Shown here: positions 1-64,000 of the stretch, piece after piece
Numbering within the stretch: position 1 is the stretch's first letter
Layout of the letters: each line of letters opens with the position of its first letter
NCBI GenBank assembly: GCA_021810525.1
Contig: JAJZIP010000001.1
Span: 1 to 64,000, forward strand
Source of the DNA: Actinomycetes bacterium
GTDB taxonomy: Bacteria; Actinomycetota; Acidimicrobiia; Acidimicrobiales; Acidimicrobiaceae
Length of the DNA: 64,000 bases
Direction: 5' to 3'
Translations under genes and position numbers: made by a program
Notes under the pieces: generated by a model
Databases searched by the model: none
What the model saw: the letters and a program-made list of their open reading frames with translations, nothing else
Told to the model about the DNA's origin: nothing

Positions 1-403
1 TCATGTGTCCTCATGTACCGCATTGCACTTGGATCTACACCGTTTCTTGCGACTTAAACTTCAGGGTTAAGCATTGAAAGACTACCCGGCTTTTCGCCGC
101 TCGTCCACCTGTTTTCGAGTTCTTGATCACTTGTTGACACCCTTTGCTAACACGATGCCGTGCACTCTCCCACTGCGAAGAGCAGTTAGCTCCGACCATT
201 TGATTCCGTGACCTTCGATGCGGATATAAAGGACCATCCCCGGAAGTATCGCGGCGAAGGCTCTCAAGTTCGTCGTATGAACCACGAAACTTGCCGGGGG
301 TTAAACTTCAGGTTCTTTGCAATCCACAATACGAGCGATGCCCCCAATCTTCTCTTACGTTTTAGTTCAGAATCTTCGGTTCTTCCAATTGGAAGCCAGA
401 CGG
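1..403. other. Left-edge stretch without a definite gene
   Basis: No convincing coding region lies between the window edge and the gcvH stop. At the extreme left a minus-strand ATG (bases 4 to 2) sits just after GAGGA on that strand, so a downstream gene may start here and run off the window; only a few bases are visible, so this is a guess. In mycobacteria gcvH is followed by garA (FHA protein), which would fit that position. Confidence 0.3.
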
Positions 404-784
404 CTACTTGTCGATCATTCTCTGGTACTCTTCCTGAGAAAGCAGGTTCTCCAACTCGTGCGGGTCGGACATCTCGAGCACGGCGATCCAGCCTTCTCCA
501 TACGGTGAAGTGTTGATCAGCTCGGGATTTGTCGAAAGAATTTCATTGACTTTGACCACCGTTCCCGAAACGGGGGCATATATGTCTGAAACTGACTTTG
601 TCGACTCGACCTCGCTAAGGGTGCTATTAGCACCTACCACATCGTGGGGAGTTGGGAGCTGGACAAACACGACATCGCCCAGGGCCTCCTGCGCATAGTC
701 GGTGATGCCGATCACAGCGGTGTTGCCCTCCACCCGAACCCATTCGTGGTCGTTAGTGAACAGTAGGTTATCTGGTTCTGACAT
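404..784 (-). CDS. gcvH: Glycine cleavage system H protein
   Basis: Lipoyl carrier protein of the glycine cleavage complex; it shuttles the aminomethyl group from the P protein to the T and L proteins in the cytoplasm. From the ATG at 784 the protein is 126 residues, the usual GcvH length, and begins at the conserved region before DHEWVRVEG. The lipoylated lysine lies in ESTKSVSDIYAPVSG, followed by the family's C-terminal NPYGEGW-like segment (SPYGEGWI). A GTG twelve codons upstream (818-820) is also open but has no better ribosome site. It lies 102 bp downstream of pgsA on the same strand, an arrangement close to that of other actinobacteria. No gcvT, gcvP or lpd gene is in the window. Confidence 0.93.
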   Translation of the reverse strand: MSEPDNLLFTNDHEWVRVEGNTAVIGITDYAQEALGDVVFVQLPTPHDVVGANSTLSEVESTKSVSDIYAPVSGTVVKVNEILSTNPELINTSPYGEGWIAVLEMSDPHELENLLSQEEYQRMIDK

Positions 785-886
785 GTATAAAACGTTACTA
801 CTTAAATTTTCGAAAGACACCTGATGTTTGCAACGAGACAGAGATCTTGCTGTCGATTCACTGGCACAAGGGCTGGAATGTCTGAC

Positions 887-1468
887 TCAACCCTGACCGG
901 AGCTACTCAGTGAGACAAGCTTTTTACTGTAGCTTGCCAGTGCGAGGAAAAGGATAGCGAGGCCCGGCAGCAGGAAGACGTATCCGGTCACCCTGAAGAC
1001 GGGGGAAAGAGTCGTGTCGGCACCTGCAAAGACGAAGAATGGGAATCCGCACATCATGAGAAGCGTTCCCGCCTTGCCGTAATATACAACGTCGAGTCTC
1101 CTTTTGAACTTGACCGCCACGGTTCCAACCACTGAGGAAACGGCAATTTCGCGGGCGAAAATCACGAGTAGGAGCCACGTCGGTATCAGATTGTCGTGGA
1201 AGGAGACGATACCTGCAGCAATAAGGAGCAACCTGTCGGCAGATGGGTCTATCACCTTTCCCACAGTGGAGGTCTGGTTCAGTCTGCGTGCAAGGTAGCC
1301 GTCGATCCAATCGGTTGCGCCAATCAGGCCTAAAAGAAGCCCACCGATGATAAGTCTGCTCCTGCTCCATGACAGATAGACAAAGATCGGTATCAGAAGG
1401 AGTCGAATCAGCGTAACTAGGTTTGGGAGCGTAAGAATTCGGTCCTGAGGCTCTCTCGTCTGGTCCAA
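887..1468 (-). CDS. pgsA: CDP-diacylglycerol--glycerol-3-phosphate 3-phosphatidyltransferase family protein
   Basis: Membrane enzyme of the CDP-alcohol phosphatidyltransferase family; makes phosphatidylglycerol phosphate or a related phospholipid from CDP-diacylglycerol. The 193-residue protein carries the full family signature: D53 and D56, G57, A60-R61, G70, D74 and D78 in DWIDGYLARR...GKVIDPSAD. Several hydrophobic helices flank it, including one at residues 15-33 and others near the C terminus. Start is a TTG with AAGGAG seven bases upstream. The gene precedes gcvH on the same strand, as in mycobacteria where a PgsA paralogue lies near gcvH. The exact polar head group (glycerol phosphate versus inositol phosphate) cannot be fixed from the motif alone, though length and similarity favour PgsA. 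Confidence 0.88.
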   Translation of the reverse strand: MDQTREPQDRILTLPNLVTLIRLLLIPIFVYLSWSRSRLIIGGLLLGLIGATDWIDGYLARRLNQTSTVGKVIDPSADRLLLIAAGIVSFHDNLIPTWLLLVIFAREIAVSSVVGTVAVKFKRRLDVVYYGKAGTLLMMCGFPFFVFAGADTTLSPVFRVTGYVFLLPGLAILFLALASYSKKLVSLSSSGQG

Positions 1469-1610
1469 ATCACTCTCCTTGTTTCGCTCCTGGATACAAT
1501 ACTAAATTCCAATCTGGCGGTAGCTCGCACAAATCAGAGGTTGGCATGTATCTCTCATCGAAGTCTTAGCTCGGTCCCTCCCAGGTCAATAGCTACATCT
1601 TATCGCCCAA

Positions 1611-2363
1611 TCAAAAGGAGAAGCTTGCTCCGTCCTCCGCGAGAAATGCGGCCCCCGAGTAGCTATCCGTCACTATCTCGAAGATTCGTGCCTTGTCGGC
1701 CGGATAAGCTACGTGCGTAATGACAAGCCGTGCCGCAGCAGCGGATTGCGCGAGAGCTGCCAGGTTTCTGGCATCCAAGTGGAGACCCTGAGCTGAGTCC
1801 TTGGTTCGCTCGACCCAGGTCGATTCGCCCAGCAGGAGGTCGACTCCTGCAGAGGCCTTCGAAAGCTCCTCAGATACATCTCCATCGGCTCCATAGCACA
1901 TGACGGAAGAACTGTCGCTAATCCTAGTTATCAAGGTTGGAACAGAATGACGTGCTGCATAGAAGCTCACAGAGAAGCTTCCTGCGGTGATGATGCTTCC
2001 CGGCTCCGTCACGATAAGGGCGATGACAGTCTCATCGATGTTGGAGGCGCCCAGCAGGAATTCGAGCTTGGTTCTCGTGTCCTCTGTCGTGAAGACAGGT
2101 ACCGGTGCCTTGGGTGGACTCGCGTATTTAAGGTAGTGGTAGATCCCTATGAGGTCGGCAAAGTGGTCGACATGTCCATGTGAAATGATTATCGCATTCA
2201 AATTTGCCGGCTCGATCAGTCGGTAAAGCCGTGACTGAGAGCCGTTTCCGGCGTCAAGCAGAACGGAACTGGCGCCGGATCGTAGTAGGTAGCTCGAACA
2301 TGCCGAGTCAGGTGATGGATATGATCCCGCCGATCCAACTATATCTAGCCGCAATCGCTGCAC
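1611..2363 (-). CDS. MBL-fold metallo-hydrolase (RNase Z / cyclic phosphodiesterase-like)
   Basis: A 250-residue metallo-beta-lactamase-fold hydrolase, cytoplasmic (no signal peptide). The zinc motif HGHVDH lies at about residues 62-67. Further likely metal ligands are the histidine in ARHSVP (about 138), an aspartate in YGADGD and the histidine in ITHVAYP near the C terminus. The single-domain length and the GNGSQSRL / ISHGHVDH spacing resemble the RNase Z-like and class II cyclic-nucleotide phosphodiesterase-like branch common in actinobacteria. The substrate cannot be told from sequence. Start is GTG (2361-2363) with a weak GAAAG upstream. It follows pncA on the same strand after 97 bp and may be cotranscribed with it. 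Confidence 0.8.
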   Translation of the reverse strand: MQRLRLDIVGSAGSYPSPDSACSSYLLRSGASSVLLDAGNGSQSRLYRLIEPANLNAIIISHGHVDHFADLIGIYHYLKYASPPKAPVPVFTTEDTRTKLEFLLGASNIDETVIALIVTEPGSIITAGSFSVSFYAARHSVPTLITRISDSSSVMCYGADGDVSEELSKASAGVDLLLGESTWVERTKDSAQGLHLDARNLAALAQSAAAARLVITHVAYPADKARIFEIVTDSYSGAAFLAEDGASFSF

Positions 2364-2460
2364 CTACTTTCGAAGATTGGAACAGCCGGTGACCAGGCTG
2401 GTTCGATCCGTCCCGCACCAACTCATGCGACAGCGATCGTTTGCGATCTCTCGGCCTGGT

Positions 2461-3045
2461 TCATCGAAGCTCAAAGGCATCTTTGATGTTCGCCCCCCTG
2501 CTTTGGAGATCTTCCAGCGCTTCGAGCGAGGTTTCTTTGGAAACTCCGACAACCAGGTCGATGAAGACAGTGGTCGGAAAGCCATACTCAAGCGAGTTGA
2601 TTCCGCTTTGCAGCACGCAGTAGTCGGTGGCGATTCCACAGAGGTCAATTGCATCTATCTCCCGTCTCTCCAAGAGATCTACGAGCGATTCTCCTGATTC
2701 GGTGCTGCCATCGAAGCTGGAGTACGCAGCTTCATACCTACCTTTGAGTACCACGTGGTCGACGTAGGAGGAGTCGAAGGCAGGGTGAAATTCGCTTCCC
2801 AGGGTGCCCTCGACACAATGGATCGGCCAATTCGTCACAAAGTCCGGCCTTTTTGCAAAGTGGCCTCTGGGCCGGATATGGCTGTCCCTGCTGGCGACAA
2901 TGAGCTCGTACCTGCCGGAGTTGCGTCGCATGTAGTTCGTGATTCGATGCGCCAGTTGTGCGCCCCCGTCGACGGAAAGCGAGCCGCCCTCGCAGAAGTC
3001 ATTTTGTACATCAACTATCAGAAGAGCTCTGCGAACCTCTTCCAT
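2461..3045 (-). CDS. pncA: Nicotinamidase (PncA)
   Basis: Hydrolyses nicotinamide to nicotinate for NAD salvage in the cytoplasm; isochorismatase fold. The 194-residue protein has the catalytic triad of the family at D12 (IVDVQNDF), K101 (VLKGRYEAAYSSF) and C143 (GIATDYCV), and the metal site at D54, H56, H62 and H76. This spacing matches mycobacterial PncA (D8, K96, C138, with D49, H51, H57, H71). The tryptophan at 74 corresponds to the pyrazinamide-binding Trp68. ATG start with AAGGAG six to seven bases upstream. It diverges from ccdA. Confidence 0.93.
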   Translation of the reverse strand: MEEVRRALLIVDVQNDFCEGGSLSVDGGAQLAHRITNYMRRNSGRYELIVASRDSHIRPRGHFAKRPDFVTNWPIHCVEGTLGSEFHPAFDSSYVDHVVLKGRYEAAYSSFDGSTESGESLVDLLERREIDAIDLCGIATDYCVLQSGINSLEYGFPTTVFIDLVVGVSKETSLEALEDLQSRGANIKDAFELR

Positions 3046-3123
3046 CCACTGCTCCTTGTTCTACGTGCCTCTTTGTGTCCTTGGTGAAAAACTTGAAAAG
3101 GTGGTCCTTGCTAAAGTGTAGCT

Positions 3124-3882
3124 ATGTCTTTCGCGGCTGGATATATAGTTGCCTTTGGTGGGGGCATAATTTCCTTCCTTTCACCGTGCGTGCTTCCGTT
3201 GGTGCCTGCATACCTGTCGGTCGTAACAGGTATCGACGTCGTCGAATTCCGCGGGGGGACCGTCACCTTGGCGCGTGCTGCACGTACCCTGAGAACGACG
3301 TCGCTATTTATCATGGGTTTTTCAATAGTCTTCATCCTTCTTGGTCTAGCCGCAACCTCCGTTGGCAGGGCCTTGTTTGCCGACCGCGTCCTGTTCACTC
3401 GCGTCTCGGGAGCGATTCTTATTGCCATGGGAGGATTCCTCATGGCATCACATTACTTGAGGTCACCAATTTTCCTCGGTGAGAAGCGGTTTCATCCAAG
3501 GCTCAGCACTCTTGGGCCGTACGCGGCGCCACTGGCAGGAATGGCCTTTGCCTTTGGCTGGACGCCGTGCATTGGACCAATTCTTTCTTCAGTTTTATCC
3601 GTAGCCGCAGTACAAGGTCAAACGGTGAGAGGGGGGCTTCTTCTAGCGGCCTATTCCCTTGGTTTGGGGGTGCCGTTCTTGATTGCTGGGCTTGGATTCA
3701 CCAAGCTGGACAGCACCTTTGGATGGGTTAAGCGTCATTTTGGGGCCATAACCCTATTGTCATCAATGGGGCTCATGTTCTTCGGCCTTCTGCTCGCCCT
3801 TGACAGGTTTATCGTCTTGACTCAGCAGCTTTCCAATTTTATGAACTATGCCGACCTAGGCCGCCTCGTCACGCTCGGCTGA
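3124..3882 (+). CDS. ccdA: Cytochrome c biogenesis / thiol-disulfide membrane protein CcdA
   Basis: Polytopic membrane protein of the DsbD/CcdA family that passes reducing equivalents from cytoplasmic thioredoxin to extracytoplasmic acceptors, mainly for cytochrome c maturation. The 252-residue protein has about six hydrophobic helices and the two conserved proline-flanked cysteines: C22 in LSPCVLPLVP and C149 in GWTPCIGPIL. No ResB, ResC or thioredoxin-like partner is nearby, so its acceptor in this organism is not visible. The start ATG is not preceded by a strong ribosome site. It diverges from pncA across a short gap of 78 bp. Confidence 0.9.
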   Translation: MSFAAGYIVAFGGGIISFLSPCVLPLVPAYLSVVTGIDVVEFRGGTVTLARAARTLRTTSLFIMGFSIVFILLGLAATSVGRALFADRVLFTRVSGAILIAMGGFLMASHYLRSPIFLGEKRFHPRLSTLGPYAAPLAGMAFAFGWTPCIGPILSSVLSVAAVQGQTVRGGLLLAAYSLGLGVPFLIAGLGFTKLDSTFGWVKRHFGAITLLSSMGLMFFGLLLALDRFIVLTQQLSNFMNYADLGRLVTLG

Positions 3883-3922
3883 TCTCGACGATTTTGCTTA
3901 GTTTGGGAAGGGCTTAGTCCAG

Positions 3923-3961
3923 ACCACCAGATTGACCGGTGGTATGCTAGCGGTTGAGAAT
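3923..3961 (+). promoter_or_regulatory. Candidate lutABC promoter with overlapping inverted repeat
   Basis: Perfect arms ACCACC (3923-3928) and GGTGGT (3938-3943) flank a 9-base spacer that contains a -35-like TTGACC (3932-3937). With an 18-base spacing a -10-like GAGAAT follows at 3956-3961, about 114 bp before lutA. The overlap of the palindrome and the -35 would suit a repressor such as an LldR/LutR-type GntR protein. It could instead be part of the ccdA 3' end; no U-run follows, so it is a poor terminator. Confidence 0.35.
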
Positions 3962-4074
3962 TCTTTAGTTGGCTTCAATGGCGTCACAGTGTCGCTCTTA
4001 CTGTTGAGTGCTCAAAGCGTGTTCACCATAGAGCGTTGATTCGGCAGGGTTATGCCGCGGACCATGAGGTTGAT

Positions 4075-4824
4075 ATGACTCGAACAGTGTCACTCTTTGT
4101 CTCCTGCTTCAACGACGTCATCTACCCGAGGACTGCACGCGCTGCTCAAAGGGTTTTGGAAAGACTTGGCGTGAAGCTGGACTTTCCTGCCGATCAGACC
4201 TGTTGTGGGCAGATCCACATCAATACCGGCTATGGATCCATGGCGGTCCCGCTCGTACGTCACTTCGTCGACGTGTTCTCGAATTCCGAAGAGATCGTGT
4301 CGATATCCGGTTCCTGCACTGCGACCATCCGGGAGCACTATCAGGAACTGGCGGAAAGGACGCGCGATCCGGAGCTGGTTAAAAGGACTGACGAGTTGAT
4401 CCCAAAGGTTCACGAGTTCTCGCAGTATCTGACGGATGTTCTGGGCGTGGTCGATGTCGGAGCCAGCTACCCGCACAAGGTCTGTTACCATCCGACCTGT
4501 CATTCGCTGCGGTCGCTACATGTCTACGATTCGGCTCTTGTCCTGTTGAGGGCCGTGCGGGGTCTGGAACTTGTGGAGCTTCCTCACGCGGAGCAGTGTT
4601 GTGGTTTTGGAGGTACATTTGCAGTCAAGAACGCTCCCATGTCGACAGCGATATTGGTTGACAAGGTTTCTAACATCTTTGCTTCAGGGGCCGAGACAGT
4701 CGTTGCGCTCGACAATTCATGCTTGACCCATATTTACGGTTTCCTAAAGCGCAACAAGACTGGGATCTCGACAATGCATCTCGCGGAACTTCTTGACCAG
4801 GGTGCGAATGGGAGCGAGGTGTGA
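4075..4824 (+). CDS. lutA: Lactate utilisation protein LutA (cysteine-rich CCG-domain subunit)
   Basis: Subunit of the LutABC L-lactate oxidation complex, which converts L-lactate to pyruvate. Two CCG-type cysteine-rich repeats are visible: the first with SCFND and TCCGQ, the second with CYHPTCHSLR and QCCGFGG, as in heterodisulfide-reductase-like subunits that bind an unusual Fe-S cluster. I chose the ATG at 4075 because GAGGT precedes it by a few bases and the protein then starts MTRTVSLFVSCFND as is typical; an upstream TTG at 4036 is open but unsupported. The stop codon abuts the lutB start. Confidence 0.93.
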   Translation: MTRTVSLFVSCFNDVIYPRTARAAQRVLERLGVKLDFPADQTCCGQIHINTGYGSMAVPLVRHFVDVFSNSEEIVSISGSCTATIREHYQELAERTRDPELVKRTDELIPKVHEFSQYLTDVLGVVDVGASYPHKVCYHPTCHSLRSLHVYDSALVLLRAVRGLELVELPHAEQCCGFGGTFAVKNAPMSTAILVDKVSNIFASGAETVVALDNSCLTHIYGFLKRNKTGISTMHLAELLDQGANGSEV

Positions 4825-6225
4825 ATGTCCCGATCTAAAGTTGGGTTTCCGGCCAATTCTTTGAAAAGCATCAATGACAGCCAGCTGAGGGCAAATCTGA
4901 GATCAGCGACAGGCGCCATCAGAGAAAAGCGGGCACGTGTCGTTGGAGAGAAAGAGGACTGGGAGAAGCTGCGTCGAAGGGGCGAAGAGATTAGGAAGGA
5001 GACGCTGAATTACCTTGACAAGTATCTCTCGCAACTTGAATTCTCGGTGGAGAGGCTCGGAGGAACTGTTCACTGGGCAGGCGATGCCCGAGAAGCCAAT
5101 GAAATCATCCTCTCGCTGATTAGGAGTCACGGCGAGAATGAGGTGATAAAGGTCAAGTCCCTTACGACGGATGAGATCGCTATGAACGACTTCTTGTCGG
5201 AGAATGGAGTCACGGCATATGAAACCGACCTGGCTGAACTGATAGTTCAGCTTGCCCACGACAAACCTTCCCATATCCTCGTTCCGGCTATTCACATGAA
5301 TCGCTCCGAAATCAAAGAGTTGTTCGAGAAGACGATAGCAAAGGGGCGCAGGCTGAGTGACAATCCGGTGGAGTTGGCTGAGACATCTCGGTTGTATCTC
5401 AGGCAGAAATTCCTGAGCACCAAGATAGCTGTTTCGGGAGTCAACTTTGCTGTCGCAGATACCGGCACCCTCTGCGTTGTCGAGTCCGAGGGAAACGGAC
5501 GGATGTGCCTTACCCTTCCCAAGGTTCTAATCAGCGTGATGGGCATCGAGAAGGTACTGCCTAGGCTCGATGATCTCAGCGTGTTTCTGGAACTCCTCCC
5601 AAGATCCTCGACCGGCGAGCGGATGAATCCTTATACCTCTCTTTGGTCGGGAGTACATGACGGTGACGGTCCGGAGGAGTTTCATCTGGTGATATTGGAC
5701 AACGGTAGATCTAAGGTATTGGCAGATCCGGTGGGTCGCCAAGCACTGCGCTGCATCAGATGCTCCGCCTGTTTGAACGTGTGTCCGGTGTATGAAAGGT
5801 CAGGGGGTCACTCGTACGACTCGGTTTATCCCGGGCCAATTGGCGCGATACTTTCACCTCAGCTCTTTGGGAACGAATCCTCTCTCTCACTGCCCTGGGC
5901 TTCTTCGCTCTGCGGAGCCTGCTATGAGGTCTGTCCGGTGCGGATCAACATACCTCAGGTACTGGTCCATCTCCGCGAGAAGGTAATCGCGGAGGGTCAT
6001 AAATCCAGTGTGGAGAACGCTTCCTTTATGCTCTTGGCCGGTCTATTCAAGTCTCCTCCGGCGTTTGGGGCACTCCTACGCCTTGTTGCCAAGGCACGTA
6101 GGCCACTGAATCGCTTATCTCTGAGCGGCTTTCTGCCGGGTTACCTTGGGAAGTGGGGGGCATCTCGGGACCTACCCGAGTTGCCGAGTGAGGCGTTTCG
6201 GACCTGGAGTAAAAGGCATGGCTAA
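4825..6225 (+). CDS. lutB: Lactate utilisation protein LutB (Fe-S / LUD-domain subunit)
   Basis: Iron-sulfur subunit of the LutABC lactate oxidation complex. The N-terminal two thirds is a LUD-type domain. The C-terminal part has two [4Fe-4S] motifs: CIRCSACLNVCPVY starting near residue 310 and CGACYEVCPV near residue 363. At 466 residues it is full length. The ATG follows the lutA stop directly and uses a GAGGTG in the end of lutA. The gene overlaps the lutC start by 8 bp, which points to translational coupling. Confidence 0.93.
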   Translation: MSRSKVGFPANSLKSINDSQLRANLRSATGAIREKRARVVGEKEDWEKLRRRGEEIRKETLNYLDKYLSQLEFSVERLGGTVHWAGDAREANEIILSLIRSHGENEVIKVKSLTTDEIAMNDFLSENGVTAYETDLAELIVQLAHDKPSHILVPAIHMNRSEIKELFEKTIAKGRRLSDNPVELAETSRLYLRQKFLSTKIAVSGVNFAVADTGTLCVVESEGNGRMCLTLPKVLISVMGIEKVLPRLDDLSVFLELLPRSSTGERMNPYTSLWSGVHDGDGPEEFHLVILDNGRSKVLADPVGRQALRCIRCSACLNVCPVYERSGGHSYDSVYPGPIGAILSPQLFGNESSLSLPWASSLCGACYEVCPVRINIPQVLVHLREKVIAEGHKSSVENASFMLLAGLFKSPPAFGALLRLVAKARRPLNRLSLSGFLPGYLGKWGASRDLPELPSEAFRTWSKRHG

Positions 6226-6898
6226 GGATACGGGAAGCCCGGTTGTGGAGAGTCGCAGAGAGATTCTTGGTCGTATACGTCGCGCACTTTTGGCGAAGGT
6301 TGGCTTTGAGGGCTTGCAGAGTTCAGGCGTGGCCACTCCTGGTGCCCCTGGTACTCCCGAACCGCGCTTTGCCAAGGGCGGATCTGGCCCTGCTGATCGG
6401 CTGATGGAGGTGCTCCTGGACTACAAGGCCACTGTGTCTGTTACCGAGCCGGCGCGGTTGTCAAGGGTGCTTGCCGAAGTGGTCGAACACCAAGGGATCA
6501 AAAGCGTCGTCATCCCCCAGGGGCTGAATCAAGATTGGTGCCGCAAGATCAAAGGCGTGGATATCATCACTGATGATGGAAAGCTTTCTATTGCAGAGCT
6601 ATCGACTATAGATGGAGTCATTACCGGATGCAGCTGCGCAATAGCTGAGACCGGCACGCTTGTTCTCTCGGGCCTAGCCGACGAAGGCCGGCGTGCCATA
6701 ACGCTGCTACCTGACTTTCACTTCTGCGTGGTGCGGTCCAGTGCGATCATTCGCAGTGTAGGAGAGCTCTTTACACGGGTTGAGGTGTCCAGACCAGTGA
6801 CGCTCATATCGGGTCCGTCTGCCACATCTGACATCGAACTGCGACGCGTCGAGGGTGTTCATGGACCGAGGAATCTGTTTGTGGTCATCGTTAGCTAG
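6218..6898 (+). CDS. lutC: Lactate utilisation protein LutC (LUD domain)
   Basis: Third subunit of LutABC, 226 residues, a LUD-domain protein lacking cysteine cluster motifs. The typical segment CSCAIAETGTLVLSG is present in the middle, and LPDFHFCVVRSS follows. I chose the ATG at 6218 (MAKDTGSP), which overlaps the end of lutB by 8 bp; the open frame extends upstream to 6146 but only within lutB. No lactate permease or regulator gene is adjacent, unlike many lut operons. Confidence 0.9.
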   Translation: MAKDTGSPVVESRREILGRIRRALLAKVGFEGLQSSGVATPGAPGTPEPRFAKGGSGPADRLMEVLLDYKATVSVTEPARLSRVLAEVVEHQGIKSVVIPQGLNQDWCRKIKGVDIITDDGKLSIAELSTIDGVITGCSCAIAETGTLVLSGLADEGRRAITLLPDFHFCVVRSSAIIRSVGELFTRVEVSRPVTLISGPSATSDIELRRVEGVHGPRNLFVVIVS

Positions 6899-7072
6899 CG
6901 GGCAATCTCCACCTGCGAAGACTGTCAGCGGTACTCCTGCCGACCAATAGGGAGTCGTGATGGAAAAATCCTCTCTGCTGACCAAAGGTGCGGCGAATTT
7001 GCGGTCACAATTGATCTAAAGAAGTTGAGATTTCCAGGCTGAGAATAAGTCTTGATCGCGAAAGGTGAATCG

Positions 7073-7612
7073 ATGGTCCCAAGATGGTTGCCATTGGCAG
7101 GTGTGATGATGGTTTTGGCTGGTTGCGGTAGCTCTTCGAACACAGCCAGTTCGACCGCATCCACCTCTGCTCCCTCGGCGGGTACAGCACAGGGAGTTGT
7201 ATCGTCAGTATCCTCTATAAATTCGAAATATGGGCAGATACTCGCATCTAGCTCAGGTTACGTCTACTACATGTTCGAACCGGACACGTCCCACAAATCC
7301 GCTTGCTATGGGGCCTGTGCGAAGGTTTGGCCGCCTGTCACGGTTGCCGGGTCTGCCAGCCCGCCCGTATCGGGCGGAGTAAAGAAGTCTTTGATACAAA
7401 CGATAACCAGGACAGATGGCTCAAAGCAGATCACCTACAACGGCCATCCACTCTACGCCTTCACGGGTGACAGTGGCCCAAACTTGACCAACGGGGAAGG
7501 CATCAACCATTTCGGCGGATACTGGTATGTGCTCAACGTGGCAGGCAACCCAGTCACTTCGCCGAGCAGCACCGCGACTACCACCGCAGCAGGGGCCGGA
7601 ACGGCGTATTGA
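7073..7612 (+). CDS. Secreted-repeat lipoprotein (COG4315-type)
   Basis: Predicted lipoprotein of 179 residues with a signal peptide and the lipobox VLAGC (cysteine 18). A Ser/Thr/Ala-rich linker follows. Then come two copies of the short secreted-repeat unit of COG4315-type proteins: one around GQILASSSGYVYYMF...ACYGACAKVWPPV and one around ITYNGHPLYAFTGD...GGYWYVLN. The family's function is unknown; in other actinobacteria such proteins are exported and anchored to the membrane. ATG at 7073 is preceded by AAAGGTGA; an upstream TTG at 7052 is less likely. The C terminus is again Ala/Thr-rich. Confidence 0.82.
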   Translation: MVPRWLPLAGVMMVLAGCGSSSNTASSTASTSAPSAGTAQGVVSSVSSINSKYGQILASSSGYVYYMFEPDTSHKSACYGACAKVWPPVTVAGSASPPVSGGVKKSLIQTITRTDGSKQITYNGHPLYAFTGDSGPNLTNGEGINHFGGYWYVLNVAGNPVTSPSSTATTTAAGAGTAY

Positions 7613-7700
7613 ATCAGGTTCGCTTCCATTTGAACTTGGTTATCCCGGGTCAATAATGAAGCTCGGATAGATGCGTCCGAGACCGGGGTAAAATAGACAC

Positions 7701-7958
7701 ATGGTCACCTTGATAATCGGGATATTGGTTACAGGACTGGTGGTCGGGGCGCTCGGCCGCTTATTGGTCCCCGGCCCGAATCCAATAGGTATCTTCTCGA
7801 CAATTCTAGTCGGGCTGGCAGGCTCAGTCTTGGGTGGAATCGTTGGACGACTTCTATTTGGTTCCCGTTACTCATACTCAGTCGGACTGTCTCTGGTGGT
7901 GTCAGTCATCTGCACGGCCGTGATCGTCTACGCTCTGCAGCGGCCAAGACATAGATAG
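7701..7958 (+). CDS. GlsB/YeaQ/YmgE-family small membrane protein
   Basis: An 85-residue membrane protein with three hydrophobic segments and the glycine-rich pattern [19 protein letters not shown]...[17 protein letters not shown] that marks the YeaQ/YmgE/GlsB (transglycosylase-associated) family. The family is stress-linked in several bacteria but its biochemical role is not established. ATG start; a purine-rich GGGGTAAAATAG stretch precedes it. It is monocistronic and converges with livF. Confidence 0.8.
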
Positions 7959-8025
7959 AGGAATCCGGCACTACTCGGCATGCCGGAACTGCGTATCAAT
8001 GCCTAGGCTCCCAAGTTCAGCGCTA

Positions 8026-8841
8026 TCAGGCAGTCTTCGACCTGACTTTTGCAAAGATCCCCGTTTCTTCGCTTCCCAGAGCCGTCCTGATCCGCACAGA
8101 CATGATCCTTTGCTTTTCCGGGTCTGCACCGATGGAATTTCCCACTCCGAGATAGCGCTCGATAACCTCAGGATTTTTAAGGAGCTCCTGGCCGGTTCCC
8201 CTAAGAGTGATGCTGCCTCTTTCGAGGAGCACCGCTCGGTCCGCTATGGAAAGGGCAATTTGGCCGTTCTGTTCTATGAGCAGGACTCCTACGCCCGCCT
8301 TTGTCAGGTTTGGCAGAATGTCGAAGATGGTCTGGACGACGATAGGGGCAAGTCCCAAGGAGGGCTCGTCCAAAAGCAGGTACTTGGGCTCAGCCATAAG
8401 ACCCCTGCCTATGGCCAGCATCTGCTGCTGGCCTCCGGAGAGTGAACCGGCCACATTGTTCAGCCGTTCCTTGAGCGCTGGAAAGATCTCCAGAACCTTC
8501 TCGAGCCTTTCTGCGGCCACCGAGCGGCTACTCCTGTAGGCGCCTAGATCGAGGTTTTCGGCAACAGTCATGGTTGCAAAGACTTGCCTACCTTCCGGCA
8601 CGTGAGACATACCGTTCGCGACAATTGCAGATGGACCGGCGTTGGTCAGGTCCTTCCCGTCCAAAGAGATGGAGCCGGAGCGAGTTTTGATCAGTGAAGA
8701 CAAAGTTCTCAGCAGTGTGGACTTCCCAGCGCCATTCGCGCCAATCACGGCGACCAAGGACCCAGGGGCAATTTCCAGATCGATGCCGTGCAGAACATCG
8801 GGTCCGTCATATCCTGAAACAAGGTTCTTAATTTCAAGCAT
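8026..8841 (-). CDS. livF: LIV-type ABC transporter ATP-binding protein LivF
   Basis: Second ATPase of a branched-chain-amino-acid-type (HAAT family) importer. Walker A GANGAGKST lies near residue 34, the Q-loop segment is followed by VPEGRQVFATMTVAENL (a LivF hallmark), the signature is SLSGGQQQM, and Walker B is YLLLDEPSLGLAP. At 271 residues it carries about 35 residues beyond the usual LivF end. Its start overlaps the upstream fusion gene by 8 bp. The transported substrate is unknown; HAAT systems also carry urea, amides and aromatic acids. Confidence 0.92.
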   Translation of the reverse strand: MLEIKNLVSGYDGPDVLHGIDLEIAPGSLVAVIGANGAGKSTLLRTLSSLIKTRSGSISLDGKDLTNAGPSAIVANGMSHVPEGRQVFATMTVAENLDLGAYRSSRSVAAERLEKVLEIFPALKERLNNVAGSLSGGQQQMLAIGRGLMAEPKYLLLDEPSLGLAPIVVQTIFDILPNLTKAGVGVLLIEQNGQIALSIADRAVLLERGSITLRGTGQELLKNPEVIERYLGVGNSIGADPEKQRIMSVRIRTALGSEETGIFAKVRSKTA

Positions 8842-11626
8842 CGGTCAATTTCACTTCCGTTGAGCCAAAGTATGCAGAGATGACTGTTGGGTTCTTTTGG
8901 ATTTCCTCTGGAAGGCCGCTGGCGATTACGCGTCCGGCATCCATTACTGTGACCTTCTCGGCAATGCCCATGACGAGCGCCATGTTGTGGTCAACCACCA
9001 AGATCGTACGGCCAGCGTCCCTGATAGCCAGAAGCATCGAGCCCAGCTCCTCGGTTTCGGCGTCGTTCATGCCCGCGCCAGGTTCGTCCAGCAACAGGAC
9101 TTTCGAACCCGACATCAGAGCTCTTGCGAGGTCCAGGTGTTTTTGTGCTGCAAGCGGCAGGTTCCCAGCCGGTTCATACGCCTGATTGCTCAGGCCCACC
9201 GCAACAAGGATGCTCATTGCCCTTTCGTGGAGTTCGCGCTCCTCTCGTCTGGCGGCAATCGTGCCCACACCGGAGGAGACGATACCACTTCTCGAGAGAC
9301 GCACCCCGCCGAGCAGAACATTGTCAAAGACCGTGAGCTGTTCGAAGACTCTTGAGGTCTGGAAAGTTCTGAACAGTCCAATTTCTGCAGCCCTGTGAGG
9401 CCGGGAGATCGGCAACACCTCCCCCCACAGACTGACCGTACCGCTGTCTGGGATGTAGAGGTTGGTTATCAAGTTGAACAGCGTAGACTTGCCGGCTCCA
9501 TTTGGACCGATCAGGGCTCCTATGGTGTTTTCCTCGAGGTCGAAACTCACATCGCGGACGGCCATCACTCCACCGAAACTTTTTGAAAGCCCTGAGATGC
9601 TGAGCGCCACACGTTTGGCCGGCTCTGCCTCTCCCATGGCCACAGCACCATTCACGGAAGCTGGCACAACGGGAGCCGAAGGTGGTACATGGCCTGCGCC
9701 ACTTGAAATTGCCTCTTCAACTGCTGTGGGCACCGAGCTTGGCAGTCTGGCGCTAAGTCCTAGACGGGCACTGATCCAGTTGATTGCAACCATTGGTACT
9801 CCAATAATCCCGTCGGGCAGGTAGCGAAGGAACAGCACCAGAAGAAGACCGTCCACGACCGGGCCAATATTTGCCATCTGTTGGGACAGATTTGGTAGGA
9901 AAGTGATTATCGTGACACCGATCAGTGGGCCGAGCCTGCTCACAGTTCCACCTATAACCAGCATTGTGATGAGCTGGAGCGAGACTCCAGAACCTACCAT
10001 GTCCGGGGAGAGGAAGTGGAAGAATCCTCCATAAAGTGATCCAGCTATGGATGCCATCGCCGCACTTGCCACGAAGATTGTGATCTTGGTCTTTCGAGTA
10101 TCTAGACCTATTGCTGAAATTCCGACATCGTCCTCGTTCATCGCCTTGAGCAGACGTCCGCGATGGCTTTTGATGAGTCTCGAACTGAAATAGAGGGCAA
10201 TGGCGACGAGAACAAAAATGAGGTAGAAAAATCTCTTGTCGGTATCGAAGGCGTATCCAAAGACCGAGAAAGGGGGTATTCCAGAAATTCCAGACGGGCC
10301 GCCAGTGGAGCCCATACCCGTCGCTATCGAGGGAACCAAGATTCCGAAAGCGAGGGTTACCACCGCGAGATACATACCCCGAACTCTAGATCCGGCTAGC
10401 CCCAGGACAAAGGCACAGATCATTGACAACACCAGGCCCCCGACCAGTCCCCAGATTGGGGCCAGGTGATGATTGACCGTCATCAGGGCAGAGACATAGC
10501 CTCCCACTGCCATGAACCCGGCTTGACCAAGACTGACCTGCCCTGAGACTCCAGTCAGGAGCTCGAGACCGACGATTGCGAGACCAAAGATTCCTACCAG
10601 ATCGATCGTGTGAAGTGTTCCTGACGACGCATACATCGGAGGAAGCCCGAAGAACAGACCAACTGCGAGGATCGCCCAACCGATCTTTGTCCAGTTCGGC
10701 GGCACCTTGAGTTTCAACTCCGGTCTACCACGCCTCTTCTCTGCTGTGTCGGCCCTGCGTCCTTTTCTCCTCGACAAAAGGCCTTCAGGCCTGACTATCA
10801 GAAGAAGAATCAGGATTCCGATCGTGATCGCGGGCCCAAAGACCGACGAGACGTATCCGGTGATCAGGGCGGTCAGAATCCCGAGGACGAGACCGCCGGC
10901 TATTGCGCCGAAGACAGAGCCCAGTCCTCCAATGGTGACAGCTATGAGTCCGTCGTTGGTAAAACTAGACATGGTGGAGAAGTCGAGCGAGGTAGTTGGA
11001 GCCATGACAGCGCCGGCAATTACACCGAGTGCGGTGGCGAGCGCAAATGCAAGAATGACCACTCTGTCAACAGAGACTCCCATCAATTTTGTCGCTGTGG
11101 GGTTCTCTGCAGAGGCGCGCAGGGACTGCCCGAAACGGGTTTTGAAGAGGAGCCAGTAGAGCAGGAGCACGGCTACCGCCGCGGTACCTATAATCCAGAA
11201 GTCCTGACTAACAATGTCGGCTCCGAAGATCGTGACCGGCTTTGCCCCAGAAAAGGCATGCAATGTGTAGGGATTGCTTCCCCAGATTAGGTAGGCAATT
11301 CCCTGAAACGCTGTGAGCAGACCACCCATCATCATCAACAGGCTGCTGTGTGAAACGCGTTCCATTGCCGGCCGTACTAGAGCCCACGCCAGCAGGCTCA
11401 TAATTCCGACCAACATTGCAAGTGCGACGAGAAATGCGACACTCAAAGGAAGATGGGCATGCTGGGATAGGCTAAACATGATCAGCGCACCAGCCGTTAC
11501 AAATGCTCCCTGGGCCAGGTTCAAAACCCTTGTTACGCTAAAGACCAAGCTAAAGCCGGCTGCCAAGAGCGCATAGATACATCCGGTTACAATTCCGCCA
11601 ATAATGATATTGAGCGCTTCAGTCAC
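8834..11626 (-). CDS. Triple fusion LivH-LivM-LivG of a LIV-type ABC transporter
   Basis: A single 930-residue protein combining both permeases and one ATPase of a HAAT-family importer. Residues about 1-290 are LivH-like (opening IIGGIVTGCIYALLAAGFSLVF). About 310-620 are LivM-like (GIFGLAIVGLELLTGVSGQVSLGQAGFMAVG). After an Ala/Pro/Val linker, residues about 675-925 are LivG-like, with Walker A GPNGAGKST near 705-713 and Walker B VLLLDEPGAGMND. The LivG signature is degenerate: LPLAAQKHLDLARAL in place of the usual LSYGQQ-like motif. Start is GTG with GGGGA upstream. No periplasmic binding protein (LivK) gene is adjacent on either side. Confidence 0.9.
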   Translation of the reverse strand: MTEALNIIIGGIVTGCIYALLAAGFSLVFSVTRVLNLAQGAFVTAGALIMFSLSQHAHLPLSVAFLVALAMLVGIMSLLAWALVRPAMERVSHSSLLMMMGGLLTAFQGIAYLIWGSNPYTLHAFSGAKPVTIFGADIVSQDFWIIGTAAVAVLLLYWLLFKTRFGQSLRASAENPTATKLMGVSVDRVVILAFALATALGVIAGAVMAPTTSLDFSTMSSFTNDGLIAVTIGGLGSVFGAIAGGLVLGILTALITGYVSSVFGPAITIGILILLLIVRPEGLLSRRKGRRADTAEKRRGRPELKLKVPPNWTKIGWAILAVGLFFGLPPMYASSGTLHTIDLVGIFGLAIVGLELLTGVSGQVSLGQAGFMAVGGYVSALMTVNHHLAPIWGLVGGLVLSMICAFVLGLAGSRVRGMYLAVVTLAFGILVPSIATGMGSTGGPSGISGIPPFSVFGYAFDTDKRFFYLIFVLVAIALYFSSRLIKSHRGRLLKAMNEDDVGISAIGLDTRKTKITIFVASAAMASIAGSLYGGFFHFLSPDMVGSGVSLQLITMLVIGGTVSRLGPLIGVTIITFLPNLSQQMANIGPVVDGLLLVLFLRYLPDGIIGVPMVAINWISARLGLSARLPSSVPTAVEEAISSGAGHVPPSAPVVPASVNGAVAMGEAEPAKRVALSISGLSKSFGGVMAVRDVSFDLEENTIGALIGPNGAGKSTLFNLITNLYIPDSGTVSLWGEVLPISRPHRAAEIGLFRTFQTSRVFEQLTVFDNVLLGGVRLSRSGIVSSGVGTIAARREERELHERAMSILVAVGLSNQAYEPAGNLPLAAQKHLDLARALMSGSKVLLLDEPGAGMNDAETEELGSMLLAIRDAGRTILVVDHNMALVMGIAEKVTVMDAGRVIASGLPEEIQKNPTVISAYFGSTEVKLTDA

Positions 11627-12641
11627 GCTTTCATCCCCAAATCACTCCGTAACCCACAGGTCTCACTGCTAAGTCCATTCACTGTGTGGCTGCCTCTAAT
11701 GCCATTCGATTTGTCAATGCCGCTGTCCGGCGAACGTTGCTCTTCGGCCGGGCATTTGCTTCGAAAAACCATCGAGTGAAATTCGCCTTTCCGACTCGAT
11801 GCTGCTGCTACATCATCTCTCTCTTCTTGTTCCAACTCAAATCTCTGAAAGATTGCCATCTCATTTATAGAGCTCGACTCTATACGTACATGTCTGCTTG
11901 ATCTCTTGCCAGCTGTCTCTGCAACAACCGAAAGATAGGCACTGCCGGTGCGAAGGTAGATAGACGAGGTGATGGGACGGATTCTCGAGCCTGGATCTGG
12001 GTTAGAGAAGGTCGATTTAGCCCCAAGCGGCGAACCATTGCAAAGGCGACGTCTCTGTGCACGCCCCTTTCTGCTTCTCCGCTCATCTGACGGCCCCAAT
12101 TCTGAGTTAAAGCCCCCCAATGTATACTGTTTCCTTTTCCTTTGTCTCAGATGACCTTGAAGGTCGATCCCACAAATATCGACTCTGTGATCTCAGCTGG
12201 ACAGCATCGACACTTGTTGGTCGACAAGACCGGTTCCTAGTTACTGATCCGGCTTCTAATTTCTCCTAACAAATCGACGAGACAGCTCTTCTCGTAGAAC
12301 TCCCGAGACGGGTTGAACGGATACTAATAGGTGAACATCTTGATCGGTTAGCTGCTGACATTATTTAGATTCCGCTAATTCCCCTCAATTAAATTCCCTT
12401 TTTACTAGCACCCTCGGTGGTCTTAATCGTCAAATATTACACCTTAAGTATCAGTAAGTTTTCATATTCTATCTTCAATGTCGGCGAGGTCGCGGTCGCA
12501 CTTCGGGGATATGTTGCAAGCGCCTGTGTCACTAAAATGCTACGGCTGAGATACCTTCACAATTGCATCCCGGAGATGCTATTTTGAAACCCGACACTCA
12601 TCGACCGGAGAATAAACGCCCCCGATGTAAAGTGCTCGTGG
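11627..12641. other. Long intergenic region, partly AT-rich
   Basis: About 1 kb between the liv fusion gene and the pcaF-like thiolase, which run on the same strand. Open frames here (for example a 165-codon minus-strand frame ending at 11623) have no recognisable domain and arginine/serine-rich low-quality composition, so I do not call them. The stretch near 12350-12480 is clearly AT-rich and may hold the promoter of the liv genes. I see no tRNA, transposase remnant or terminator with a U-run. Confidence 0.5.
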
Positions 12642-13856
12642 CTAGCCCACGCTTTCAAAGACGGCGGCTATTCCCTGGCCGCCTCCGATGCACATCGTTT
12701 CGAGTCCGTAACGACTGCCTCGACGCTGCATCTCGTTCAACATCGTTGCAAGAATTCTGGCTCCTGTAGCCCCGATGGGGTGTCCAAGGGATATCCCAGA
12801 TCCATTGACGTTCGTGCGTTCGAAATCCGCCTTTGTGAATTTCCATTCTGCGGTGACAGCCAGGACCTGGGATGCAAATGCCTCATTCAGCTCGATTAGA
12901 TCCATGTCTGAAAGTCTCAAGTCGACTCTCCCCAGAGCCTTCTCCGTCGCAGGCACCGGTCCAATTCCCATGGTTCTTGGGTCGACGCCGGCTACGGCCC
13001 AGGAGATGAGCTTTGCAAGTGGATTGAGCCCGAGTTCGTGTGCCTTTTCCATAGTGGTGACTATGCAGACTGCTGCGGCATCATTTTGGCCGCTGGCGTT
13101 TCCCGCTGTTACGGTGGCTTCGGGGTCCACGCCAATCCTGATTGGACGCAGCTTTGCGAGCTGCTCCAGGGTCGTGTCTGCTCGCGGATGTTCGTCGGTG
13201 TCGACGATGACTGTTTCGCCGCGAGATTTCTTCACCTCAATTGGTACCATCTCGTTGGCGAACCAGCCTTCTCTTTGGGCCCGTACCGCTCGCTGGTGTG
13301 AGTTGTAAGCAAGTTCATCTTGGGCTTCCCTCGAGATCTTGTACTCGCGTCGAAGATTCTCTGCGGTCTCAATCATGCCACCGGGAACCTCGAAAAAGCG
13401 TCCGCCAGATGTCACCCTGCCTCTGGCGAGACGGTCGTGCATCATGACTCCGTCTCCTTTAATTCCTGTGCGAAGCCCCAAGACGTAATGCTCTGCTTGA
13501 GACATGCTATCTGAGCCTCCCGCAAGAACCAGGTCTGCCGCGCCGGTCTGGACCTCCATGGCTGCGGTGATGACTGCCTGGAGCCCTGATCCACACCTTC
13601 GATCGACCTGACAACCAGGAACCGAGATCCCTAGTCCAGCATTTAGAGAGGCGATCCGTCCCAGGGCGGGTGCCTCACCGTTTGGATAGCCCTGTCCAAA
13701 AACGACATCGTCGATGTCTGTGGCGGTTACTCCAGTTCGCTCGACCAAGGCAGAGATGACGGCTGCTGACATGTCCTGGACGCTAACCGTGCTAAGCACG
13801 CCGCCGAATCGCCCTACAGGTGTCCTCAACGGCGAACAAATGACAGCATCTCTCAT
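12642..13856 (-). CDS. pcaF: Acetyl-CoA acetyltransferase, probably 3-oxoadipyl-CoA thiolase (PcaF-like)
   Basis: Thiolase of 404 residues. The nucleophilic cysteine is C88 in VDRRCGSGLQ. The C-terminal catalytic histidine and cysteine are in GHPIGATGAR and METMCIGGGQG-like (ETMCIGGGQG). The family includes acetoacetyl-CoA and 3-oxoadipyl-CoA thiolases; the latter assignment is inferred from position, because the gene diverges from the operon encoding every other step of protocatechuate degradation. It would cleave 3-oxoadipyl-CoA to succinyl-CoA and acetyl-CoA. ATG start with GAGGAATT immediately upstream. Confidence 0.8.
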   Translation of the reverse strand: MRDAVICSPLRTPVGRFGGVLSTVSVQDMSAAVISALVERTGVTATDIDDVVFGQGYPNGEAPALGRIASLNAGLGISVPGCQVDRRCGSGLQAVITAAMEVQTGAADLVLAGGSDSMSQAEHYVLGLRTGIKGDGVMMHDRLARGRVTSGGRFFEVPGGMIETAENLRREYKISREAQDELAYNSHQRAVRAQREGWFANEMVPIEVKKSRGETVIVDTDEHPRADTTLEQLAKLRPIRIGVDPEATVTAGNASGQNDAAAVCIVTTMEKAHELGLNPLAKLISWAVAGVDPRTMGIGPVPATEKALGRVDLRLSDMDLIELNEAFASQVLAVTAEWKFTKADFERTNVNGSGISLGHPIGATGARILATMLNEMQRRGSRYGLETMCIGGGQGIAAVFESVG

Positions 13857-14240
13857 AATTCCTCACAATCCTGTGGATGAACTTGTCGTCTACGGAGATA
13901 CCTTAATCCTAAGGTGAAGCTACGGCCTTGTGGAGGTCTCTCCAAGCTTGCAGGTTAGAAATGTAGCGCTTTTGCCAGGCTTTGGCAAAACCATATAGGA
14001 AGGCCCTGGGGCAGTATTGCCTTTCCTCGACCTCGTTGAATTGTTCGAGCTGGGGTCCTGCGGTTGTCTTGGGCCGAACAGCCGGATTTAGAACTTATGA
14101 TGTTTCTAAAAATCATCTTGCTTAGGTTCACACAGCGAGATACTTATATAGTCTGCCTTACTGCGCACTTTTCAATCATGTCTGATAGATGGTTCCTGCA
14201 AGGGTTCGGAGTACGGCCACTAAGGCAACGAGGTTCACAT
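13857..14240. promoter_or_regulatory. Divergent pcaF / pcaIJHGBL promoter region with a palindrome
   Basis: This 384-bp region separates the pcaF-like gene from the pca operon. It contains a perfect inverted repeat: TTTTGCCA (13970-13977), spacer GGCTT, TGGCAAAA (13983-13990). That is a good candidate operator for a regulator of the pathway, but no IclR- or LysR-type pca regulator gene is in the window. I could not assign -35 and -10 boxes with confidence. The upstream open part of the pcaI frame (from 14064) is regarded as non-coding. Confidence 0.5.
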
Positions 14241-15053
14241 TTGGCTCCAATCATTCCGCTCAGTGAGGCTATAGGCAGTCTCTTAAATGATGGTGACACC
14301 GTAGCACTGGAAGGATTCACCCATCTTATTCCAATGTCTGCCGGTCACGAAATAATCAGACAGCACAAGACGGACTTGACCGTGGTGCGCTTGACGCCTG
14401 ACCTGATATCGGACCAGTTGATAGGTATGGGGTGCGTGTCCAAGTTGGTGTTTTCCTGGGGCGGAAATCCAGGCGTAGGATCTCTACATCGTTTCAGGGA
14501 TGCGGTAGAGCATGGTTGGCCGCAACCCCTTGAGATAGATGAACACAGTCACGCAGGGTTGACCAATCGATTTATTGCAGGAGCATCAGGCCTTCCATTT
14601 GCTGTCATGCGCGGTTACCGCGGAACTGGCTTGGACGGGGTCACTCCTACGGTGCTCCCGATCACCTGCCCGTTCACCGGAGAGGAGCTGCGGGCGGTAG
14701 CGGCAGTGAATCCCGATCTCTCCGTCATACATGCCCAACGGGCTGACCGAAAAGGAAATGTCCAGCTCTGGGGGATAGTAGGGATTCAAAAGGAAGCTGT
14801 ACTGGCAGGGAGGCGTTCACTTGTGACAGTAGAGGAGATTGTAGACGAACTCGATCCACGCCCTGGCCACGTGGTTCTTCCTTCCTGGTTGGTCACCGCT
14901 GTAGCTCTCTCCCCACGTGGATCGCACCCCTCTTATGCGGCTGGCTACTACCAGAGAGACAACGACTTCTACATCGCTTGGGATGCTATCAGCAGGAACA
15001 GGGAGACGTTTCTGGCATGGATGAGTGCGAACGTGCTCGGCGGGGCCTCTTAG
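14241..15053 (+). CDS. pcaI: 3-oxoadipate CoA-transferase, subunit A
   Basis: Alpha subunit of a class I CoA-transferase of the glutaconate-CoA-transferase/CatI type, 270 residues. It would activate 3-oxoadipate to 3-oxoadipyl-CoA using succinyl-CoA. The conserved start DGDTVALEGFTHLIP and the segments LVFSWGGNPGVGSLHRFRD and QRADRKGNVQLWG fit this family. I chose the TTG at 14241, because GAGG lies seven bases upstream and the protein then begins APIIPLSEAIG as relatives do; the upstream 59 in-frame codons lack a ribosome site and similarity. The function is inferred from the surrounding pca genes. Confidence 0.83.
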   Translation: MAPIIPLSEAIGSLLNDGDTVALEGFTHLIPMSAGHEIIRQHKTDLTVVRLTPDLISDQLIGMGCVSKLVFSWGGNPGVGSLHRFRDAVEHGWPQPLEIDEHSHAGLTNRFIAGASGLPFAVMRGYRGTGLDGVTPTVLPITCPFTGEELRAVAAVNPDLSVIHAQRADRKGNVQLWGIVGIQKEAVLAGRRSLVTVEEIVDELDPRPGHVVLPSWLVTAVALSPRGSHPSYAAGYYQRDNDFYIAWDAISRNRETFLAWMSANVLGGAS

Positions 15054-15116
15054 GTAAGCCGGTATGGACCAGATTGTGCTACGCCAGATCGAGCTACAAA
15101 GGCAAAAGGGGTGATC

Positions 15117-15893
15117 ATGGAATCCGCTGAGATGTTCACAAGCGACGAGATGATGTCCATCGCAGCTGCACGTCAGTTGTCGAACAACGAAGTTTGTTTC
15201 ATTGGAATCGGCCTTCCGTCGAAGGCAGCCAACTTGGCTCGTAGACTGCATGCTCCAGATCTGATAATGATCTACGAAAGTGGGACTCTGGGTGCTAAGC
15301 CTTCCAGGCTTCCGCTGTCAATCGGCGATGGCGATCTGGCGGAGACTGCTGACACCATAGTTTCAGTCCCGGAAATTTTCAACTACCTGTTGCAGCCAGG
15401 ACGGATCGATGTCGGCTTCCTTGGGGCGGCCCAGATTGACAGGTTCGCCAACCTGAATTCAACCGTGATCGGGACGTATCGCAATCCCGTGGTTCGACTT
15501 CCTGGCGCGGGAGGGGCTCCCGAGATCGCCGGAGCCTGCAAGAAGGTCATAGTCATGCTGCGTCAGTCGCCCAAGAGCTTTCCTAAGGAACTTCCGTTCA
15601 TAACCTCGGTTGGATTCGGCTCGGGGCCCGGCGACCGTGAAAAGTTCGGACTCAAAGGTGCGGGACCGGTTATGGTCATCACTGATCTTGGTATATTGGA
15701 GCCCGATCCAAAGACCAAGGAACTGGTTTTCACCCATCTACATCCCAACATAGAGATTGAAAAGGTAATAGAATCAACAGGCTGGAACTTGCGAATTGCA
15801 GATCAATTAGAGGTCACAGAACCACCAACGAAAGAGGAATTGGAGGCCATTAGGTCGCTGGTTGCGGCTGGCGAATTGCCTCTTGCGCGATGA
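15117..15893 (+). CDS. pcaJ: 3-oxoadipate CoA-transferase, subunit B
   Basis: Beta subunit of the CoA-transferase, 258 residues. The catalytic glutamate expected in this family is present in LIMIYESGTLGAKPSRLP. This matters because the related steroid-ring hydrolase IpdAB has lost it; retention argues for true transferase activity. GFLGAAQIDRFANLNSTVIG is also typical. ATG at 15117 has AAAGGGG upstream; a GTG two codons earlier is possible. It lies 63 bp after pcaI and 16 bp before pcaH. Confidence 0.83.
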   Translation: MESAEMFTSDEMMSIAAARQLSNNEVCFIGIGLPSKAANLARRLHAPDLIMIYESGTLGAKPSRLPLSIGDGDLAETADTIVSVPEIFNYLLQPGRIDVGFLGAAQIDRFANLNSTVIGTYRNPVVRLPGAGGAPEIAGACKKVIVMLRQSPKSFPKELPFITSVGFGSGPGDREKFGLKGAGPVMVITDLGILEPDPKTKELVFTHLHPNIEIEKVIESTGWNLRIADQLEVTEPPTKEELEAIRSLVAAGELPLAR

Positions 15894-15909
15894 GATGAAA
15901 GGATTGGCC

Positions 15910-16614
15910 ATGGCAAGCGGAATAATTCTCGCGAAGCCGCAAAGTGAAGAGGACCCTCCCTATCACTATCCTGCTTACAAGAGCACGGCATTGCGAGGGC
16001 CCACTAGGGCGCCCCTCGTTATTAGGCGCGGCGAGACGGAACTCCACTCACCGGTCTTTGGAGAGGGCAGGATCCGTCCCAATGACAACGACTTGACCGC
16101 ACAGCACGCTGGAGAGCCGATCGGTGAGAAGATCGTTGTCTCTGGGAGGCTTATGGATTCGAAAGGCCGCCCGATTCGAAACCAGCTCGTTGAGATTTGG
16201 CAGGCAAACTCCTGCGGGCGTTACGCTCACGCCCTTGACGATCATCCTGCGCCGCTTGATCCGAACTTTACCGGTGGTGGGAGAACTCTAACTGATGGTG
16301 AAGGTAATTATCGCTTCACTACGATCAAACCTGCAGCATACCCATGGGGCAACCATCCGAATGCGTGGAGGCCTGCGCATATTCACTTCTCTTTTTACGG
16401 AACAGCATTTACTCAGCGACTCATTACCCAGATGTATTTCCCAGGGGATCCCCTGATTGAGTCGGACCCTATAGCAAATTCAATCCGCGACAAGAAGGTT
16501 TTGGACCGGCTGGTGTCGTCTTTTGACTGGGATCTTACAATACCTGGCACTGCTTTGGGATATCGCTGGGACATCATCTTGGGCGGCACGAACCCCACTC
16601 CGGAGGCGCTATGA
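15910..16614 (+). CDS. pcaH: Protocatechuate 3,4-dioxygenase beta subunit
   Basis: Iron-binding subunit of the intradiol dioxygenase that opens protocatechuate to 3-carboxy-cis,cis-muconate. The four ferric ligands are visible: a tyrosine in CGRYAH, a tyrosine in AYPWGNHPNAW, and two histidines in RPAHIHFSFYG, in the same order and spacing as in the Pseudomonas enzyme. The N terminus holds DPPYHYPAYKSTALRGP, also family-typical. I chose ATG 15910 with AAAGGA eight bases upstream. It overlaps pcaG by 4 bp (ATGA). Length is 234 residues. Confidence 0.95.
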   Translation: MASGIILAKPQSEEDPPYHYPAYKSTALRGPTRAPLVIRRGETELHSPVFGEGRIRPNDNDLTAQHAGEPIGEKIVVSGRLMDSKGRPIRNQLVEIWQANSCGRYAHALDDHPAPLDPNFTGGGRTLTDGEGNYRFTTIKPAAYPWGNHPNAWRPAHIHFSFYGTAFTQRLITQMYFPGDPLIESDPIANSIRDKKVLDRLVSSFDWDLTIPGTALGYRWDIILGGTNPTPEAL

Positions 16615-17180
16615 GTACGTTAAGCTTGGGGATCACGCCATCCCAGACCATCGGGCCTTTCTTCAGGTTCGGTACAGAGTGGATCGCGAATGAAGATCTT
16701 GTGGAGGAAGGCTCAATTGGAGCGATCATTTTAAAGGGCATGGTTTATGACGGTGCCGGTGAGCCTGTCCCGGACGCCATGATCGAGATCTGGCAGGCGG
16801 ATGCGAACGGCAAGTTCCCCCCTGATACCGCCGAATCGTGGATGGGGTTTGCCAGACGTCTCACCGACTCCATTGGCAGCTATAGGGTTAGGACTGTCAA
16901 GCCGGGGCAGGTTGCTACATCTTCGGGTGAGATGCAGGCTCCACATATCTCCATGGTCGTGTTTGCGCGCGGGCTTTTGAAGCCGGTGTTTACGAGAGTG
17001 TATTTTGGAGACGAAAGCCAATCGAATGCAAATGACCCCCTGCTGACCGCCATCGACGATGAATCAGCCCGGTCCACCTTATTTGCCGTTTTAGAGGCCG
17101 ACAGTTCCTATCTATTCGATGTTCGCCTTCAGGATTCGCCAAAGGGTCAACAGACGCAATTCTTCTTATTCGACGAGTAG
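16611..17180 (+). CDS. pcaG: Protocatechuate 3,4-dioxygenase alpha subunit
   Basis: Partner of PcaH, 189 residues, same fold but without the iron ligands. It starts with the alpha-subunit hallmark TPSQTIGPFF and has EIWQADANGKF and the short RLTDSIGSYRVRTVKPG region. The APHISMVVFARGLL segment replaces the histidine pair of the beta subunit and contains the residues that help shape the active site at the interface. It is translationally coupled to pcaH by a 4-bp overlap. Confidence 0.94.
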   Translation: MSTLSLGITPSQTIGPFFRFGTEWIANEDLVEEGSIGAIILKGMVYDGAGEPVPDAMIEIWQADANGKFPPDTAESWMGFARRLTDSIGSYRVRTVKPGQVATSSGEMQAPHISMVVFARGLLKPVFTRVYFGDESQSNANDPLLTAIDDESARSTLFAVLEADSSYLFDVRLQDSPKGQQTQFFLFDE

Positions 17181-17214
17181 GCCTTACACTAATTTCGGGG
17201 GGCTGAAACTATTT

Positions 17215-18594
17215 ATGCAAGGGGCTGAGGGGTTATTTGAGCCCGTGTTCATCTCTGATGAGATGGCGCCGGTGACGTCGGCTCAAAATTGGGTTCAAAA
17301 GATGGTCGAGTTCGAGGGTGCTCTGGCCACAGCCCAGGGAGAGCTTGGGCTGATCCCATCTGAAGCTGCAAAGGAAATTGTCGAAGTGGCTGCTTCTCAC
17401 GGTCTCGACCCTACTGAACTGGGTATCAAGGCTCGCGCGAGTGCAACGCCTGTCATAGCTCTGGTCAAAGGGCTTGGCGACCGGCTCTCAGATGCCTCCC
17501 GCCCCTGGATTCACTATGGAGCCACAAGTCAGGATGTCCTCGATACTGCAACAATGATGGTTACCAAGGAGGCTCTTCAGCTTATCTTTGACGAGCTGTT
17601 GATCATTGGTTCTACTCTGGCGTCAATCGTCGCGAGACATCGGAACACCCCGATGGTTGCACGTACCTTGTTTCAGCATGCGCTGCCAACCACTTTTGGT
17701 CTCAAGGCCGCCAACTGGCTTGAAGGCGTTGTTTCGGCCGGGGTTTCTCTCGAAAGGTTTTATTGGGAAGACTTGGCGATACAGTTCGGCGGGGCTGCCG
17801 GAACGCTGGCCGCACTTGGAGATTCGGGTGTAGAGGTCGGCAGAAGGGTTGCCGCTATCGTTGGACTCTCTTTTCCGGGGTTTCCGTGGCATTCCCAGCG
17901 GGCACGCATCGCCCAACTGGGTGGATCTTTGTCCCTTGTAATCGGCTCGCTTGCAAAGATGTCCTTCGACATAGCCCTAGCTGGTCAAGCAGAGGTGGGG
18001 GAACTTTTGGAAGAGCAGGGGTCCGGCGGGGGTTCATCCGCCCTGCCTCAGAAGGTGAATCCGGTTGGGCCAATCGTGGTAAATGCCTGTTTCAGGAGAA
18101 TGCAGGGGCTGCTCCCGGTTCTTTATGGGTGCATGCTCGCGGAGAACGAACGAGGAGCGGGAGAATGGCCGGCGGAATGGGAGACGATTCGCGACCTTTT
18201 GAACATTACTGGCACCAGCGCGAAACGCTCTTCAATGACCTTGGCAAACCTTGTGATAGATGAAGGCAAAATGCTTCACAACCTGGAATTGAGCCGCGGT
18301 AACGTGATGTCGGAAAGGGTGCTTACGAAACTGAGTCTGAAATTGGGAAGGACTACTGCTCATGATCTTGTTCGAGAGGCTGCCAATCGCAGCACCCAGA
18401 ATCAAAGCACTTTGCATGAGGAACTGAAAAAGCTGGAGGTATTTCGTGACAGCTTCAACGCGGACGAGGCACTTGAACTTTTTGATCCGCTCACCTATCT
18501 TGGTTCGGCACAAACATTCATAGACAACGCGCTTGAAAGATGGCAGGTTGCACTGCCTGGTTGGCGACGAATCGCCGGGGACAAAAAGGCTTGA
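17215..18594 (+). CDS. pcaB: 3-carboxy-cis,cis-muconate cycloisomerase
   Basis: Fumarase/aspartase-superfamily enzyme, 459 residues, converting 3-carboxymuconate to 4-carboxymuconolactone. The superfamily signature is GSSALPQKVNP, preceded by a glycine-rich loop (EEQGSGGG). HYGATSQDVLDTA is the other conserved active-site segment. ATG 17215 gives the usual LFEPVF...FEGALATAQGELGLIP start. No strong ribosome site precedes it, and a 34-bp gap follows pcaG. Its stop overlaps the pcaL start by one base. Confidence 0.93.
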   Translation: MQGAEGLFEPVFISDEMAPVTSAQNWVQKMVEFEGALATAQGELGLIPSEAAKEIVEVAASHGLDPTELGIKARASATPVIALVKGLGDRLSDASRPWIHYGATSQDVLDTATMMVTKEALQLIFDELLIIGSTLASIVARHRNTPMVARTLFQHALPTTFGLKAANWLEGVVSAGVSLERFYWEDLAIQFGGAAGTLAALGDSGVEVGRRVAAIVGLSFPGFPWHSQRARIAQLGGSLSLVIGSLAKMSFDIALAGQAEVGELLEEQGSGGGSSALPQKVNPVGPIVVNACFRRMQGLLPVLYGCMLAENERGAGEWPAEWETIRDLLNITGTSAKRSSMTLANLVIDEGKMLHNLELSRGNVMSERVLTKLSLKLGRTTAHDLVREAANRSTQNQSTLHEELKKLEVFRDSFNADEALELFDPLTYLGSAQTFIDNALERWQVALPGWRRIAGDKKA

Positions 18595-19760
18595 TGGGAC
18601 CGATACTAATGGAATCAAAAAATCTCAATGTCAACGGAGTAAATTTCCGTGTGCGCATAGATGGACCTGAGGGCTCTCCGTGGTTGCTGATGCTCAACTC
18701 GCTTTCTACTACCTACGAGATGTGGGACGAGCAGATCCCAAGCCTCACAGGACATTTTCGCGTACTTCGATACGATCAGAGGGGCCATGGTGGCACCGAT
18801 ACTCCCGATGGACCGTACTCCATCGATGATCTGGGCAGGGATGCACTTGCGCTTTTAGATGCGGTCGGAGCAGACAGGGCATCATTCTGCGGCCTCTCTC
18901 TTGGAGGCATGATCTCGATGTGGGTAGCGGCTAACGCACCCGAGCGTGTCGAAAAGCTAGCGATTGCATGCACCTCTGCAAATTTCGCGCCACGCGAGTT
19001 TTGGGACGATCGTGCTGCCTCAGTGCGGGCCAACGGTGTCTCCGGTCTTTACGAGAGCCTGCTGGAGCGCTGGTTCACAGCCGAAATCGACTCAAGAAAC
19101 CCTCGGGCAAAGGGGCTCATCAAATCAATGCTGAACTCCTGTGATCCCCAGGGATATGCCCTTTTATGTGAAGCTCTTGGGAGGGCGGACATTCGTGGAG
19201 AATTATCTAAGATATCCGCTCCGACCCTAGTTGTGGCAGGAGCACTGGATCCAGCCTCGCCACCTTCAATCGCCTTCTCTATTTTTGATTCGATTCAAAG
19301 TGCGTCCCTTGTTGTGATACCCAATGCATCACATCTTGCAAATCTCGAGCAGCCGGATCTCTTCATCGATGCCGTTATCGAGCATCTCGTGGGCTCTTCG
19401 AAGACTCGAGGGATGAGGGTTAGGACGGAGGTCTTGGGGAGCCGGCATGTCGCAGAGGCCAATGCGAGGAAAACCGAGTTCACTGCTCCATTTCAGGATT
19501 TCATATCTCGATATGCATGGGGAGAGATATGGACGAGGCCGGGACTTGACCGTCGGTCGAAGAGCATCGTGACGTTGGCGATTCTCGTATCGCTAGGACA
19601 CCTCAACGAGCTGTCTTTTCACATTCCTGCCGCCCTGCGAAACGGTCTGACTCGTGAGGAGATAATGGAGGTTTTGATTCAGTGTGGCGTCTACGCGGGA
19701 GTACCTGCAGCAAATTCCGCATTCGCAAAGGCAAACGAGATACTTGAATCGCTTGAGTAA
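18594..19760 (+). CDS. pcaL: Fused 3-oxoadipate enol-lactonase / 4-carboxymuconolactone decarboxylase (PcaL)
   Basis: Two-domain protein of 388 residues. The first ~260 residues are an alpha/beta hydrolase (PcaD): nucleophile S102 in CGLSLGGM, acid in GALDPASPP and histidine in PNASHLANLEQP. The rest is a carboxymuconolactone decarboxylase domain (PcaC), including EIWTRPGLDRRSKSIVTLAILV and HIPAALRNGLTREEI. It therefore decarboxylates 4-carboxymuconolactone and hydrolyses the resulting enol-lactone to 3-oxoadipate. This fusion is known from Rhodococcus and Streptomyces. The ATG at 18594 overlaps the pcaB TGA; an in-frame ATG at 18609 is an alternative. Confidence 0.93.
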   Translation: MGPILMESKNLNVNGVNFRVRIDGPEGSPWLLMLNSLSTTYEMWDEQIPSLTGHFRVLRYDQRGHGGTDTPDGPYSIDDLGRDALALLDAVGADRASFCGLSLGGMISMWVAANAPERVEKLAIACTSANFAPREFWDDRAASVRANGVSGLYESLLERWFTAEIDSRNPRAKGLIKSMLNSCDPQGYALLCEALGRADIRGELSKISAPTLVVAGALDPASPPSIAFSIFDSIQSASLVVIPNASHLANLEQPDLFIDAVIEHLVGSSKTRGMRVRTEVLGSRHVAEANARKTEFTAPFQDFISRYAWGEIWTRPGLDRRSKSIVTLAILVSLGHLNELSFHIPAALRNGLTREEIMEVLIQCGVYAGVPAANSAFAKANEILESLE

Positions 19761-19789
19761 AAAACCAGTCAAATAGGAGGTTATGTCAG

Positions 19790-20539
19790 ATGAGTCCCGA
19801 AACAAAGCACTTGGAGTATTATTCGGAGCGGGAAAAGATCGCTCTGGCCTGTCGCATTATGGCGATGGAAGGGATCGTCGAAGCCACGCTGGGCCACATT
19901 TCAATGCGAGTCGGTGAGGATCTCATGCTCATTCGAAGTCGCGGGCCGCAGGACGCTGGGCTGTTCTTTGCGACTCCAGAGGAAATCTGCCTCTTCGATT
20001 TCTCGGGCAATCCCAAAGAGGCGGACCGCGGATTCACCAAGCCGGTCGAGTTGGCACTCCATGGAGAGACTCTGAGAAAGCGGCCCGAGGTCAACGCTGT
20101 TCTCCATGCACATCCGCCTGCCGTGCTCGTATCGGCGCTTTCCAATCTTGAACTGATCCCCTGCTTTGGAGCGTTCAACATTCCCGCCGCTCAACTTGCT
20201 GCAAGCGGCATACCAGTGTTTCCACGTTCGGTCCTGATCTCCAACCCGCAGGTCGCGCTTGACATGCTCGACTCACTTGGGGATCACAAGGCCTGCGTGC
20301 TCAAAGGACACGGAATCACCGTCGTAGGCGGGACCGTGGAACAGGCCTTGGTTCGTGCATTGAATTTGAACATCATTGCAAAGATTACTTTGGAGGTCGC
20401 TCAAGCGGGCGGTAAGACCGAGCCTATCCCCCAGCAGGACTTGGAACTTCTTCCCGATTTGGGAGAAAGTTTCAACGATCTTGGCGGCTGGCGCTACTAC
20501 CTGGCGAAGCTTCGTCGGGCCGGATTCGACAAATGGTAG
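19790..20539 (+). CDS. Class II aldolase/adducin-family protein, possible dihydroxyphthalate-type decarboxylase (copy 1)
   Basis: A 249-residue zinc-dependent class II aldolase-fold protein. Likely metal ligands are in the histidine cluster VLHAHPPAV and in KGHGITVVG; an ELALHGE glutamate is a candidate acid/base. The family covers sugar-phosphate aldolases and epimerases but also the 3,4-dihydroxyphthalate 2-decarboxylase of Arthrobacter phthalate catabolism, which yields protocatechuate. The direct continuation from the pca operon favours such an aromatic decarboxylase; that is inference. GGAGG lies nine bases before the ATG. The gap to pcaL is 29 bp. The next gene is a close paralogue. Confidence 0.75.
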   Translation: MSPETKHLEYYSEREKIALACRIMAMEGIVEATLGHISMRVGEDLMLIRSRGPQDAGLFFATPEEICLFDFSGNPKEADRGFTKPVELALHGETLRKRPEVNAVLHAHPPAVLVSALSNLELIPCFGAFNIPAAQLAASGIPVFPRSVLISNPQVALDMLDSLGDHKACVLKGHGITVVGGTVEQALVRALNLNIIAKITLEVAQAGGKTEPIPQQDLELLPDLGESFNDLGGWRYYLAKLRRAGFDKW

Positions 20540-20611
20540 GCCTAAAGGGATGAGAAAAAAGTTCCGGAGAAAGTCTTCACACCAAGGCTTAACTACAGAA
20601 AGGCGCTACAA

Positions 20612-21355
20612 ATGAGTTCAGAGACCGAAGAGTTGAGCTATTACACCCAACGGCAGAAAATTGCTACCGCCTGTCGAATCATGGCGATGGAAGGAATAGT
20701 TCATGGGACCCTCGGCCACATATCCATGCGGATCAACGAGGAGCTGATGCTCCTAAGAGGTCGCGGAAAGGAAGACAGCGGGCTTTTCTTCACGACTCCC
20801 GAGGAGATCTGCCTTTTTGATTTTTCTGGTGAAAGGGCAGAGAGTAGCAGAGGTTACTCCGGACCCGTTGAGCTTCCTTTGCACGGAGAGACCTTGCGCG
20901 GCCGCGGTGACGTCAACGTGGTGATCCATGCTCACCCGCCAGCCGTACTGGCAGCGACCTTGGCGAATCTTGATCTGGTGCCCTGCTTCGGATCGTTCAA
21001 CATTCCTGCCAATCAGATCGCGTCGGAGGGGATTCCAATCTACCCTCGCTCGATCTTGATTTCGACAAGAGAGATCGCCGAGGATATGTTGGCGACTATG
21101 GGAAATCACCGTGCCTGCATTCTGAAGGGTCACGGAATCACCGTCGTGGGTCACTCGATAGAATCGGCGCTGCTTAGCGCCCTCAACGTGAATACTCTGG
21201 CACAGGTCGCCCTTGAAATTGCAAAGACCGGATCTCGAGCTACGCCAATTCCTCCCGAGGACCAGGCTTTGGTGCCGCAGCAGAGCAAGTTCAGTCCGGA
21301 TGCGGGATGGAAGTTCTACCAGGCCAAGCTCAGGCGCTACGGCTTCGACGCCTAG
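20612..21355 (+). CDS. Class II aldolase/adducin-family protein, possible dihydroxyphthalate-type decarboxylase (copy 2)
   Basis: Paralogue of the preceding gene, 247 residues, sharing near-identical blocks such as ACRIMAMEGIV, LGHISMR, TPEEICLFDFSG, HAHPPAVL and LKGHGITVVG. The candidate metal histidines are conserved in both, so neither copy looks dead. Divergence is concentrated around the ELPLHGETLRGRGD region and the C terminus. The two may form a heteromer or act on different isomers. AAAGG lies nine bases before the ATG; the gap to copy 1 is 72 bp. A hairpin follows the stop (21396-21417). Confidence 0.75.
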   Translation: MSSETEELSYYTQRQKIATACRIMAMEGIVHGTLGHISMRINEELMLLRGRGKEDSGLFFTTPEEICLFDFSGERAESSRGYSGPVELPLHGETLRGRGDVNVVIHAHPPAVLAATLANLDLVPCFGSFNIPANQIASEGIPIYPRSILISTREIAEDMLATMGNHRACILKGHGITVVGHSIESALLSALNVNTLAQVALEIAKTGSRATPIPPEDQALVPQQSKFSPDAGWKFYQAKLRRYGFDA

Positions 21356-21395
21356 AGGCCATTGTTTCCCGTGGAATAGACGATCTTCATGAGTT

Positions 21396-21417
21396 GCCGC
21401 TCAGGCAGGTGAGCGGC
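21396..21417. terminator. Inverted repeat between convergent genes
   Basis: Perfect arms GCCGCTCA (21396-21403) and TGAGCGGC (21410-21417) around a 6-base loop. It lies between the pca operon end and the convergent MFS gene and covers the MFS stop codon. No U-run follows on either strand, so termination is only a possibility. Confidence 0.35.
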
Positions 21418-22558
21418 TTCGCTGGAATACGCCCCTTGCAGCGAAGATCGGAAGGCCAAGCGCTCCACCCACCATTATGAGAGCCGCAGTCATTCCTAGT
21501 GGACCTAGTAACAGAGCGGTGAAGAATGGGGCAACCAGCAAAGCGCCGGCACGAAAGCTCCCAGCTATAGCTACCGCATCCCCCTTCTGCTGGGGCGAAA
21601 CGCCGTTAGCCGCCATCACCGGTCCCAGCGTTTGGAGCAGTCCTGCTCCGATGCCACCTACGGCCAGCAGCACCACAGTAGCCGGCACTGATTTTGCGGT
21701 AAGCCCGACAAGGGCGGTTCCTGCGGCTGCTGTCAATACTCCAACTGCAAACACCTTGATTTGCGTAAATCTCCTTAGCAAGCCCATGATTCCGGCACCA
21801 GCGATGCTAGCAGCATTTGCAACGGCTACCAGGACCCCTACCAAAAAGTAGCTTTCACCCACGGATCTGAGAACAACCGGAACGTAAGAGTTCAGTATGC
21901 CACGCCAAGAACCGGCTGTCAGGCCTGCCCAGGAGCCGATCCTGACCTCGTGCTGACTCCAGATCTCACGTTTGACCCTCTTGCCCTCTTTGGTAAACGG
22001 TGCTTCCTTTACTAGCAATAAAGCCGGAAAGGCTGCCAAAACCGCTATGACGCCAGCGATGAAGAGCGCCGTGGAGAGGGAGTATCGCGCCAGATATCCA
22101 GCCAGTATAGGACCTGCCAACAAACCAACGCTGGAGAGGAAGTTGACGGCCGCCATACGTCCCACAGAGGGTCCGTCTTGACGGACCACATGGGTCGTAG
22201 TTGCAGTCCAGAAGGTTCCTCGAGCAAGACCTTGGATCAGTTCCGAAGCCACGAATACCAATACATAAGCAGACCAGGCCACCAGCAGACCCGATATTGC
22301 CATGGCAAGGCAGGCGGAAGAGACGAGCACCTTATCGCTCACGTGTCTCATTGCAGATGCAGACGACATCCGCGAAACCAGCTGTGTAACGGCTGAGAGG
22401 GCTGTAAGTATCCCGATGTCTGGCTTCGAATAGCCCGCCGCCAGAGCTAATAGCGGGAGTAAAACCGCTTGAATTCCCATTGAAAGCGAGTACACCAATG
22501 CAGTGAAAGAAAGGATGCTGTTGTCTCGGCTGACCGATGTATACGTATTTCCTACCAC
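21401..22558 (-). CDS. Major facilitator superfamily transporter
   Basis: A 385-residue polytopic membrane protein with roughly twelve hydrophobic helices and a central charged loop (about residues 185-205, KEAPFTKEGKRVKREIW). The first cytoplasmic loop and motif-A region are weak (SRMSSASAMRHVSDK), so the subfamily cannot be named. It converges with the pca operon and could import or export an aromatic acid, but the sequence does not show the substrate. Start is GTG (22556-22558) without a strong ribosome site. No regulator gene is adjacent. Confidence 0.8.
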   Translation of the reverse strand: MVGNTYTSVSRDNSILSFTALVYSLSMGIQAVLLPLLALAAGYSKPDIGILTALSAVTQLVSRMSSASAMRHVSDKVLVSSACLAMAISGLLVAWSAYVLVFVASELIQGLARGTFWTATTTHVVRQDGPSVGRMAAVNFLSSVGLLAGPILAGYLARYSLSTALFIAGVIAVLAAFPALLLVKEAPFTKEGKRVKREIWSQHEVRIGSWAGLTAGSWRGILNSYVPVVLRSVGESYFLVGVLVAVANAASIAGAGIMGLLRRFTQIKVFAVGVLTAAAGTALVGLTAKSVPATVVLLAVGGIGAGLLQTLGPVMAANGVSPQQKGDAVAIAGSFRAGALLVAPFFTALLLGPLGMTAALIMVGGALGLPIFAARGVFQRSRSPA

Positions 22559-23748
22559 AATGTTTAGTCTCTCTGCATATTCTTCTGTATGTCCAATTTG
22601 GCGGTTTGTGTCTTCGTCAATACCTATCTCAACGTGCCCAAAAGGCTCTAGCGATCACCGCGGAGTTCGACTCGGATTTTCAATCTGGCAATCCGGCACC
22701 CCCGCTGCTGCTGCTGCTGTTCTTCGCGCTTCGTCTGTAGGGTGATCGCGCCGTCTGTGTAACAGCTCAAATCCCTTTGACGAAGATACTTGGTCTTAGC
22801 GCCAATGGCCAACTTCGTTTCAATTGCCCTTGGCTAAAGATGCCAACCGTGTCTTTAAGTGAAGGACTCAGTTGGCGACTCCGGATCCACGAGCAACTGA
22901 CCTGCCATGAGCCAACGCGCCTTGGCGCGAAAAACCACGGACAAGTCAACCCTTTATTGGTGTTCGATATCTGGACCTCCGCTCCTGTCAACAACTGCAA
23001 CGAACTATAAGGCGCCCTCGCACGCTGCACTTTGCCGACACGCTAAAACAGTTCTTTTGAAGATACAATAAAATTTCAGCACTGAGACCATCCGCAAGCT
23101 ATCACCACTTGGAAAACCCCATATCGGACACCGTTCGAAGTTCAGAGTGCGCTATCGGCATCGTTTAGCGAATATGCGTGAGTACATATGGCTTCCAACG
23201 GTACCGGCTCGACGCTGAACACTTCAGCATCGGCTCAACAGAACTGGGATCATGGCCACGCACGCCTCGCGAAGTTGCTGACTTCTTTAGTACTTCGTTC
23301 GCCAGACAGCTTATCGCACCGCTGTCCACCTTGGAGGCTGCAACCATAACATCGCCCTCAGTTTTCACGATCACCGAGGCTAGAACAGACAGATCTGCAA
23401 GAGAGCATCTCCCGATGGTTCCACCAAGACATTTACAAACTGCCTAATGCGCAACGGACCCGAAGGCCGGTACAGCTGGTACAGCTGGTGGAAGGGACCG
23501 ACCTGTGGTTTTGTCCACCACCGGAATCCCCCAGAGGCAAGCACTTGCCAATTCATGCCAGCAAACCGACCCAAACCAAGTCATTCTCCGGCTCATCTGT
23601 GCCAGACCCCGTGGTCGTGGTCGCATGACGCAAGCATTTGCAGCCAACCCCACACTTCGCAGATGGCTCAGCAGGCCCGTTCGAAACAGCGGGAGATCCA
23701 CTACTCTAACTGATGCGTGTATCAAAGAGAGCGGTCTTTGGTCCTACG
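22559..23748. other. About 1.2 kb without a recognisable gene
   Basis: Short open frames occur on both strands but none has a family motif, a good ribosome site and protein-like composition together. A trinucleotide tract, (GCT)5-like, lies near 22700-22717, and a 9-bp tandem direct repeat (GGTACAGCT twice) near 23470. The region may be decayed sequence upstream of the MFS gene; I found no transposase motif or terminal repeat to prove it. Confidence 0.45.
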
Positions 23749-23973
23749 CTATTTCGACCGCACGGGCTGGTACGCCGATTCCTTCAGCCGGTCGGGGTCC
23801 ACGAATGTTTCGAATTGGCGGTGCGAGGTTCTCGTGAAAGCCTCGAGCTCCAGTGCGTCAAGTTCAACCTCCGATCCGGATCGGAGATCCCTGATCTTTA
23901 GCATTTGATTGCAGGCCGCTTCGTCGATAGTGATCTCCACCGAAGCAAATTCGTTTTTTATGATCGCATTCAT
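23749..23973 (-). CDS. Small conserved-looking protein of unknown function
   Basis: A 74-residue frame starting at the ATG 23973, with GAGGGAG six bases upstream, one of the better ribosome sites in this area. The protein begins MNAIIKNEFASVEITI and has the pattern NEFASV...L-IRDLRSGSEVELDALELEAFT. This recalls the small (~70-80 residue) actinobacterial proteins often labelled dihydrodiol dehydrogenase, which start with NEFASV and end with an LDPLELE-like segment; their true role is unknown and the label is probably wrong. It lies 274 bp downstream of the HyuB-like gene on the same strand. The first ten codons of the longer frame are probably not translated. Confidence 0.55.
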   Translation of the reverse strand: MNAIIKNEFASVEITIDEAACNQMLKIRDLRSGSEVELDALELEAFTRTSHRQFETFVDPDRLKESAYQPVRSK

Positions 23974-24247
23974 TGCGGCTCCCTCTTTGGAGAATTGACG
24001 CAAAATCCATCGGTCGATGTATCAAGTTGGCGTGGGGTGCTCGCCGCTCTTCTTTGTGCAAACGCCTCTGGTTTGAAACCTCAAATGGCCTACTTGCGGG
24101 AGGTGAAATCATCCCCGAAATCGCTCGCGTCTTGGGCCAATCTGAATCACTAAATCTCCGGGTAAAGCAGCAATCGCTAGTCTTGCCTATACCGGGACAA
24201 CTGTAGTCGGTCGACAAGAAGGTGTTGCAAGCCTCGCCATGATGGCG

Positions 24248-25981
24248 TCAGCCAACCGAGACGCCGTAGATCTCCTGCGCACGCTTGGGAGAGAGCAGTC
24301 CTTCCTCGATGTCGGCTAGAACGGCTTCTTTGTCACGCAGCTCGGGAGGACCAAAACCGGCACCGCCCATTCCTCTCACGTAGACCACGTCACCAGCGTT
24401 AATGTAGAGCCCCAGAGCGGAGGGCTGTTGGCTCAACACCTCCTCCGTCCCGGTCAGCTCATCGTATAATGGCACCTCGGCATGAAGCCGCTCCAGGATG
24501 TCGGTTCCTCGCTTTATCACGATTTGAGAGGAACTCCCCTCCTGCCCGCCAGCAAAGCCGTTGGAGCCTACGTCGCGTCCAATGTAGAAGCTCAGGTCGT
24601 TTGCGGTATCAACACCGTAAAGGCATCGAGACCAGTACCCTGCTCTCCCCCCTCGGTACTGTCCTGCACCTTCAGAGTCGGCAAGGAGGCCTCGGGAAAG
24701 GTAGAGGATCGGATAGCGGTACTCGTATGATTCGATACTCGGCAAAGCCGTGTTAGTCGAGCCAGCGATGTTAGAGACGTCAATACCATCGCTATTCGCC
24801 CTTGCACCCCCACCATGCAAAGAGGCATCACCTCTCACCGTGTACCACCTTCCGAGGGGATCGGTGCCGGACCACTGAACGTCTGTAAACCCCCACCCCC
24901 ACTCCGCCATAGCATAGTTCTGTCTTGAAGTTGCCATGAGTGCTTGGGTGAGCAGGGCCATGGTGATTCCTTGCATTCGCCATCCCGTTATGGTGGAGGC
25001 TCCCGAGCATGGTGCTGGTGGATTGCAGTTGACTACGGTTCCACTTGGAATCTGTACGTCTACGACCTTGAAAGTGCCGGCATTTACTGTCAGGTCCGGG
25101 AAGAGCTGGCAGGCAAGGATGTTGTGAAGGTTCGCAACGGCGCATGGTAATGCGCAGTTGATGAAGGTCTTGGCTTCGGGATCTGTGCCTTCGAAGTCGA
25201 ATACAAGGCCATCATCGTTGACCGTAAGTTTTGCTCTGATGGTGTACGTCTGGTCGTAGTCAAGGTATTCGATTGCCTCATATTCGCCGTGTTTGAGGAC
25301 TGAGGTCCTTTCTCGAGCCTGTGCTTCGGCCAACTCTATAGAACTTTCGAAGGTCTGCTTCAGCGCCTCCGTTCCGTAGCGCTCCACAAGAGCCAAGATC
25401 TTTTCGGCGGCAGCGAAGTTTGCGGAAATCTGTGCTTTCAGGTCGAGTGACTGATATCGCGGCATCCTGACATTGTCAAGAAATAGGTTGAAGATGTCAT
25501 CGCGAATTTTTCCGTTTTCGACGATCCGGGTGGGTTTGAAAATAATTCCCTCTTGGTGCCAGTCGGTGGCGAGTGGAGCACGGCCAGGGGTCATGGCGCC
25601 TACATCGACGTGGTGTGTCGCATTGCCAACCCAGGCCACGAGTTCTCCGTTGTGATGGATTGGCATCATAACGGCCAGGTCGAGAATGTGCAGCGCGCCT
25701 GAGTGGGGGTCGTTGACCAGGTACATATCCCCAGGCCTGATATCATTTGTGAAGCGACTCATGCAGCTCTGAAGCATATATGAGAGGGTCGTGCCATGCC
25801 TAGGCATCCAGGTTGAGTAGACGACGGTGCGGCCACCCGCATCTGAGACGTTGAAGCCGAGGTCGCGACCTTCCACGACTCCCGGGCTCACGGCACAGCG
25901 CTGAAGGACCAGCCCGCCCTCATATCCAATTTGCAGCAATCTATTAGAGATGATCTCGGTAAGAATCGGATCGATCTTCAT
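24248..25981 (-). CDS. Hydantoinase B / acetone-carboxylase alpha-type subunit (HyuB family), orphan
   Basis: A 577-residue HyuB-family protein from the ATG at 25981, which gives the typical start KIDPILTEIISNRL. Family segments include VNDPHSGALHILDL, THHVDVGAMTPG and GGGARANSDG. HyuB proteins work with an ATP-using HyuA subunit in 5-oxoprolinase, N-methylhydantoinase, acetone carboxylase and acetophenone carboxylase. No HyuA gene is present anywhere in the window, so this is either an orphan that pairs with a distant subunit or acts alone. The frame is open to a GTG at 26057-26059, which would add 26 residues. It diverges from a FadR-type regulator. Confidence 0.82.
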   Translation of the reverse strand: MKIDPILTEIISNRLLQIGYEGGLVLQRCAVSPGVVEGRDLGFNVSDAGGRTVVYSTWMPRHGTTLSYMLQSCMSRFTNDIRPGDMYLVNDPHSGALHILDLAVMMPIHHNGELVAWVGNATHHVDVGAMTPGRAPLATDWHQEGIIFKPTRIVENGKIRDDIFNLFLDNVRMPRYQSLDLKAQISANFAAAEKILALVERYGTEALKQTFESSIELAEAQARERTSVLKHGEYEAIEYLDYDQTYTIRAKLTVNDDGLVFDFEGTDPEAKTFINCALPCAVANLHNILACQLFPDLTVNAGTFKVVDVQIPSGTVVNCNPPAPCSGASTITGWRMQGITMALLTQALMATSRQNYAMAEWGWGFTDVQWSGTDPLGRWYTVRGDASLHGGGARANSDGIDVSNIAGSTNTALPSIESYEYRYPILYLSRGLLADSEGAGQYRGGRAGYWSRCLYGVDTANDLSFYIGRDVGSNGFAGGQEGSSSQIVIKRGTDILERLHAEVPLYDELTGTEEVLSQQPSALGLYINAGDVVYVRGMGGAGFGPPELRDKEAVLADIEEGLLSPKRAQEIYGVSVG

Positions 25982-26399
25982 CCCCTTCGCAACTCCTTGA
26001 TCTGGTTTCGCAACTTGCGTTGGCAATGGCTTGAAAAGTGATGATTTCGAAGATAGCACGTTTACGTGGATTACTTGAGATTTCCTGGTCGGTTCCTCGG
26101 GACGGACCCGGTGTCCGGTTCGTTATTCATCCCACTTTGTGAATCGCGCAAACGGAAAAGAAGTTTGGATTCGGATTGGTTGTCGGGAAAGTTAATTGTG
26201 CGAAGGTGAAACATGGTAGTTTTAGGTGTGTCAGGTGTGAGCCTTGAAGGGGCCCTTCTGGGCAGTTTTTGCTAGCTGATTTGGAGGCAGAGCATCCATA
26301 ACGGAGCACGGTTTTTCGAGAGCCGGTTTTTCCACGGCACGCGTTTGCAGGCGTATTCAACTAAGGTATCTGAAATGAACGTACTGGAGGACCCAGAGA
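25982..26399. promoter_or_regulatory. Divergent region between hyuB-like gene and fadR-type gene
   Basis: About 420 bp separating two divergent genes. A near-palindromic GAAGGGGCCCTTC lies near 26249-26261. This region should contain both promoters and, by analogy with other GntR/FadR genes, the regulator's own operator. I could not assign -35/-10 boxes with confidence. Confidence 0.35.
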
Positions 26400-27161
26400 G
26401 TGGCTAGTAATCCGACTCCGGCGCGCCGTACTACCGATGTTGGACAAGATCTGTTCAGTCCTGTCACGTCTGCAAGAATCTCGGCAACCATAGTCAATCA
26501 GATACGAGCTCTGATCCATCAAGGACAGCTCGCTCCGGGTGACAGACTTCCGTCAGAACGAGAGCTTTGTGCATCTTTCGGTGTGAGCAGGATCACCATC
26601 AGAGATGCGTTGCGGGTACTGGAATCTTCAGGGCTGATAGAAATTCGCGTTGGAGCCCACGGTGGCGCATATGTAACCGCTCCAACAAGCAGCAATATTA
26701 TCTCTGGGATCACCGACATGTTAGCGATGTCGTCGCTCTCGGCCGCAGAGATTACAGAAGCGAGAATCATCTTCGAGTTGGGAATAATTGAACTTGTTTG
26801 TGAAAGGGCCAAAGAGGAAGACTTCGAGGCACTGGAGGAGATACTCGAACGGTCACGCGCATCCCTTGAAGCGAGCAGTTACAACACAGATCTCTCGGCC
26901 GAATTTCACATTGCCCTGGCAAAAAGTGCTCACAACAGGACGCTAAATCTTATCGTCGAGTCGTTTCAAGGCCCGCTTCGGTATTCGTTGCTTGAAGCAA
27001 AGCAGGCGGCTCCGAACATGGGAGATCCCGGCGTTTCGGAGCATCACGAGCTCCTCAAAGCATTGCGCGATCGCGATCCGGTCGCGGCCAGAGATATTTT
27101 GTACAGGCACCTAAGTCGCACCTATCATCGCTTGGCTAAAGAGGAACTTCCAAAGTCCTGA
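26400..27161 (+). CDS. GntR-family regulator, FadR (FCD) subfamily, copy 1
   Basis: DNA-binding regulator of 253 residues. The N-terminal winged helix is clear: [40 protein letters not shown] (residues about 38-80). The C-terminal FCD domain has [13 protein letters not shown] and the paired histidines in [10 protein letters not shown] and [11 protein letters not shown], typical of the metal-binding ligand pocket. Such regulators usually sense a carboxylic acid. The start is GTG with GGAGGA about nine bases upstream. It diverges from the HyuB-like gene and is clearly paralogous to the regulator at 49.8-50.6 kb. Confidence 0.87.
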
Positions 27162-27286
27162 ACTCCTAGAGATCTTGAGTTTCTGGTATCAAGCGCATTA
27201 CCTTCTACCATTTGTCTGGCTTTAGACGGCGAAAGCGATGCTAGTGTACGCGGTTTTAGTGAGGCCAATCTTGTATGTAGCGCTTG

Positions 27287-27988
27287 TCACGGCTTTTTGG
27301 CCAAGATGAGGAACGTGTAATATGCCTGCCAAGCCGTTTCAATATCTGTGATACCTGCTGCGCCAAGGGCTGCGACATGATCTGACAGTTCGGGGGCAGA
27401 CCTGCTGTGTCTATGCCCGGATTCCCCCTCATCCGACTCTTTCCGGGGCAGGAACTCCTTTCTGGCGGCCCTGAAAAGCTGGTCCCATCGCTGACCAAGG
27501 TAGATGTGATCAAGATTGACTATCCACCCACCAGGGCGAAGAAGATTCGCTATGTCGGAGTAGAACCGGTACAGCTCTCCTGGTGTGAGGTGGTGCGTTG
27601 CACGGGAGGTCAGTACCACGTCTAGATCTGTAGGCAGGTTCAGAGAGGAGATATTATACATGTCCCCTGTCACCCAAGAAATCCTAGAACCATATGTTGC
27701 GAGCACACCCTCGGCGGATACTTTCATCGTCTCAGATGCATCATGCCATATACCGATAGAGCTGGGAAACATTTCCAGAAACACCTTGAGGAACGTGCCA
27801 GGGCCGGAAGCGATGTCGAGGACGTGGGAGACCGCCCCATCTCGAGACACAATTGAGGCGGCAATTCTCCTTGGAAGATCCAGTATCTCTCCCTGAGTAT
27901 CTGCGTTCAGCCAACCCGCCGCTTCATCTTCACTCCATATCCGTTCCACCAATCCCCCCTTTGACGCCGTGACAAACATCCGCTTCAT
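27287..27988 (-). CDS. SAM-dependent class I methyltransferase
   Basis: A 233-residue Rossmann-fold methyltransferase. Motif I is VLDIASGPGTFLKVF (around residue 57), the acidic post-I position is in GIWHDASETM, and the later motif is LLRPGGWIVNLDH. Substrate unknown. A small SGHRHSRSAPELSDH stretch near the C terminus is the likely variable substrate cap. ATG start without a strong ribosome site. It lies between the FadR-type regulator (convergent) and the bicupin gene (divergent); no functional link can be read. Confidence 0.8.
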   Translation of the reverse strand: MKRMFVTASKGGLVERIWSEDEAAGWLNADTQGEILDLPRRIAASIVSRDGAVSHVLDIASGPGTFLKVFLEMFPSSIGIWHDASETMKVSAEGVLATYGSRISWVTGDMYNISSLNLPTDLDVVLTSRATHHLTPGELYRFYSDIANLLRPGGWIVNLDHIYLGQRWDQLFRAARKEFLPRKESDEGESGHRHSRSAPELSDHVAALGAAGITDIETAWQAYYTFLILAKKP

Positions 27989-28126
27989 GGGTTAGACCCA
28001 TGCTTGTAGGTAAACTAGCCCGTTGACCGAGAAATCATCCAGATTTATAATAACGTAACACCATTGAATCGAAAAAGACTTTGATAAGATGTCGAGACGA
28101 CCGGATTCGTTCAAAGAGGAGGAACC

Positions 28127-29128
28127 ATGGCGAAAGAAGGACGCGTATTTGTGCGTGGCATGACATCGCAAACATACGGACTTTCAGGATTTCGAAACAC
28201 GCAGCTCGAACTCAATCGTGTTAGGAGCGAGTCGATTGTAACCGATGACGCGACTGTCGGCCACTCTGGAGATTCCGAGGAGTCCCGTACCTGGTGGAAG
28301 ATAGGTCCAGGCGATGATGAGTTTCTCACTCAGACCCTTCAGGTGCACTTTGTCGAGCTTTTTCCGGGTGGTTCCAACCACGGACACGGGCACCAGAATG
28401 AAGCCCTCTTCTACATCCTTGAGGGTAAAGGGTATGAAATCCATGACGACAAGCGTTACGACTGGGAGAAAGGTGACCTCGTCGTGGTCCACAACGACTC
28501 GGTCCACCGTCACTTCAACGCTTCCGATACCGAGAGGGCACTGTGCATTATCTTTAAGGCTAAGTCGCAGTGGATGTTCCTAGGTATGATTCAACAGGGA
28601 CGGAGCGCACCGTTTGAAAAGGAAGGTTTTGGTCCACGCATTGATTGGGGTCAGGTCTGGATTGATGATGTCGAAAGCAGAAAGAAGGTCGTAAAGCCTT
28701 CAGACACCAAGTGGGAGGACGTGCCAGGAGGAAGAATCCGGGTAATGAGCTCTCCCGAGCGGACCGATGTTCGGGCATTCAGCGTTGACGTATATGAGCA
28801 AGAGGTTCGTGCAAACTCCGAGAGCGAGGCGCACTGGCACATGGCGGACGAAGTTGTCTATGTTCTTTCGGGGAGTGGAAAGAGTCTGCAGTGGCAGGTC
28901 GAGGCTGAGATCGCCGAAAAGTACTATGCCCATGTGGCCAACACGCAAAAAGCCTTTGATATTAGGCAGGGCGACGTTCTGTATATTCCGCAGAACACGA
29001 TTCACCAGTATGTGAATACGTCCAATGAGCCGCTGGTATTCCTCTCTGCTCAGAACAGGATGTTCAAGCTTCTTGGTTACAAAGACGAAATCCATGTGAA
29101 ACTGGACAACGGTCAGCCGGTATTCTAA
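28127..29128 (+). CDS. Bicupin, gentisate 1,2-dioxygenase-like (copy 1)
   Basis: A 333-residue protein with two cupin domains, about the size of gentisate, salicylate and 1-hydroxy-2-naphthoate ring-cleavage dioxygenases. Domain 1 has NHGHGHQNEALFYILEG and GDLVVVHNDSVHRHFN. Domain 2 has AHWHMADEVVYVLSG and GDVLYIPQNTIHQYVN. Both domains thus retain a HxH...E...H metal set, unusual because many such enzymes use only one site. Ring cleavage is a family-based suggestion; the substrate is unknown. The ribosome site is strong (AGAGGAGG just before ACC-ATG). The gene stands alone and ends in a hairpin. Confidence 0.78.
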   Translation: MAKEGRVFVRGMTSQTYGLSGFRNTQLELNRVRSESIVTDDATVGHSGDSEESRTWWKIGPGDDEFLTQTLQVHFVELFPGGSNHGHGHQNEALFYILEGKGYEIHDDKRYDWEKGDLVVVHNDSVHRHFNASDTERALCIIFKAKSQWMFLGMIQQGRSAPFEKEGFGPRIDWGQVWIDDVESRKKVVKPSDTKWEDVPGGRIRVMSSPERTDVRAFSVDVYEQEVRANSESEAHWHMADEVVYVLSGSGKSLQWQVEAEIAEKYYAHVANTQKAFDIRQGDVLYIPQNTIHQYVNTSNEPLVFLSAQNRMFKLLGYKDEIHVKLDNGQPVF

Positions 29129-29152
29129 CTGATCTTTTCAGCTTTTAGATAT

Positions 29153-29186
29153 AACCGGCCATGGGCTCTAATGAACCTGGCCGGTT
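29153..29186 (+). terminator. Hairpin terminator after the bicupin gene
   Basis: Perfect 9-bp arms AACCGGCCA (29153-29161) and TGGCCGGTT (29178-29186) around a 16-base loop, 25 bp after the bicupin stop, followed by GTCTCATT. The downstream T content is modest, so this is a probable rather than certain intrinsic terminator. Confidence 0.5.
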
Positions 29187-29327
29187 GTCTCATTAATGGC
29201 GGTTCGCAGTCATGTTGGCAAGCACAGACTTACGCATACCTGCCGTGGCACATAAAGAACGTTGCAACCGAGATGGCTTGATCTTGGAGGTTCTCGCTAT
29301 GGCGAGAGGAAAGGGAAAGATCTTCGT

Positions 29328-30293
29328 ATGACAGGAGTCACCGGCGTATTCGCCCTGGAGGCTCGGCAGCTGACAAAAAGATATTCTCAGACAGTTCTGG
29401 CAGTCGACCATCTTGACCTTGCGGTACAAAAGGGTGAAATCTTTGGACTCCTCGGTCCTAATGGCGCCGGTAAGACTACCACGGGGGGCATGCTCACGAC
29501 TCGGATAGTACCCACGTCCGGCAACGCCTTCATAGGTGGCATCGACGTGGTGGCTCATCCCGCAGAGGCGAAGAGGGAGATCGGCGTGGTCCCACAGACC
29601 AATACCCTTGATCGCTCGCTGAGTGTCGAACAGAACCTCTATTTCCACGGACGGTACTTCGGCTACAGCAGGAACGAGGCCAAAACTAGGGCGTCACAGC
29701 TATTGGAACAGTTCAAGCTCTCGGAGCGCTCTAGCGCACCAGTTGCTGCCCTTTCTGGAGGCATGGCACAGAGACTGATGATGGCTCGAGCCGTCTTTCA
29801 CCAACCAACTGTATTAATTCTTGATGAGCCGACCTCCGGGCTCGACCCTCAGAGCCGATTGGCGTTTTGGGACGTACTAAGGGAGCTGCATTCGTCAGGC
29901 CAGACCGTCCTTTTGACCACCCATTATATGGAGGAGGCGGACCAGCTTTGTGAAAGGCTTGCAATAATGGACCATGGTCGAATTCTCGCAATAGGGAGCC
30001 CGAGTGAGTTGAAGAGCGGCATCAAGTCAGGATCCATTCTGACCGTCGAGGTCTCAGGTGAGGTTCTTGGACTTACGGAGCAGTTGCGAAAGGAACTAAA
30101 GGATTCAAGTGTCGACTCGGTGACTGCCTCGGCTAATGGAATGGTGATAATTGGCGATGAGGCTAGCAAGCTCATTTCGCCTGTCGTGCGCATAGCAGAG
30201 GCGTCGGGACATTCTGTGCTCAATCTAAAGGTAGAAGAGCCGAGTCTTGAGACCGTCTTCATAAGCCTTACGGGCAGGGAGTTGAGAGAGTAA
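29328..30293 (+). CDS. ABC transporter ATP-binding protein, DrrA type
   Basis: A 321-residue cytoplasmic ATPase of the DrrA/multidrug-export type. Walker A is GLLGPNGAGKTTT, the signature LSGGMAQRL, Walker B VLILDEPTSGLDP, and the H-loop TTHYMEEAD. The ~80-residue C-terminal extension (after about 220) is typical of DrrA-like ATPases. ATG 29328 is in a purine-rich context; the frame is open upstream to 29262 but without support. Its stop overlaps the permease start by one base, so the two form an exporter. Confidence 0.88.
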   Translation: MTGVTGVFALEARQLTKRYSQTVLAVDHLDLAVQKGEIFGLLGPNGAGKTTTGGMLTTRIVPTSGNAFIGGIDVVAHPAEAKREIGVVPQTNTLDRSLSVEQNLYFHGRYFGYSRNEAKTRASQLLEQFKLSERSSAPVAALSGGMAQRLMMARAVFHQPTVLILDEPTSGLDPQSRLAFWDVLRELHSSGQTVLLTTHYMEEADQLCERLAIMDHGRILAIGSPSELKSGIKSGSILTVEVSGEVLGLTEQLRKELKDSSVDSVTASANGMVIIGDEASKLISPVVRIAEASGHSVLNLKVEEPSLETVFISLTGRELRE

Positions 30294-31138
30294 TGACGAT
30301 GACGGCAACAGACAGGGCTTCGATCCGAGCAGCTCACGTATCGAAATGGGCCTACTCGAAGGTCATCTTTGCGCTTTTGTCGCGTGATGTTGCAGTACTC
30401 AAAAAGAACTTGAAGTTCTTCCTGATAAGGGTCATAATGCAACCTCTGCTTTTCGTCTTTGTCTTTACGTATGTGTTTCCGAAGATTGGCCAGGGTGTAG
30501 GAGGATCGGGAGCCAAGGCGAGCGAGTTTTCAACGCTACTGGTCGCAGGCGTCGTGGGGATCTCGATCATATTCCAAGCGGTGCAAGCGGTGGCGTTGCC
30601 GCTCGTTCAAGAGTTCGGCTACACCAAAGAAATTGAGGATAGAGCGCTAGCACCGGTGCCGATCTGGGGACTCGCGCTCGAGAAGATACTCTCTGGCGCG
30701 ATTCAGTCGCTTCTAGCTGCTATTGTGGTTTTTCCAATTGTGCTTCTGATCCCAGCTACACCTGTTCATCTCCATTTCGATTGGCCGGTACTTCTGACCA
30801 TTGTTCCTCTGTCTGCAGTACTTTCCGGAGCTCTTGGACTGACCATAGGCACGCTCATACCGCCGAATCAGGTTCCGCTGATCTTTGCCATAATTGTGCT
30901 TCCGATCACCTTTCTGGGGGCCGTTTACTACCCCTGGGCCGCCTTGACTCCGATCGAATGGCTCAAAATAGCTGTCTTGATCAATCCGTTGATCTATATA
31001 AACGAGGGACTCAGAGCTGCGCTCACTCATGGGGTCCCTCACATGGCGCTCGGTTATGTCTATCTGGCTCTTGTGGCATTTACGCTGGTTCTTTTGGTCG
31101 TATCGACCAAAGGGTTGAGGCGGCGAATCGTTAGCTAA
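30293..31138 (+). CDS. ABC-2 type transporter permease, DrrB type
   Basis: A 281-residue membrane protein with about six hydrophobic helices and the ABC-2 permease layout. The segment PLVQEFGYTKEIEDRALAPVPIWGLALEKI before the second helix pair is typical of the family. It forms an exporter with the preceding ATPase, likely for a lipophilic compound or antibiotic; the substrate cannot be told. The ATG overlaps the upstream stop (TAATG). A strong hairpin follows 230 bp downstream. Confidence 0.86.
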   Translation: MTMTATDRASIRAAHVSKWAYSKVIFALLSRDVAVLKKNLKFFLIRVIMQPLLFVFVFTYVFPKIGQGVGGSGAKASEFSTLLVAGVVGISIIFQAVQAVALPLVQEFGYTKEIEDRALAPVPIWGLALEKILSGAIQSLLAAIVVFPIVLLIPATPVHLHFDWPVLLTIVPLSAVLSGALGLTIGTLIPPNQVPLIFAIIVLPITFLGAVYYPWAALTPIEWLKIAVLINPLIYINEGLRAALTHGVPHMALGYVYLALVAFTLVLLVVSTKGLRRRIVS

Positions 31139-31369
31139 GATCAGGCTTGCGTTCAGACACGGGTCATCAAGGAATCTCTCACGCTCTCGTTTCGACGCAC
31201 TAGAGCTGCTGGCGGTGATGCGAGCTACTCTTTTTTGTCCACGATCATGGCATCTTGGAAACGGGAATCAGCTGCTCTATGAGGTTTTGGGCAAGGGTTC
31301 TCTCCCTTTCGGGAATCTCAACATTGAAGGGTTGACAAGGGCAAGCAAATGAGAAGCGATGTTTGTAAG

Positions 31370-31413
31370 GACCGTCAAAAACTCACTAGGCTACCCGACT
31401 GGGTAGCCTAGTG
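31370..31413 (-). terminator. Intrinsic terminator of the VWA-tctAB-tctC operon
   Basis: Perfect 13-bp stem: CACTAGGCTACCC (31384-31396) and GGGTAGCCTAGTG (31401-31413), with a 4-base loop GACT. On the minus strand the hairpin is followed by a T-rich stretch (GAGTTTTTGAC), the form of an intrinsic terminator, 43 bp beyond the tctC stop. It may also stop the convergent exporter transcript. Confidence 0.8.
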
Positions 31414-31455
31414 AAGCCCTCGACATCGTAATCCTGTAGATACAGGAAGAGCTGA

Positions 31456-32571
31456 TTACCCGTTCACATAGGTCGAAATGCTTGCACCCTGTGAAATGGC
31501 GGAATCCACCTGGGTAGCGACGGTAGAACCGCTCACGTAGCCCAGCGGCTCGCTCTCCTTGTTAGCTTGAGCGATCGTAGACGGGTCTGCCAAAGCCTTC
31601 TGGAAGGCGTCACGAAGAACCGTCAATCTCGCGGCCGGTATACCTGGAGGACCTGCGAAGTCGTAGTCCAAAAGACTTAGGGCCTCAGCTTCTTTGATTG
31701 CGGCGGATTGGGCCGATGAAAGAGTAGCCGAAGATAGAGCCTGGCTCAGCGTCACTGCACTTCCAGCAGCCTGGACAAGCTTTGGAAGGGTCGGCTTGGA
31801 GGTAACCAGGAGAGCAGTTGCCTGCCCACCGGTCAGCATGGACAGAAATGGCGGCATGTTCTCAAACGCATACTGACCATCACCAGCTAGGAAACCCTGC
31901 TTGAGCGCGCTCACGGAGGTGAAGCCGGTGACGAAGGTGTGAGGGATGTTGAATGCTCCCAGGACCACCCTATTGAACATGTCCCCGGTCCCGTTTCTGA
32001 CATCGACCACCTTGATCGGCGTCTTGATGCTCAGAAGTTGCGAGAACTTGGTGACGCCGGAGTGGGGTGAGGTTATGAAAACACTTGGTGATGTTCCAGC
32101 CTGGCCGATCCAGCTCAGCTTTGTCAGATCGAAGTTTTGACCTGGCTGCTTTTCAATCAAGCTCGCTATGTCGCCACCGGTGTTCACAACGCTTATAGTT
32201 AGGCCGTTCGGTGATGATGCCGCCATCTGGTTTGTTCCGACGATGGTGCCACCACCATTTACGTTCTCAACATTCACAGTGGCGCCCAGGTACTTGCCTA
32301 GGGCCGGCGCAAGGATTCGGGCGTACAAGTCAAAGTCGCCGCCAGGGTTATCCGGTGCGATCAGAGTTATCGTCTTACCCTTGAAGTATGCAGCGGCAGC
32401 TGCATTTGCTGAGGTTGTGGTAGTTGCTGCCGAACTTGAGTTGCTGGTAGTGGCGGAAGAGCTAGATCCACACGCGGCTAATAGCATTCCAGCAGATGCA
32501 ACCGCTATGCCAAGTGCAGGCACTTTTAGACGTGGCTTGCCGTTGGCGCCACGCGATCCCAAACTAATCAT
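31456..32571 (-). CDS. Tripartite tricarboxylate transporter substrate-binding lipoprotein, TctC family (copy 1)
   Basis: A 371-residue extracytoplasmic binding protein with an unusually long N terminus, then the lipobox LLAAC (cysteine 34) and a Ser/Thr/Ala linker. The mature part has TctC/Bug hallmarks: KTITLIAPDNPGGDFDLYAR, NVNGGGTIVGTNQMA and GPPGIPAARL. Ligands of the family are mostly carboxylates. It follows tctAB on the same strand after 109 bp, so it is the cognate receptor for that channel. ATG has AGGAG seven bases upstream. It is closely paralogous to the TctC proteins at 54.5 and 61.3 kb. Confidence 0.9.
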   Translation of the reverse strand: MISLGSRGANGKPRLKVPALGIAVASAGMLLAACGSSSSATTSNSSSAATTTTSANAAAAAYFKGKTITLIAPDNPGGDFDLYARILAPALGKYLGATVNVENVNGGGTIVGTNQMAASSPNGLTISVVNTGGDIASLIEKQPGQNFDLTKLSWIGQAGTSPSVFITSPHSGVTKFSQLLSIKTPIKVVDVRNGTGDMFNRVVLGAFNIPHTFVTGFTSVSALKQGFLAGDGQYAFENMPPFLSMLTGGQATALLVTSKPTLPKLVQAAGSAVTLSQALSSATLSSAQSAAIKEAEALSLLDYDFAGPPGIPAARLTVLRDAFQKALADPSTIAQANKESEPLGYVSGSTVATQVDSAISQGASISTYVNG

Positions 32572-32680
32572 TACTTACTCCTGTATTCTGTTTTTGCTTA
32601 TGTGGCTTTGTGCCACGCCCCGCCGCAATCTTGGAGTTCCGCCCCCGATTCACTCCTGCGACGATCACCGATATTAGTTG

Positions 32681-34765
32681 CTAAATCATTCCATGAAACG
32701 TCAGGTGAAAAAGCATCACAAAGGCGAAAGCAAGCGCCCATGTGACAATCGTCGCTGATACAGCGAAAACAGCACGCTTTTTCAGGCTGGCAATATCTTT
32801 GTTCACCATTGCGTATATGAATGTAACAAGTGGAATTCCTATTTCAAAGCCGAGGACAAGCGCTCCTACCACAACTCCAAAGAACCAGAGTATTGCCACT
32901 GCTTCCCGTAAGTTCTGTTGGCGCCGGTCCTTCTTGGTGAGTGGCTCTTCTTCGTGTTCCATCCGCGTCATAACCGCAACGGTTGACATTTCGTCACCTC
33001 CAGGAATTGCATCCGATACCGTCTCCGCAGGTGCAGGAACTCCTTCGCCTCTTGACGGTTCAGTCGAATCAGCTTTTCTCACACTTAGCCAGACACGAAA
33101 ATCGATTGCAAGCCGATACAACGACACCACTGCAGCCAGAATCCCGACTACGACCGGTATTTCACCGGCTTGCGCGGGATATCCCAACCCGACAATGAAA
33201 TATGTGATTGAAAACGCTGCCATGACTAGATCGAACATCCACTCCATAAGCGGGTGCTTCGCCGCCTGGCGCGCCACTTCATTCTTGTTCTTGTGCCACC
33301 TCCTGCCTGCCGAGATTATCAAATAGATTGCCACCAAAAAGAAGAAGTCAGCCAGCGGACTCTTTGTGACAAAGTGGATGCCGTACAACGAATCTGTTAG
33401 GTGCACATTATCGTCAAAGGTACCGCCAAGTACAAGTCCGATGGCAGCGGCCGCTACGGAATACCCCAGATCCCGCACCACCACACCGAGAATGCTGAAC
33501 ACTACCAGAAGGTAGATCCCCATTGTCGTGTTCACGTCAGCAAAACTGCCAAGCGTCGCAAGGGCGACAATGAACGGGAACATGAATGGGCCCTTTATGC
33601 CTGTGATGCGCGCTAATTGCGGGGCCAAAACCAGTCCTAAAACGCAGGAGAGCAAACCCGCGATCGCCATTACCCACATCATTGAATACGGGAGCGTCGG
33701 AGAGCCTCTTAGTAATGTCGGCCCGGGCTCCAGTCCTAAAATTGTAAGAGCTGCGATGAAAATGACCATCCCGAGTCCTGAGGGAAGTCCCAGTGCTACA
33801 GCAGGTATCAGCGATCCGACCTCTTTCGAGAGCGAGGAACCCTCAGCAGACATGAGTCCTTCGGGCACCCCCGTTCCGAACAGGTCGCCTCTCTTGGAAG
33901 TCTTCTGGCCCACTCCGTAGGAAATGAAGTTCGAAGTGAACCCGCCGATTCCAGGCACGAGCCCCAAAAGTGTGGCGATTATCGCAGATCTGGCAACGTG
34001 GTACCAGCGACGAAACGTCTCGGCTATGCCCATGCGGACCTGGGCGGAGAAGTCTTCGCCGAGTTGCGAGAGATCGACAGATGCAACAGCCTTTCGGCTG
34101 CCATACATCTTGACCATCTGTGTTATGGCAAACACTCCCAGCGCGAACGGCACCACCCCGATCCCGCTGTACAGGGTGGGAAGTCCCAAAGTGAATCTCT
34201 CCACACCCGTTACCGGATCGGAACCCACGAAGGAGAGCATGAGACCCAACAGCCCAGAAAGAAACACTTTTGATAGCGGAATATTTCCCGTCTGAGCGAT
34301 GAGCACAATCGCCAAAATGATGATTGCCATGTACTCGGGCGGATGAAACACGGTTGCCAGAGGGCCTGCAAGTTGTATCAGTCCAATGAAAATTATGCAA
34401 GCTATCCATCCACCCATCCAGGTGGAAGTTGCCGAGATGGCGAGAGCCTTGCCCGCTTCCCCTCTTTTGGCCATCGGAAATCCATCCAACGTTGTCGGAA
34501 AGGATTCCGGCGCTCCCGGTGTATTGAGCAGGATTGCGGTGATAGAGGCGGCAAAGTATGCCCCAGACTGCGTAGCCAACATTATCGCAATAGTCTCGAG
34601 AATGCTCATGTGATATACGAAAGGCAGAATCAGTGTCAGGACAAGCACCACACCAAGCCCCGGAAGCATCCCAACCAGCATCCCGACAACCATTCCAAAG
34701 AGCAATAGCACCATGACCGAAGGAGACCACAGGTTGGTCAGTCCAGTGAATAAATGCGAGATCAT
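32681..34765 (-). CDS. TctA-TctB fusion, membrane component of a tripartite tricarboxylate transporter
   Basis: A 694-residue polytopic protein. Residues 1 to about 490 are TctA (PGLGVVLVLTLILPF, LNTPGAPESFPTTLDGFPMAKRGEAGKAL, GLVPGIGGFTSNFISYG), with the two conserved glycine/proline re-entrant-type segments. Residues about 505-694 form a four-helix TctB-like domain interrupted by a charged, Pro/Glu-rich loop (around 570-615). TctA and TctB are usually separate genes; the fusion gives the whole membrane unit in one polypeptide. The start overlaps the upstream VWA gene by 4 bp, and tctC copy 1 follows. It is the only TctA in the window. Confidence 0.9.
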   Translation of the reverse strand: MISHLFTGLTNLWSPSVMVLLLFGMVVGMLVGMLPGLGVVLVLTLILPFVYHMSILETIAIMLATQSGAYFAASITAILLNTPGAPESFPTTLDGFPMAKRGEAGKALAISATSTWMGGWIACIIFIGLIQLAGPLATVFHPPEYMAIIILAIVLIAQTGNIPLSKVFLSGLLGLMLSFVGSDPVTGVERFTLGLPTLYSGIGVVPFALGVFAITQMVKMYGSRKAVASVDLSQLGEDFSAQVRMGIAETFRRWYHVARSAIIATLLGLVPGIGGFTSNFISYGVGQKTSKRGDLFGTGVPEGLMSAEGSSLSKEVGSLIPAVALGLPSGLGMVIFIAALTILGLEPGPTLLRGSPTLPYSMMWVMAIAGLLSCVLGLVLAPQLARITGIKGPFMFPFIVALATLGSFADVNTTMGIYLLVVFSILGVVVRDLGYSVAAAAIGLVLGGTFDDNVHLTDSLYGIHFVTKSPLADFFFLVAIYLIISAGRRWHKNKNEVARQAAKHPLMEWMFDLVMAAFSITYFIVGLGYPAQAGEIPVVVGILAAVVSLYRLAIDFRVWLSVRKADSTEPSRGEGVPAPAETVSDAIPGGDEMSTVAVMTRMEHEEEPLTKKDRRQQNLREAVAILWFFGVVVGALVLGFEIGIPLVTFIYAMVNKDIASLKKRAVFAVSATIVTWALAFAFVMLFHLTFHGMI

Positions 34766-36201
34766 CTGGTGATTCCCCCTGATGTCTGAGAGATTACTTG
34801 ATTTGGCCCATGTCTGTGACTCATAGGTGCAACCGCCGCCGTGTATCTGTCCAGCAAACCCTCATAGAGTCTCAGCAGGTCTTCGAAAAGGGCTCTCAAG
34901 TCATCCAATATTTCGACTTTGACCGACTTTGGTTCTGAAATGTATTCCTCAGTGCTCGGATCCACAGTCCGTACATAGGGTTCGATTCCCCCCTCGGTCA
35001 GTTCATAAAGCGCCTTGTCGCTGCCTGCGAGAGCATATGATTGAGGTTCCTCTTTCACATAGCTTGTCCCGTAGTCGATGTCTAAGAGCTGCCCATCGGT
35101 AAGCACAAGCAATACTTTGGTTTCTGTCTGCAACTTTGATAACACCATCCCACAATGTCTAATGGCAGCACCCAGACGGGTCGCGTGCATCGGTTTCATC
35201 CCGGCCGCCCTGGCTGCTACGACTCCAGACATCGGCTCGTTGAATCCTTTAGTCTCACTTAGTACTACCTGTTCCCAGTTTGTGCCCGAAAACGACCAGA
35301 CGCTGAAAGCATCCCCAACTGAGTTCAGCGCGCTCGTGCACAAAAGTGAACTTATCACCTCGATGTCTAAAATTCTTGGTGGTCTCAATTTGAGTTCCGC
35401 CAGGATCGGCAACAGCGCCAGCTCTACGGGCTCCGCGTCTTCGACCCTATCTGCCGTGGATGCACGTACATCGACCAGAAGCAAGACCGGCAAGACCGGC
35501 AAAACCCTCCGCTTCCTCCTTTGGTCCAGGTAAACCGAGTCATCAATGCCACCGTCTGCCCGGATGTCGGCCAACGCTTCGACGGCTTCGTCATAGTCCA
35601 CGTCACACCCGCTGGTCGTGCGTCGCTCTACGACAATTGCCCGTGACGGCGTGATGTCCATTGTTCTTAGCAGGCGTCTAAGTTCTTTGGCACACCTGAC
35701 CTGAAGGGAGTTCCTCTCAAAATCACCCGAAGCTGTCGGCCGCCTTCGCGCCACTCGGCACCAGTCCGGCCTGAATCTTGCGATATACATCTCCGATTCA
35801 GGGTAAAGGAAGGTGCCGGGTCCGAGGGCTCCAAGCTCGCCTTCCTCATGGCGGTGCAGGCCGCAGGAGACATCATGGCGGTCGCGAGGCAGTCGCTCTG
35901 GTGAAACGGTCAGCGTGCGCTTTGATGCCACGGCTTCCGCGTCTCCGTCGCTCTGTGCGCTAGCTCGAACTCTGTCAAGCGCTTGATGATCTGCTCCTGT
36001 CGTTCTAGGGGTCTTGATAATAAAGGCTCCGATCGATCCCCGGCAGGAGACGCCCGGTAGTGAGAGTTGCAGGAAATCGTCACCTTCTATACGCACTCTT
36101 CCTCCCTCGGACCAGGGAGGGGGCCAGATGTCGGAAAGGCACCGAGCGACGAGGCGAAGGATGGTCAACTCCTGGCAATCCTTCAGCCGTTCCGGGCGCA
36201 A
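34762..36201 (-). CDS. NorD/CbbO-like VWA-domain protein
   Basis: A 479-residue protein ending in a von Willebrand A domain. YPESEMYIARFRPDWCRV and ETKGFNEPMSGVVAARAAGMKP...TRLGAAIRHC followed by KVLLVLTDG match the NorD/CbbO/CoxE-like group, which assembles or activates metalloenzymes with a MoxR-type AAA+ partner. The MIDAS motif DxSxS is degenerate here (LLLVDVRAST, residues about 240-250: Arg where the first Ser should be). A repetitive RVLPVLPVLLLV precedes it. TTG start. Coupled to tctAB by ATGA. No MoxR/CbbQ/NorQ gene is in the window, so the client is unknown. Confidence 0.75.
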   Translation of the reverse strand: MRPERLKDCQELTILRLVARCLSDIWPPPWSEGGRVRIEGDDFLQLSLPGVSCRGSIGAFIIKTPRTTGADHQALDRVRASAQSDGDAEAVASKRTLTVSPERLPRDRHDVSCGLHRHEEGELGALGPGTFLYPESEMYIARFRPDWCRVARRRPTASGDFERNSLQVRCAKELRRLLRTMDITPSRAIVVERRTTSGCDVDYDEAVEALADIRADGGIDDSVYLDQRRKRRVLPVLPVLLLVDVRASTADRVEDAEPVELALLPILAELKLRPPRILDIEVISSLLCTSALNSVGDAFSVWSFSGTNWEQVVLSETKGFNEPMSGVVAARAAGMKPMHATRLGAAIRHCGMVLSKLQTETKVLLVLTDGQLLDIDYGTSYVKEEPQSYALAGSDKALYELTEGGIEPYVRTVDPSTEEYISEPKSVKVEILDDLRALFEDLLRLYEGLLDRYTAAVAPMSHRHGPNQVISQTSGGITR

Positions 36202-36929
36202 AGTCCGAGAGTTTCTGTTCGTAATTCACTGACATCGTTACCTGACTCTCGCTATCAACTGCTGATGAAATGCTGGATTCCCGAACAGAGGCGTGGGCCG
36301 GATCAAAAGCTCAAGCAGCTCTCACGCTCCCATCATCTAAAGATCCAAGCGGATCAGAAAGAGAAAGGATCAGACTGTTGGTAAGCGCGTAAATGGCACC
36401 GCGGGAGAATTCGTTGATGACAGGCCGGTGAGTAATTGCGCCTGTATTTCCGCCCACCTCAATTACACCCATATCTCCACATCGATCCCCGGACTGAGAA
36501 ACATGAGTTCCGAAGTGCATCCAAGCGCAGCTAGAAAGCCCTTTAGAGACTCAGTATTTATCGAACCATTATACCGAGACTAAACAATCAGTCAAGTTAT
36601 AGTCGGAGAATCTATCGTGCATTCCACAGAAGAGAATTCTTCACAGGCGAGTTGACATCTCTCGAACAGACTGCGTGAGACTTATGTCACTATCCGTTGC
36701 CGACTACGTTTTGCTGTTGGAGGTCCACCTCGTTGTAGCGCGTGACTCGCCGTCAAGGAGTCCTGGCCAAGCCGGACAGAGCACTTCAGTTGCATATTGC
36801 CTCGAGAGAGCTGCAAAGTCATGCAATTCCGTACAAGCAGCTGCATCTCCGATGTATGTGACCAGACTAGTTTGCGCCGTTTCAGGAAACGGAGGCGGCG
36901 TTTTGCTTTGCATATGTAGAATCAGTTGT
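36202..36929. other. AT-rich divergent region before the GntR gene
   Basis: About 730 bp between the divergent VWA operon and the GntR gene. The stretch 36540-36640 is AT-rich and contains a partial palindrome (CCG..ACTA near 36572 and TAGTCGG near 36600), a possible operator. The frame open upstream of the GntR start is not typical coding sequence. No RNA gene was seen. Confidence 0.4.
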
Positions 36930-37622
36930 ATGCACGCGGATACAACACCTCCAGTTACTGAATCGCACGTTAGACGCGATGGATCAGCGATGAACTATGC
37001 CTACGAGAATATTAAGGCAGCGATTCTAGAGGGGAGATATGCCCCAGGTACCCGACTTACCGAGGATGATCTGGCAAAGAATCTTAAGGTTAGCCGCACG
37101 CCTGTACGGGAAGCATTGCACCTACTCGAATCTGAAATGCTTGTTGAGACGGTTCCACGGGTTGGCCTCATTGTCCCAATTGCTACTATGGTCGACCTCG
37201 AGGAGATCTTTGAAGTTCGCTGGGTGGTCGATGGACATGCAGCGCGACTGGCAGCAAAGTGGATTACCAAAGGAGAACTCCTAGCGTTGGGATCAACTAA
37301 CGAGCGTATTGCCGAAGCTGCCGCCGCAGCTGACGAAGCCGCTATTGGCCGTGCCAACCTTGTCTTTCATCGACAAATTCTCGAGGCCGCTCACAATCGA
37401 CGGTTACTCAGAATCAACCGCGGTGTAGCAGATATGCTTAGCTTGGTGATGCAACAGACCACTCTCAAAGGTGCTGAACACCGCGTCTTTACCGAGCACC
37501 GTCGGATTCTCGCTGCGCTTCAGGCTGGGGATCCCGATGCCGCTGAAGCTGCTGCCAAAAAACATGTGGAAGCCGGTTTGGAGTTTCATAGGCGACACTT
37601 AGCGGAGGCGCAACCTCATTAG
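36930..37622 (+). CDS. GntR-family regulator, FCD subfamily
   Basis: A 230-residue regulator with a winged-helix domain (APGTRLTEDDLAKNLKVSRTPVREALHLLESEMLVETVPRVG) and an FCD ligand domain (VFHRQILEAAHNRRLLRI and FTEHRRILAALQAGD with later histidines). It belongs to the VanR/FCD branch rather than being a close paralogue of the two FadR-like regulators. I start at ATG 36930; ATG 36990 (MNYAYENIK) is equally plausible and gives the family-typical N terminus. It diverges from the VWA-tctAB-tctC operon, the natural regulatory target. Confidence 0.82.
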   Translation: MHADTTPPVTESHVRRDGSAMNYAYENIKAAILEGRYAPGTRLTEDDLAKNLKVSRTPVREALHLLESEMLVETVPRVGLIVPIATMVDLEEIFEVRWVVDGHAARLAAKWITKGELLALGSTNERIAEAAAAADEAAIGRANLVFHRQILEAAHNRRLLRINRGVADMLSLVMQQTTLKGAEHRVFTEHRRILAALQAGDPDAAEAAAKKHVEAGLEFHRRHLAEAQPH

Positions 37623-38170
37623 CCACGATCGTGACTGCGATTAAACCAAGTGCTATACTCCTCAGAAGAGGTGGCTCAGGGTGGGTTAAATGGCTTCATT
37701 TCTCCGGCCACGACTTCAGTAGCAGTTACTCCATTGAGGATCTCTCCAGCCCGAAGGGGACCATTTTCGGGCAGCTCGGGCTCGTCACAGTATCACGTCC
37801 TGCCTGGTCCTTTCTGCCTGAGCGCCAAGCGCTACCATATCTGATGCTCTTGCATCTGCTCCACGGGCGTTTTCAGTCTCCAATTGTCGGTCGGTGTGGC
37901 CATACGGAATAGCTCGATTCCGAACAGCCGATGCCCCTAGGCAAGTATGTTGCGTGCGACTCCAGCATCTTTATCTTGTCACACAACGCAAAGCCAACAA
38001 GTTTTGTAGCACTTTCGCGTTCATGTACTACAAGCTCGGCAAAATGCCGCCTGCTCAGTCCGGAGTCAAGTCTCAATTTCGACTAGTTCCCCCCCTTATG
38101 ATCGAGCAATCCACCCCTACTAGGTCGCCTTCTCGTGACCAGGTTGGCACATCGGATGCGGGCGCCATGA
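37623..38170. other. Gap between GntR gene and CoA-pathway operon
   Basis: About 550 bp with convergent flanking genes. Short frames only, none with a family motif. No clear terminator hairpin was found. Confidence 0.4.
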
Positions 38171-39313
38171 TCACGCCACCAAGATGTTGACGGTGCAGGC
38201 GGTGCCTTCTACTCCTTGGGCCTTGCCGCCTCTGCAGTGTGCGACTCCAACCTTGGCGTTTTCTATTTGGCGTTCACCGGCGTCTCCCCGGAGCTGTCTA
38301 ACCAGCTCCACAACTTGAGCGACGCCGGTGGCGCCAAGGGGGTGACCCTTTCCAAGAAGGCCTCCTGAGGCATTGACAGGGAGAGTCCCGTTTATGTCCA
38401 TCTCGCCCTTTTTCACTCTGGCCACGTACTCTCCATGGGGAACCAGTCCCATGCCCTCGACCCGCAAAGCCTCGGCGATGGAGAAGCAATCATGGACCTC
38501 TGCGAAGTTGATATCGCCTGGGCCGACTCCTGAGTCCTCGTAAGCTGCCTTCGCGGTACGCCAGGTCAGATCCTCTACCGTCATGTCGACAAGGCCCACC
38601 TCGGTACGCCCGCTTCTTAGAGCGCTGGCTGCAAGCTTTATGGCCCTGCCTCCGCCGAAATGGTTGAGCTTGGCCTTGCTCACCATGACTACGGCTGCCG
38701 CACCATCGCTGATCGGAGCGCATTCATGCAGCCGCAGGGGATCGGCAATCAGACGGCCCTGCATGACTTCATCCAAGGTGACCGGCTTTTTGAAATGCGA
38801 AAGCGGATTCATGGCGGCATTTCTCTTGTTCTTCACCGCTATCTGAGCTATGTCTTTTGGTTCGACTCCATATTGAGCCATGTACCGCTGGGCCCTCATG
38901 GCATAGATCCCCGGCATGGTTAGCCCAAGTTGAGCCTCTATGTCAGTTGGATCTGGAGCCAGAGCTCCTCTGAACATCGTGGTCATGTGCTCCACTCCGA
39001 GCGCCAGCACAACGTCGTAGGCACCGGCCCTAAGGGCCAGCGAGGCGTCCCAGATAGCTGTGGACCCCGACGAACAGGCGTTTTCGACGTTGGCTATGGG
39101 AATTCCTGAGAGTCCAGCCGCGTAAAGGGCGCGCTGTCCCATCGCCATCCCTTGATAGACATGTCCAACCCATGCGGCGCCTATCTCGGCACGGCTCACC
39201 CCGGCGTCGGACAGGGCCAGATTCACCGCCTCTGCACCAAGATCCGCTGCCGACCTACCCGGATGCTTGCCGAAAGGCGTCATCCCGATCCCTAACACAT
39301 ACACGTCTTCCAT
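38171..39313 (-). CDS. Thiolase-family protein, SCP-x / lipid-transfer-protein type
   Basis: A 380-residue thiolase-fold protein of the SCP-x-like branch, with C80 in NVENACSSGSTAIWDA as nucleophile and the histidine in LLGKGHPLGATG. A C-terminal HCRGG may provide a further cysteine. Such proteins act as 3-ketoacyl-CoA thiolases or retro-aldolases, often with a DUF35 OB-fold partner, which is the upstream gene here. ATG 39313 has AGGAGGG seven bases upstream; the 19 preceding codons are not needed. Last gene of the five-gene operon. Confidence 0.85.
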   Translation of the reverse strand: MEDVYVLGIGMTPFGKHPGRSAADLGAEAVNLALSDAGVSRAEIGAAWVGHVYQGMAMGQRALYAAGLSGIPIANVENACSSGSTAIWDASLALRAGAYDVVLALGVEHMTTMFRGALAPDPTDIEAQLGLTMPGIYAMRAQRYMAQYGVEPKDIAQIAVKNKRNAAMNPLSHFKKPVTLDEVMQGRLIADPLRLHECAPISDGAAAVVMVSKAKLNHFGGGRAIKLAASALRSGRTEVGLVDMTVEDLTWRTAKAAYEDSGVGPGDINFAEVHDCFSIAEALRVEGMGLVPHGEYVARVKKGEMDINGTLPVNASGGLLGKGHPLGATGVAQVVELVRQLRGDAGERQIENAKVGVAHCRGGKAQGVEGTACTVNILVA

Positions 39314-39406
39314 AGAAGACCCTCCTTCTGCGACTCTTATGCCGAGACACTCCCAGCACACCAGCAGCATTGAAGCTGCGAACCTGTGACGCTCACCGAC
39401 CGCAAC

Positions 39407-39811
39407 TCAAAGCCTCAAGCTGGCATGAGGAGTTGAAACCGCCATGCCATCTTCCAACCTCGGGCCGGCTCCCATTATGATCTCCACCTCAGCGCCTATC
39501 GGAGGCGGCTCTGTGCCGGCGAAAGGCAGGAGAACTCGAACATCTTCTGGAAAATCCACATAGACGAGAACGTATGGAGTCTTGAACTCAGGAGTCGACT
39601 GCCTGGCGACAGTGAACGTATATACGGTTCCACTGCTCGAAAGCAAGATGTCCTCCAAAGAGTCCGTCCCGTCGCTGGGGCAGATCTCCCTAGGGGGGTA
39701 GAGAGCTGCGCCACAGGAAGGGCACCTGCTCGCACGGAGGCGAACCTTGCCGTTTTGAGTCGTGAAATCGACGATTCCCACTGGGCCTTCCGCTTCATCT
39801 AAGCTGACCAT
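39407..39811 (-). CDS. DUF35 OB-fold / zinc-ribbon partner protein
   Basis: A 134-residue protein: an N-terminal rubredoxin-like zinc ribbon (SRCPSCGAALYPPREICPSDG) followed by an OB fold (GTVYTFTVARQ...PYVLVYVDFPEDVRVLLPF). It is the usual partner of SCP-x-type thiolases. The ribbon is short of one ligand: the last position reads CPSDG instead of CPxC, leaving three cysteines. ATG 39811 has GAGGAGAG upstream. It lies between the SDR and the thiolase. Confidence 0.85.
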   Translation of the reverse strand: MVSLDEAEGPVGIVDFTTQNGKVRLRASRCPSCGAALYPPREICPSDGTDSLEDILLSSSGTVYTFTVARQSTPEFKTPYVLVYVDFPEDVRVLLPFAGTEPPPIGAEVEIIMGAGPRLEDGMAVSTPHASLRL

Positions 39812-39858
39812 AGATCTCTCCTCGTAAAGTTGGCAATGACACTTAGCTCGAATATCTC

Positions 39859-40605
39859 TCAATAGGCTCCAACGCTTCTGCCGCCGCAGACATAGAGCAC
39901 TTGGCCTGTTATGTACCATGAGTCATCATCGGCAAAGAATCTCACCGCGTGGCCGATATCAGAAGGGCTTCCGATTCGTCCAACAGGGACGGTTCTTGTC
40001 AGCTTCTCCTGGTTCTCTGGGCTCAGGCTGCGAAACAGCGGGCTGTCCACAAGCCCCGGCGCAATTGCATTGGCGGTTATCTGGTACTTTGCAAACTCGA
40101 GAGCGAGCGTGCGGGTAAAGCTCACCACCGCGCCTTTGGATGCCGAGTAGTTCGCCTGTCCCGCCCCGCCGAGCCAAGCACGGGAGCCGATGTTGACTAT
40201 CCGTCCATAGCTGGCTTGCATCATCGGCCCAACGGCGGCCTGGGTGCAGAGGAACTGGGACTTGAGATTCACCCTGATGACCTCGTCCCAATCCTCTTCG
40301 CTCATCTTCACCAGCCACTTGTCACGGGCTATGCCGGCGTTGTTCACCAAGATGTCCACCCCGGAGAAGCTGTCCATGGCGTACTCCACAAGCCCAGTGG
40401 CACCCTCTTTGGTCGAGATGTCGCCCACGTAGTATCCGGCTTCATGCCCAGATGCCTTGATGTCGTCGCAGAGCGAGGCGACCCTTTGAGCGTCTACGTC
40501 GTTTAGGACCACCTTGGCTCCGGCCGCAGCCAGGCTCCGTGCAATTCCCTCGCCGATCCCCTGGCCGGAGCCGGTGATCAAAGCAACACGATCCTTTACT
40601 CCCAT
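39859..40605 (-). CDS. Short-chain dehydrogenase/reductase (FabG-like)
   Basis: Classical SDR of 248 residues. NAD(P)-binding TGSGQGIG (11-18), the NNAG motif (88-91) and the catalytic S141, Y153 and K157 are all in place. An aspartate near residue 36 (LNDVDAQ) suggests NAD(H) preference. In this operon it probably oxidises a 3-hydroxyacyl-CoA made by the adjacent hydratase. AGGAAGG precedes the ATG. The gap to the hydratase gene is seven bases. Confidence 0.9.
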   Translation of the reverse strand: MGVKDRVALITGSGQGIGEGIARSLAAAGAKVVLNDVDAQRVASLCDDIKASGHEAGYYVGDISTKEGATGLVEYAMDSFSGVDILVNNAGIARDKWLVKMSEEDWDEVIRVNLKSQFLCTQAAVGPMMQASYGRIVNIGSRAWLGGAGQANYSASKGAVVSFTRTLALEFAKYQITANAIAPGLVDSPLFRSLSPENQEKLTRTVPVGRIGSPSDIGHAVRFFADDDSWYITGQVLYVCGGRSVGAY

Positions 40606-40612
40606 CTTTGCA

Positions 40613-41395
40613 TCACCTTCCTAAGAACTTCGGAGGCCGCTTTTCGACAAAAGCGCGCATCCCTTCTTCCCTGTCCTCGGTTCCACGCAGGAATGCATGG
40701 CTTACCTGCTCGAACTCGAGACCGGTAGCCAGATCTGAACTGGTGGCCACATAGATGCTCGCCTTGATGCGGTCGATCGAGAGCGGAGCTTTTTCGGCGA
40801 TCCTTCTTCCGAGATCCAAAGCGGCAGAAACGGCCTCGCCCTCTGCCACCACCTTGTTCACTATTTTGAGCCGGAATGCCTCATCTGCGCTGATGCGTTC
40901 ACCGCCGAACATCAACTCCATCGCTACCGCTGGACCGGCCAGCCTTGTCAGGCGTTGAGTCCCTCCGGCTCCGGGCATGCTGCCTACGTTTGCTTCGGGA
41001 AATCCAAACCTCGCAGTGGTGTCTGCGATGCGGATGTCGCATGCCAGGGCCAATTCGAATCCCCCGCCCAGCACATACCCCGCCAGAGCGGCAATGACCG
41101 GCTTCGACATCTTTCCCATCGAAGAAAAGAGCTGCCTCACCACCTCTCCGAGGGGATCACGAGAGCTACCGGAGTCGTACTCGGCCACCCTGGCTTTTAG
41201 ATCCGCCCCCACCGAAAATGCCTTCGGTTGCCCACAAAGCACGACAGCACGGCACTCCATGGTCCTATCGAGCTGCTCGAACAACTCCCCCAGCTCGCCA
41301 AGCATCTCGAAAGTGAGAGCGTTCAGGGCATCCGGCCTGTTCAGAGTTACAACCGACACACCATCGGCGAAAGACGACTGGATCAACTCGCTCAA
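40613..41395 (-). CDS. Enoyl-CoA hydratase/isomerase family protein
   Basis: Crotonase-fold enzyme of 260 residues. The oxyanion hole segments (AFSVGADLK and [15 protein letters not shown]) and the two catalytic acids E114 and E134 ([18 protein letters not shown]) match true hydratases rather than isomerases that lack one acid. The likely step is hydration of an unsaturated ring-derived or chain acyl-CoA produced after CoA activation by the upstream CaiB-type transferase. It is followed after seven bases by the SDR gene. Confidence 0.88.
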
Positions 41396-41448
41396 TTGTC
41401 ATCCACCTCCATAGACCAATCCTTTTCTCTAGCTACCGCACCCGGGCA

Positions 41449-42699
41449 TCATCTCCGGCTGGTGGAGTCAGCCGCCTCGTACAATCCATCCGCCTGTTCC
41501 AACTGCTCCACAACCCCTTCTGAAAGCCAGTGCCTGACCAAGTCCATCGAAACCCCGGCAACTTCGGTCAGTATCTCGATGCTGTTCTCACCAGGAAGTG
41601 GCGCCGGCCTCTGGACACGAGCCGGCGTCGATGACAATTTGGCAGCCATCCCCACCCCGGGCATCTTTCCCAATGCCGGATGATAAACCGTGGGAAAACG
41701 ATCCTCGGTGTTGAGGTGGCCTTCCCTGGCCAAAGAGTCGTAGTCGTATATCTTGGCACAGACCACATCGGCGGCTTCAAGCCTCGTGATCCACTCATCG
41801 GTGGAGGCTTTGTTGAAGACAAGAGAGAGCTCGCGATGAAGCTCTTTGCGGTTGGCGACTCTTAGATCGATCTCTGAAAAACGACTGTCGTTGCATAGCT
41901 CTGGACGCTCGATGGCCTCGGTGAACTTCCTCCAGCGGTCCGGCCAGTAGGCCGCCACCATGATATGGCCGTCCTTGGTGGGGAACGCCTCGTTGGGGGC
42001 GGCATAAGGGGCAGCGCTGCCTTGGCGGCCGGGAGATTCACCGCTTGCCTGGAACATCGAAAATGGCACGGTCTGGAACAAAAGCATCGAGTCCAGCAGG
42101 GAAGCGTCGACCCTCTGGCCCAGGCCACTAACTTGACGGGCCAGCAACGCCAGAAGGATTCCCTGCACCGCTACGAGACCTCCTACGGTGTCGGCTGCCG
42201 GAACACCGACCTTTACTGGTGCGCCGCCAGGCTCTCCGGTAACGCTCATGATTCCGGAGATGGCCTGGACTATTCCATCCACGCCCGGCTTGTCCCGCCA
42301 GGGCCCATCGGGGCCAAAGGCGGAGATGGAGCACCAGATCAATTCCGGCCTCTCAGAAGCGAGAGCCTGGTATGAGAGCCCTAAACGGTCCAGCACTCCG
42401 GGCCTGAAGCTCTCTATGACTACGTCACAGACCTTGGACAAGCTCAAAAGAACATCACGGCCACAGAGATGTTTGAGGTTGACGACGATGGAGCGCTTGT
42501 TGCGGTTCATGCCCAGATATGCGGCAGCTTGACCCCCGATGAACGGCGGGCCGAGCTTGCGCCCCCACTCTCCACCAGGTGGATCCACCTTTATGACCTC
42601 GGCGCCATACTCGCCGAGCATCATTGCTGCGATCGGTCCTGCAGCTCCTTGAGAGAGATCTAATACCCTTACTCCCTCAAGCGGTGAGCGCACTGCCAC
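41449..42699 (-). CDS. CaiB/BaiF (class III) CoA-transferase
   Basis: A 416-residue class III CoA-transferase. The catalytic aspartate is D170 in VGVPAADTVGG, matching D169 of formyl-CoA transferase. The typical VLDLSQGAAGPIAAMMLGEYGAEVIKVDPPGG start is present, and NRNKRSIVVNLK and ESFRPGVLDRLGL follow. It probably activates a carboxylic acid with CoA as the entry to the downstream hydratase, dehydrogenase and thiolase. GTG start with GAGGGGG upstream. First gene of the operon. Confidence 0.9.
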   Translation of the reverse strand: MAVRSPLEGVRVLDLSQGAAGPIAAMMLGEYGAEVIKVDPPGGEWGRKLGPPFIGGQAAAYLGMNRNKRSIVVNLKHLCGRDVLLSLSKVCDVVIESFRPGVLDRLGLSYQALASERPELIWCSISAFGPDGPWRDKPGVDGIVQAISGIMSVTGEPGGAPVKVGVPAADTVGGLVAVQGILLALLARQVSGLGQRVDASLLDSMLLFQTVPFSMFQASGESPGRQGSAAPYAAPNEAFPTKDGHIMVAAYWPDRWRKFTEAIERPELCNDSRFSEIDLRVANRKELHRELSLVFNKASTDEWITRLEAADVVCAKIYDYDSLAREGHLNTEDRFPTVYHPALGKMPGVGMAAKLSSTPARVQRPAPLPGENSIEILTEVAGVSMDLVRHWLSEGVVEQLEQADGLYEAADSTSRR

Positions 42700-43083
42700 C
42701 TACCCCCTCTTTGCTCTCACCATCGCTGTCTTGAGCAGCGATAGCCAACCTGCCCACCTCGTAGCCTGAAGCTCGCCATGGAGGGGTGTGAGCGTCGAGG
42801 TCACTGCCACGGCACTCGATTTCAACGTCTCTTTTCCTGGATTCCGACAAAGGGCTCATTTACTTTCTTGCCTTGCTACCTTCTTTGATAATCTTTCCTT
42901 TAGCATCGAATACGTGTGGCTTCGAGTGTTGGTACACGTCTAGCCGAAAACGAATCCATGACCCACGACTGTGCAGATTGTTCCTCCTGCTTCACTCCAG
43001 TAATCCCGAGCCTGACTGTGAGCCATTCTTAATCTCCATAGTCATTTGTTGATGAAGGTTCGTCGACGCTATACCAGAAAGAC
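42700..43083. other. Gap upstream of the CoA-pathway operon
   Basis: Expected to hold the operon promoter. A 60-codon frame (42677-42859) overlaps the CaiB start by 23 bp; it has only a weak AAGAAAG upstream and low-complexity composition, so I do not call it a gene. Confidence 0.35.
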
Positions 43084-44268
43084 CTAACCAAGACCCCATA
43101 GTTTCTTATAGCCAGCAACATAGGCATTGCCGAAGACGCTGCTCAAATCAGATGTGAATTGCAGGCCAGCAAGGTTTTGCTTGTCAAGATAGCGAATTGG
43201 AATTACTGGATTTCCAGGTTTCATTCCACTCATTGCGCGGAGGGCCTGATCCATTGCTTCCCATCCTGACCAAGGAGCAGAGGAACCAGGATCCGCGATC
43301 ATAATAGGTCCCTTCTGAACCAGCGCAACAGTTGCTGGACCATTGCTGCCAGAAGTTATGACGTCAACACGGCCAGAAGCACCTGCCTGGCTTACCCCAG
43401 CGTTCGCAAAGATGGAAGGGGTATCACTTACAGGAAATATGTAGTTGAGGTTCGGATTGGCGAGGATTAGTGACGAGGTCGCTCCAGCAACCTTTGTTGC
43501 CCAATTCGTGGGCTCAATGTCTTGGCTGGAGACAATGTGGCAGTTGGGGCAGGTGGAGAACACTGCATTTATACCCTTGACGACCCCTGAACTGATTGGA
43601 TTATCAAAAGTGATCAATGCGGCATTGACGTTACCGCCTGAAGACTGCACTATCGCAGTGTCAGCCATCAGCCGCCCCAACTCTACCCACGACGGCCCTG
43701 AACCGCCGAATATGTTTGAACCGAAACCCTGACCAGCTATTCCAGGTGTGGGTTCACCAGCAACGACATCCACGATGGGAATTTTTGCGGCATTTGCTGC
43801 AGCCACCGATGATGGTACCTGTGATGTTGGTACACCTGCAAGAATTATCGCCCCTACCTGTTGGTCAATTCCCTCCTGTATACCCTGTTCTATGGTGCTA
43901 ATCGTACCTTGACCATTGAAGGTCTGAACTTGGATTCCAGCCGCTTGTCCAGCCTGCACGATTGCGGCGGAAATATTTTGCAAGGACGGGGCTGGAGCGT
44001 CCAACACAACCAACACTTTCTTTCCCCGAAGCTTGGAAACGTCAATTGCCGGACCAGGGTCGGTGAAGGTAGGTATTGAAGTGTACTTGGCAATCTCAGC
44101 TTTGGCCTGAGCGACTCGGCTCGCCGCCGACACAGTAGTCGACGTATTCTTGGCTGAACTAGTTGTGGTAGCTGACGATGAAGTCGAGCTTCCACAAGCT
44201 GCGACTAATATAGATATTGCCACAAAACTACTCGATGTCGCGACTGGTCGCCTACATTTCAGTTTCAT
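43084..44268 (-). CDS. Sugar-type periplasmic-binding lipoprotein
   Basis: A 394-residue extracytoplasmic binding protein of the Peripla_BP_4 (RbsB-like) group. The ATG at 44268 has GAGGAAA upstream and gives a signal peptide with lipobox LVAAC (cysteine 25). The mature part has GKKVLVVLDAPAPSLQNIS, GIDQQVGAIILAGVPTSQV and AANAAKIPIVDVVAGEP, a usual periplasmic binding fold with Ala/Gly/Val-rich strands. No permease or ATPase gene is adjacent, so its transporter or sensor partner is unknown. Confidence 0.85.
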   Translation of the reverse strand: MKLKCRRPVATSSSFVAISILVAACGSSTSSSATTTSSAKNTSTTVSAASRVAQAKAEIAKYTSIPTFTDPGPAIDVSKLRGKKVLVVLDAPAPSLQNISAAIVQAGQAAGIQVQTFNGQGTISTIEQGIQEGIDQQVGAIILAGVPTSQVPSSVAAANAAKIPIVDVVAGEPTPGIAGQGFGSNIFGGSGPSWVELGRLMADTAIVQSSGGNVNAALITFDNPISSGVVKGINAVFSTCPNCHIVSSQDIEPTNWATKVAGATSSLILANPNLNYIFPVSDTPSIFANAGVSQAGASGRVDVITSGSNGPATVALVQKGPIMIADPGSSAPWSGWEAMDQALRAMSGMKPGNPVIPIRYLDKQNLAGLQFTSDLSSVFGNAYVAGYKKLWGLG

Positions 44269-44284
44269 TTTTCCTCGATTTCCG

Positions 44285-44680
44285 CTAGCTTTCTTGTTTC
44301 CTGGATCCTGATGAATGGGTATTACGCAAAGCAATAAGGAGACGTAACCTTTTCTCGCTATCCAAAACCAATGACGTATTTGCAGCGAATTTGGGGCGGA
44401 TATGGGGCGACTCTCTAGAGGCCAAACCAATTGCCGGTAAGGATCTTGCACTGCGTTCGATCCGCAGACAATGGTGCCACAGGGTGTCGAGAAGTTTGAT
44501 CTCTTCGACGAGATCTTGACAGGTGTCAATGTTGTTGCATTCGTCGCGGATTAGATCGATTACACGAGCCGCAGTTATGCCAATAGTTCGCATCTGCTCA
44601 CTGTGAACCAAGTCCACGTCTGCCCGATCCTCGAGACCCCGCAATATCTGTGTGACTCCGCTTCCCCCTGCCACCGCCAT
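44285..44680 (-). CDS. Hypothetical protein, doubtful
   Basis: A 131-codon frame from the ATG at 44680 just upstream of the binding-protein gene. The middle looks protein-like (SEQMRTIGITAARVIDLIRDE...DLVEEIKLLDTLWHHCL, helical and amphipathic), but there is no good ribosome site and no family I recognise. It could be a remnant of a regulator. Confidence 0.3.
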   Translation of the reverse strand: MAVAGGSGVTQILRGLEDRADVDLVHSEQMRTIGITAARVIDLIRDECNNIDTCQDLVEEIKLLDTLWHHCLRIERSARSLPAIGLASRESPHIRPKFAANTSLVLDSEKRLRLLIALRNTHSSGSRKQES

Positions 44681-45572
44681 CTTCCTAATTCCACTAGTTG
44701 ACTTCGCAACCAACTACACGGTGCCATACGCTCGTATGGCTTTGTATACATTAGCAAAGACTTGGAACATTTGCACATTTAATACGAATTGAATCACCTT
44801 TTGACGTGGCACCTCTTAGCTGGACAACGGCTCACACCGCTTAACGGCACCTGTGTCGAAAGAAAAGTAATGAAATGTTTTGAGCCTCCTCGGCCATAAC
44901 GTGACGAAGCTGTCGGCCCATCCGTCCGGTAGGGTCATATGAACCGCTTGAGACTGAAGATGATCGCGCCACCAGGCCTTCTGGTCTGGCTCAGATGACT
45001 CGGTGGATGACTTGGCCGCAGTTCTTGTCGGATTGCTCGCCCGTTTGCTCCAAGAGAGGCCTGGTTCTCGGGGCTAAGCAGGGCTTTCGTCTTGCCGCAT
45101 GCACCTTGCGTCTTCCGGCAGAGCTGTATCTCCCTACGGTCAGGCAATTCTCGCGACAATGGAGACCAAGCCTTCATTCCTTCGAAAAATTCGCCCTGAA
45201 AGTGCCTGCTAACCTCTGAGGTCTCTAGGGATCATGCTTTATCTGGTCATCTCCAATCCCACGAAGGTGTGGCTCTCAAAGCTCGTAATGTCAGCTCGAG
45301 ACGACCTACCCGTCAAGAGTTCCGCGCTGTAAATTGGCCAAAAATGACAGCAGAACCTATTTCGGAACCACGTCTGGCTACCGCCTTATCGTATGATGCC
45401 TGCGGCCTGGAGCACCGCTTGAGATTATTAGGCGCAATATCGAGAACGAAGGTTCCTCCAACCGTTTAGGTCACCCGATAGCCGGTGAGCAACCTTGACC
45501 CGTCTCAAATAGAGGCTACTTGAAACCTTGATACCTGCAAGGAGCCAGCTTCTTAGATGGCACGACCAGCGT
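44681..45572. other. Gap with no recognised gene
   Basis: About 890 bp downstream of the ThDP-enzyme gene. A few short frames exist on both strands (for example 44935-45177 minus and 44995-45219 plus) with no motif or ribosome site. No hairpin with a U-run stands out. Confidence 0.4.
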
Positions 45573-47366
45573 TCACCTGGCAGTATGCACGTGCACTACC
45601 GCAACATTGCCAGCAAGGGCCTGCTCCAGGGCTGCCTTCAGGCTTGCTGCTAGCTCATCGGGATCGTCGATAGGTCCATCAGCCCAACAGCCGTAGGAGC
45701 GGGCAAGCGAGGCGAGATCAATCTGCGGGTCGTCAATCCTCATTCCTATCCACGAATTTTCCTTGGGACGGCCGCGCCGAGTTGCAACTCTCGCCTGATG
45801 GGGTTCGTCGTTATAGAAAGAGTTGTTGTCATTTATGACCATCAACATGGGAATTCCGTAGTGCACTGCGGTCCACAGAGCCGAAGACGCCATCAGGAAA
45901 TCTCCATCGCCAACTATGCCGACTCCAAGTTTCCCCTGTTCCATGGCTGCCAAAGCCCCGCCAACCATCGCACCCGGGCCGTATCCTACTCCCCCGCCTC
46001 CTGAGTCTCCGAAATATTGTGCCGCCCCACCGAATTTCCAGATTCCCTCAGGCCAACTGCGAGTATTGCGTAGTAGCAGAAGCCATTTGCTGTCGCGAAC
46101 GGCATTCCATAGCTCGCCCACAAGTCTTATCTGGGAGATCGGTGAATCATTCCAATGCTTCTCGATAGCCGTCTGATTTCTTGCACGGCCCTTGGCAATC
46201 CGCACATGGATAACCTCTGATCTTTCCAGAGCGACTTGGGGATCTGAGATCTCACGAACGGCCTTATTGAGTTCGCTGAGACCGTAGATAGGATCTGCCA
46301 AAATGTGGATCTTTCTCGGACGCGCAATTGCCGAAGAGTTACTCCAAGACTTTGCTCCAGCATCACCTATTGACAGATCGATGATTCGAGCCGCTTCACG
46401 AGAGCCATCTCGCTGGTTTCTCGCTAAGAGGGAAGGAAGATCAACCACGTCCACAGAGAGAATCACGTCCGCATCCGCTATCACCTCACTAGCTGCATTG
46501 CAGTTGTTCGGGTGGTCGGTGGGAAAGGCGACCGTGTTGCGGTCATCGAGATAAGCTGCCCCCAACAGTTCGACCAGTTCGACGAGCAGAGCCGTGGCTT
46601 CCGGCGATCTCCCCACTCGACCACCGATGACTAGAGGCAGGCTTGAGCTGGTCAGCAGCAGGGCTGCCGCTCTTACAGCATCAGGATTGGCGGCTATGGG
46701 AGGCATCGGCTGGTGAAGCTCAAGTTCTATGACTGGTTGCTTGGATCCATCCACCTCGTCTTCTTGGAGAGCACAGTCAAGGGAGATATAGGTTGGGCCG
46801 AATGGAGCGGAATTTGCGATCTGGTGTGCTTTGACGAGGCTGTACACGAACGCAGACGCAGGAGTCGGCTCATCGTCCCATTTTACGTAGGAGCGAATCA
46901 GCTCTGCTTGCGTATCCGCCGAATGTATCCAGTCAATCGGCCTGCGTCTGAATCGATCTCTGGGTCCGCTTCCACCCAATATGACCATCGGGACTTGGTC
47001 CAGAAAGGCATCGTAGACGGCCATTGACGCGTGCATGAGGCCGACGAGATCGTGGATTGCCGCCGCGGCCGGCGTCCTGCCTACCTTTGCATAGCCATGC
47101 GCTAGGGCAATAGCGATTTCCTCATGCAGACAAAGAAGCAGCTTCGGATCTTTATTTGCGTGATAGTTGACTATCGAGTCGTGCAGTCCTCTGAAACTGG
47201 AACCGGGGTTAATTGCTATGTATTTGTAACCAAGATCCCCCAGAAGATCTACAAGTGCGTCTGAGCCATGAGTTGGGACGCTCTTGAAGGACTCCAAACC
47301 TTTGGGACTCTCTACTGCGCGCACGCTATGGTTTTCGCGCATAGCATTAGTGTCGTTTCCCCTCAT
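45573..47366 (-). CDS. Thiamine-diphosphate-dependent enzyme (benzoylformate decarboxylase / acetolactate synthase family)
   Basis: A 597-residue ThDP enzyme. The cofactor-activating glutamate lies in LCLHEEIAIALAHGYAKV (E82/E83) and the ThDP/metal motif runs from GDGDF (486-490) to NDNN (512-515). The family covers decarboxylation of 2-oxo acids and carboligation; neither the acetolactate synthase FAD features nor a specific benzoylformate signature is decisive. ATG 47366 has GAAGGTAG just before it. It lies 29 bp after the AAA+ gene on the same strand, so they are likely cotranscribed. Possible substrate: an aromatic 2-oxo acid (inference). Confidence 0.8.
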   Translation of the reverse strand: MRGNDTNAMRENHSVRAVESPKGLESFKSVPTHGSDALVDLLGDLGYKYIAINPGSSFRGLHDSIVNYHANKDPKLLLCLHEEIAIALAHGYAKVGRTPAAAAIHDLVGLMHASMAVYDAFLDQVPMVILGGSGPRDRFRRRPIDWIHSADTQAELIRSYVKWDDEPTPASAFVYSLVKAHQIANSAPFGPTYISLDCALQEDEVDGSKQPVIELELHQPMPPIAANPDAVRAAALLLTSSSLPLVIGGRVGRSPEATALLVELVELLGAAYLDDRNTVAFPTDHPNNCNAASEVIADADVILSVDVVDLPSLLARNQRDGSREAARIIDLSIGDAGAKSWSNSSAIARPRKIHILADPIYGLSELNKAVREISDPQVALERSEVIHVRIAKGRARNQTAIEKHWNDSPISQIRLVGELWNAVRDSKWLLLLRNTRSWPEGIWKFGGAAQYFGDSGGGGVGYGPGAMVGGALAAMEQGKLGVGIVGDGDFLMASSALWTAVHYGIPMLMVINDNNSFYNDEPHQARVATRRGRPKENSWIGMRIDDPQIDLASLARSYGCWADGPIDDPDELAASLKAALEQALAGNVAVVHVHTAR

Positions 47367-47395
47367 CTACCTTCACCCCCGATTGAAGTACTTGA

Positions 47396-48304
47396 CTAGA
47401 TTGTTGTAGCCCGGTGCAGATGCTCCGCTTGGAGCCTCTCAGGACTGAGTGCCAATTCCTTGTTTTCCGAAAGCGCCTTGAGTGGCAACCTTCGAAGCTG
47501 TCGACCGTCCCAACCTTTGCAGGCTTGTGCAAGCTGGCGATGAAGAGCTTTGTCGTCTGCCAGTGCTCTAATCTCCGACCAAATGCCGGCCAGCTCGTCG
47601 AGGGACTGGGCAATTATCTTAGAAGCGGTCTCTACATCGGGTATTGCTATCGACAGGACCAAATCCGCGCGCGAAGTGAAAGCCTCGTCTATGGCATTTG
47701 GAAAGTTGGTGGTGGCAACTACCAATACGTTTGGACAACGTTTCATCAGCCGGTCCATGCCCTCGAGCACGGCGTCGCTCGCGCGGTGAACATCAATGGG
47801 ATTTGCCTCGAAAGATGCGGAGGAGCGGCGCACCGCAAAGCTCTCCACCTCATCTATCACCACAACAAGATGTCTGTATCTGAGCGATAGCTCCGGCAGC
47901 GAGGTGTCGAGCAGGCGCGCGACGTTTCGCTGGCTTTCCCCGAGCATCTCGCTAGGCAGAGCATGAGGGTTCACCTCCACCAGGCAGGTATCACCTTTGT
48001 CAGCAAGTTCATAAGAGACAACTTCCGCCAGACCAACTGAGAGCGTGGTCTTTCCTGTGCCGGGAGGACCCGATAAGATCACGAGTCTTTGAAGCGCCCC
48101 CGGAAGAGCATAGAACTCCTTCTCGTGAGCCAATGCCAACAGTGCATGGGAGAGCAGTCGAGACTTGATCCTTTCGTCAACGATGATTCTGTCCCAATTG
48201 CGTGTACCACCCTCGTCGGGCAGTACTCGAAGCGCGGAAACTCCGTGTATGGGGGCAGAGTGATGATGGTCTATGGCCAAGTCGGTCGCCTTACTTCCGG
48301 CCAT
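47396..48304 (-). CDS. TRIP13/Pch2-like AAA+ ATPase
   Basis: An AAA+ ATPase of about 302 residues. Walker A is LSGPPGTGKTTL, Walker B VVVIDEVESFAVRR, and sensor/arginine-finger segments are VLVVATTNFPNAIDEAFTSRADLVL. The IDEVES...AVLEGMDRL...TTNF...ID.AF.SRAD pattern is the one seen in TRIP13/Pch2 HORMA remodellers. No HORMA or CD-NTase gene is nearby. The ATG at 48304 lies inside the end of the bicupin gene (34-bp overlap); a TTG at 48280 after TAAGG is an alternative. It precedes the ThDP enzyme gene by 29 bp, so a role in assembling or remodelling an enzyme of this operon is possible. Confidence 0.78.
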   Translation of the reverse strand: MAGSKATDLAIDHHHSAPIHGVSALRVLPDEGGTRNWDRIIVDERIKSRLLSHALLALAHEKEFYALPGALQRLVILSGPPGTGKTTLSVGLAEVVSYELADKGDTCLVEVNPHALPSEMLGESQRNVARLLDTSLPELSLRYRHLVVVIDEVESFAVRRSSASFEANPIDVHRASDAVLEGMDRLMKRCPNVLVVATTNFPNAIDEAFTSRADLVLSIAIPDVETASKIIAQSLDELAGIWSEIRALADDKALHRQLAQACKGWDGRQLRRLPLKALSENKELALSPERLQAEHLHRATTI

Positions 48305-49338
48305 ACGATAGTGCTGAGATCTCCGGCTTGGGCGTTGCGAATATGGTCCGGCGGCTCCTCGAAAAGAACCAACGGGTCGCACAGCGCTCTCATGGTCTCC
48401 AAGACCGTGTCAAACATGTGGATTCGCACAACCTTGGCAGTATTGTCCGGATCGTCATTTATGTGCTGATGCCACAGGAAGTGGTCGACTATGATCAAGT
48501 CGCCTTTCTTCCAGGGATGGTTTTCTCCCTTGTCTGGTTCAGTTCCTAAGAATGAGTGGCCTTTGCCTTCGACCACGTACAGCCAGGCTTCGCCAGGGTG
48601 CCGGTGCATTGACTGCTGGCGGCCTGGGCCAATCTCGAACATTGCCATGGTGATGCCCGAGGCCTGATAGCCGACTGCTCTATCCAAAAGGAACGTCGTA
48701 CGGGTTCCACGCGGAGTCTGAAGGAACTCAAGTTCATCCCAGCTCGTGTGCAGCCGGCCGCTTCGCCGAGCTTCCTGCTCAGCCGCTAGACGTCGGATCC
48801 TTCTGGCATATGGATCGTTACCCGCTTTCCCACTTGTGAATGGCGGGCGGCCAGGGAGTTTTGAAAATGGTGTGTCGCCTTCGTCTTGTAAGGTTGCAAA
48901 GCCGAGAATCTCCATCAATGGTTCGCTGGAAAAGCTCATGTATCGGGCTGTGGCTTCGCCCTCGTTTCCGTGGCGGTGCCACGCCCACGCTGGCAGGTGA
49001 AGACTGTCTCCAGGCCCCCAGTTGATCCGAACGCCGTCGATCTCCGTCCAGCCATTTCCGCCAACGCAAAACATCATTGCGTCCCACGAATGGCGGTGAA
49101 TTGTCGATGTAACGCCTGAAGGGATTTCGTGTGCCGCGCCGTCCATCGTTCTCGTCGGCTTATCGGCATCGGGACCTATGTAGGCTCCAGAGATAAGGCC
49201 GCGGTCTGTCTGAAGCATTTCGACGTCCTCGATAGCGATGACAGTTCGTTGATTGCCCCGCCAGTCTTCTATGAACTGAGCTCGACGTTTCTTTTGAACT
49301 TCATAGTGGCTTGTTGAAGTTCTCGTCACATTGGTCAT
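48271..49338 (-). CDS. Bicupin, gentisate 1,2-dioxygenase-like (copy 2)
   Basis: A 355-residue bicupin. Domain 1 has TIHRHSWDAMMFCVGG with aspartate where the metal-binding glutamate usually is, and WHRHGN. Domain 2 keeps a full set: MHRHPGEAWLYVVEG and HFLWHQHIN. It is related in layout to the bicupin at 28 kb but distinct. Ring-cleaving or other oxygenase activity is plausible from the family, with the active metal in domain 2. ATG 49338 has GGGGAG eight bases upstream; a TTG two codons earlier is less likely. First gene of the bicupin/AAA+/ThDP operon, diverging from a FadR-type regulator. Confidence 0.75.
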   Translation of the reverse strand: MTNVTRTSTSHYEVQKKRRAQFIEDWRGNQRTVIAIEDVEMLQTDRGLISGAYIGPDADKPTRTMDGAAHEIPSGVTSTIHRHSWDAMMFCVGGNGWTEIDGVRINWGPGDSLHLPAWAWHRHGNEGEATARYMSFSSEPLMEILGFATLQDEGDTPFSKLPGRPPFTSGKAGNDPYARRIRRLAAEQEARRSGRLHTSWDELEFLQTPRGTRTTFLLDRAVGYQASGITMAMFEIGPGRQQSMHRHPGEAWLYVVEGKGHSFLGTEPDKGENHPWKKGDLIIVDHFLWHQHINDDPDNTAKVVRIHMFDTVLETMRALCDPLVLFEEPPDHIRNAQAGDLSTIVWPEVRRPTWP

Positions 49339-49802
49339 TAACAAGCTCCCCTTTGTAAATATCCGACTCTTCGCCTAGGCGGCACAAATGACCACCATAG
49401 CACAAAACACTGGCTGACCAGCGCCATACTGCTCTTGGATAACCGCTACGCACACGCGGAGCAACTCCAATCTGGTTAGCCCGGAATATTAATCTTATTG
49501 TCATACCCATGTGTAGGCGTATCAAGCTGTTGATTTTTTATTCGGTACCTCTCTGCTCTCGAGTCAAGAACTTTTGGTAACACGGCTTCGCAACGCCTTC
49601 GTTGTGACCTAATACAGAAGATGTGTCCCGAATGAGCTTTGAATGGGACGTTATAAGATGGACCGGAAATTTCAACGCGACCGAAACACCGTGACAGATG
49701 TTGATCCAGATGATAAAAATGGTTAGGGGTAGCTGATCGGCTAGCATGCATTTTGTTTGTGGGTCACTTTCAGGGGTCAGCAATAGATATACAGGAGTGA
49801 AA
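49339..49802. promoter_or_regulatory. Divergent region between bicupin operon and fadR copy 2
   Basis: About 460 bp that should carry both promoters. I could not assign -35/-10 boxes or a strong palindrome. Frames here on the minus strand (for example 49538-49834) cross into the regulator gene and look spurious. Confidence 0.35.
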
Positions 49803-50555
49803 GTGGGCGAAATGGAGAAGCCAGAGTCATCCAAGAATGATCATGGCATGAGTCAGATGTTCAGTCCAATAACCACTGTCAGGATCTCATCGATCATTGT
49901 GGATCGCGTGAGAGCCTTGATAAGAGAGGGCAAGCTGAAGCCGGGAGATCGGCTCCCTACCGAGAGGGAGCTGTGCAGTTCTTTTGGTATCGGAAGAGCG
50001 ACGGTTCGAGACGCTCTTAGGATCCTCGAAACCATCGGATTAGTTGAAGTGCGAGTCGGATCGCGCGGTGGTGCTTTCGTGAAGGCGCCAAGTTCACTTC
50101 AAATAGGTGCGGGACTAAATGACATGCTTGCGGCAGCTGCCATATCGGCAGCTGAAGTCCGTGAAGCCCGCCTAACGTTTGAGCTTGGCCTGATAGATCT
50201 GATCTGTGAACGTATTACCGAGGAGGACATTGCCAGGCTGGATGACATATGCACCAGGGCCAAGATAGCCGTCGAAGAGGACAACTATAGCCTTAATCAT
50301 TCCTTGGAATTCCACACTGCTCTCGCCCAATGCGCGCACAATCGTGCTCTAGACCTGATTATCGAGACATTCCAGATTTCACTGCAGATGTTCGAACGGC
50401 CCGTGAAGGAAGGCGAACCCAGTCGGGGAACGCCAGGCGTTCAAGAGCATTTTGATATCCTTGAAGCGATAAAAGCCAATAACTCCATCCTTGCCAAGGC
50501 AATTATGGAGCTGCATCGCAGCAGAACTCCGAAGCGCTTGAGGCTGATTGCCTAG
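49803..50555 (+). CDS. GntR-family regulator, FadR (FCD) subfamily, copy 2
   Basis: A 250-residue regulator closely related to the one at 26.4 kb: both have [18 protein letters not shown]-type N termini, then LKPGDRLPTERELCSSFGIGRATVRDALRILETIGLVEVRVGSRGGAFVKAP. The FCD half has LEFHTALAQCAHNRALDLIIETFQ and a later EHFDILEAI. The final HRS/LHRSRTPKRL tail differs from copy 1. I prefer the GTG at 49803, with AGGAG five bases upstream; ATG 49812 is possible. It diverges from the bicupin/AAA+/ThDP operon, which it probably controls. A 13-bp hairpin covers its stop. Confidence 0.86.
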   Translation: MGEMEKPESSKNDHGMSQMFSPITTVRISSIIVDRVRALIREGKLKPGDRLPTERELCSSFGIGRATVRDALRILETIGLVEVRVGSRGGAFVKAPSSLQIGAGLNDMLAAAAISAAEVREARLTFELGLIDLICERITEEDIARLDDICTRAKIAVEEDNYSLNHSLEFHTALAQCAHNRALDLIIETFQISLQMFERPVKEGEPSRGTPGVQEHFDILEAIKANNSILAKAIMELHRSRTPKRLRLIA

Positions 50556-50584
50556 AGTACCTCTTCCTCTAAGGCAATCAGCCT
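50541..50584. terminator. Hairpin at the 3' end of fadR copy 2
   Basis: Perfect 13-bp arms AGGCTGATTGCCT (50541-50553) and AGGCAATCAGCCT (50572-50584) around an 18-base loop. The first arm includes the last codons and stop of the regulator. It lies between convergent genes and is probably a terminator; the downstream tract is C/T-rich rather than a pure U-run. Confidence 0.55.
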
Positions 50585-50607
50585 GGCTCGGGTTCTCTCT
50601 AGCTTTG

Positions 50608-51465
50608 TCAGCTACCCAAACACGACTTCAGTGACCTGAAAGCGAAGATGGACGCCATCTCACGCTTGTATGCCGCTGATCCGCGTTCATCATCCTGAGG
50701 CTCTACTATCTCGCGGACAGCTTCAGCTGCTCTACGAAGAGCGGCATCGTCACCAGTTGTCCCAACCAACAACTGGGATGCCTGGTTCGAAATTATCGGG
50801 ACACTTCCCACCCCGCAAAGAACCACCGATGCTGCTTCGATAATCTTTCCATCCGAGCCAAAGGTGACTGATGACCCCGCTCCGACCGTTGGGTAATCGC
50901 CTTCTGATGTTGGGGTATAACGAATATATGCCGATCGCCTGTTCGCCACAAGAGGAATAGTCACCTCGGTAATCAGCTCATCCGGATCGAGAACTGTCTC
51001 AAGAAATCCCTCATAGAATTCCGCCAACGGAATTCTCCTGGTCGACAAGCTGCTCTTCACCGACACTTCGGCACCCACAGCGATCAGCGCAGGAGGCATG
51101 TCCTGACGGGGATCGGCATGTGCAAGAGCACCTCCAAGGGTTGCCATCGCTCGCACTCGTGCGTTTCCGATCACCCCAGATGCCGTGCAAACACCTGGCA
51201 ACAGCCGGGCAATATCGCGATTTGCGGCAATCTCCGCTGCAGTAGTCATAGAGCCAATCTTGACCTCGCCGTCTGAAGCGAATATACCCTTGAGCTCGCC
51301 GACATTGCCGAGCCAGACAACCCGGGACGGCTCGATCAGGCGCGTCTTGTACAACAGCGCAGTAGAGGTCCCTCCACCAAGAAAAATCGCATCTTCTTTA
51401 GAAATACTTTCCAACGCTTCCGAGACCGAGGTCGGGACAAGAAATTCTGTTTCAGTTGACTGCAA
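50608..51465 (-). CDS. Molybdenum hydroxylase FAD-binding (medium) subunit
   Basis: FAD subunit of a three-subunit molybdenum hydroxylase, 285 residues. The FAD-binding segments are FLGGGTSTALLYK and ATLGGALAHADPRQDMP. I start at the TTG 51465, which has GGAGG six bases upstream and places FLVPTSVSEALE near the N terminus as usual; the longer frame to 51639 has no support. The start lies 14 bp inside the small-subunit gene. It passes electrons from the 2Fe-2S subunit to its acceptor. Confidence 0.87.
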   Translation of the reverse strand: MQSTETEFLVPTSVSEALESISKEDAIFLGGGTSTALLYKTRLIEPSRVVWLGNVGELKGIFASDGEVKIGSMTTAAEIAANRDIARLLPGVCTASGVIGNARVRAMATLGGALAHADPRQDMPPALIAVGAEVSVKSSLSTRRIPLAEFYEGFLETVLDPDELITEVTIPLVANRRSAYIRYTPTSEGDYPTVGAGSSVTFGSDGKIIEAASVVLCGVGSVPIISNQASQLLVGTTGDDAALRRAAEAVREIVEPQDDERGSAAYKREMASIFAFRSLKSCLGS

Positions 51466-51898
51466 GGTGGTCCTCCACTGCGCTAACAATCGTTTGGTAG
51501 CCGGTACATCTGCAAAGATTGCCGGCCATGTACTTTCTGATCTCTTCGGAGGTTGAGACTCCAGCTGAATCAATTGACGCTGCTGCAACAATCTGGCCAG
51601 GTGTGCAGATGCCACATTGCATTCCCTCATTCTCCACAAATGAATCTATGAGTTCCGGCATCTTTTCCGCCAAGCCCTCGATTGTCCAGACATCCTTGTC
51701 GACTAAGGTTCCAACCAGGCATATGCAAGAACTCACCGGAGCACCGTTCACCATGATGGTGCAGGCTCCGCACACTCCAACACCGCACCCTTCCTTGGTA
51801 CCCGTTAGCGACAGCCCTCTGATGACATCTAGCGCCAGGGACATTGGATCCACGTCAAGTTCAGTGCCCTTGCCATTCAAACTAAAGTTGATCTTCAC
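51452..51898 (-). CDS. Molybdenum hydroxylase 2Fe-2S (small) subunit
   Basis: A 148-residue two-cluster ferredoxin subunit. The plant-type cluster is GCGVGVCGACTIMV...SSC; the second is GMQCGICTPG...GNLCRCTGY. It transfers electrons between the molybdenum and FAD subunits. ATG start; it overlaps the large subunit gene by 4 bp (ATGA-type). The order large, small, medium differs from coxMSL in form I CO dehydrogenase. Confidence 0.92.
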   Translation of the reverse strand: MKINFSLNGKGTELDVDPMSLALDVIRGLSLTGTKEGCGVGVCGACTIMVNGAPVSSCICLVGTLVDKDVWTIEGLAEKMPELIDSFVENEGMQCGICTPGQIVAAASIDSAGVSTSEEIRKYMAGNLCRCTGYQTIVSAVEDHLAVN

Positions 51899-54000
51899 TT
51901 TGCGCTACCTTCCTTCATACCCCAGTAGATTGTCTCGGCTCTTATGGGGAGCCTCCTGATGCGTACTCCGGTCGCATCTTCGACTGCATTGGCAATTGCT
52001 GCTCCAGTAGGACAGTTGGTCAGTTCACCGACTGCCTTTATGTTATTGGGGCCAACGCCTTTTCCCCCGCGAAGAAGCGCAGTAGTCAGTTTGGGGATAT
52101 CTGCGACATTTGGAAGCTTGAACTCGCCCATACTCAACGCCCAAGGCTGTCCTCCTTCCTCTAACAGATCCTCCATCACCGCAAAGCCGAAGCCCATAAC
52201 AGCTCCACCGTCAATCTGCATCTGATGTGCCTTGGGATTAACAATCTCTGCAACATCTACAGCAGAGATCAACTCCAACACCTTCAGCTGGCCAGTCATA
52301 GGGTCGACCGCTACGCGCGCAAGTTGGGCCGAATACGCACCACTAGGACCATCGGATCCTTCATCGGTAGTGATTTCGACGACTTCCTGGTCTGCTGGCA
52401 TTTCTTTCCAGAGCTTGATCGCATTGGCTACGGCAACAGTGACGCCGAGACTGACCCTGCTTCCGCCTACGCCTGCGTCAGTCGGCAACAGGGAGGTAGA
52501 TACCTGGTTGACCTCTATCTTGTCCGCGCTGATTCCGAGACCGGTACGAATCATCTCGCGGACGACAGTCTGACCGCCAGCTCCATTTTCGGGAATAGGC
52601 ACCTCAGCAATCACCTTCCCGTTCTCGCCCCTCCGAAGTCTTAGACTGGTCTTCGGAACGGCGGCCATGCTTCGTGCGTATATCGCAACTCCTTCGCCAT
52701 GAAGCCATCCTTCGGGAACATCCACGGACTTAGGTTGCGACATCGCCAAGGACAGAACCTCTTTCCCCCGGTACTCCAGCCATACACTCCCATAGGGGTT
52801 CACATCCCCATCAGACAACAGGTTCAGTTCCCGAATCTTGATAGGCCCTATTCCGGATCGTCGCCCCAGTTCATCTAACGCCGATTCGAATGCAAATGCC
52901 GCCTGAGGCGAACCAGGAGCTCTCATATGGCCTTTGGGCTGATTATTGGTGTAGACAATCTTTGATTCGACAAAAAACTCGGGAATTCGATAGGCAATCG
53001 CCGCATCCACTATTCCATGTAGATTTACCGTGTTGACCGGCTTGAACCCCGCATAGGCTCCACCGTCCAAGAGCGCTTCGGCAATTCCTCCCACAAGTTT
53101 TCCGCTGGCGTCTATTCCTAGTCGAACTCTGATCTCGGATGAGTGGCGGCCGTCGGTTGACAAGAGATCGTCGCTGTAGCGAAGAACCATCTTCACGGGT
53201 CTGCCAACAAGAATTGATAACGCGGTACAGAGGGGTGCGTCACCCGGCGACCCCTTGCCTCCAAAATCACCGCCCAGAACGGTTGGCATGATCTCAACCT
53301 TCTTGGGATCGAGACCGAAGACACTCGAGAGGACGTCGCGTAGCCGATACGGACTCTTATTCGTATTCCAGACATTTAGAGAGCCGTCTGCATGATAGTC
53401 AGCGATGCATGCTTGAGGTTCAATGTAACCTTGATGGTCTCCCGGCGTGAAATAGGTTTCATCTATAACATGCACTGCGTTTCTGAGCGCAGATTCAGCT
53501 GCCTCGCGAGAACCATGCGAATCGACCGACTGGATGTTGCGACCTGAATCGGGAGTGACCACGGCACCTGCATACTCCCACGGCCGGTCATGAATCAGCG
53601 GGGAATCGGGCTGTATGGCTTCGCGTGCTGTAGCCACTGTAGTCAATTCTTTGTAGGTTACCTCAATGAGTTCAGCGGCTGCCTCTGCAATCTCGCGAGA
53701 TGTGGCAACCACCGCCGCAATCGGATCTCCCACCCTTCGGACTCGACCATCCGCCAGGATCGGTACATCAAATACCCGCCTTCCATACAAGTTCGCCCCG
53801 CCGGGTAGATCCTTCGCAGTAAATACCCCAAGGACTCCGTCTACCTCTTTGGCGGGAGAGATATCGATCTCCTCAATAAGTGCCGAAGGAAGATCGCTCC
53901 TCTTCACGGCGGCAAAGGTAGTCCCCTCAAGCACTACGTCGGCGGTATACTTAGCTGCCCCCGTGGCCTTTGCAACTGCGTCAATACGACGTTCTGACAT
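51895..54000 (-). CDS. Molybdenum hydroxylase large subunit (xanthine dehydrogenase / aromatic hydroxylase type)
   Basis: A 701-residue molybdopterin-cytosine-dinucleotide-type subunit. Cofactor segments are GGDFGGKG (243-250), MRAPGSPQ (R360), GVGGSR and the catalytic glutamate E659 in KAVGELTNCPTG. The AYRCSFR-type loop of true form I CO dehydrogenase is absent, so CO oxidation is unlikely. Likely reactions are hydroxylation of an aromatic N-heterocycle, aldehyde or aryl-CoA. Its neighbours (ornithine-cyclodeaminase-like protein and TctC) suggest a carboxylated heterocycle; inference only. No molybdenum chaperone (XdhC/CoxF-like) is in the window. Confidence 0.87.
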   Translation of the reverse strand: MSERRIDAVAKATGAAKYTADVVLEGTTFAAVKRSDLPSALIEEIDISPAKEVDGVLGVFTAKDLPGGANLYGRRVFDVPILADGRVRRVGDPIAAVVATSREIAEAAAELIEVTYKELTTVATAREAIQPDSPLIHDRPWEYAGAVVTPDSGRNIQSVDSHGSREAAESALRNAVHVIDETYFTPGDHQGYIEPQACIADYHADGSLNVWNTNKSPYRLRDVLSSVFGLDPKKVEIMPTVLGGDFGGKGSPGDAPLCTALSILVGRPVKMVLRYSDDLLSTDGRHSSEIRVRLGIDASGKLVGGIAEALLDGGAYAGFKPVNTVNLHGIVDAAIAYRIPEFFVESKIVYTNNQPKGHMRAPGSPQAAFAFESALDELGRRSGIGPIKIRELNLLSDGDVNPYGSVWLEYRGKEVLSLAMSQPKSVDVPEGWLHGEGVAIYARSMAAVPKTSLRLRRGENGKVIAEVPIPENGAGGQTVVREMIRTGLGISADKIEVNQVSTSLLPTDAGVGGSRVSLGVTVAVANAIKLWKEMPADQEVVEITTDEGSDGPSGAYSAQLARVAVDPMTGQLKVLELISAVDVAEIVNPKAHQMQIDGGAVMGFGFAVMEDLLEEGGQPWALSMGEFKLPNVADIPKLTTALLRGGKGVGPNNIKAVGELTNCPTGAAIANAVEDATGVRIRRLPIRAETIYWGMKEGSAK

Positions 54001-54534
54001 GTTCCACCCTCTATTAAACCGGCTACGCTACACATCTACTAACTTGACCCGCAACAGTACCCCAAATAGAGAACTATTGCGTATCGATGTCACTGGGATG
54101 CCCCGAGCTACTTCAGCTGAAGGTTTGGAAGACTCAGCCGAGTGTTAGCTACGTCACTACAGTATCAGAATGGCAAGCAGCAATGACCAAAAATCCGCCG
54201 CTAGCCGAAATTTAAGGGTCAGATTTTCCGCTCTCTCGAGATTGATCTGCCTCCAATCCAGCTTCCATCTCGAAAACTCATCAGAGAATGGCCGGGAATG
54301 CGAAGCGACCCTGCTTTCGAGGCCAGTTCGCCTCGGTGTCATCGTGTCACTCAAGCTTCGTTTGGAGGGTGCGCTTCACGGCCAGCGTTAGTATCTCAAT
54401 CGATCGATGCCAGGCGACGCTCCATAGTGCAGCAGTGCCGAACAAGGGCCAGGCGCGCCTTTCGTAGAGACACGCCTGGATCGTTAGACGATACCCGATG
54501 GGCGCTGCGGTCGGGCCGAAAGAGAGACTAGAAC
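54001..54534. other. Gap between tctC copy 2 and the Mo-hydroxylase genes
   Basis: About 530 bp on the way from the tctC stop to the large-subunit start; likely the hydroxylase promoter. Small frames only; none supported. Confidence 0.35.
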
Positions 54535-55656
54535 CTAGCTTCCATTGACGTATGTTGCAATGAGCTGGGCGTTCTTCACCGCTGATACAACTTTGCTTTG
54601 TACGGTTGATCCGTCGACGAAGTTCAAAGGGACGCCCTCCTTGCTAGCCTGAGCTATTGTGGACTGTTCCGCCACAACCTTTGCCAAGGCTTGCCGAAGG
54701 AGATCCAGACGCGCCGAGGGTATCCCTGGAGGACCGGCAAGATCGTAAGTCAGGCCACCCAAAGCCAAGGCTTCTTTTACGGCTGCAGACTGACTCGCCC
54801 CAAGGGAGACGGAACTAAGTGCGTTGCTGAGTGTGACAGCGCCCTTTACCGAGGACTGCAGCGACGCCAATGTTGGCTCGAACGTGACCAAGAGCGCCTT
54901 GGCTTGACCGGAATCCAACATAGAGCGCATTGGTGGAAGATTCTCAAAGAGATACTGCCCGTCACCTGCTAAGAAGCCCTGCTTCAACGTTGATGTCGAA
55001 GTGAAGCCAGTTATGAAGGTGTGGGGAATGGTAAACGCGCCAAGTACCACACGGTTGAACATGTCCCCTGTGCCGTTTCTGACATCGACTACTTTGATTG
55101 GTGTCTTGACAGTCAGTAGCTGCGAAAAGCTCGTAATTCCCGACCTTGGCGACGTCAGGAAAACGCTAGGAGACGTGCCAGGCTGACCCACGTAGCTCAG
55201 CTTGGCGAGATCAAAGTTTTGCCCGAGCTTTTTTTCGACAAGGCTTGCAAGGTCACCTCCGGTGTTCACCATCCCGAGAGTCAGACCGTCTGGCGCAGCG
55301 GCAGCCATTTGATTAGTGCCGACCACCGTTCCCCCACCGTTTACGTTCTCCACGTTCACCGTGGCGCCAAGTGCTGCGGAAAGGCCCGGTGCGATGAGAC
55401 GCGCGTACTGGTCATATCCTCCTCCCGGATTATCAGGGGCAATGAGAGTAATCGTCTTGCCCTTGAAGAACGCCGCAGCTGCGGCGGTCCCCGAGGTCGT
55501 ATTTGGAGCCCCACTATTGCTAGTCGAGCTGCTGCTTGAAGAGTTTGAGCCACACGCTGCTAGGATCATCCCCGCAGATGCCGTCGCAATTCCTAAGGTC
55601 GTCAAGTTACGCCGTCGCGGACTCTTCTTGTAGATGATTGATTCTCTAAAAATCAC
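54535..55656 (-). CDS. Tripartite tricarboxylate transporter binding lipoprotein, TctC family (copy 2)
   Basis: A 373-residue binding protein closely paralogous to copy 1, with lipobox ILAAC (cysteine 35) and Ser/Asn-rich linker. It has KTITLIAPDNPGGGYDQYAR, NVNGGGTVVGTNQMA and GPPGIPSARL. The ligand-pocket segment DVRNGTGDMFNRVVLGAF is shared with copy 1. GTG start with AAAGGAG upstream. No TctA/TctB gene is adjacent, so it probably feeds the single TctAB fusion or a distant one. It diverges from the OCD-family gene. Confidence 0.88.
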   Translation of the reverse strand: MIFRESIIYKKSPRRRNLTTLGIATASAGMILAACGSNSSSSSSTSNSGAPNTTSGTAAAAAFFKGKTITLIAPDNPGGGYDQYARLIAPGLSAALGATVNVENVNGGGTVVGTNQMAAAAPDGLTLGMVNTGGDLASLVEKKLGQNFDLAKLSYVGQPGTSPSVFLTSPRSGITSFSQLLTVKTPIKVVDVRNGTGDMFNRVVLGAFTIPHTFITGFTSTSTLKQGFLAGDGQYLFENLPPMRSMLDSGQAKALLVTFEPTLASLQSSVKGAVTLSNALSSVSLGASQSAAVKEALALGGLTYDLAGPPGIPSARLDLLRQALAKVVAEQSTIAQASKEGVPLNFVDGSTVQSKVVSAVKNAQLIATYVNGS

Positions 55657-56271
55657 GATTGCTCCTTTGGCTCGTTTGACAAAATGCTGAATCCGACAAC
55701 GCCTCTACAGGTCTATTGCCGTTTCTGTCAAGAAGACTTTCTCCCGATAGTTGCCCCCTATCTTTCCAACCCCAGATGTATTGGAAATGTACCCCAAGCC
55801 CAAAGAACGCAAACAGAAATGGTATGAGCAACATGAATGAGCGCATTAGTTGCGCCTTGTCGGAGCTTTCAGATGAATTCCCCATCGAACGCCGCTGACT
55901 TCCCCTTAGTGTCGCGACCGCTGCAACTGCACAGGCGAGATCTACATATCTTGATGCTTACCAGAACCAGCACTAAATTCGCTTCAGTTCCAGCAACCAA
56001 CCAAACACTGACCCCCTCGCAATGAGGTCACTTTATCACAAGGTGATACAGACACTGTGTAATTTGAAAAATTCCGATTCCGTGATTGTTCGAATCTCCT
56101 GCCAAATCAAACTTACGCACATTTTTTTCGGTCAATGTTTGACGCTGTGAAATAAAAGACCGCCTCGTTGTACCCGACTTCGCTATCATTGGAAGACGAA
56201 TTTATCTCAGGCTCTTCACAAATGATGAGTCGTCGCCATATCGAGAGTCTCGCAATCCGAAGGAGCAAAGC
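55657..56271. promoter_or_regulatory. Divergent region with a 6-3-6 palindrome
   Basis: About 615 bp between divergent tctC copy 2 and the OCD-family gene. A perfect palindrome TATCAC-AAG-GTGATA lies at 56034-56048, 224 bp before the OCD start, in an AT-rich stretch: a candidate operator shared by the two genes. No gene was seen here. Confidence 0.45.
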
Positions 56272-57360
56272 GTGCTGATACTGAGCAATGACGACGTCAA
56301 AGCCGTCCTCGACATGAGCGGGACCATGGAGGCACTTCGAAAGGGATACGACGATCTCAAACGTGGCGAGGCCACATATGGGCCCCGAATCGATTACTAC
56401 TTGCCGACTGGGCGCGACGGGGACTATTACCAATGGGGAAACATGGTTGGAGCATGCGCAAGCTACGGCGTGGTGGCCGTGAGAATGAAATCCGACGTCG
56501 CCTCTTGGCCTCAAGGAAAGACCCAGGAGAAATACTGCGTGAGACCAGGTCTTTTCTGCGGACTCATCATGCTTTTCAGCAGCAACGACGGGGCACCGCT
56601 TGCGATTGTTCAGGATGGCTACCTCCAACATATGCGCGTTGGCGGGTCCATGGGAATTGGAGTCGATCTGCTTTCCAGAAAGGATGCTACGACCGTTGGC
56701 ATGCTTGGTTCGGGCGGGATGGCACGATCATTTCTGGAGTCCTTTGCTGAGGCCAGACCAATAGACAAAGTGAAGGTTTTCAGCCCTACCAAAGCGAACA
56801 GAGAAGCGTACGCCAGCGAGATGTCAGATAAGTTGGGAATCGATGTGGAGTCCGTGAACAGCGCAGAGGAAGCGGTGAGAGACACATTGATAGTGTCGAC
56901 GGCGACAGACTCGATGGTTCCCACCTTTGACTCCGACTGGATAGCTCCGGGTGCACATGTCGTTTGCGTCACGCGAAGGGAACTCGGTAAAGAGCTGATT
57001 GCACGTGCCGACGTGGTGGTGCAGCTGGGCTACAACACCATCCCTTACGGGACTCCTGTACCTATGGTCGAGTGGAAAGCAGGCGGGATTGCCTCTTATG
57101 TCGCCGGCAAGCCAGCAGACAGGGCGCGCATACCCGATACTCGTGAAGAATCAACAGGGGTATATCCAACGATGCTCGACGTCGAGGCCGGGAATGCTCC
57201 GGGACGAACCTCGGACGACCAGGTGACGCTGTTCGTTGGAACCGGAACTCAAGGACTCCAGTTTGCAGCGGTCTGCGGAAGAGTCTACCAAGAAGCCAAG
57301 AAGAAGGGCCTTGGACACGAACTCCCAGTCGACTGGTTCCTGCAGGATATAAGGGACTGA
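56272..57360 (+). CDS. Ornithine cyclodeaminase / mu-crystallin family protein
   Basis: A 362-residue NAD(P)-binding protein of the OCD/mu-crystallin family. The dinucleotide motif is VGMLGSGGMARSFLESF near residue 145, with an upstream substrate region HMRVGGSMGIGVDLL. The family includes ornithine cyclodeaminases, ketimine reductases and 1-pyrroline-2-carboxylate reductases, so the reaction is not fixed. The active-site and loop region GDYYQWGNMVGACASYGVVAVRMKS differs from ornithine-specific enzymes. GTG start with AAGGAG six bases upstream. It diverges from tctC copy 2. Confidence 0.8.
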   Translation: MLILSNDDVKAVLDMSGTMEALRKGYDDLKRGEATYGPRIDYYLPTGRDGDYYQWGNMVGACASYGVVAVRMKSDVASWPQGKTQEKYCVRPGLFCGLIMLFSSNDGAPLAIVQDGYLQHMRVGGSMGIGVDLLSRKDATTVGMLGSGGMARSFLESFAEARPIDKVKVFSPTKANREAYASEMSDKLGIDVESVNSAEEAVRDTLIVSTATDSMVPTFDSDWIAPGAHVVCVTRRELGKELIARADVVVQLGYNTIPYGTPVPMVEWKAGGIASYVAGKPADRARIPDTREESTGVYPTMLDVEAGNAPGRTSDDQVTLFVGTGTQGLQFAAVCGRVYQEAKKKGLGHELPVDWFLQDIRD

Positions 57361-57529
57361 TCCTATACCTTTCCGCAAAGAACTCTGTGCAAACGCGGTC
57401 CGTCTTGCGGATCGAATATCGAGCCAGTTTGCAAAATGTGACTTTTTTCGTACGCATCGGCTGAAACTGCGAGCATCCTCAATCAAAAATAGGCATCGAA
57501 CTTACTACCTAATAAGCGAGCTTGGATGG

Positions 57530-58534
57530 CTAGGCGTCCAGTACGCTCGGGTGGAAGAGCTCCGATATCTTCAATGGTCGTTCTATCAAGCTCTGGTCAT
57601 AGGACTGCTCTATGAACCACGTCAGATTGTCTTGGTTCTTTTCGACCCCGTTGGGCCAGATATCATCGCCAAGAATGTCCCTTTGGGTTTCAAATGCCTG
57701 GCGACCCCAGGCCAGGAGCGACCAGTTTGGATCATCCCAACGCCTCTTCGCCATTTCCCAGGAATGCGAAAATGCTTCGAACACCGCTTGTGCCAGACCC
57801 GGAGAACTCTTGAGGGTTTCGTTCCTAAACGCGACGACATGCATGATCGGAAAGTAGCCAAACTCTCTGAAGTAACGGATCTCTTCCGCCTGTGGATCCT
57901 TTAGCAGTCTCACCAGCTGCGAGTTCCCTAGAAACGAGTGGGTCGGGTGGGGAATCATGATCGCATCGACCTTTCCGGCCATGATCGCATCGACCAAGCT
58001 CTCTCCTGGCGCAAGCCTGTCAAGTTTGACATCGGGATCCGGTCTGAAAGACCGGGTCTCATCCCTTTGCGTCACCCAGGTGATCTCCCTCCATGGGACT
58101 CCATATGCCCGGCCCAGATCGGCCTTTGCCAATACCGAGAGAGTCGTCTGAAAGGTGTTGAGTCCGACTCTTTTTCCTCTCAGGTCGCCGGGAGACGAGA
58201 TCTCTGAATCCTTGCGTATCCACATCTGCGACATGCTAAACAAGCGTCTTGGGAAGACTGGTATTGCAGTGAACGGGGCACCTTGATCCTTCGCGATCAG
58301 ATAGGAGGAAAATGACACCTCGGCGGCGTCGAACTCCTGGCCGTTCAGCATCCGGTCGTGTCTATTGGTGCCATGACGTCCCATGTCACTTTGACCAACT
58401 TCGAGGACTTGGAGAGCGACCCCGGGGACTGTCACGCTACCGTCCAGCAAGGGCGAATGACGGTCGTAGTTGGAAAGCGCCAAACTTAGCTGACTCATTG
58501 ATCCACTTGCTGAAGGATTACTGGTTGATGACAT
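57530..58534 (-). CDS. 4,5-dihydroxyphthalate decarboxylase-like (Pht5 family) protein
   Basis: A 334-residue protein of the Pht5/NMT1-like periplasmic-binding fold: LALSNYDRHSPLLDG at the N terminus, FDAAEVSFSSYLIAKDQG, AIPVFPRRLFSMSQMWIRKDSEI and SPGDLRGKRVGL. Pht5 decarboxylates 4,5-dihydroxyphthalate to protocatechuate, and this layout matches it. It has no signal peptide, arguing for an enzyme rather than a transporter receptor. ATG 58534 has GGGGGAG seven bases upstream. A 15-bp direct repeat (GATCGCATCGACC-type) occurs within the region encoding VDAIMAGKVDAIM. It runs convergent with the OCD-family gene. Confidence 0.68.
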   Translation of the reverse strand: MSSTSNPSASGSMSQLSLALSNYDRHSPLLDGSVTVPGVALQVLEVGQSDMGRHGTNRHDRMLNGQEFDAAEVSFSSYLIAKDQGAPFTAIPVFPRRLFSMSQMWIRKDSEISSPGDLRGKRVGLNTFQTTLSVLAKADLGRAYGVPWREITWVTQRDETRSFRPDPDVKLDRLAPGESLVDAIMAGKVDAIMIPHPTHSFLGNSQLVRLLKDPQAEEIRYFREFGYFPIMHVVAFRNETLKSSPGLAQAVFEAFSHSWEMAKRRWDDPNWSLLAWGRQAFETQRDILGDDIWPNGVEKNQDNLTWFIEQSYDQSLIERPLKISELFHPSVLDA

Positions 58535-58761
58535 AGACAACTCCCCCATCCGATGTTGCAGAGAACTCGAAACCACCTTCGCCTACCTGTTAATCAAGTT
58601 CGGTAGAGGTGGCAACAACAAATTTATAGTGGCAAAGTGACTATTGAAAGTCCCGTGGTCAACAGAGTCTGAAAATGAAGATCCTGCGGTCCAGATTCAG
58701 AGCAGCTGTGCCGGCGGTATCAGTGCTCAAAAGCGAGGGTCTACCACCTGTCGCCAGCGCA

Positions 58762-59172
58762 TCAGCCGACGCTTTTCCCATACTCAGACTCTGATACCTC
58801 GTCGCCCCATTTCGTGCTGCCTAGCGAAATTGCTTTGTGCGTCATGTAGGAGATCTTGGTAGCGCCATGCCAATGACTTTCGTTTGGTGGCACCCAGACG
58901 GTGTCGCCGGCGTGGATAACGTGCACGGACTCACCTTGGCTTTGAATCCAGCCCCTTCCGGCAAGGACTATCAGCATTTGGCCATTTTCGTGACTGTGCC
59001 AATGAGTCCGGGCACCCGGCGTAAAACAGACGTTGGTAACCGCTGCACCATCTGTGTATTCCATGGTCACGTAGGTGAAGACATCTCCTGTAAAGGTAGC
59101 TCCACCCCTTCCGCTTCCTCCCGGTTCTTCATTCGGAGAAACGATTTTCACCCTTGATGCCTCCTGATTCAT
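58762..59172 (-). CDS. Small cupin protein
   Basis: A single-cupin protein of about 136 residues from the ATG 59172. The motifs are THWHSHENGQMLIVLAGRG (HxHx4Q) and GDTVWVPPNESHWHGAT, as in mandelonitrile-lyase-like cupins. The frame continues upstream to a TTG at 59263-59265 (167 residues); neither start has a strong ribosome site. It lies between the Pht5-like and UbiD genes on the same strand, so the three could form a decarboxylase unit, though gaps of 227 and 515 bp make a single operon uncertain. Confidence 0.72.
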   Translation of the reverse strand: MNQEASRVKIVSPNEEPGGSGRGGATFTGDVFTYVTMEYTDGAAVTNVCFTPGARTHWHSHENGQMLIVLAGRGWIQSQGESVHVIHAGDTVWVPPNESHWHGATKISYMTHKAISLGSTKWGDEVSESEYGKSVG

Positions 59173-59687
59173 CTCGAGGGAAAAGATGTCCTTGAGCCCA
59201 AAGACAGACTTCAGACATTTTTGCCACTTCGGTATATCTTGGCTGTGGTGCAATACCTGTCTCAAGTTTTGGCCGCCTGAGACTTTTCAGCCATTGCGAA
59301 CTCTGCTTCAGTCCTACTAAATGGTGTCAGGCTTTCGGGCCAAGGCATTCGCCTCAACCCCGCTCCAGGTCATCTTTGTTTTCAAACATTCTACGGATAC
59401 CGTGCTGTTTTTACCACGAATCATAAGCAGTCCTGCTGGCCTCTCCGCTAGTAATGACACGACGATCGCGTCAGTCTCGCACGGACAACGGTCAGAATTC
59501 TCTATCCGGGGCAGGCGTATTCGAGAAGTGTTGGTCCATGCTAAGTGAGATCTGGCGTTTGTACATATATTAGCGACAGAGATAGTGCCGCAGCAATGGG
59601 GCCGGCGATCGGATCCCTCAATGGCTTTGCGAGAGCCTCCATATGAATGAAGGCTCTCTAAGTGATCCAGCGACTAAAACGTTGGGG
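59173..59687. other. Gap with hairpin downstream of ubiD-like gene
   Basis: Holds the inverted repeat GAGAGCCT (59631-59638) / AGGCTCTC (59651-59658), a 12-base loop, 29 bp beyond the UbiD stop on the minus strand. Without a U-run it is only a possible terminator. No gene is supported. Confidence 0.4.
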
Positions 59688-61160
59688 CTAGAGAAGATGT
59701 GACCAGCGGCGCGCGGTACTTTCTCTCACCTCACGAGAAGGTGCATTCACCTCGGGGAACTGGTCCCGCCACTCCCACGGCTTTGTGGCATCTATCAATG
59801 CTCTGGAGGTGGTGAAATCCCCTTTTTCTTTTCTGTCGGGCGGAATAATCGGGTCCAGTGGAGTGCTCCACGCGCCATGGATGAAGTCGATGTGAACTGC
59901 GGGATCACATCTCGTACACATAGCCCACAATACCTCCTGCATGTTGGAAGGATCGATGTCGTCGTCGACAACCACTGTGTATCTGCCTGAGTATGCAGCA
60001 GATCGCGTTTGCGATGCCAAGTGGAGGACTTGTTTTGCATGTCCAGGGTAGCGCTGCTTGATCGAGATCACTGTAAAGAAGCGGGTTCCGCCAACTTCGT
60101 GCTGCCAAGCCCCAAGAACATCCGGAACACCTAGCCTGTCGAGTTCATCCCTGAGCAGGGCAGACCTCATGACTGCACGGGCACGCCCCATCTCCTCCGG
60201 CGGCTGTGCGGGGGGAACGCCCACGATAATTGGATCGTTCCTGTAGTACAGAGCTTCAACCTGGAGGGTCGGTTCAACACGGCTGGCAGAACCGTAATAA
60301 CCGGTCCATTCTCCGAACGGTCCTTCAGTCATGAGTCGATTCGGGTCAGCGAATCCTTCGACGACAATCTCAGCATCGGCTGGTATCGGAAGGCCAGTTA
60401 CGGGACCCTCGATGACCTTGACGGGAGTCCCACGGACTCCCCCAGCCCATTCGTACTCACATACGCCCAGGGGCACCTCAGTGCACGAGCCAAGGAACTG
60501 AAGAGGGTCGCCTCCAAAAACCATCGCCACGGGGCAGAGTTCACCGCGCTCGAAGTACTTTTGTCGGTGCATGCGGCCGTGTTTCCCAGGAGAAATATAG
60601 TAGCCCAAGGTGTTTTTGTCGTGAACCATCACGCGATATGTACCGAGATTGACCCAACCGTCTTCTGGATCGCGAGTCACATCAAACGAACCGGTTCCGA
60701 TATAGCGACCGCCATCCAAGGCGTGCCACATCGGAGTTGGGAAAATCGTCATGTCCACGTCAGCTCCGCGAACAATGTTCTCCATGACCGGCCCGTCAGT
60801 GACATACTTTGGTGGTAGAAACTTGAGCCCTTTCAACTTCTGCCTCCAAGCATCGGAGAGCGGAACTTTGCTCAATCCAGTCGGCAGACCCAGTGTCAAC
60901 GCAACCCTGTCTGTATGTCCGAAACTATTTACCAGAACGCGAAAGGTCGGGTCGTATCCTGGTATATTGTCGAACAATACGGCAGGCGATTGGTCAATGT
61001 GCTGGAGATAGTCGGCCAGGTCACCAATCTCAGAATCGGCGTTCGCACCGGACACATGACGAAGCTGCCCCATCTCTTCGATCGCCTGAAGCCATTCGCG
61101 GAGACTCGATTTCTCAAGAGTTTCAGTATCCACGGCTGCTGATTGATCTGTGATAGCCAT
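59688..61160 (-). CDS. UbiD-family prenylated-FMN decarboxylase
   Basis: A 490-residue UbiD-family enzyme that carries out reversible decarboxylation of aromatic or unsaturated acids with prenylated FMN. Cofactor and metal segment: GTGSFDVTRDPEDGWVNLGT, then YR and GKHG. The catalytic Arg-Glu-Glu set is visible as R176, E279 and E284, with spacing like that of Fdc1. No UbiX flavin prenyltransferase is in the window, so the cofactor must be made elsewhere. AAAGGGG lies nine bases before the ATG. Likely substrates: hydroxybenzoates, phthalate-type acids or heteroaromatic acids. Confidence 0.9.
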   Translation of the reverse strand: MAITDQSAAVDTETLEKSSLREWLQAIEEMGQLRHVSGANADSEIGDLADYLQHIDQSPAVLFDNIPGYDPTFRVLVNSFGHTDRVALTLGLPTGLSKVPLSDAWRQKLKGLKFLPPKYVTDGPVMENIVRGADVDMTIFPTPMWHALDGGRYIGTGSFDVTRDPEDGWVNLGTYRVMVHDKNTLGYYISPGKHGRMHRQKYFERGELCPVAMVFGGDPLQFLGSCTEVPLGVCEYEWAGGVRGTPVKVIEGPVTGLPIPADAEIVVEGFADPNRLMTEGPFGEWTGYYGSASRVEPTLQVEALYYRNDPIIVGVPPAQPPEEMGRARAVMRSALLRDELDRLGVPDVLGAWQHEVGGTRFFTVISIKQRYPGHAKQVLHLASQTRSAAYSGRYTVVVDDDIDPSNMQEVLWAMCTRCDPAVHIDFIHGAWSTPLDPIIPPDRKEKGDFTTSRALIDATKPWEWRDQFPEVNAPSREVRESTARRWSHLL

Positions 61161-61276
61161 GTTGTAATGCCCCTTTCCGTAGGTGTGTAATGTTTCTATG
61201 AGATGGAATATGCCAGCTGGGTCGTTAGAGCTTTATCAGTGGCAGCTCAGCAAATAGCCACCTTTCACCAACCCAC

Positions 61277-62380
61277 CTATTTGACGTATACGAGAATTGC
61301 AGAGCCCTTGGAGATTGCGGAGGTGACGTTGGAAGCAACCTGCGGGCCGCTGACATAGCCCAACGGTTCACTCTCGGTATTGGCTTTGGTGACGGTCGAT
61401 GGATCTGACAGGGCTTTTTGGAATGCGCTCCTGAGCACCGCCAACCGTGCTGCTGGTATTCCCGGTGGACCGGCTAGGTCGAAATCAAGGTTGCTCAGTG
61501 ACTGCACTTCGTTGAGAGCTGCAGTTTCTGCAGACGTCAGGGTGACGGACTTCAAAGCCTGGCTAAGCGTGGTGGCGTTGCCGACCGCTTGCTTCAATGT
61601 CGAGAGCGTCGGCTCCGATGTCACTAGTAAAGCCTTCGCTTGTCCGCCACGCAGCATTGAGAGGAAGGGCGGAAGATTTTCAAAAAGGTACTGACCGTCA
61701 TTAGCCAGAAGTCCTTGCTTCAGTGCGGATGATGTGCCGTACCCGGTAATAAGCTTGTACGGAATGTGAAAGGCGCCCAGCACCGCTTTGTTGAAAAGGT
61801 CGCCCAGGCTACCACTAGTGTCCAGAACATTGATAGGAGTTGTGGTGTGCAGTAGCTGGGAGAATGTCGTTACGCCGGACTTGGGTGAAGTTATGAACAC
61901 GTCTGGCGAAGTCCCCATTTGACCGATCCAACTTAGCTTCGTAAGATCGAAATTTTGCCCAGGCTTTTTTTGTATGAGACTGCCTATGTCCGCGCTAGTG
62001 TCGATCATTCCCAACATCAAGCCATTTGGCGCGGCGGCAGCCATTTGGTTTGTCCCAACGATGGTGGCTGCCCCAGGCACGTTCTCCACGTTCACCGTGG
62101 CACCAAGGTACTTACCAAGTGCCGGCGCTATTATACGAGCATAGAGATCAAAATCGCCACCTGGCGAGTCAGGGGCGATGATCGTAATCGTCTTGCCCTT
62201 GAAGTATGCAGCTGCAGCGGCGCTTGCCGATGTCGTAGCCGATGACGAAGAGGATTTTGCCGAGCTTGCGGGTGAACTGGAACCACAAGCTGCGAGGATC
62301 ATTGATACGATGACAGCCGATATGGCCGTTAGAAGTGCTTTGCGTGGCGCGTTGATGGTGCGCCTGCCTGATATCGTCAT
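61277..62380 (-). CDS. Tripartite tricarboxylate transporter binding lipoprotein, TctC family (copy 3)
   Basis: A 367-residue binding lipoprotein with lipobox ILAAC (cysteine 32), closely paralogous to copies 1 and 2 (KTITIIAPDSPGGDFDLYAR, NVPGAATIVGTNQMA, GPPGIPAARL). The ligand region changes from DVRNGTGDMFNRVV to DTSGSLGDLFNKAVLGAF, so it likely binds a different compound. ATG 62380 has AGGAG six bases upstream; the upstream frame to 62434 is dispensable. It lies 116 bp upstream of the UbiD gene, so it may import that enzyme's substrate. No TctAB is adjacent. Confidence 0.88.
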   Translation of the reverse strand: MTISGRRTINAPRKALLTAISAVIVSMILAACGSSSPASSAKSSSSSATTSASAAAAAYFKGKTITIIAPDSPGGDFDLYARIIAPALGKYLGATVNVENVPGAATIVGTNQMAAAAPNGLMLGMIDTSADIGSLIQKKPGQNFDLTKLSWIGQMGTSPDVFITSPKSGVTTFSQLLHTTTPINVLDTSGSLGDLFNKAVLGAFHIPYKLITGYGTSSALKQGLLANDGQYLFENLPPFLSMLRGGQAKALLVTSEPTLSTLKQAVGNATTLSQALKSVTLTSAETAALNEVQSLSNLDFDLAGPPGIPAARLAVLRSAFQKALSDPSTVTKANTESEPLGYVSGPQVASNVTSAISKGSAILVYVK

Positions 62381-63052
62381 TCGTGCTCCTAACTTGATTC
62401 GGATCAGGTCAAGCCCGATGACCGTGGAAAACATCCACGCCCCCTAGTTTGCACCACGATCATAACATGCTCATTTCGAGACGGTGTTCCACGGGGCAAA
62501 AGACTTTCCAGAATTCCGGTCACACTCAGTTCGGCCTAACTCCACCCGGGAAATTCATAGCTCGGTCCTGGACACTCCTAGTCTTGAGAAGAAAGAGCTG
62601 TCGTTGATCGTGAGAGCAAATACGCTCGCCAAAAGTCCGTGATCCGATCTATCTCTATGGTACTGACCACAGGGGTGAATAAGCAGTGCCAGCAAGTCAC
62701 TAACTCTTGCAGAAACTGCGAATACCACACGGCCATCTATCCCAGCGGGCGCTTCAGCTTCAACGTAAGACGCATTGTCAAAGTGGGACGAGCGGAGGAG
62801 TCGCGCTAGCTGCCCACTGACAGATTGTCAGATTGACGGCGCTACACCTAACTGGGATGCAAACCGTCGAAAATTCAATTGCCAGCGGAATCTCCAAGCA
62901 CCGCATTGTCGCAACGTCGCCTCCCAATCTTCAAAGTACAAGTGGAATACGTGGTACACGAAAAATGCGGGCAAACTAAACAGGAACCAACTCCTTGACT
63001 CGGGTACCGTCAAAGTAGGATAATTGAACTGTGGCCAATCAAGGAGGCCACC
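62381..63052. promoter_or_regulatory. Divergent region with a 6-3-6 palindrome
   Basis: About 670 bp between tctC copy 3 (minus) and the membrane-protein gene (plus). A perfect palindrome CTGACA-GAT-TGTCAG lies at 62817-62831. Open frames here are unsupported. Confidence 0.4.
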
Positions 63053-64000
63053 ATGGTTAGTCTCGGAATTCTTGTCCTAGTGATCGCCACCATAGTGATC
63101 ATCTTCGTGGTCCGGTCCCAACGCACCTCACCACTCCGACGCCCAGCAAAAGTAACCCAGTCCAGCGCCAAAAACGACGGCGGAAAGGTGCCGATCTCTG
63201 AGTTTCGTGACGAGCACCTCGAAAAGAAGCTTCAGGAGTGGGTCAAAGCGGGGCTTATCTCGACACAGCAGTCCGAAGCGATCCTCTCCCAGGAGACTGC
63301 CGTGCACCGTGCAATCATCCCGGTCATCAGCCTCCCTGAACGACTAGGTCCCACGCCAAAACGCATTCCAGCAGTCGCAGAAGCACTCGGTTACCTGGGG
63401 GGGGCACTGGTAGTGGTCGGTCTTGTTCTTGCCGCCACCAGATACTGGCCTGACATTTCCGTCGTCGCCAGGCTCATCGTGACAGGGGCCATTACCGCAC
63501 TGCTGATTGCCGCGGGAGCCATGGTCCGAGAGAAGACAGATCCGGCGCTGGCGAGGTTCCGATGGTTCTTATGGCTGGCCTCCTCGGCAACAACTGTGTT
63601 CTTTGCCGTGGTCCTTTCCCGAGAACAGTTCCATAATGGCGTCAAAGCCGTCGTTCTTATTGCAGCTTTGGCAGGTGCAATTGAGAGCGGGATCCTCTGG
63701 GGCGGAAGAAACCGTCCACTACAGCAGTTCGTGTTTCTTGGAGCACTTGCAGCAGCGGCCGGCGCCACCGGAGCCAGCCTATTCCCGGCATCACCCCTCG
63801 GACCGATGGGGCTCGCCGTCTGGATAGTGGGTATCGGCCTTCTTGTCGTCGGCCTGCGCCGACTCATCACTAATTCCCCTATGACAGAGTCGATGGGCGC
63901 CGCAGCAATCGTCGTTGGCGCAATGTCGGTTTCCAATGGATGGGGATCAGGCGGACTGAGTTTTCTCCTGGCCAGCACGGTGAGCTTGATTGCCCTGGCT
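63053..64000 (+). CDS. DUF2157-like integral membrane protein, truncated by the window edge
   Basis: An open frame begins at the ATG 63053, with AAGGAGG six to seven bases upstream, and continues past the right edge (316 codons visible). It starts with a hydrophobic helix (SLGILVLVIATIVIIFVV). A charged segment follows (EFRDEHLEKKLQEWVKAG, LISTQQSEAILSQE), and then several hydrophobic helices beginning EALGYLGGALVVVGLVL. The helical N-terminal linker and multi-helix layout resemble DUF2157-type membrane proteins of unknown function. The stop lies outside the window. Confidence 0.72.
   Translation, partial: MVSLGILVLVIATIVIIFVVRSQRTSPLRRPAKVTQSSAKNDGGKVPISEFRDEHLEKKLQEWVKAGLISTQQSEAILSQETAVHRAIIPVISLPERLGPTPKRIPAVAEALGYLGGALVVVGLVLAATRYWPDISVVARLIVTGAITALLIAAGAMVREKTDPALARFRWFLWLASSATTVFFAVVLSREQFHNGVKAVVLIAALAGAIESGILWGGRNRPLQQFVFLGALAAAAGATGASLFPASPLGPMGLAVWIVGIGLLVVGLRRLITNSPMTESMGAAAIVVGAMSVSNGWGSGGLSFLLASTVSLIALA

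Follow-up and report, generated by a model that had tools for sequence, protein, structure and literature searches.

ATPases of the TRIP13/Pch2 family remodel HORMA proteins in meiosis, in the spindle checkpoint, and in the bacterial system CBASS, and to our knowledge the family has so far been known only for the remodelling of such proteins. Other AAA+ ATPases, of the MoxR type, act with a VWA partner on metabolic enzymes. For example, NorQD is required for non-heme iron insertion into NO reductase (PMC9976466; PMC13036017), and passages in two further papers describe CbbQO as a Rubisco activase (PMC4660213; PMC8718961).

Here we describe an ATPase gene in a stretch of 64,000 nucleotides (the window) that comes from an Acidimicrobiia MAG (3.57 Mb, 90.7% complete). 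The gene encodes an AAA+ ATPase of the TRIP13/Pch2 family (47396-48304, minus strand; 302 aa from ATG 48304) and adjoins a gene for a bicupin resembling gentisate and salicylate 1,2-dioxygenases (48271-49344, minus strand; 355-357 aa, with ATG 49338 the likely start). The ATPase represents a genuine and conserved branch of TRIP13/Pch2 that stands outside CBASS and is tied to bicupin enzymes, and its family membership and its linkage to the bicupin can jointly be held with very high confidence.

Comparison with the described systems brings out both likenesses and differences. Cap6 of type III CBASS is 37-42% identical to the window ATPase, has the same size and AAA motifs, also has no N-terminal adaptor domain, and is matched by the same PADLOC model for TRIP13 (PDLC00915); however, its gene adjoins those for a HORMA pair, a cyclase, and an effector, whereas the gene in the window adjoins one for a cupin. 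Eukaryotic Pch2/TRIP13 proteins are the best matches in the PDB by both sequence and fold and share the GxxGRxLRxLP sensor-2 motif. They differ in carrying the N-terminal domain of the family (PMC4439613), which the window ATPase is without, and in the residue pair of pore loop 1, which is W-F in place of M-L. NorQD and CbbQO would resemble the window ATPase in the ATP-driven maturation or reactivation of metal enzymes that we propose for it, but they belong to another AAA+ clade and have a VWA partner that the window operon lacks, so that the likeness is one of function and not of homology.

Gene structure and family of the ATPase

As the open reading frame stands, the ATPase gene overlaps the bicupin gene by 34 bp, the figure given in an earlier note on this DNA. 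An alternative start, TTG 48280, gives a protein of 294 aa. Because the fifth codon of the longer frame is TAG in two of seven congeners, and because the TTG at codon 9 is present in all eight genomes compared (the window genome and the seven congeners), TTG 48280 is probably the true start, in which case the overlap shrinks to 10 bp. Between congeners, pN is 0.09-0.12 and pS 0.72-0.82. With pN well below pS, purifying selection on the gene is strong, and it is therefore a selected gene and not a chance open reading frame. Bicupin and ATPase are very likely carried on one transcript. The arrangement of the genes is as the earlier note had it, with the gene for a thiamine diphosphate (ThDP)-dependent enzyme starting 29 bp downstream of the ATPase gene and a FadR-type (GntR/FCD) regulator diverging from the cluster (49746-50555, plus strand; FCD 1e-20, GntR 1e-19). 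This regulator is found in each congener whose contig extends that far.

The motifs from which the TRIP13/Pch2 family was originally proposed (IDEVES, TTNF, and SRAD) are seen in an alignment, which contains Walker A (GPPGTGKT), VVVIDEVES, TTNF, SRAD, and the sensor-2 stretch GWDGRQLRRLPL; Walker A and B, sensor 1, the arginine finger, and sensor 2 are all intact. Among PADLOC models, PDLC00915 for TRIP13 matches the protein at 4.5e-87 and the second-best model at 1.9e-16; since the former value goes to a gene outside CBASS, tools that annotate defence systems may count such a gene as antiphage. A phmmer search of the PDB placed C. elegans PCH-2 (4xgu) first, at 9.3e-32, human TRIP13 second, and CDC48 lower, at 1.7e-23, and a profile built from cupin-linked relatives again had PCH-2 as its top match. 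The AlphaFold model (pLDDT 80.7) gave PCH-2, TRIP13, or EcTrip13, from the E. coli HORMA:CdnC:Trip13 complex, as its 16 best Foldseek matches. In a phylogenetic tree, CDC48 was split, with support of 100/100, from the TRIP13-type sequences as a whole, among them C. elegans PCH-2. Placement of the ATPase in a clade other than TRIP13, which the earlier note had named beforehand as evidence against its assignment, was thus not seen.

In the model, residues 1-17 are disordered, the structured portion starts at about residue 20, and the N-terminal substrate/adaptor domain of eukaryotic TRIP13/Pch2 is absent. This absence is compatible with the bacterial TRIP13 branch; Cap6, of the same length, also has no room for such a domain. 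A MoxR or CbbQ identity was ruled out by the Pfam search, in which PF00004 matched strongly, PF07728 reached just 0.0006, under its cut-off, and CbbQ_C had no match, so that the AAA_5/CbbQ_C architecture of MoxR and CbbQ was not seen. Profile, PDB sequence, fold, and tree all uphold TRIP13/Pch2 as the family, and it came out best in the structure prediction and profile comparison that the earlier note had recommended.

Relation to CBASS

A plasmid collection contained 12 proteins that are 37-42% identical to the ATPase over 86-96% of its length; below them came a gap, followed by CDC48-like matches at about 30% and one archaeal match. All 12 relatives precede a HORMA pair and a CD-NTase and represent Cap6 of type III CBASS, two of the loci being without annotation and shown to be CBASS by tblastn. 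TRIP13-type matches on plasmids were CBASS at every bacterial locus examined. There were no relatives of the ATPase among viral contigs, and no match to the bicupin on plasmids at E<=1e-20. As a separate observation, a Haloarcula halophila plasmid carries an archaeal TRIP13-type ATPase (7905-8909; PADLOC TRIP13 5.5e-61). Among the hypothetical genes that come after it, one has a weak HORMA-like match (E 6e-8), and this may be an archaeal CBASS-like system.

That CBASS Cap6 proteins are the closest relatives outside cupin loci would suit an ATPase that remodels a HORMA-fold protein encoded elsewhere in the genome, or one that plays a defence or signalling part within a metabolic cluster, as a remnant or variant of CBASS. 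The earlier note had seen no HORMA or CD-NTase gene near the ATPase. This is true of the window, where genes for an effector are also absent from beside it, and it extends to the whole genome for the bacHORMA_2 and SMODS models. The bacHORMA_2 model (PF18173) had no match in the 16 genomes that bear the ATPase, the window genome included, in a search that could miss a very divergent HORMA, given that in every CBASS pair the leading HORMA lacks a Pfam match. The positive control, a genome from a phylum-wide sample (G769) with a true CBASS locus and its TRIP13-type ATPase, did give a match. The SMODS cyclase (PF18144) had no match in the window genome or, overall, in 14 of the 16; in the other two (G245 and G282) it lies on a different contig from the ATPase and without HORMA. 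A CBASS remnant was rejected on the lack of any HORMA or cyclase match to these models in the window genome.

The pore loops offer a further comparison. Pore loop 1 was located by alignment to the PCH-2 loop containing W221 and F222, residues that have been mutated in published work (PMC4439613). It reads [EQD][ML]LG in 18 of 18 cupin-linked ATPases, including the distant G301 and G106b, and S[SAG][ASE][MHL]G in 13 of 13 ATPases of the CBASS type. In the tree, CBASS sequences are nested among the cupin-linked ATPases, and a single clade of all cupin-linked sequences was marginally rejected (AU p=0.042, with several branches long). The difference in pore loop 1 does not simply trace back to a single event on this tree. 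The cupin-linked ATPases thus probably do not form one clade separate from CBASS, a pattern that can be counted in favour of a defence-related role. If the rooting is right, the metabolic use of TRIP13 could be as old as its use in CBASS, or older. Nevertheless, the distinct pore loop and the strong conservation beside the bicupin speak against a HORMA or CBASS role, as do the searches for HORMA and cyclase genes, and we consider such a role unlikely.

Recurrence of the bicupin-ATPase pair

The order of bicupin followed by ATPase is found in all seven congeners that hold the ATPase. Outside the genus, a bicupin lies immediately upstream of the ATPase in G347, G268, G245, G282, G106, G395, and G099, and the distant bicupin-ATPase loci of Acidimicrobiia show identities of 34-50%. 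At the G099 locus, found in a genome scan, the ATPase is 40% identical, the bicupin directly upstream of it is 46% identical, and there is no ThDP gene. In a survey of 395 genomes of the class, most of them draft MAGs, the ATPase occurs in 10, the bicupin (counted at E<=1e-40) in 9, and both in 9, a co-occurrence with a Fisher p of 1.7e-17 uncorrected for kinship. In the tenth ATPase genome, G301, the ATPase gene is preceded by those for two divergent bicupins and a Dpp-like ABC transporter, and the last transporter gene overlaps it by 4 bp. The same locus (4350-13243) has, after the ATPase, a small HicB-like open reading frame, named from its sequence only.

In G601, from the phylum-wide sample, genes for a ThDP enzyme, an aldehyde dehydrogenase (ALDH), and a bicupin are convergent with that of the ATPase, and the linkage therefore outlasts a change in orientation. 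The partnership of bicupin and ATPase recurs in the window genome and about nine related lineages, in two orientations; a lack of any such linkage in other genomes, which the earlier note would have taken as refutation, is not what was found. Bicupins also occur without an adjoining AAA+ gene, standing alone at two loci (L093 and L112), and G463 has a bicupin, a mono-cupin, and a ThDP enzyme with the ATPase absent.

Other genes accompany the pair to varying degrees. Molybdenum hydroxylase genes of the CoxM/CoxS/CoxL type (50608-54000, minus strand) form a neighbouring catabolic unit in the genus, and their homologues lie near the ATPase at several distant loci (L069, L070, L072, and L077). The ATPase could accordingly be pictured as a chaperone or regulator for the whole cluster, acting for instance on the molybdenum hydroxylase or a transporter, with its tie to the bicupin a product of operon history; a passage in PMC12657314, which describes a MoxR-type ATPase in a CO-dehydrogenase gene cluster, can be counted for this. 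However, homologues of the CoxLMS type were not seen in the examined stretches of L071, L073, L090, and L113, whereas a nearby cupin gene is constant, and a cluster-wide role is distinctly unlikely. More generally, the window is rich in catabolic genes between 31456 and 62434, with three TctC-type binding proteins, a TctA permease, a UbiD-like decarboxylase, the CoxLMS-like hydroxylase, and CoA-transferase genes, most of these names being read from the sequence only.

The ThDP-dependent enzyme (45573-47366, minus strand; 597 aa, with TPP_enzyme N, M, and C domains) resembles benzoylformate decarboxylase and PRK08327 (1.4e-71), its closest PDB entry being benzoylformate decarboxylase 4q9d. Its plasmid homologues adjoin aldehyde dehydrogenases, and one adjoins a TctABC-type transporter. 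Its gene could point to an ATPase that mainly serves the ThDP enzyme, in cofactor loading, tetramer assembly, or reactivation, with the bicupin a mere neighbour in the pathway: beyond its closeness in the window, it is retained after the ATPase in every congener whose contig extends that far, it adjoins the ATPase at a second locus of G106 (in the order mono-cupin, ATPase, ThDP enzyme, the last 37% identical), and it lies near the pair in G601. Yet ATPase and bicupin stay adjacent with no ThDP homologue in the examined stretches of L043/L069, L070 (a short one), and L071-L075, and the ThDP protein evolves faster, with a dN of 0.22 against 0.12 for the ATPase and 0.07 for the bicupin. Service to the ThDP enzyme is quite improbable. 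The bicupin is the constant partner of the ATPase and the ThDP gene a looser third member; of the conserved order of three genes that had been proposed, the bicupin-ATPase part recurs widely and the ThDP part is often missing. Operon rearrangements alone would favour an ATPase that lies beside these genes by chance and is functionally unconnected with them. This is scarcely credible, since the partner stays the same across two orientations and about nine lineages that have diverged, and since presence and absence are matched over 395 genomes.

The bicupin as a candidate client

The bicupin has two Cupin_2 domains in Pfam. Gentisate 1,2-dioxygenase 3bu7 is its PDB match (2.7e-23), and Foldseek matched its model, with a pLDDT of only 67, to salicylate 1,2-dioxygenase. 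The cupin residues HxH, E/D, and H are invariant across 14 relatives. With gentisate and salicylate 1,2-dioxygenases, its nearest PDB matches, the protein shares the bicupin fold and the His ligands, but the similarity is remote and lies well under the NCBIfam cut-offs. A plausible pathway would be one in which a ring or side chain is cleaved and the product then decarboxylated. An N-terminal segment of the bicupin (TSHYEVQKxRR; THYxVQKxRR) was considered as a TRIP13-linked tag and rejected; it is a trait of the family, because it is common to bicupins without a TRIP13 neighbour, whether solo, CbbQ-linked, or AAA-less. A low-confidence model shows it as a helix resembling that before the second cupin domain. 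The window also holds a second, distant bicupin (28127-29128, plus strand; about 22% identical to one of the clustered paralogues described below, L094), with no linkage to AAA+ genes of the TRIP13 or CbbQ kind.

Three further bicupins are encoded in the window genome, one solo (L093) and two clustered (L094 and L095, on G000:C156), the latter 62% and 57% identical to the window bicupin. The clustered pair adjoin, in two gene orders, a CbbQ/NirQ/NorQ AAA+ (PF08406), a VWA-type protein of about 710 aa, and a protein of about 490 aa that has no match in Pfam, NCBIfam, or the PDB. The VWA-type protein has no Pfam VWA match; a DxSxS (MIDAS-type) motif as in CbbO and NorD was read by eye. Members of one bicupin family thus adjoin two unrelated kinds of AAA+ remodeller, and the placing of paralogous bicupins beside CbbQ/NorQ and VWA is the main ground on which we propose a role for the TRIP13-like ring in maturing or reactivating the bicupin. 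The client of the CbbQ/VWA system may itself be the protein of about 490 aa rather than the bicupin.

From the gene neighbourhood, we lean somewhat towards the bicupin as the client of the TRIP13-like ATPase, for activation or metal uptake. The ATPase would most likely assemble into a hexameric ring in direct contact with the bicupin, as is proposed because it lacks the N-terminal domain that binds adaptors, and would spend ATP on opening or refolding a part of the bicupin. The remodelled bicupin might then take up its Fe or Mn cofactor, free a dead-end ligand, or attain its active assembly, and its product would be handed on to enzymes further along the pathway, for example the ThDP decarboxylase. 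In this scheme we infer the physical interaction, the remodelling substrate, the step of metal insertion or reactivation, and the pathway. A wider generalization, more tentative and falling short of an even chance, is that one bacterial branch of TRIP13/Pch2 is dedicated to bicupin oxygenases as their activase or metallochaperone, in parallel with a like service of CbbQ/NorQ and VWA to the paralogous bicupins. A targeted search found no literature linking TRIP13 with cupins or gentisate in such a role, and none linking bicupins with AAA+ ATPases. If true, a metabolic enzyme as a standing partner would mean that the remodelling principle of TRIP13 is not bound to HORMA clients, and the bicupin-ATPase pair would provide a simple two-gene system for asking what a TRIP13 ring recognizes.

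A remnant of a CbbQ/VWA-type operon is also present within the window (34762-36241, minus strand). There the first 37 residues of the protein of about 490 aa (49% identical to L095) continue directly as the VWA-type protein, of which residues 247-683 are present (61% identical to L095). Missing are the CbbQ gene and the greater part of the first gene, and TctA comes next, as at the intact L095 locus.
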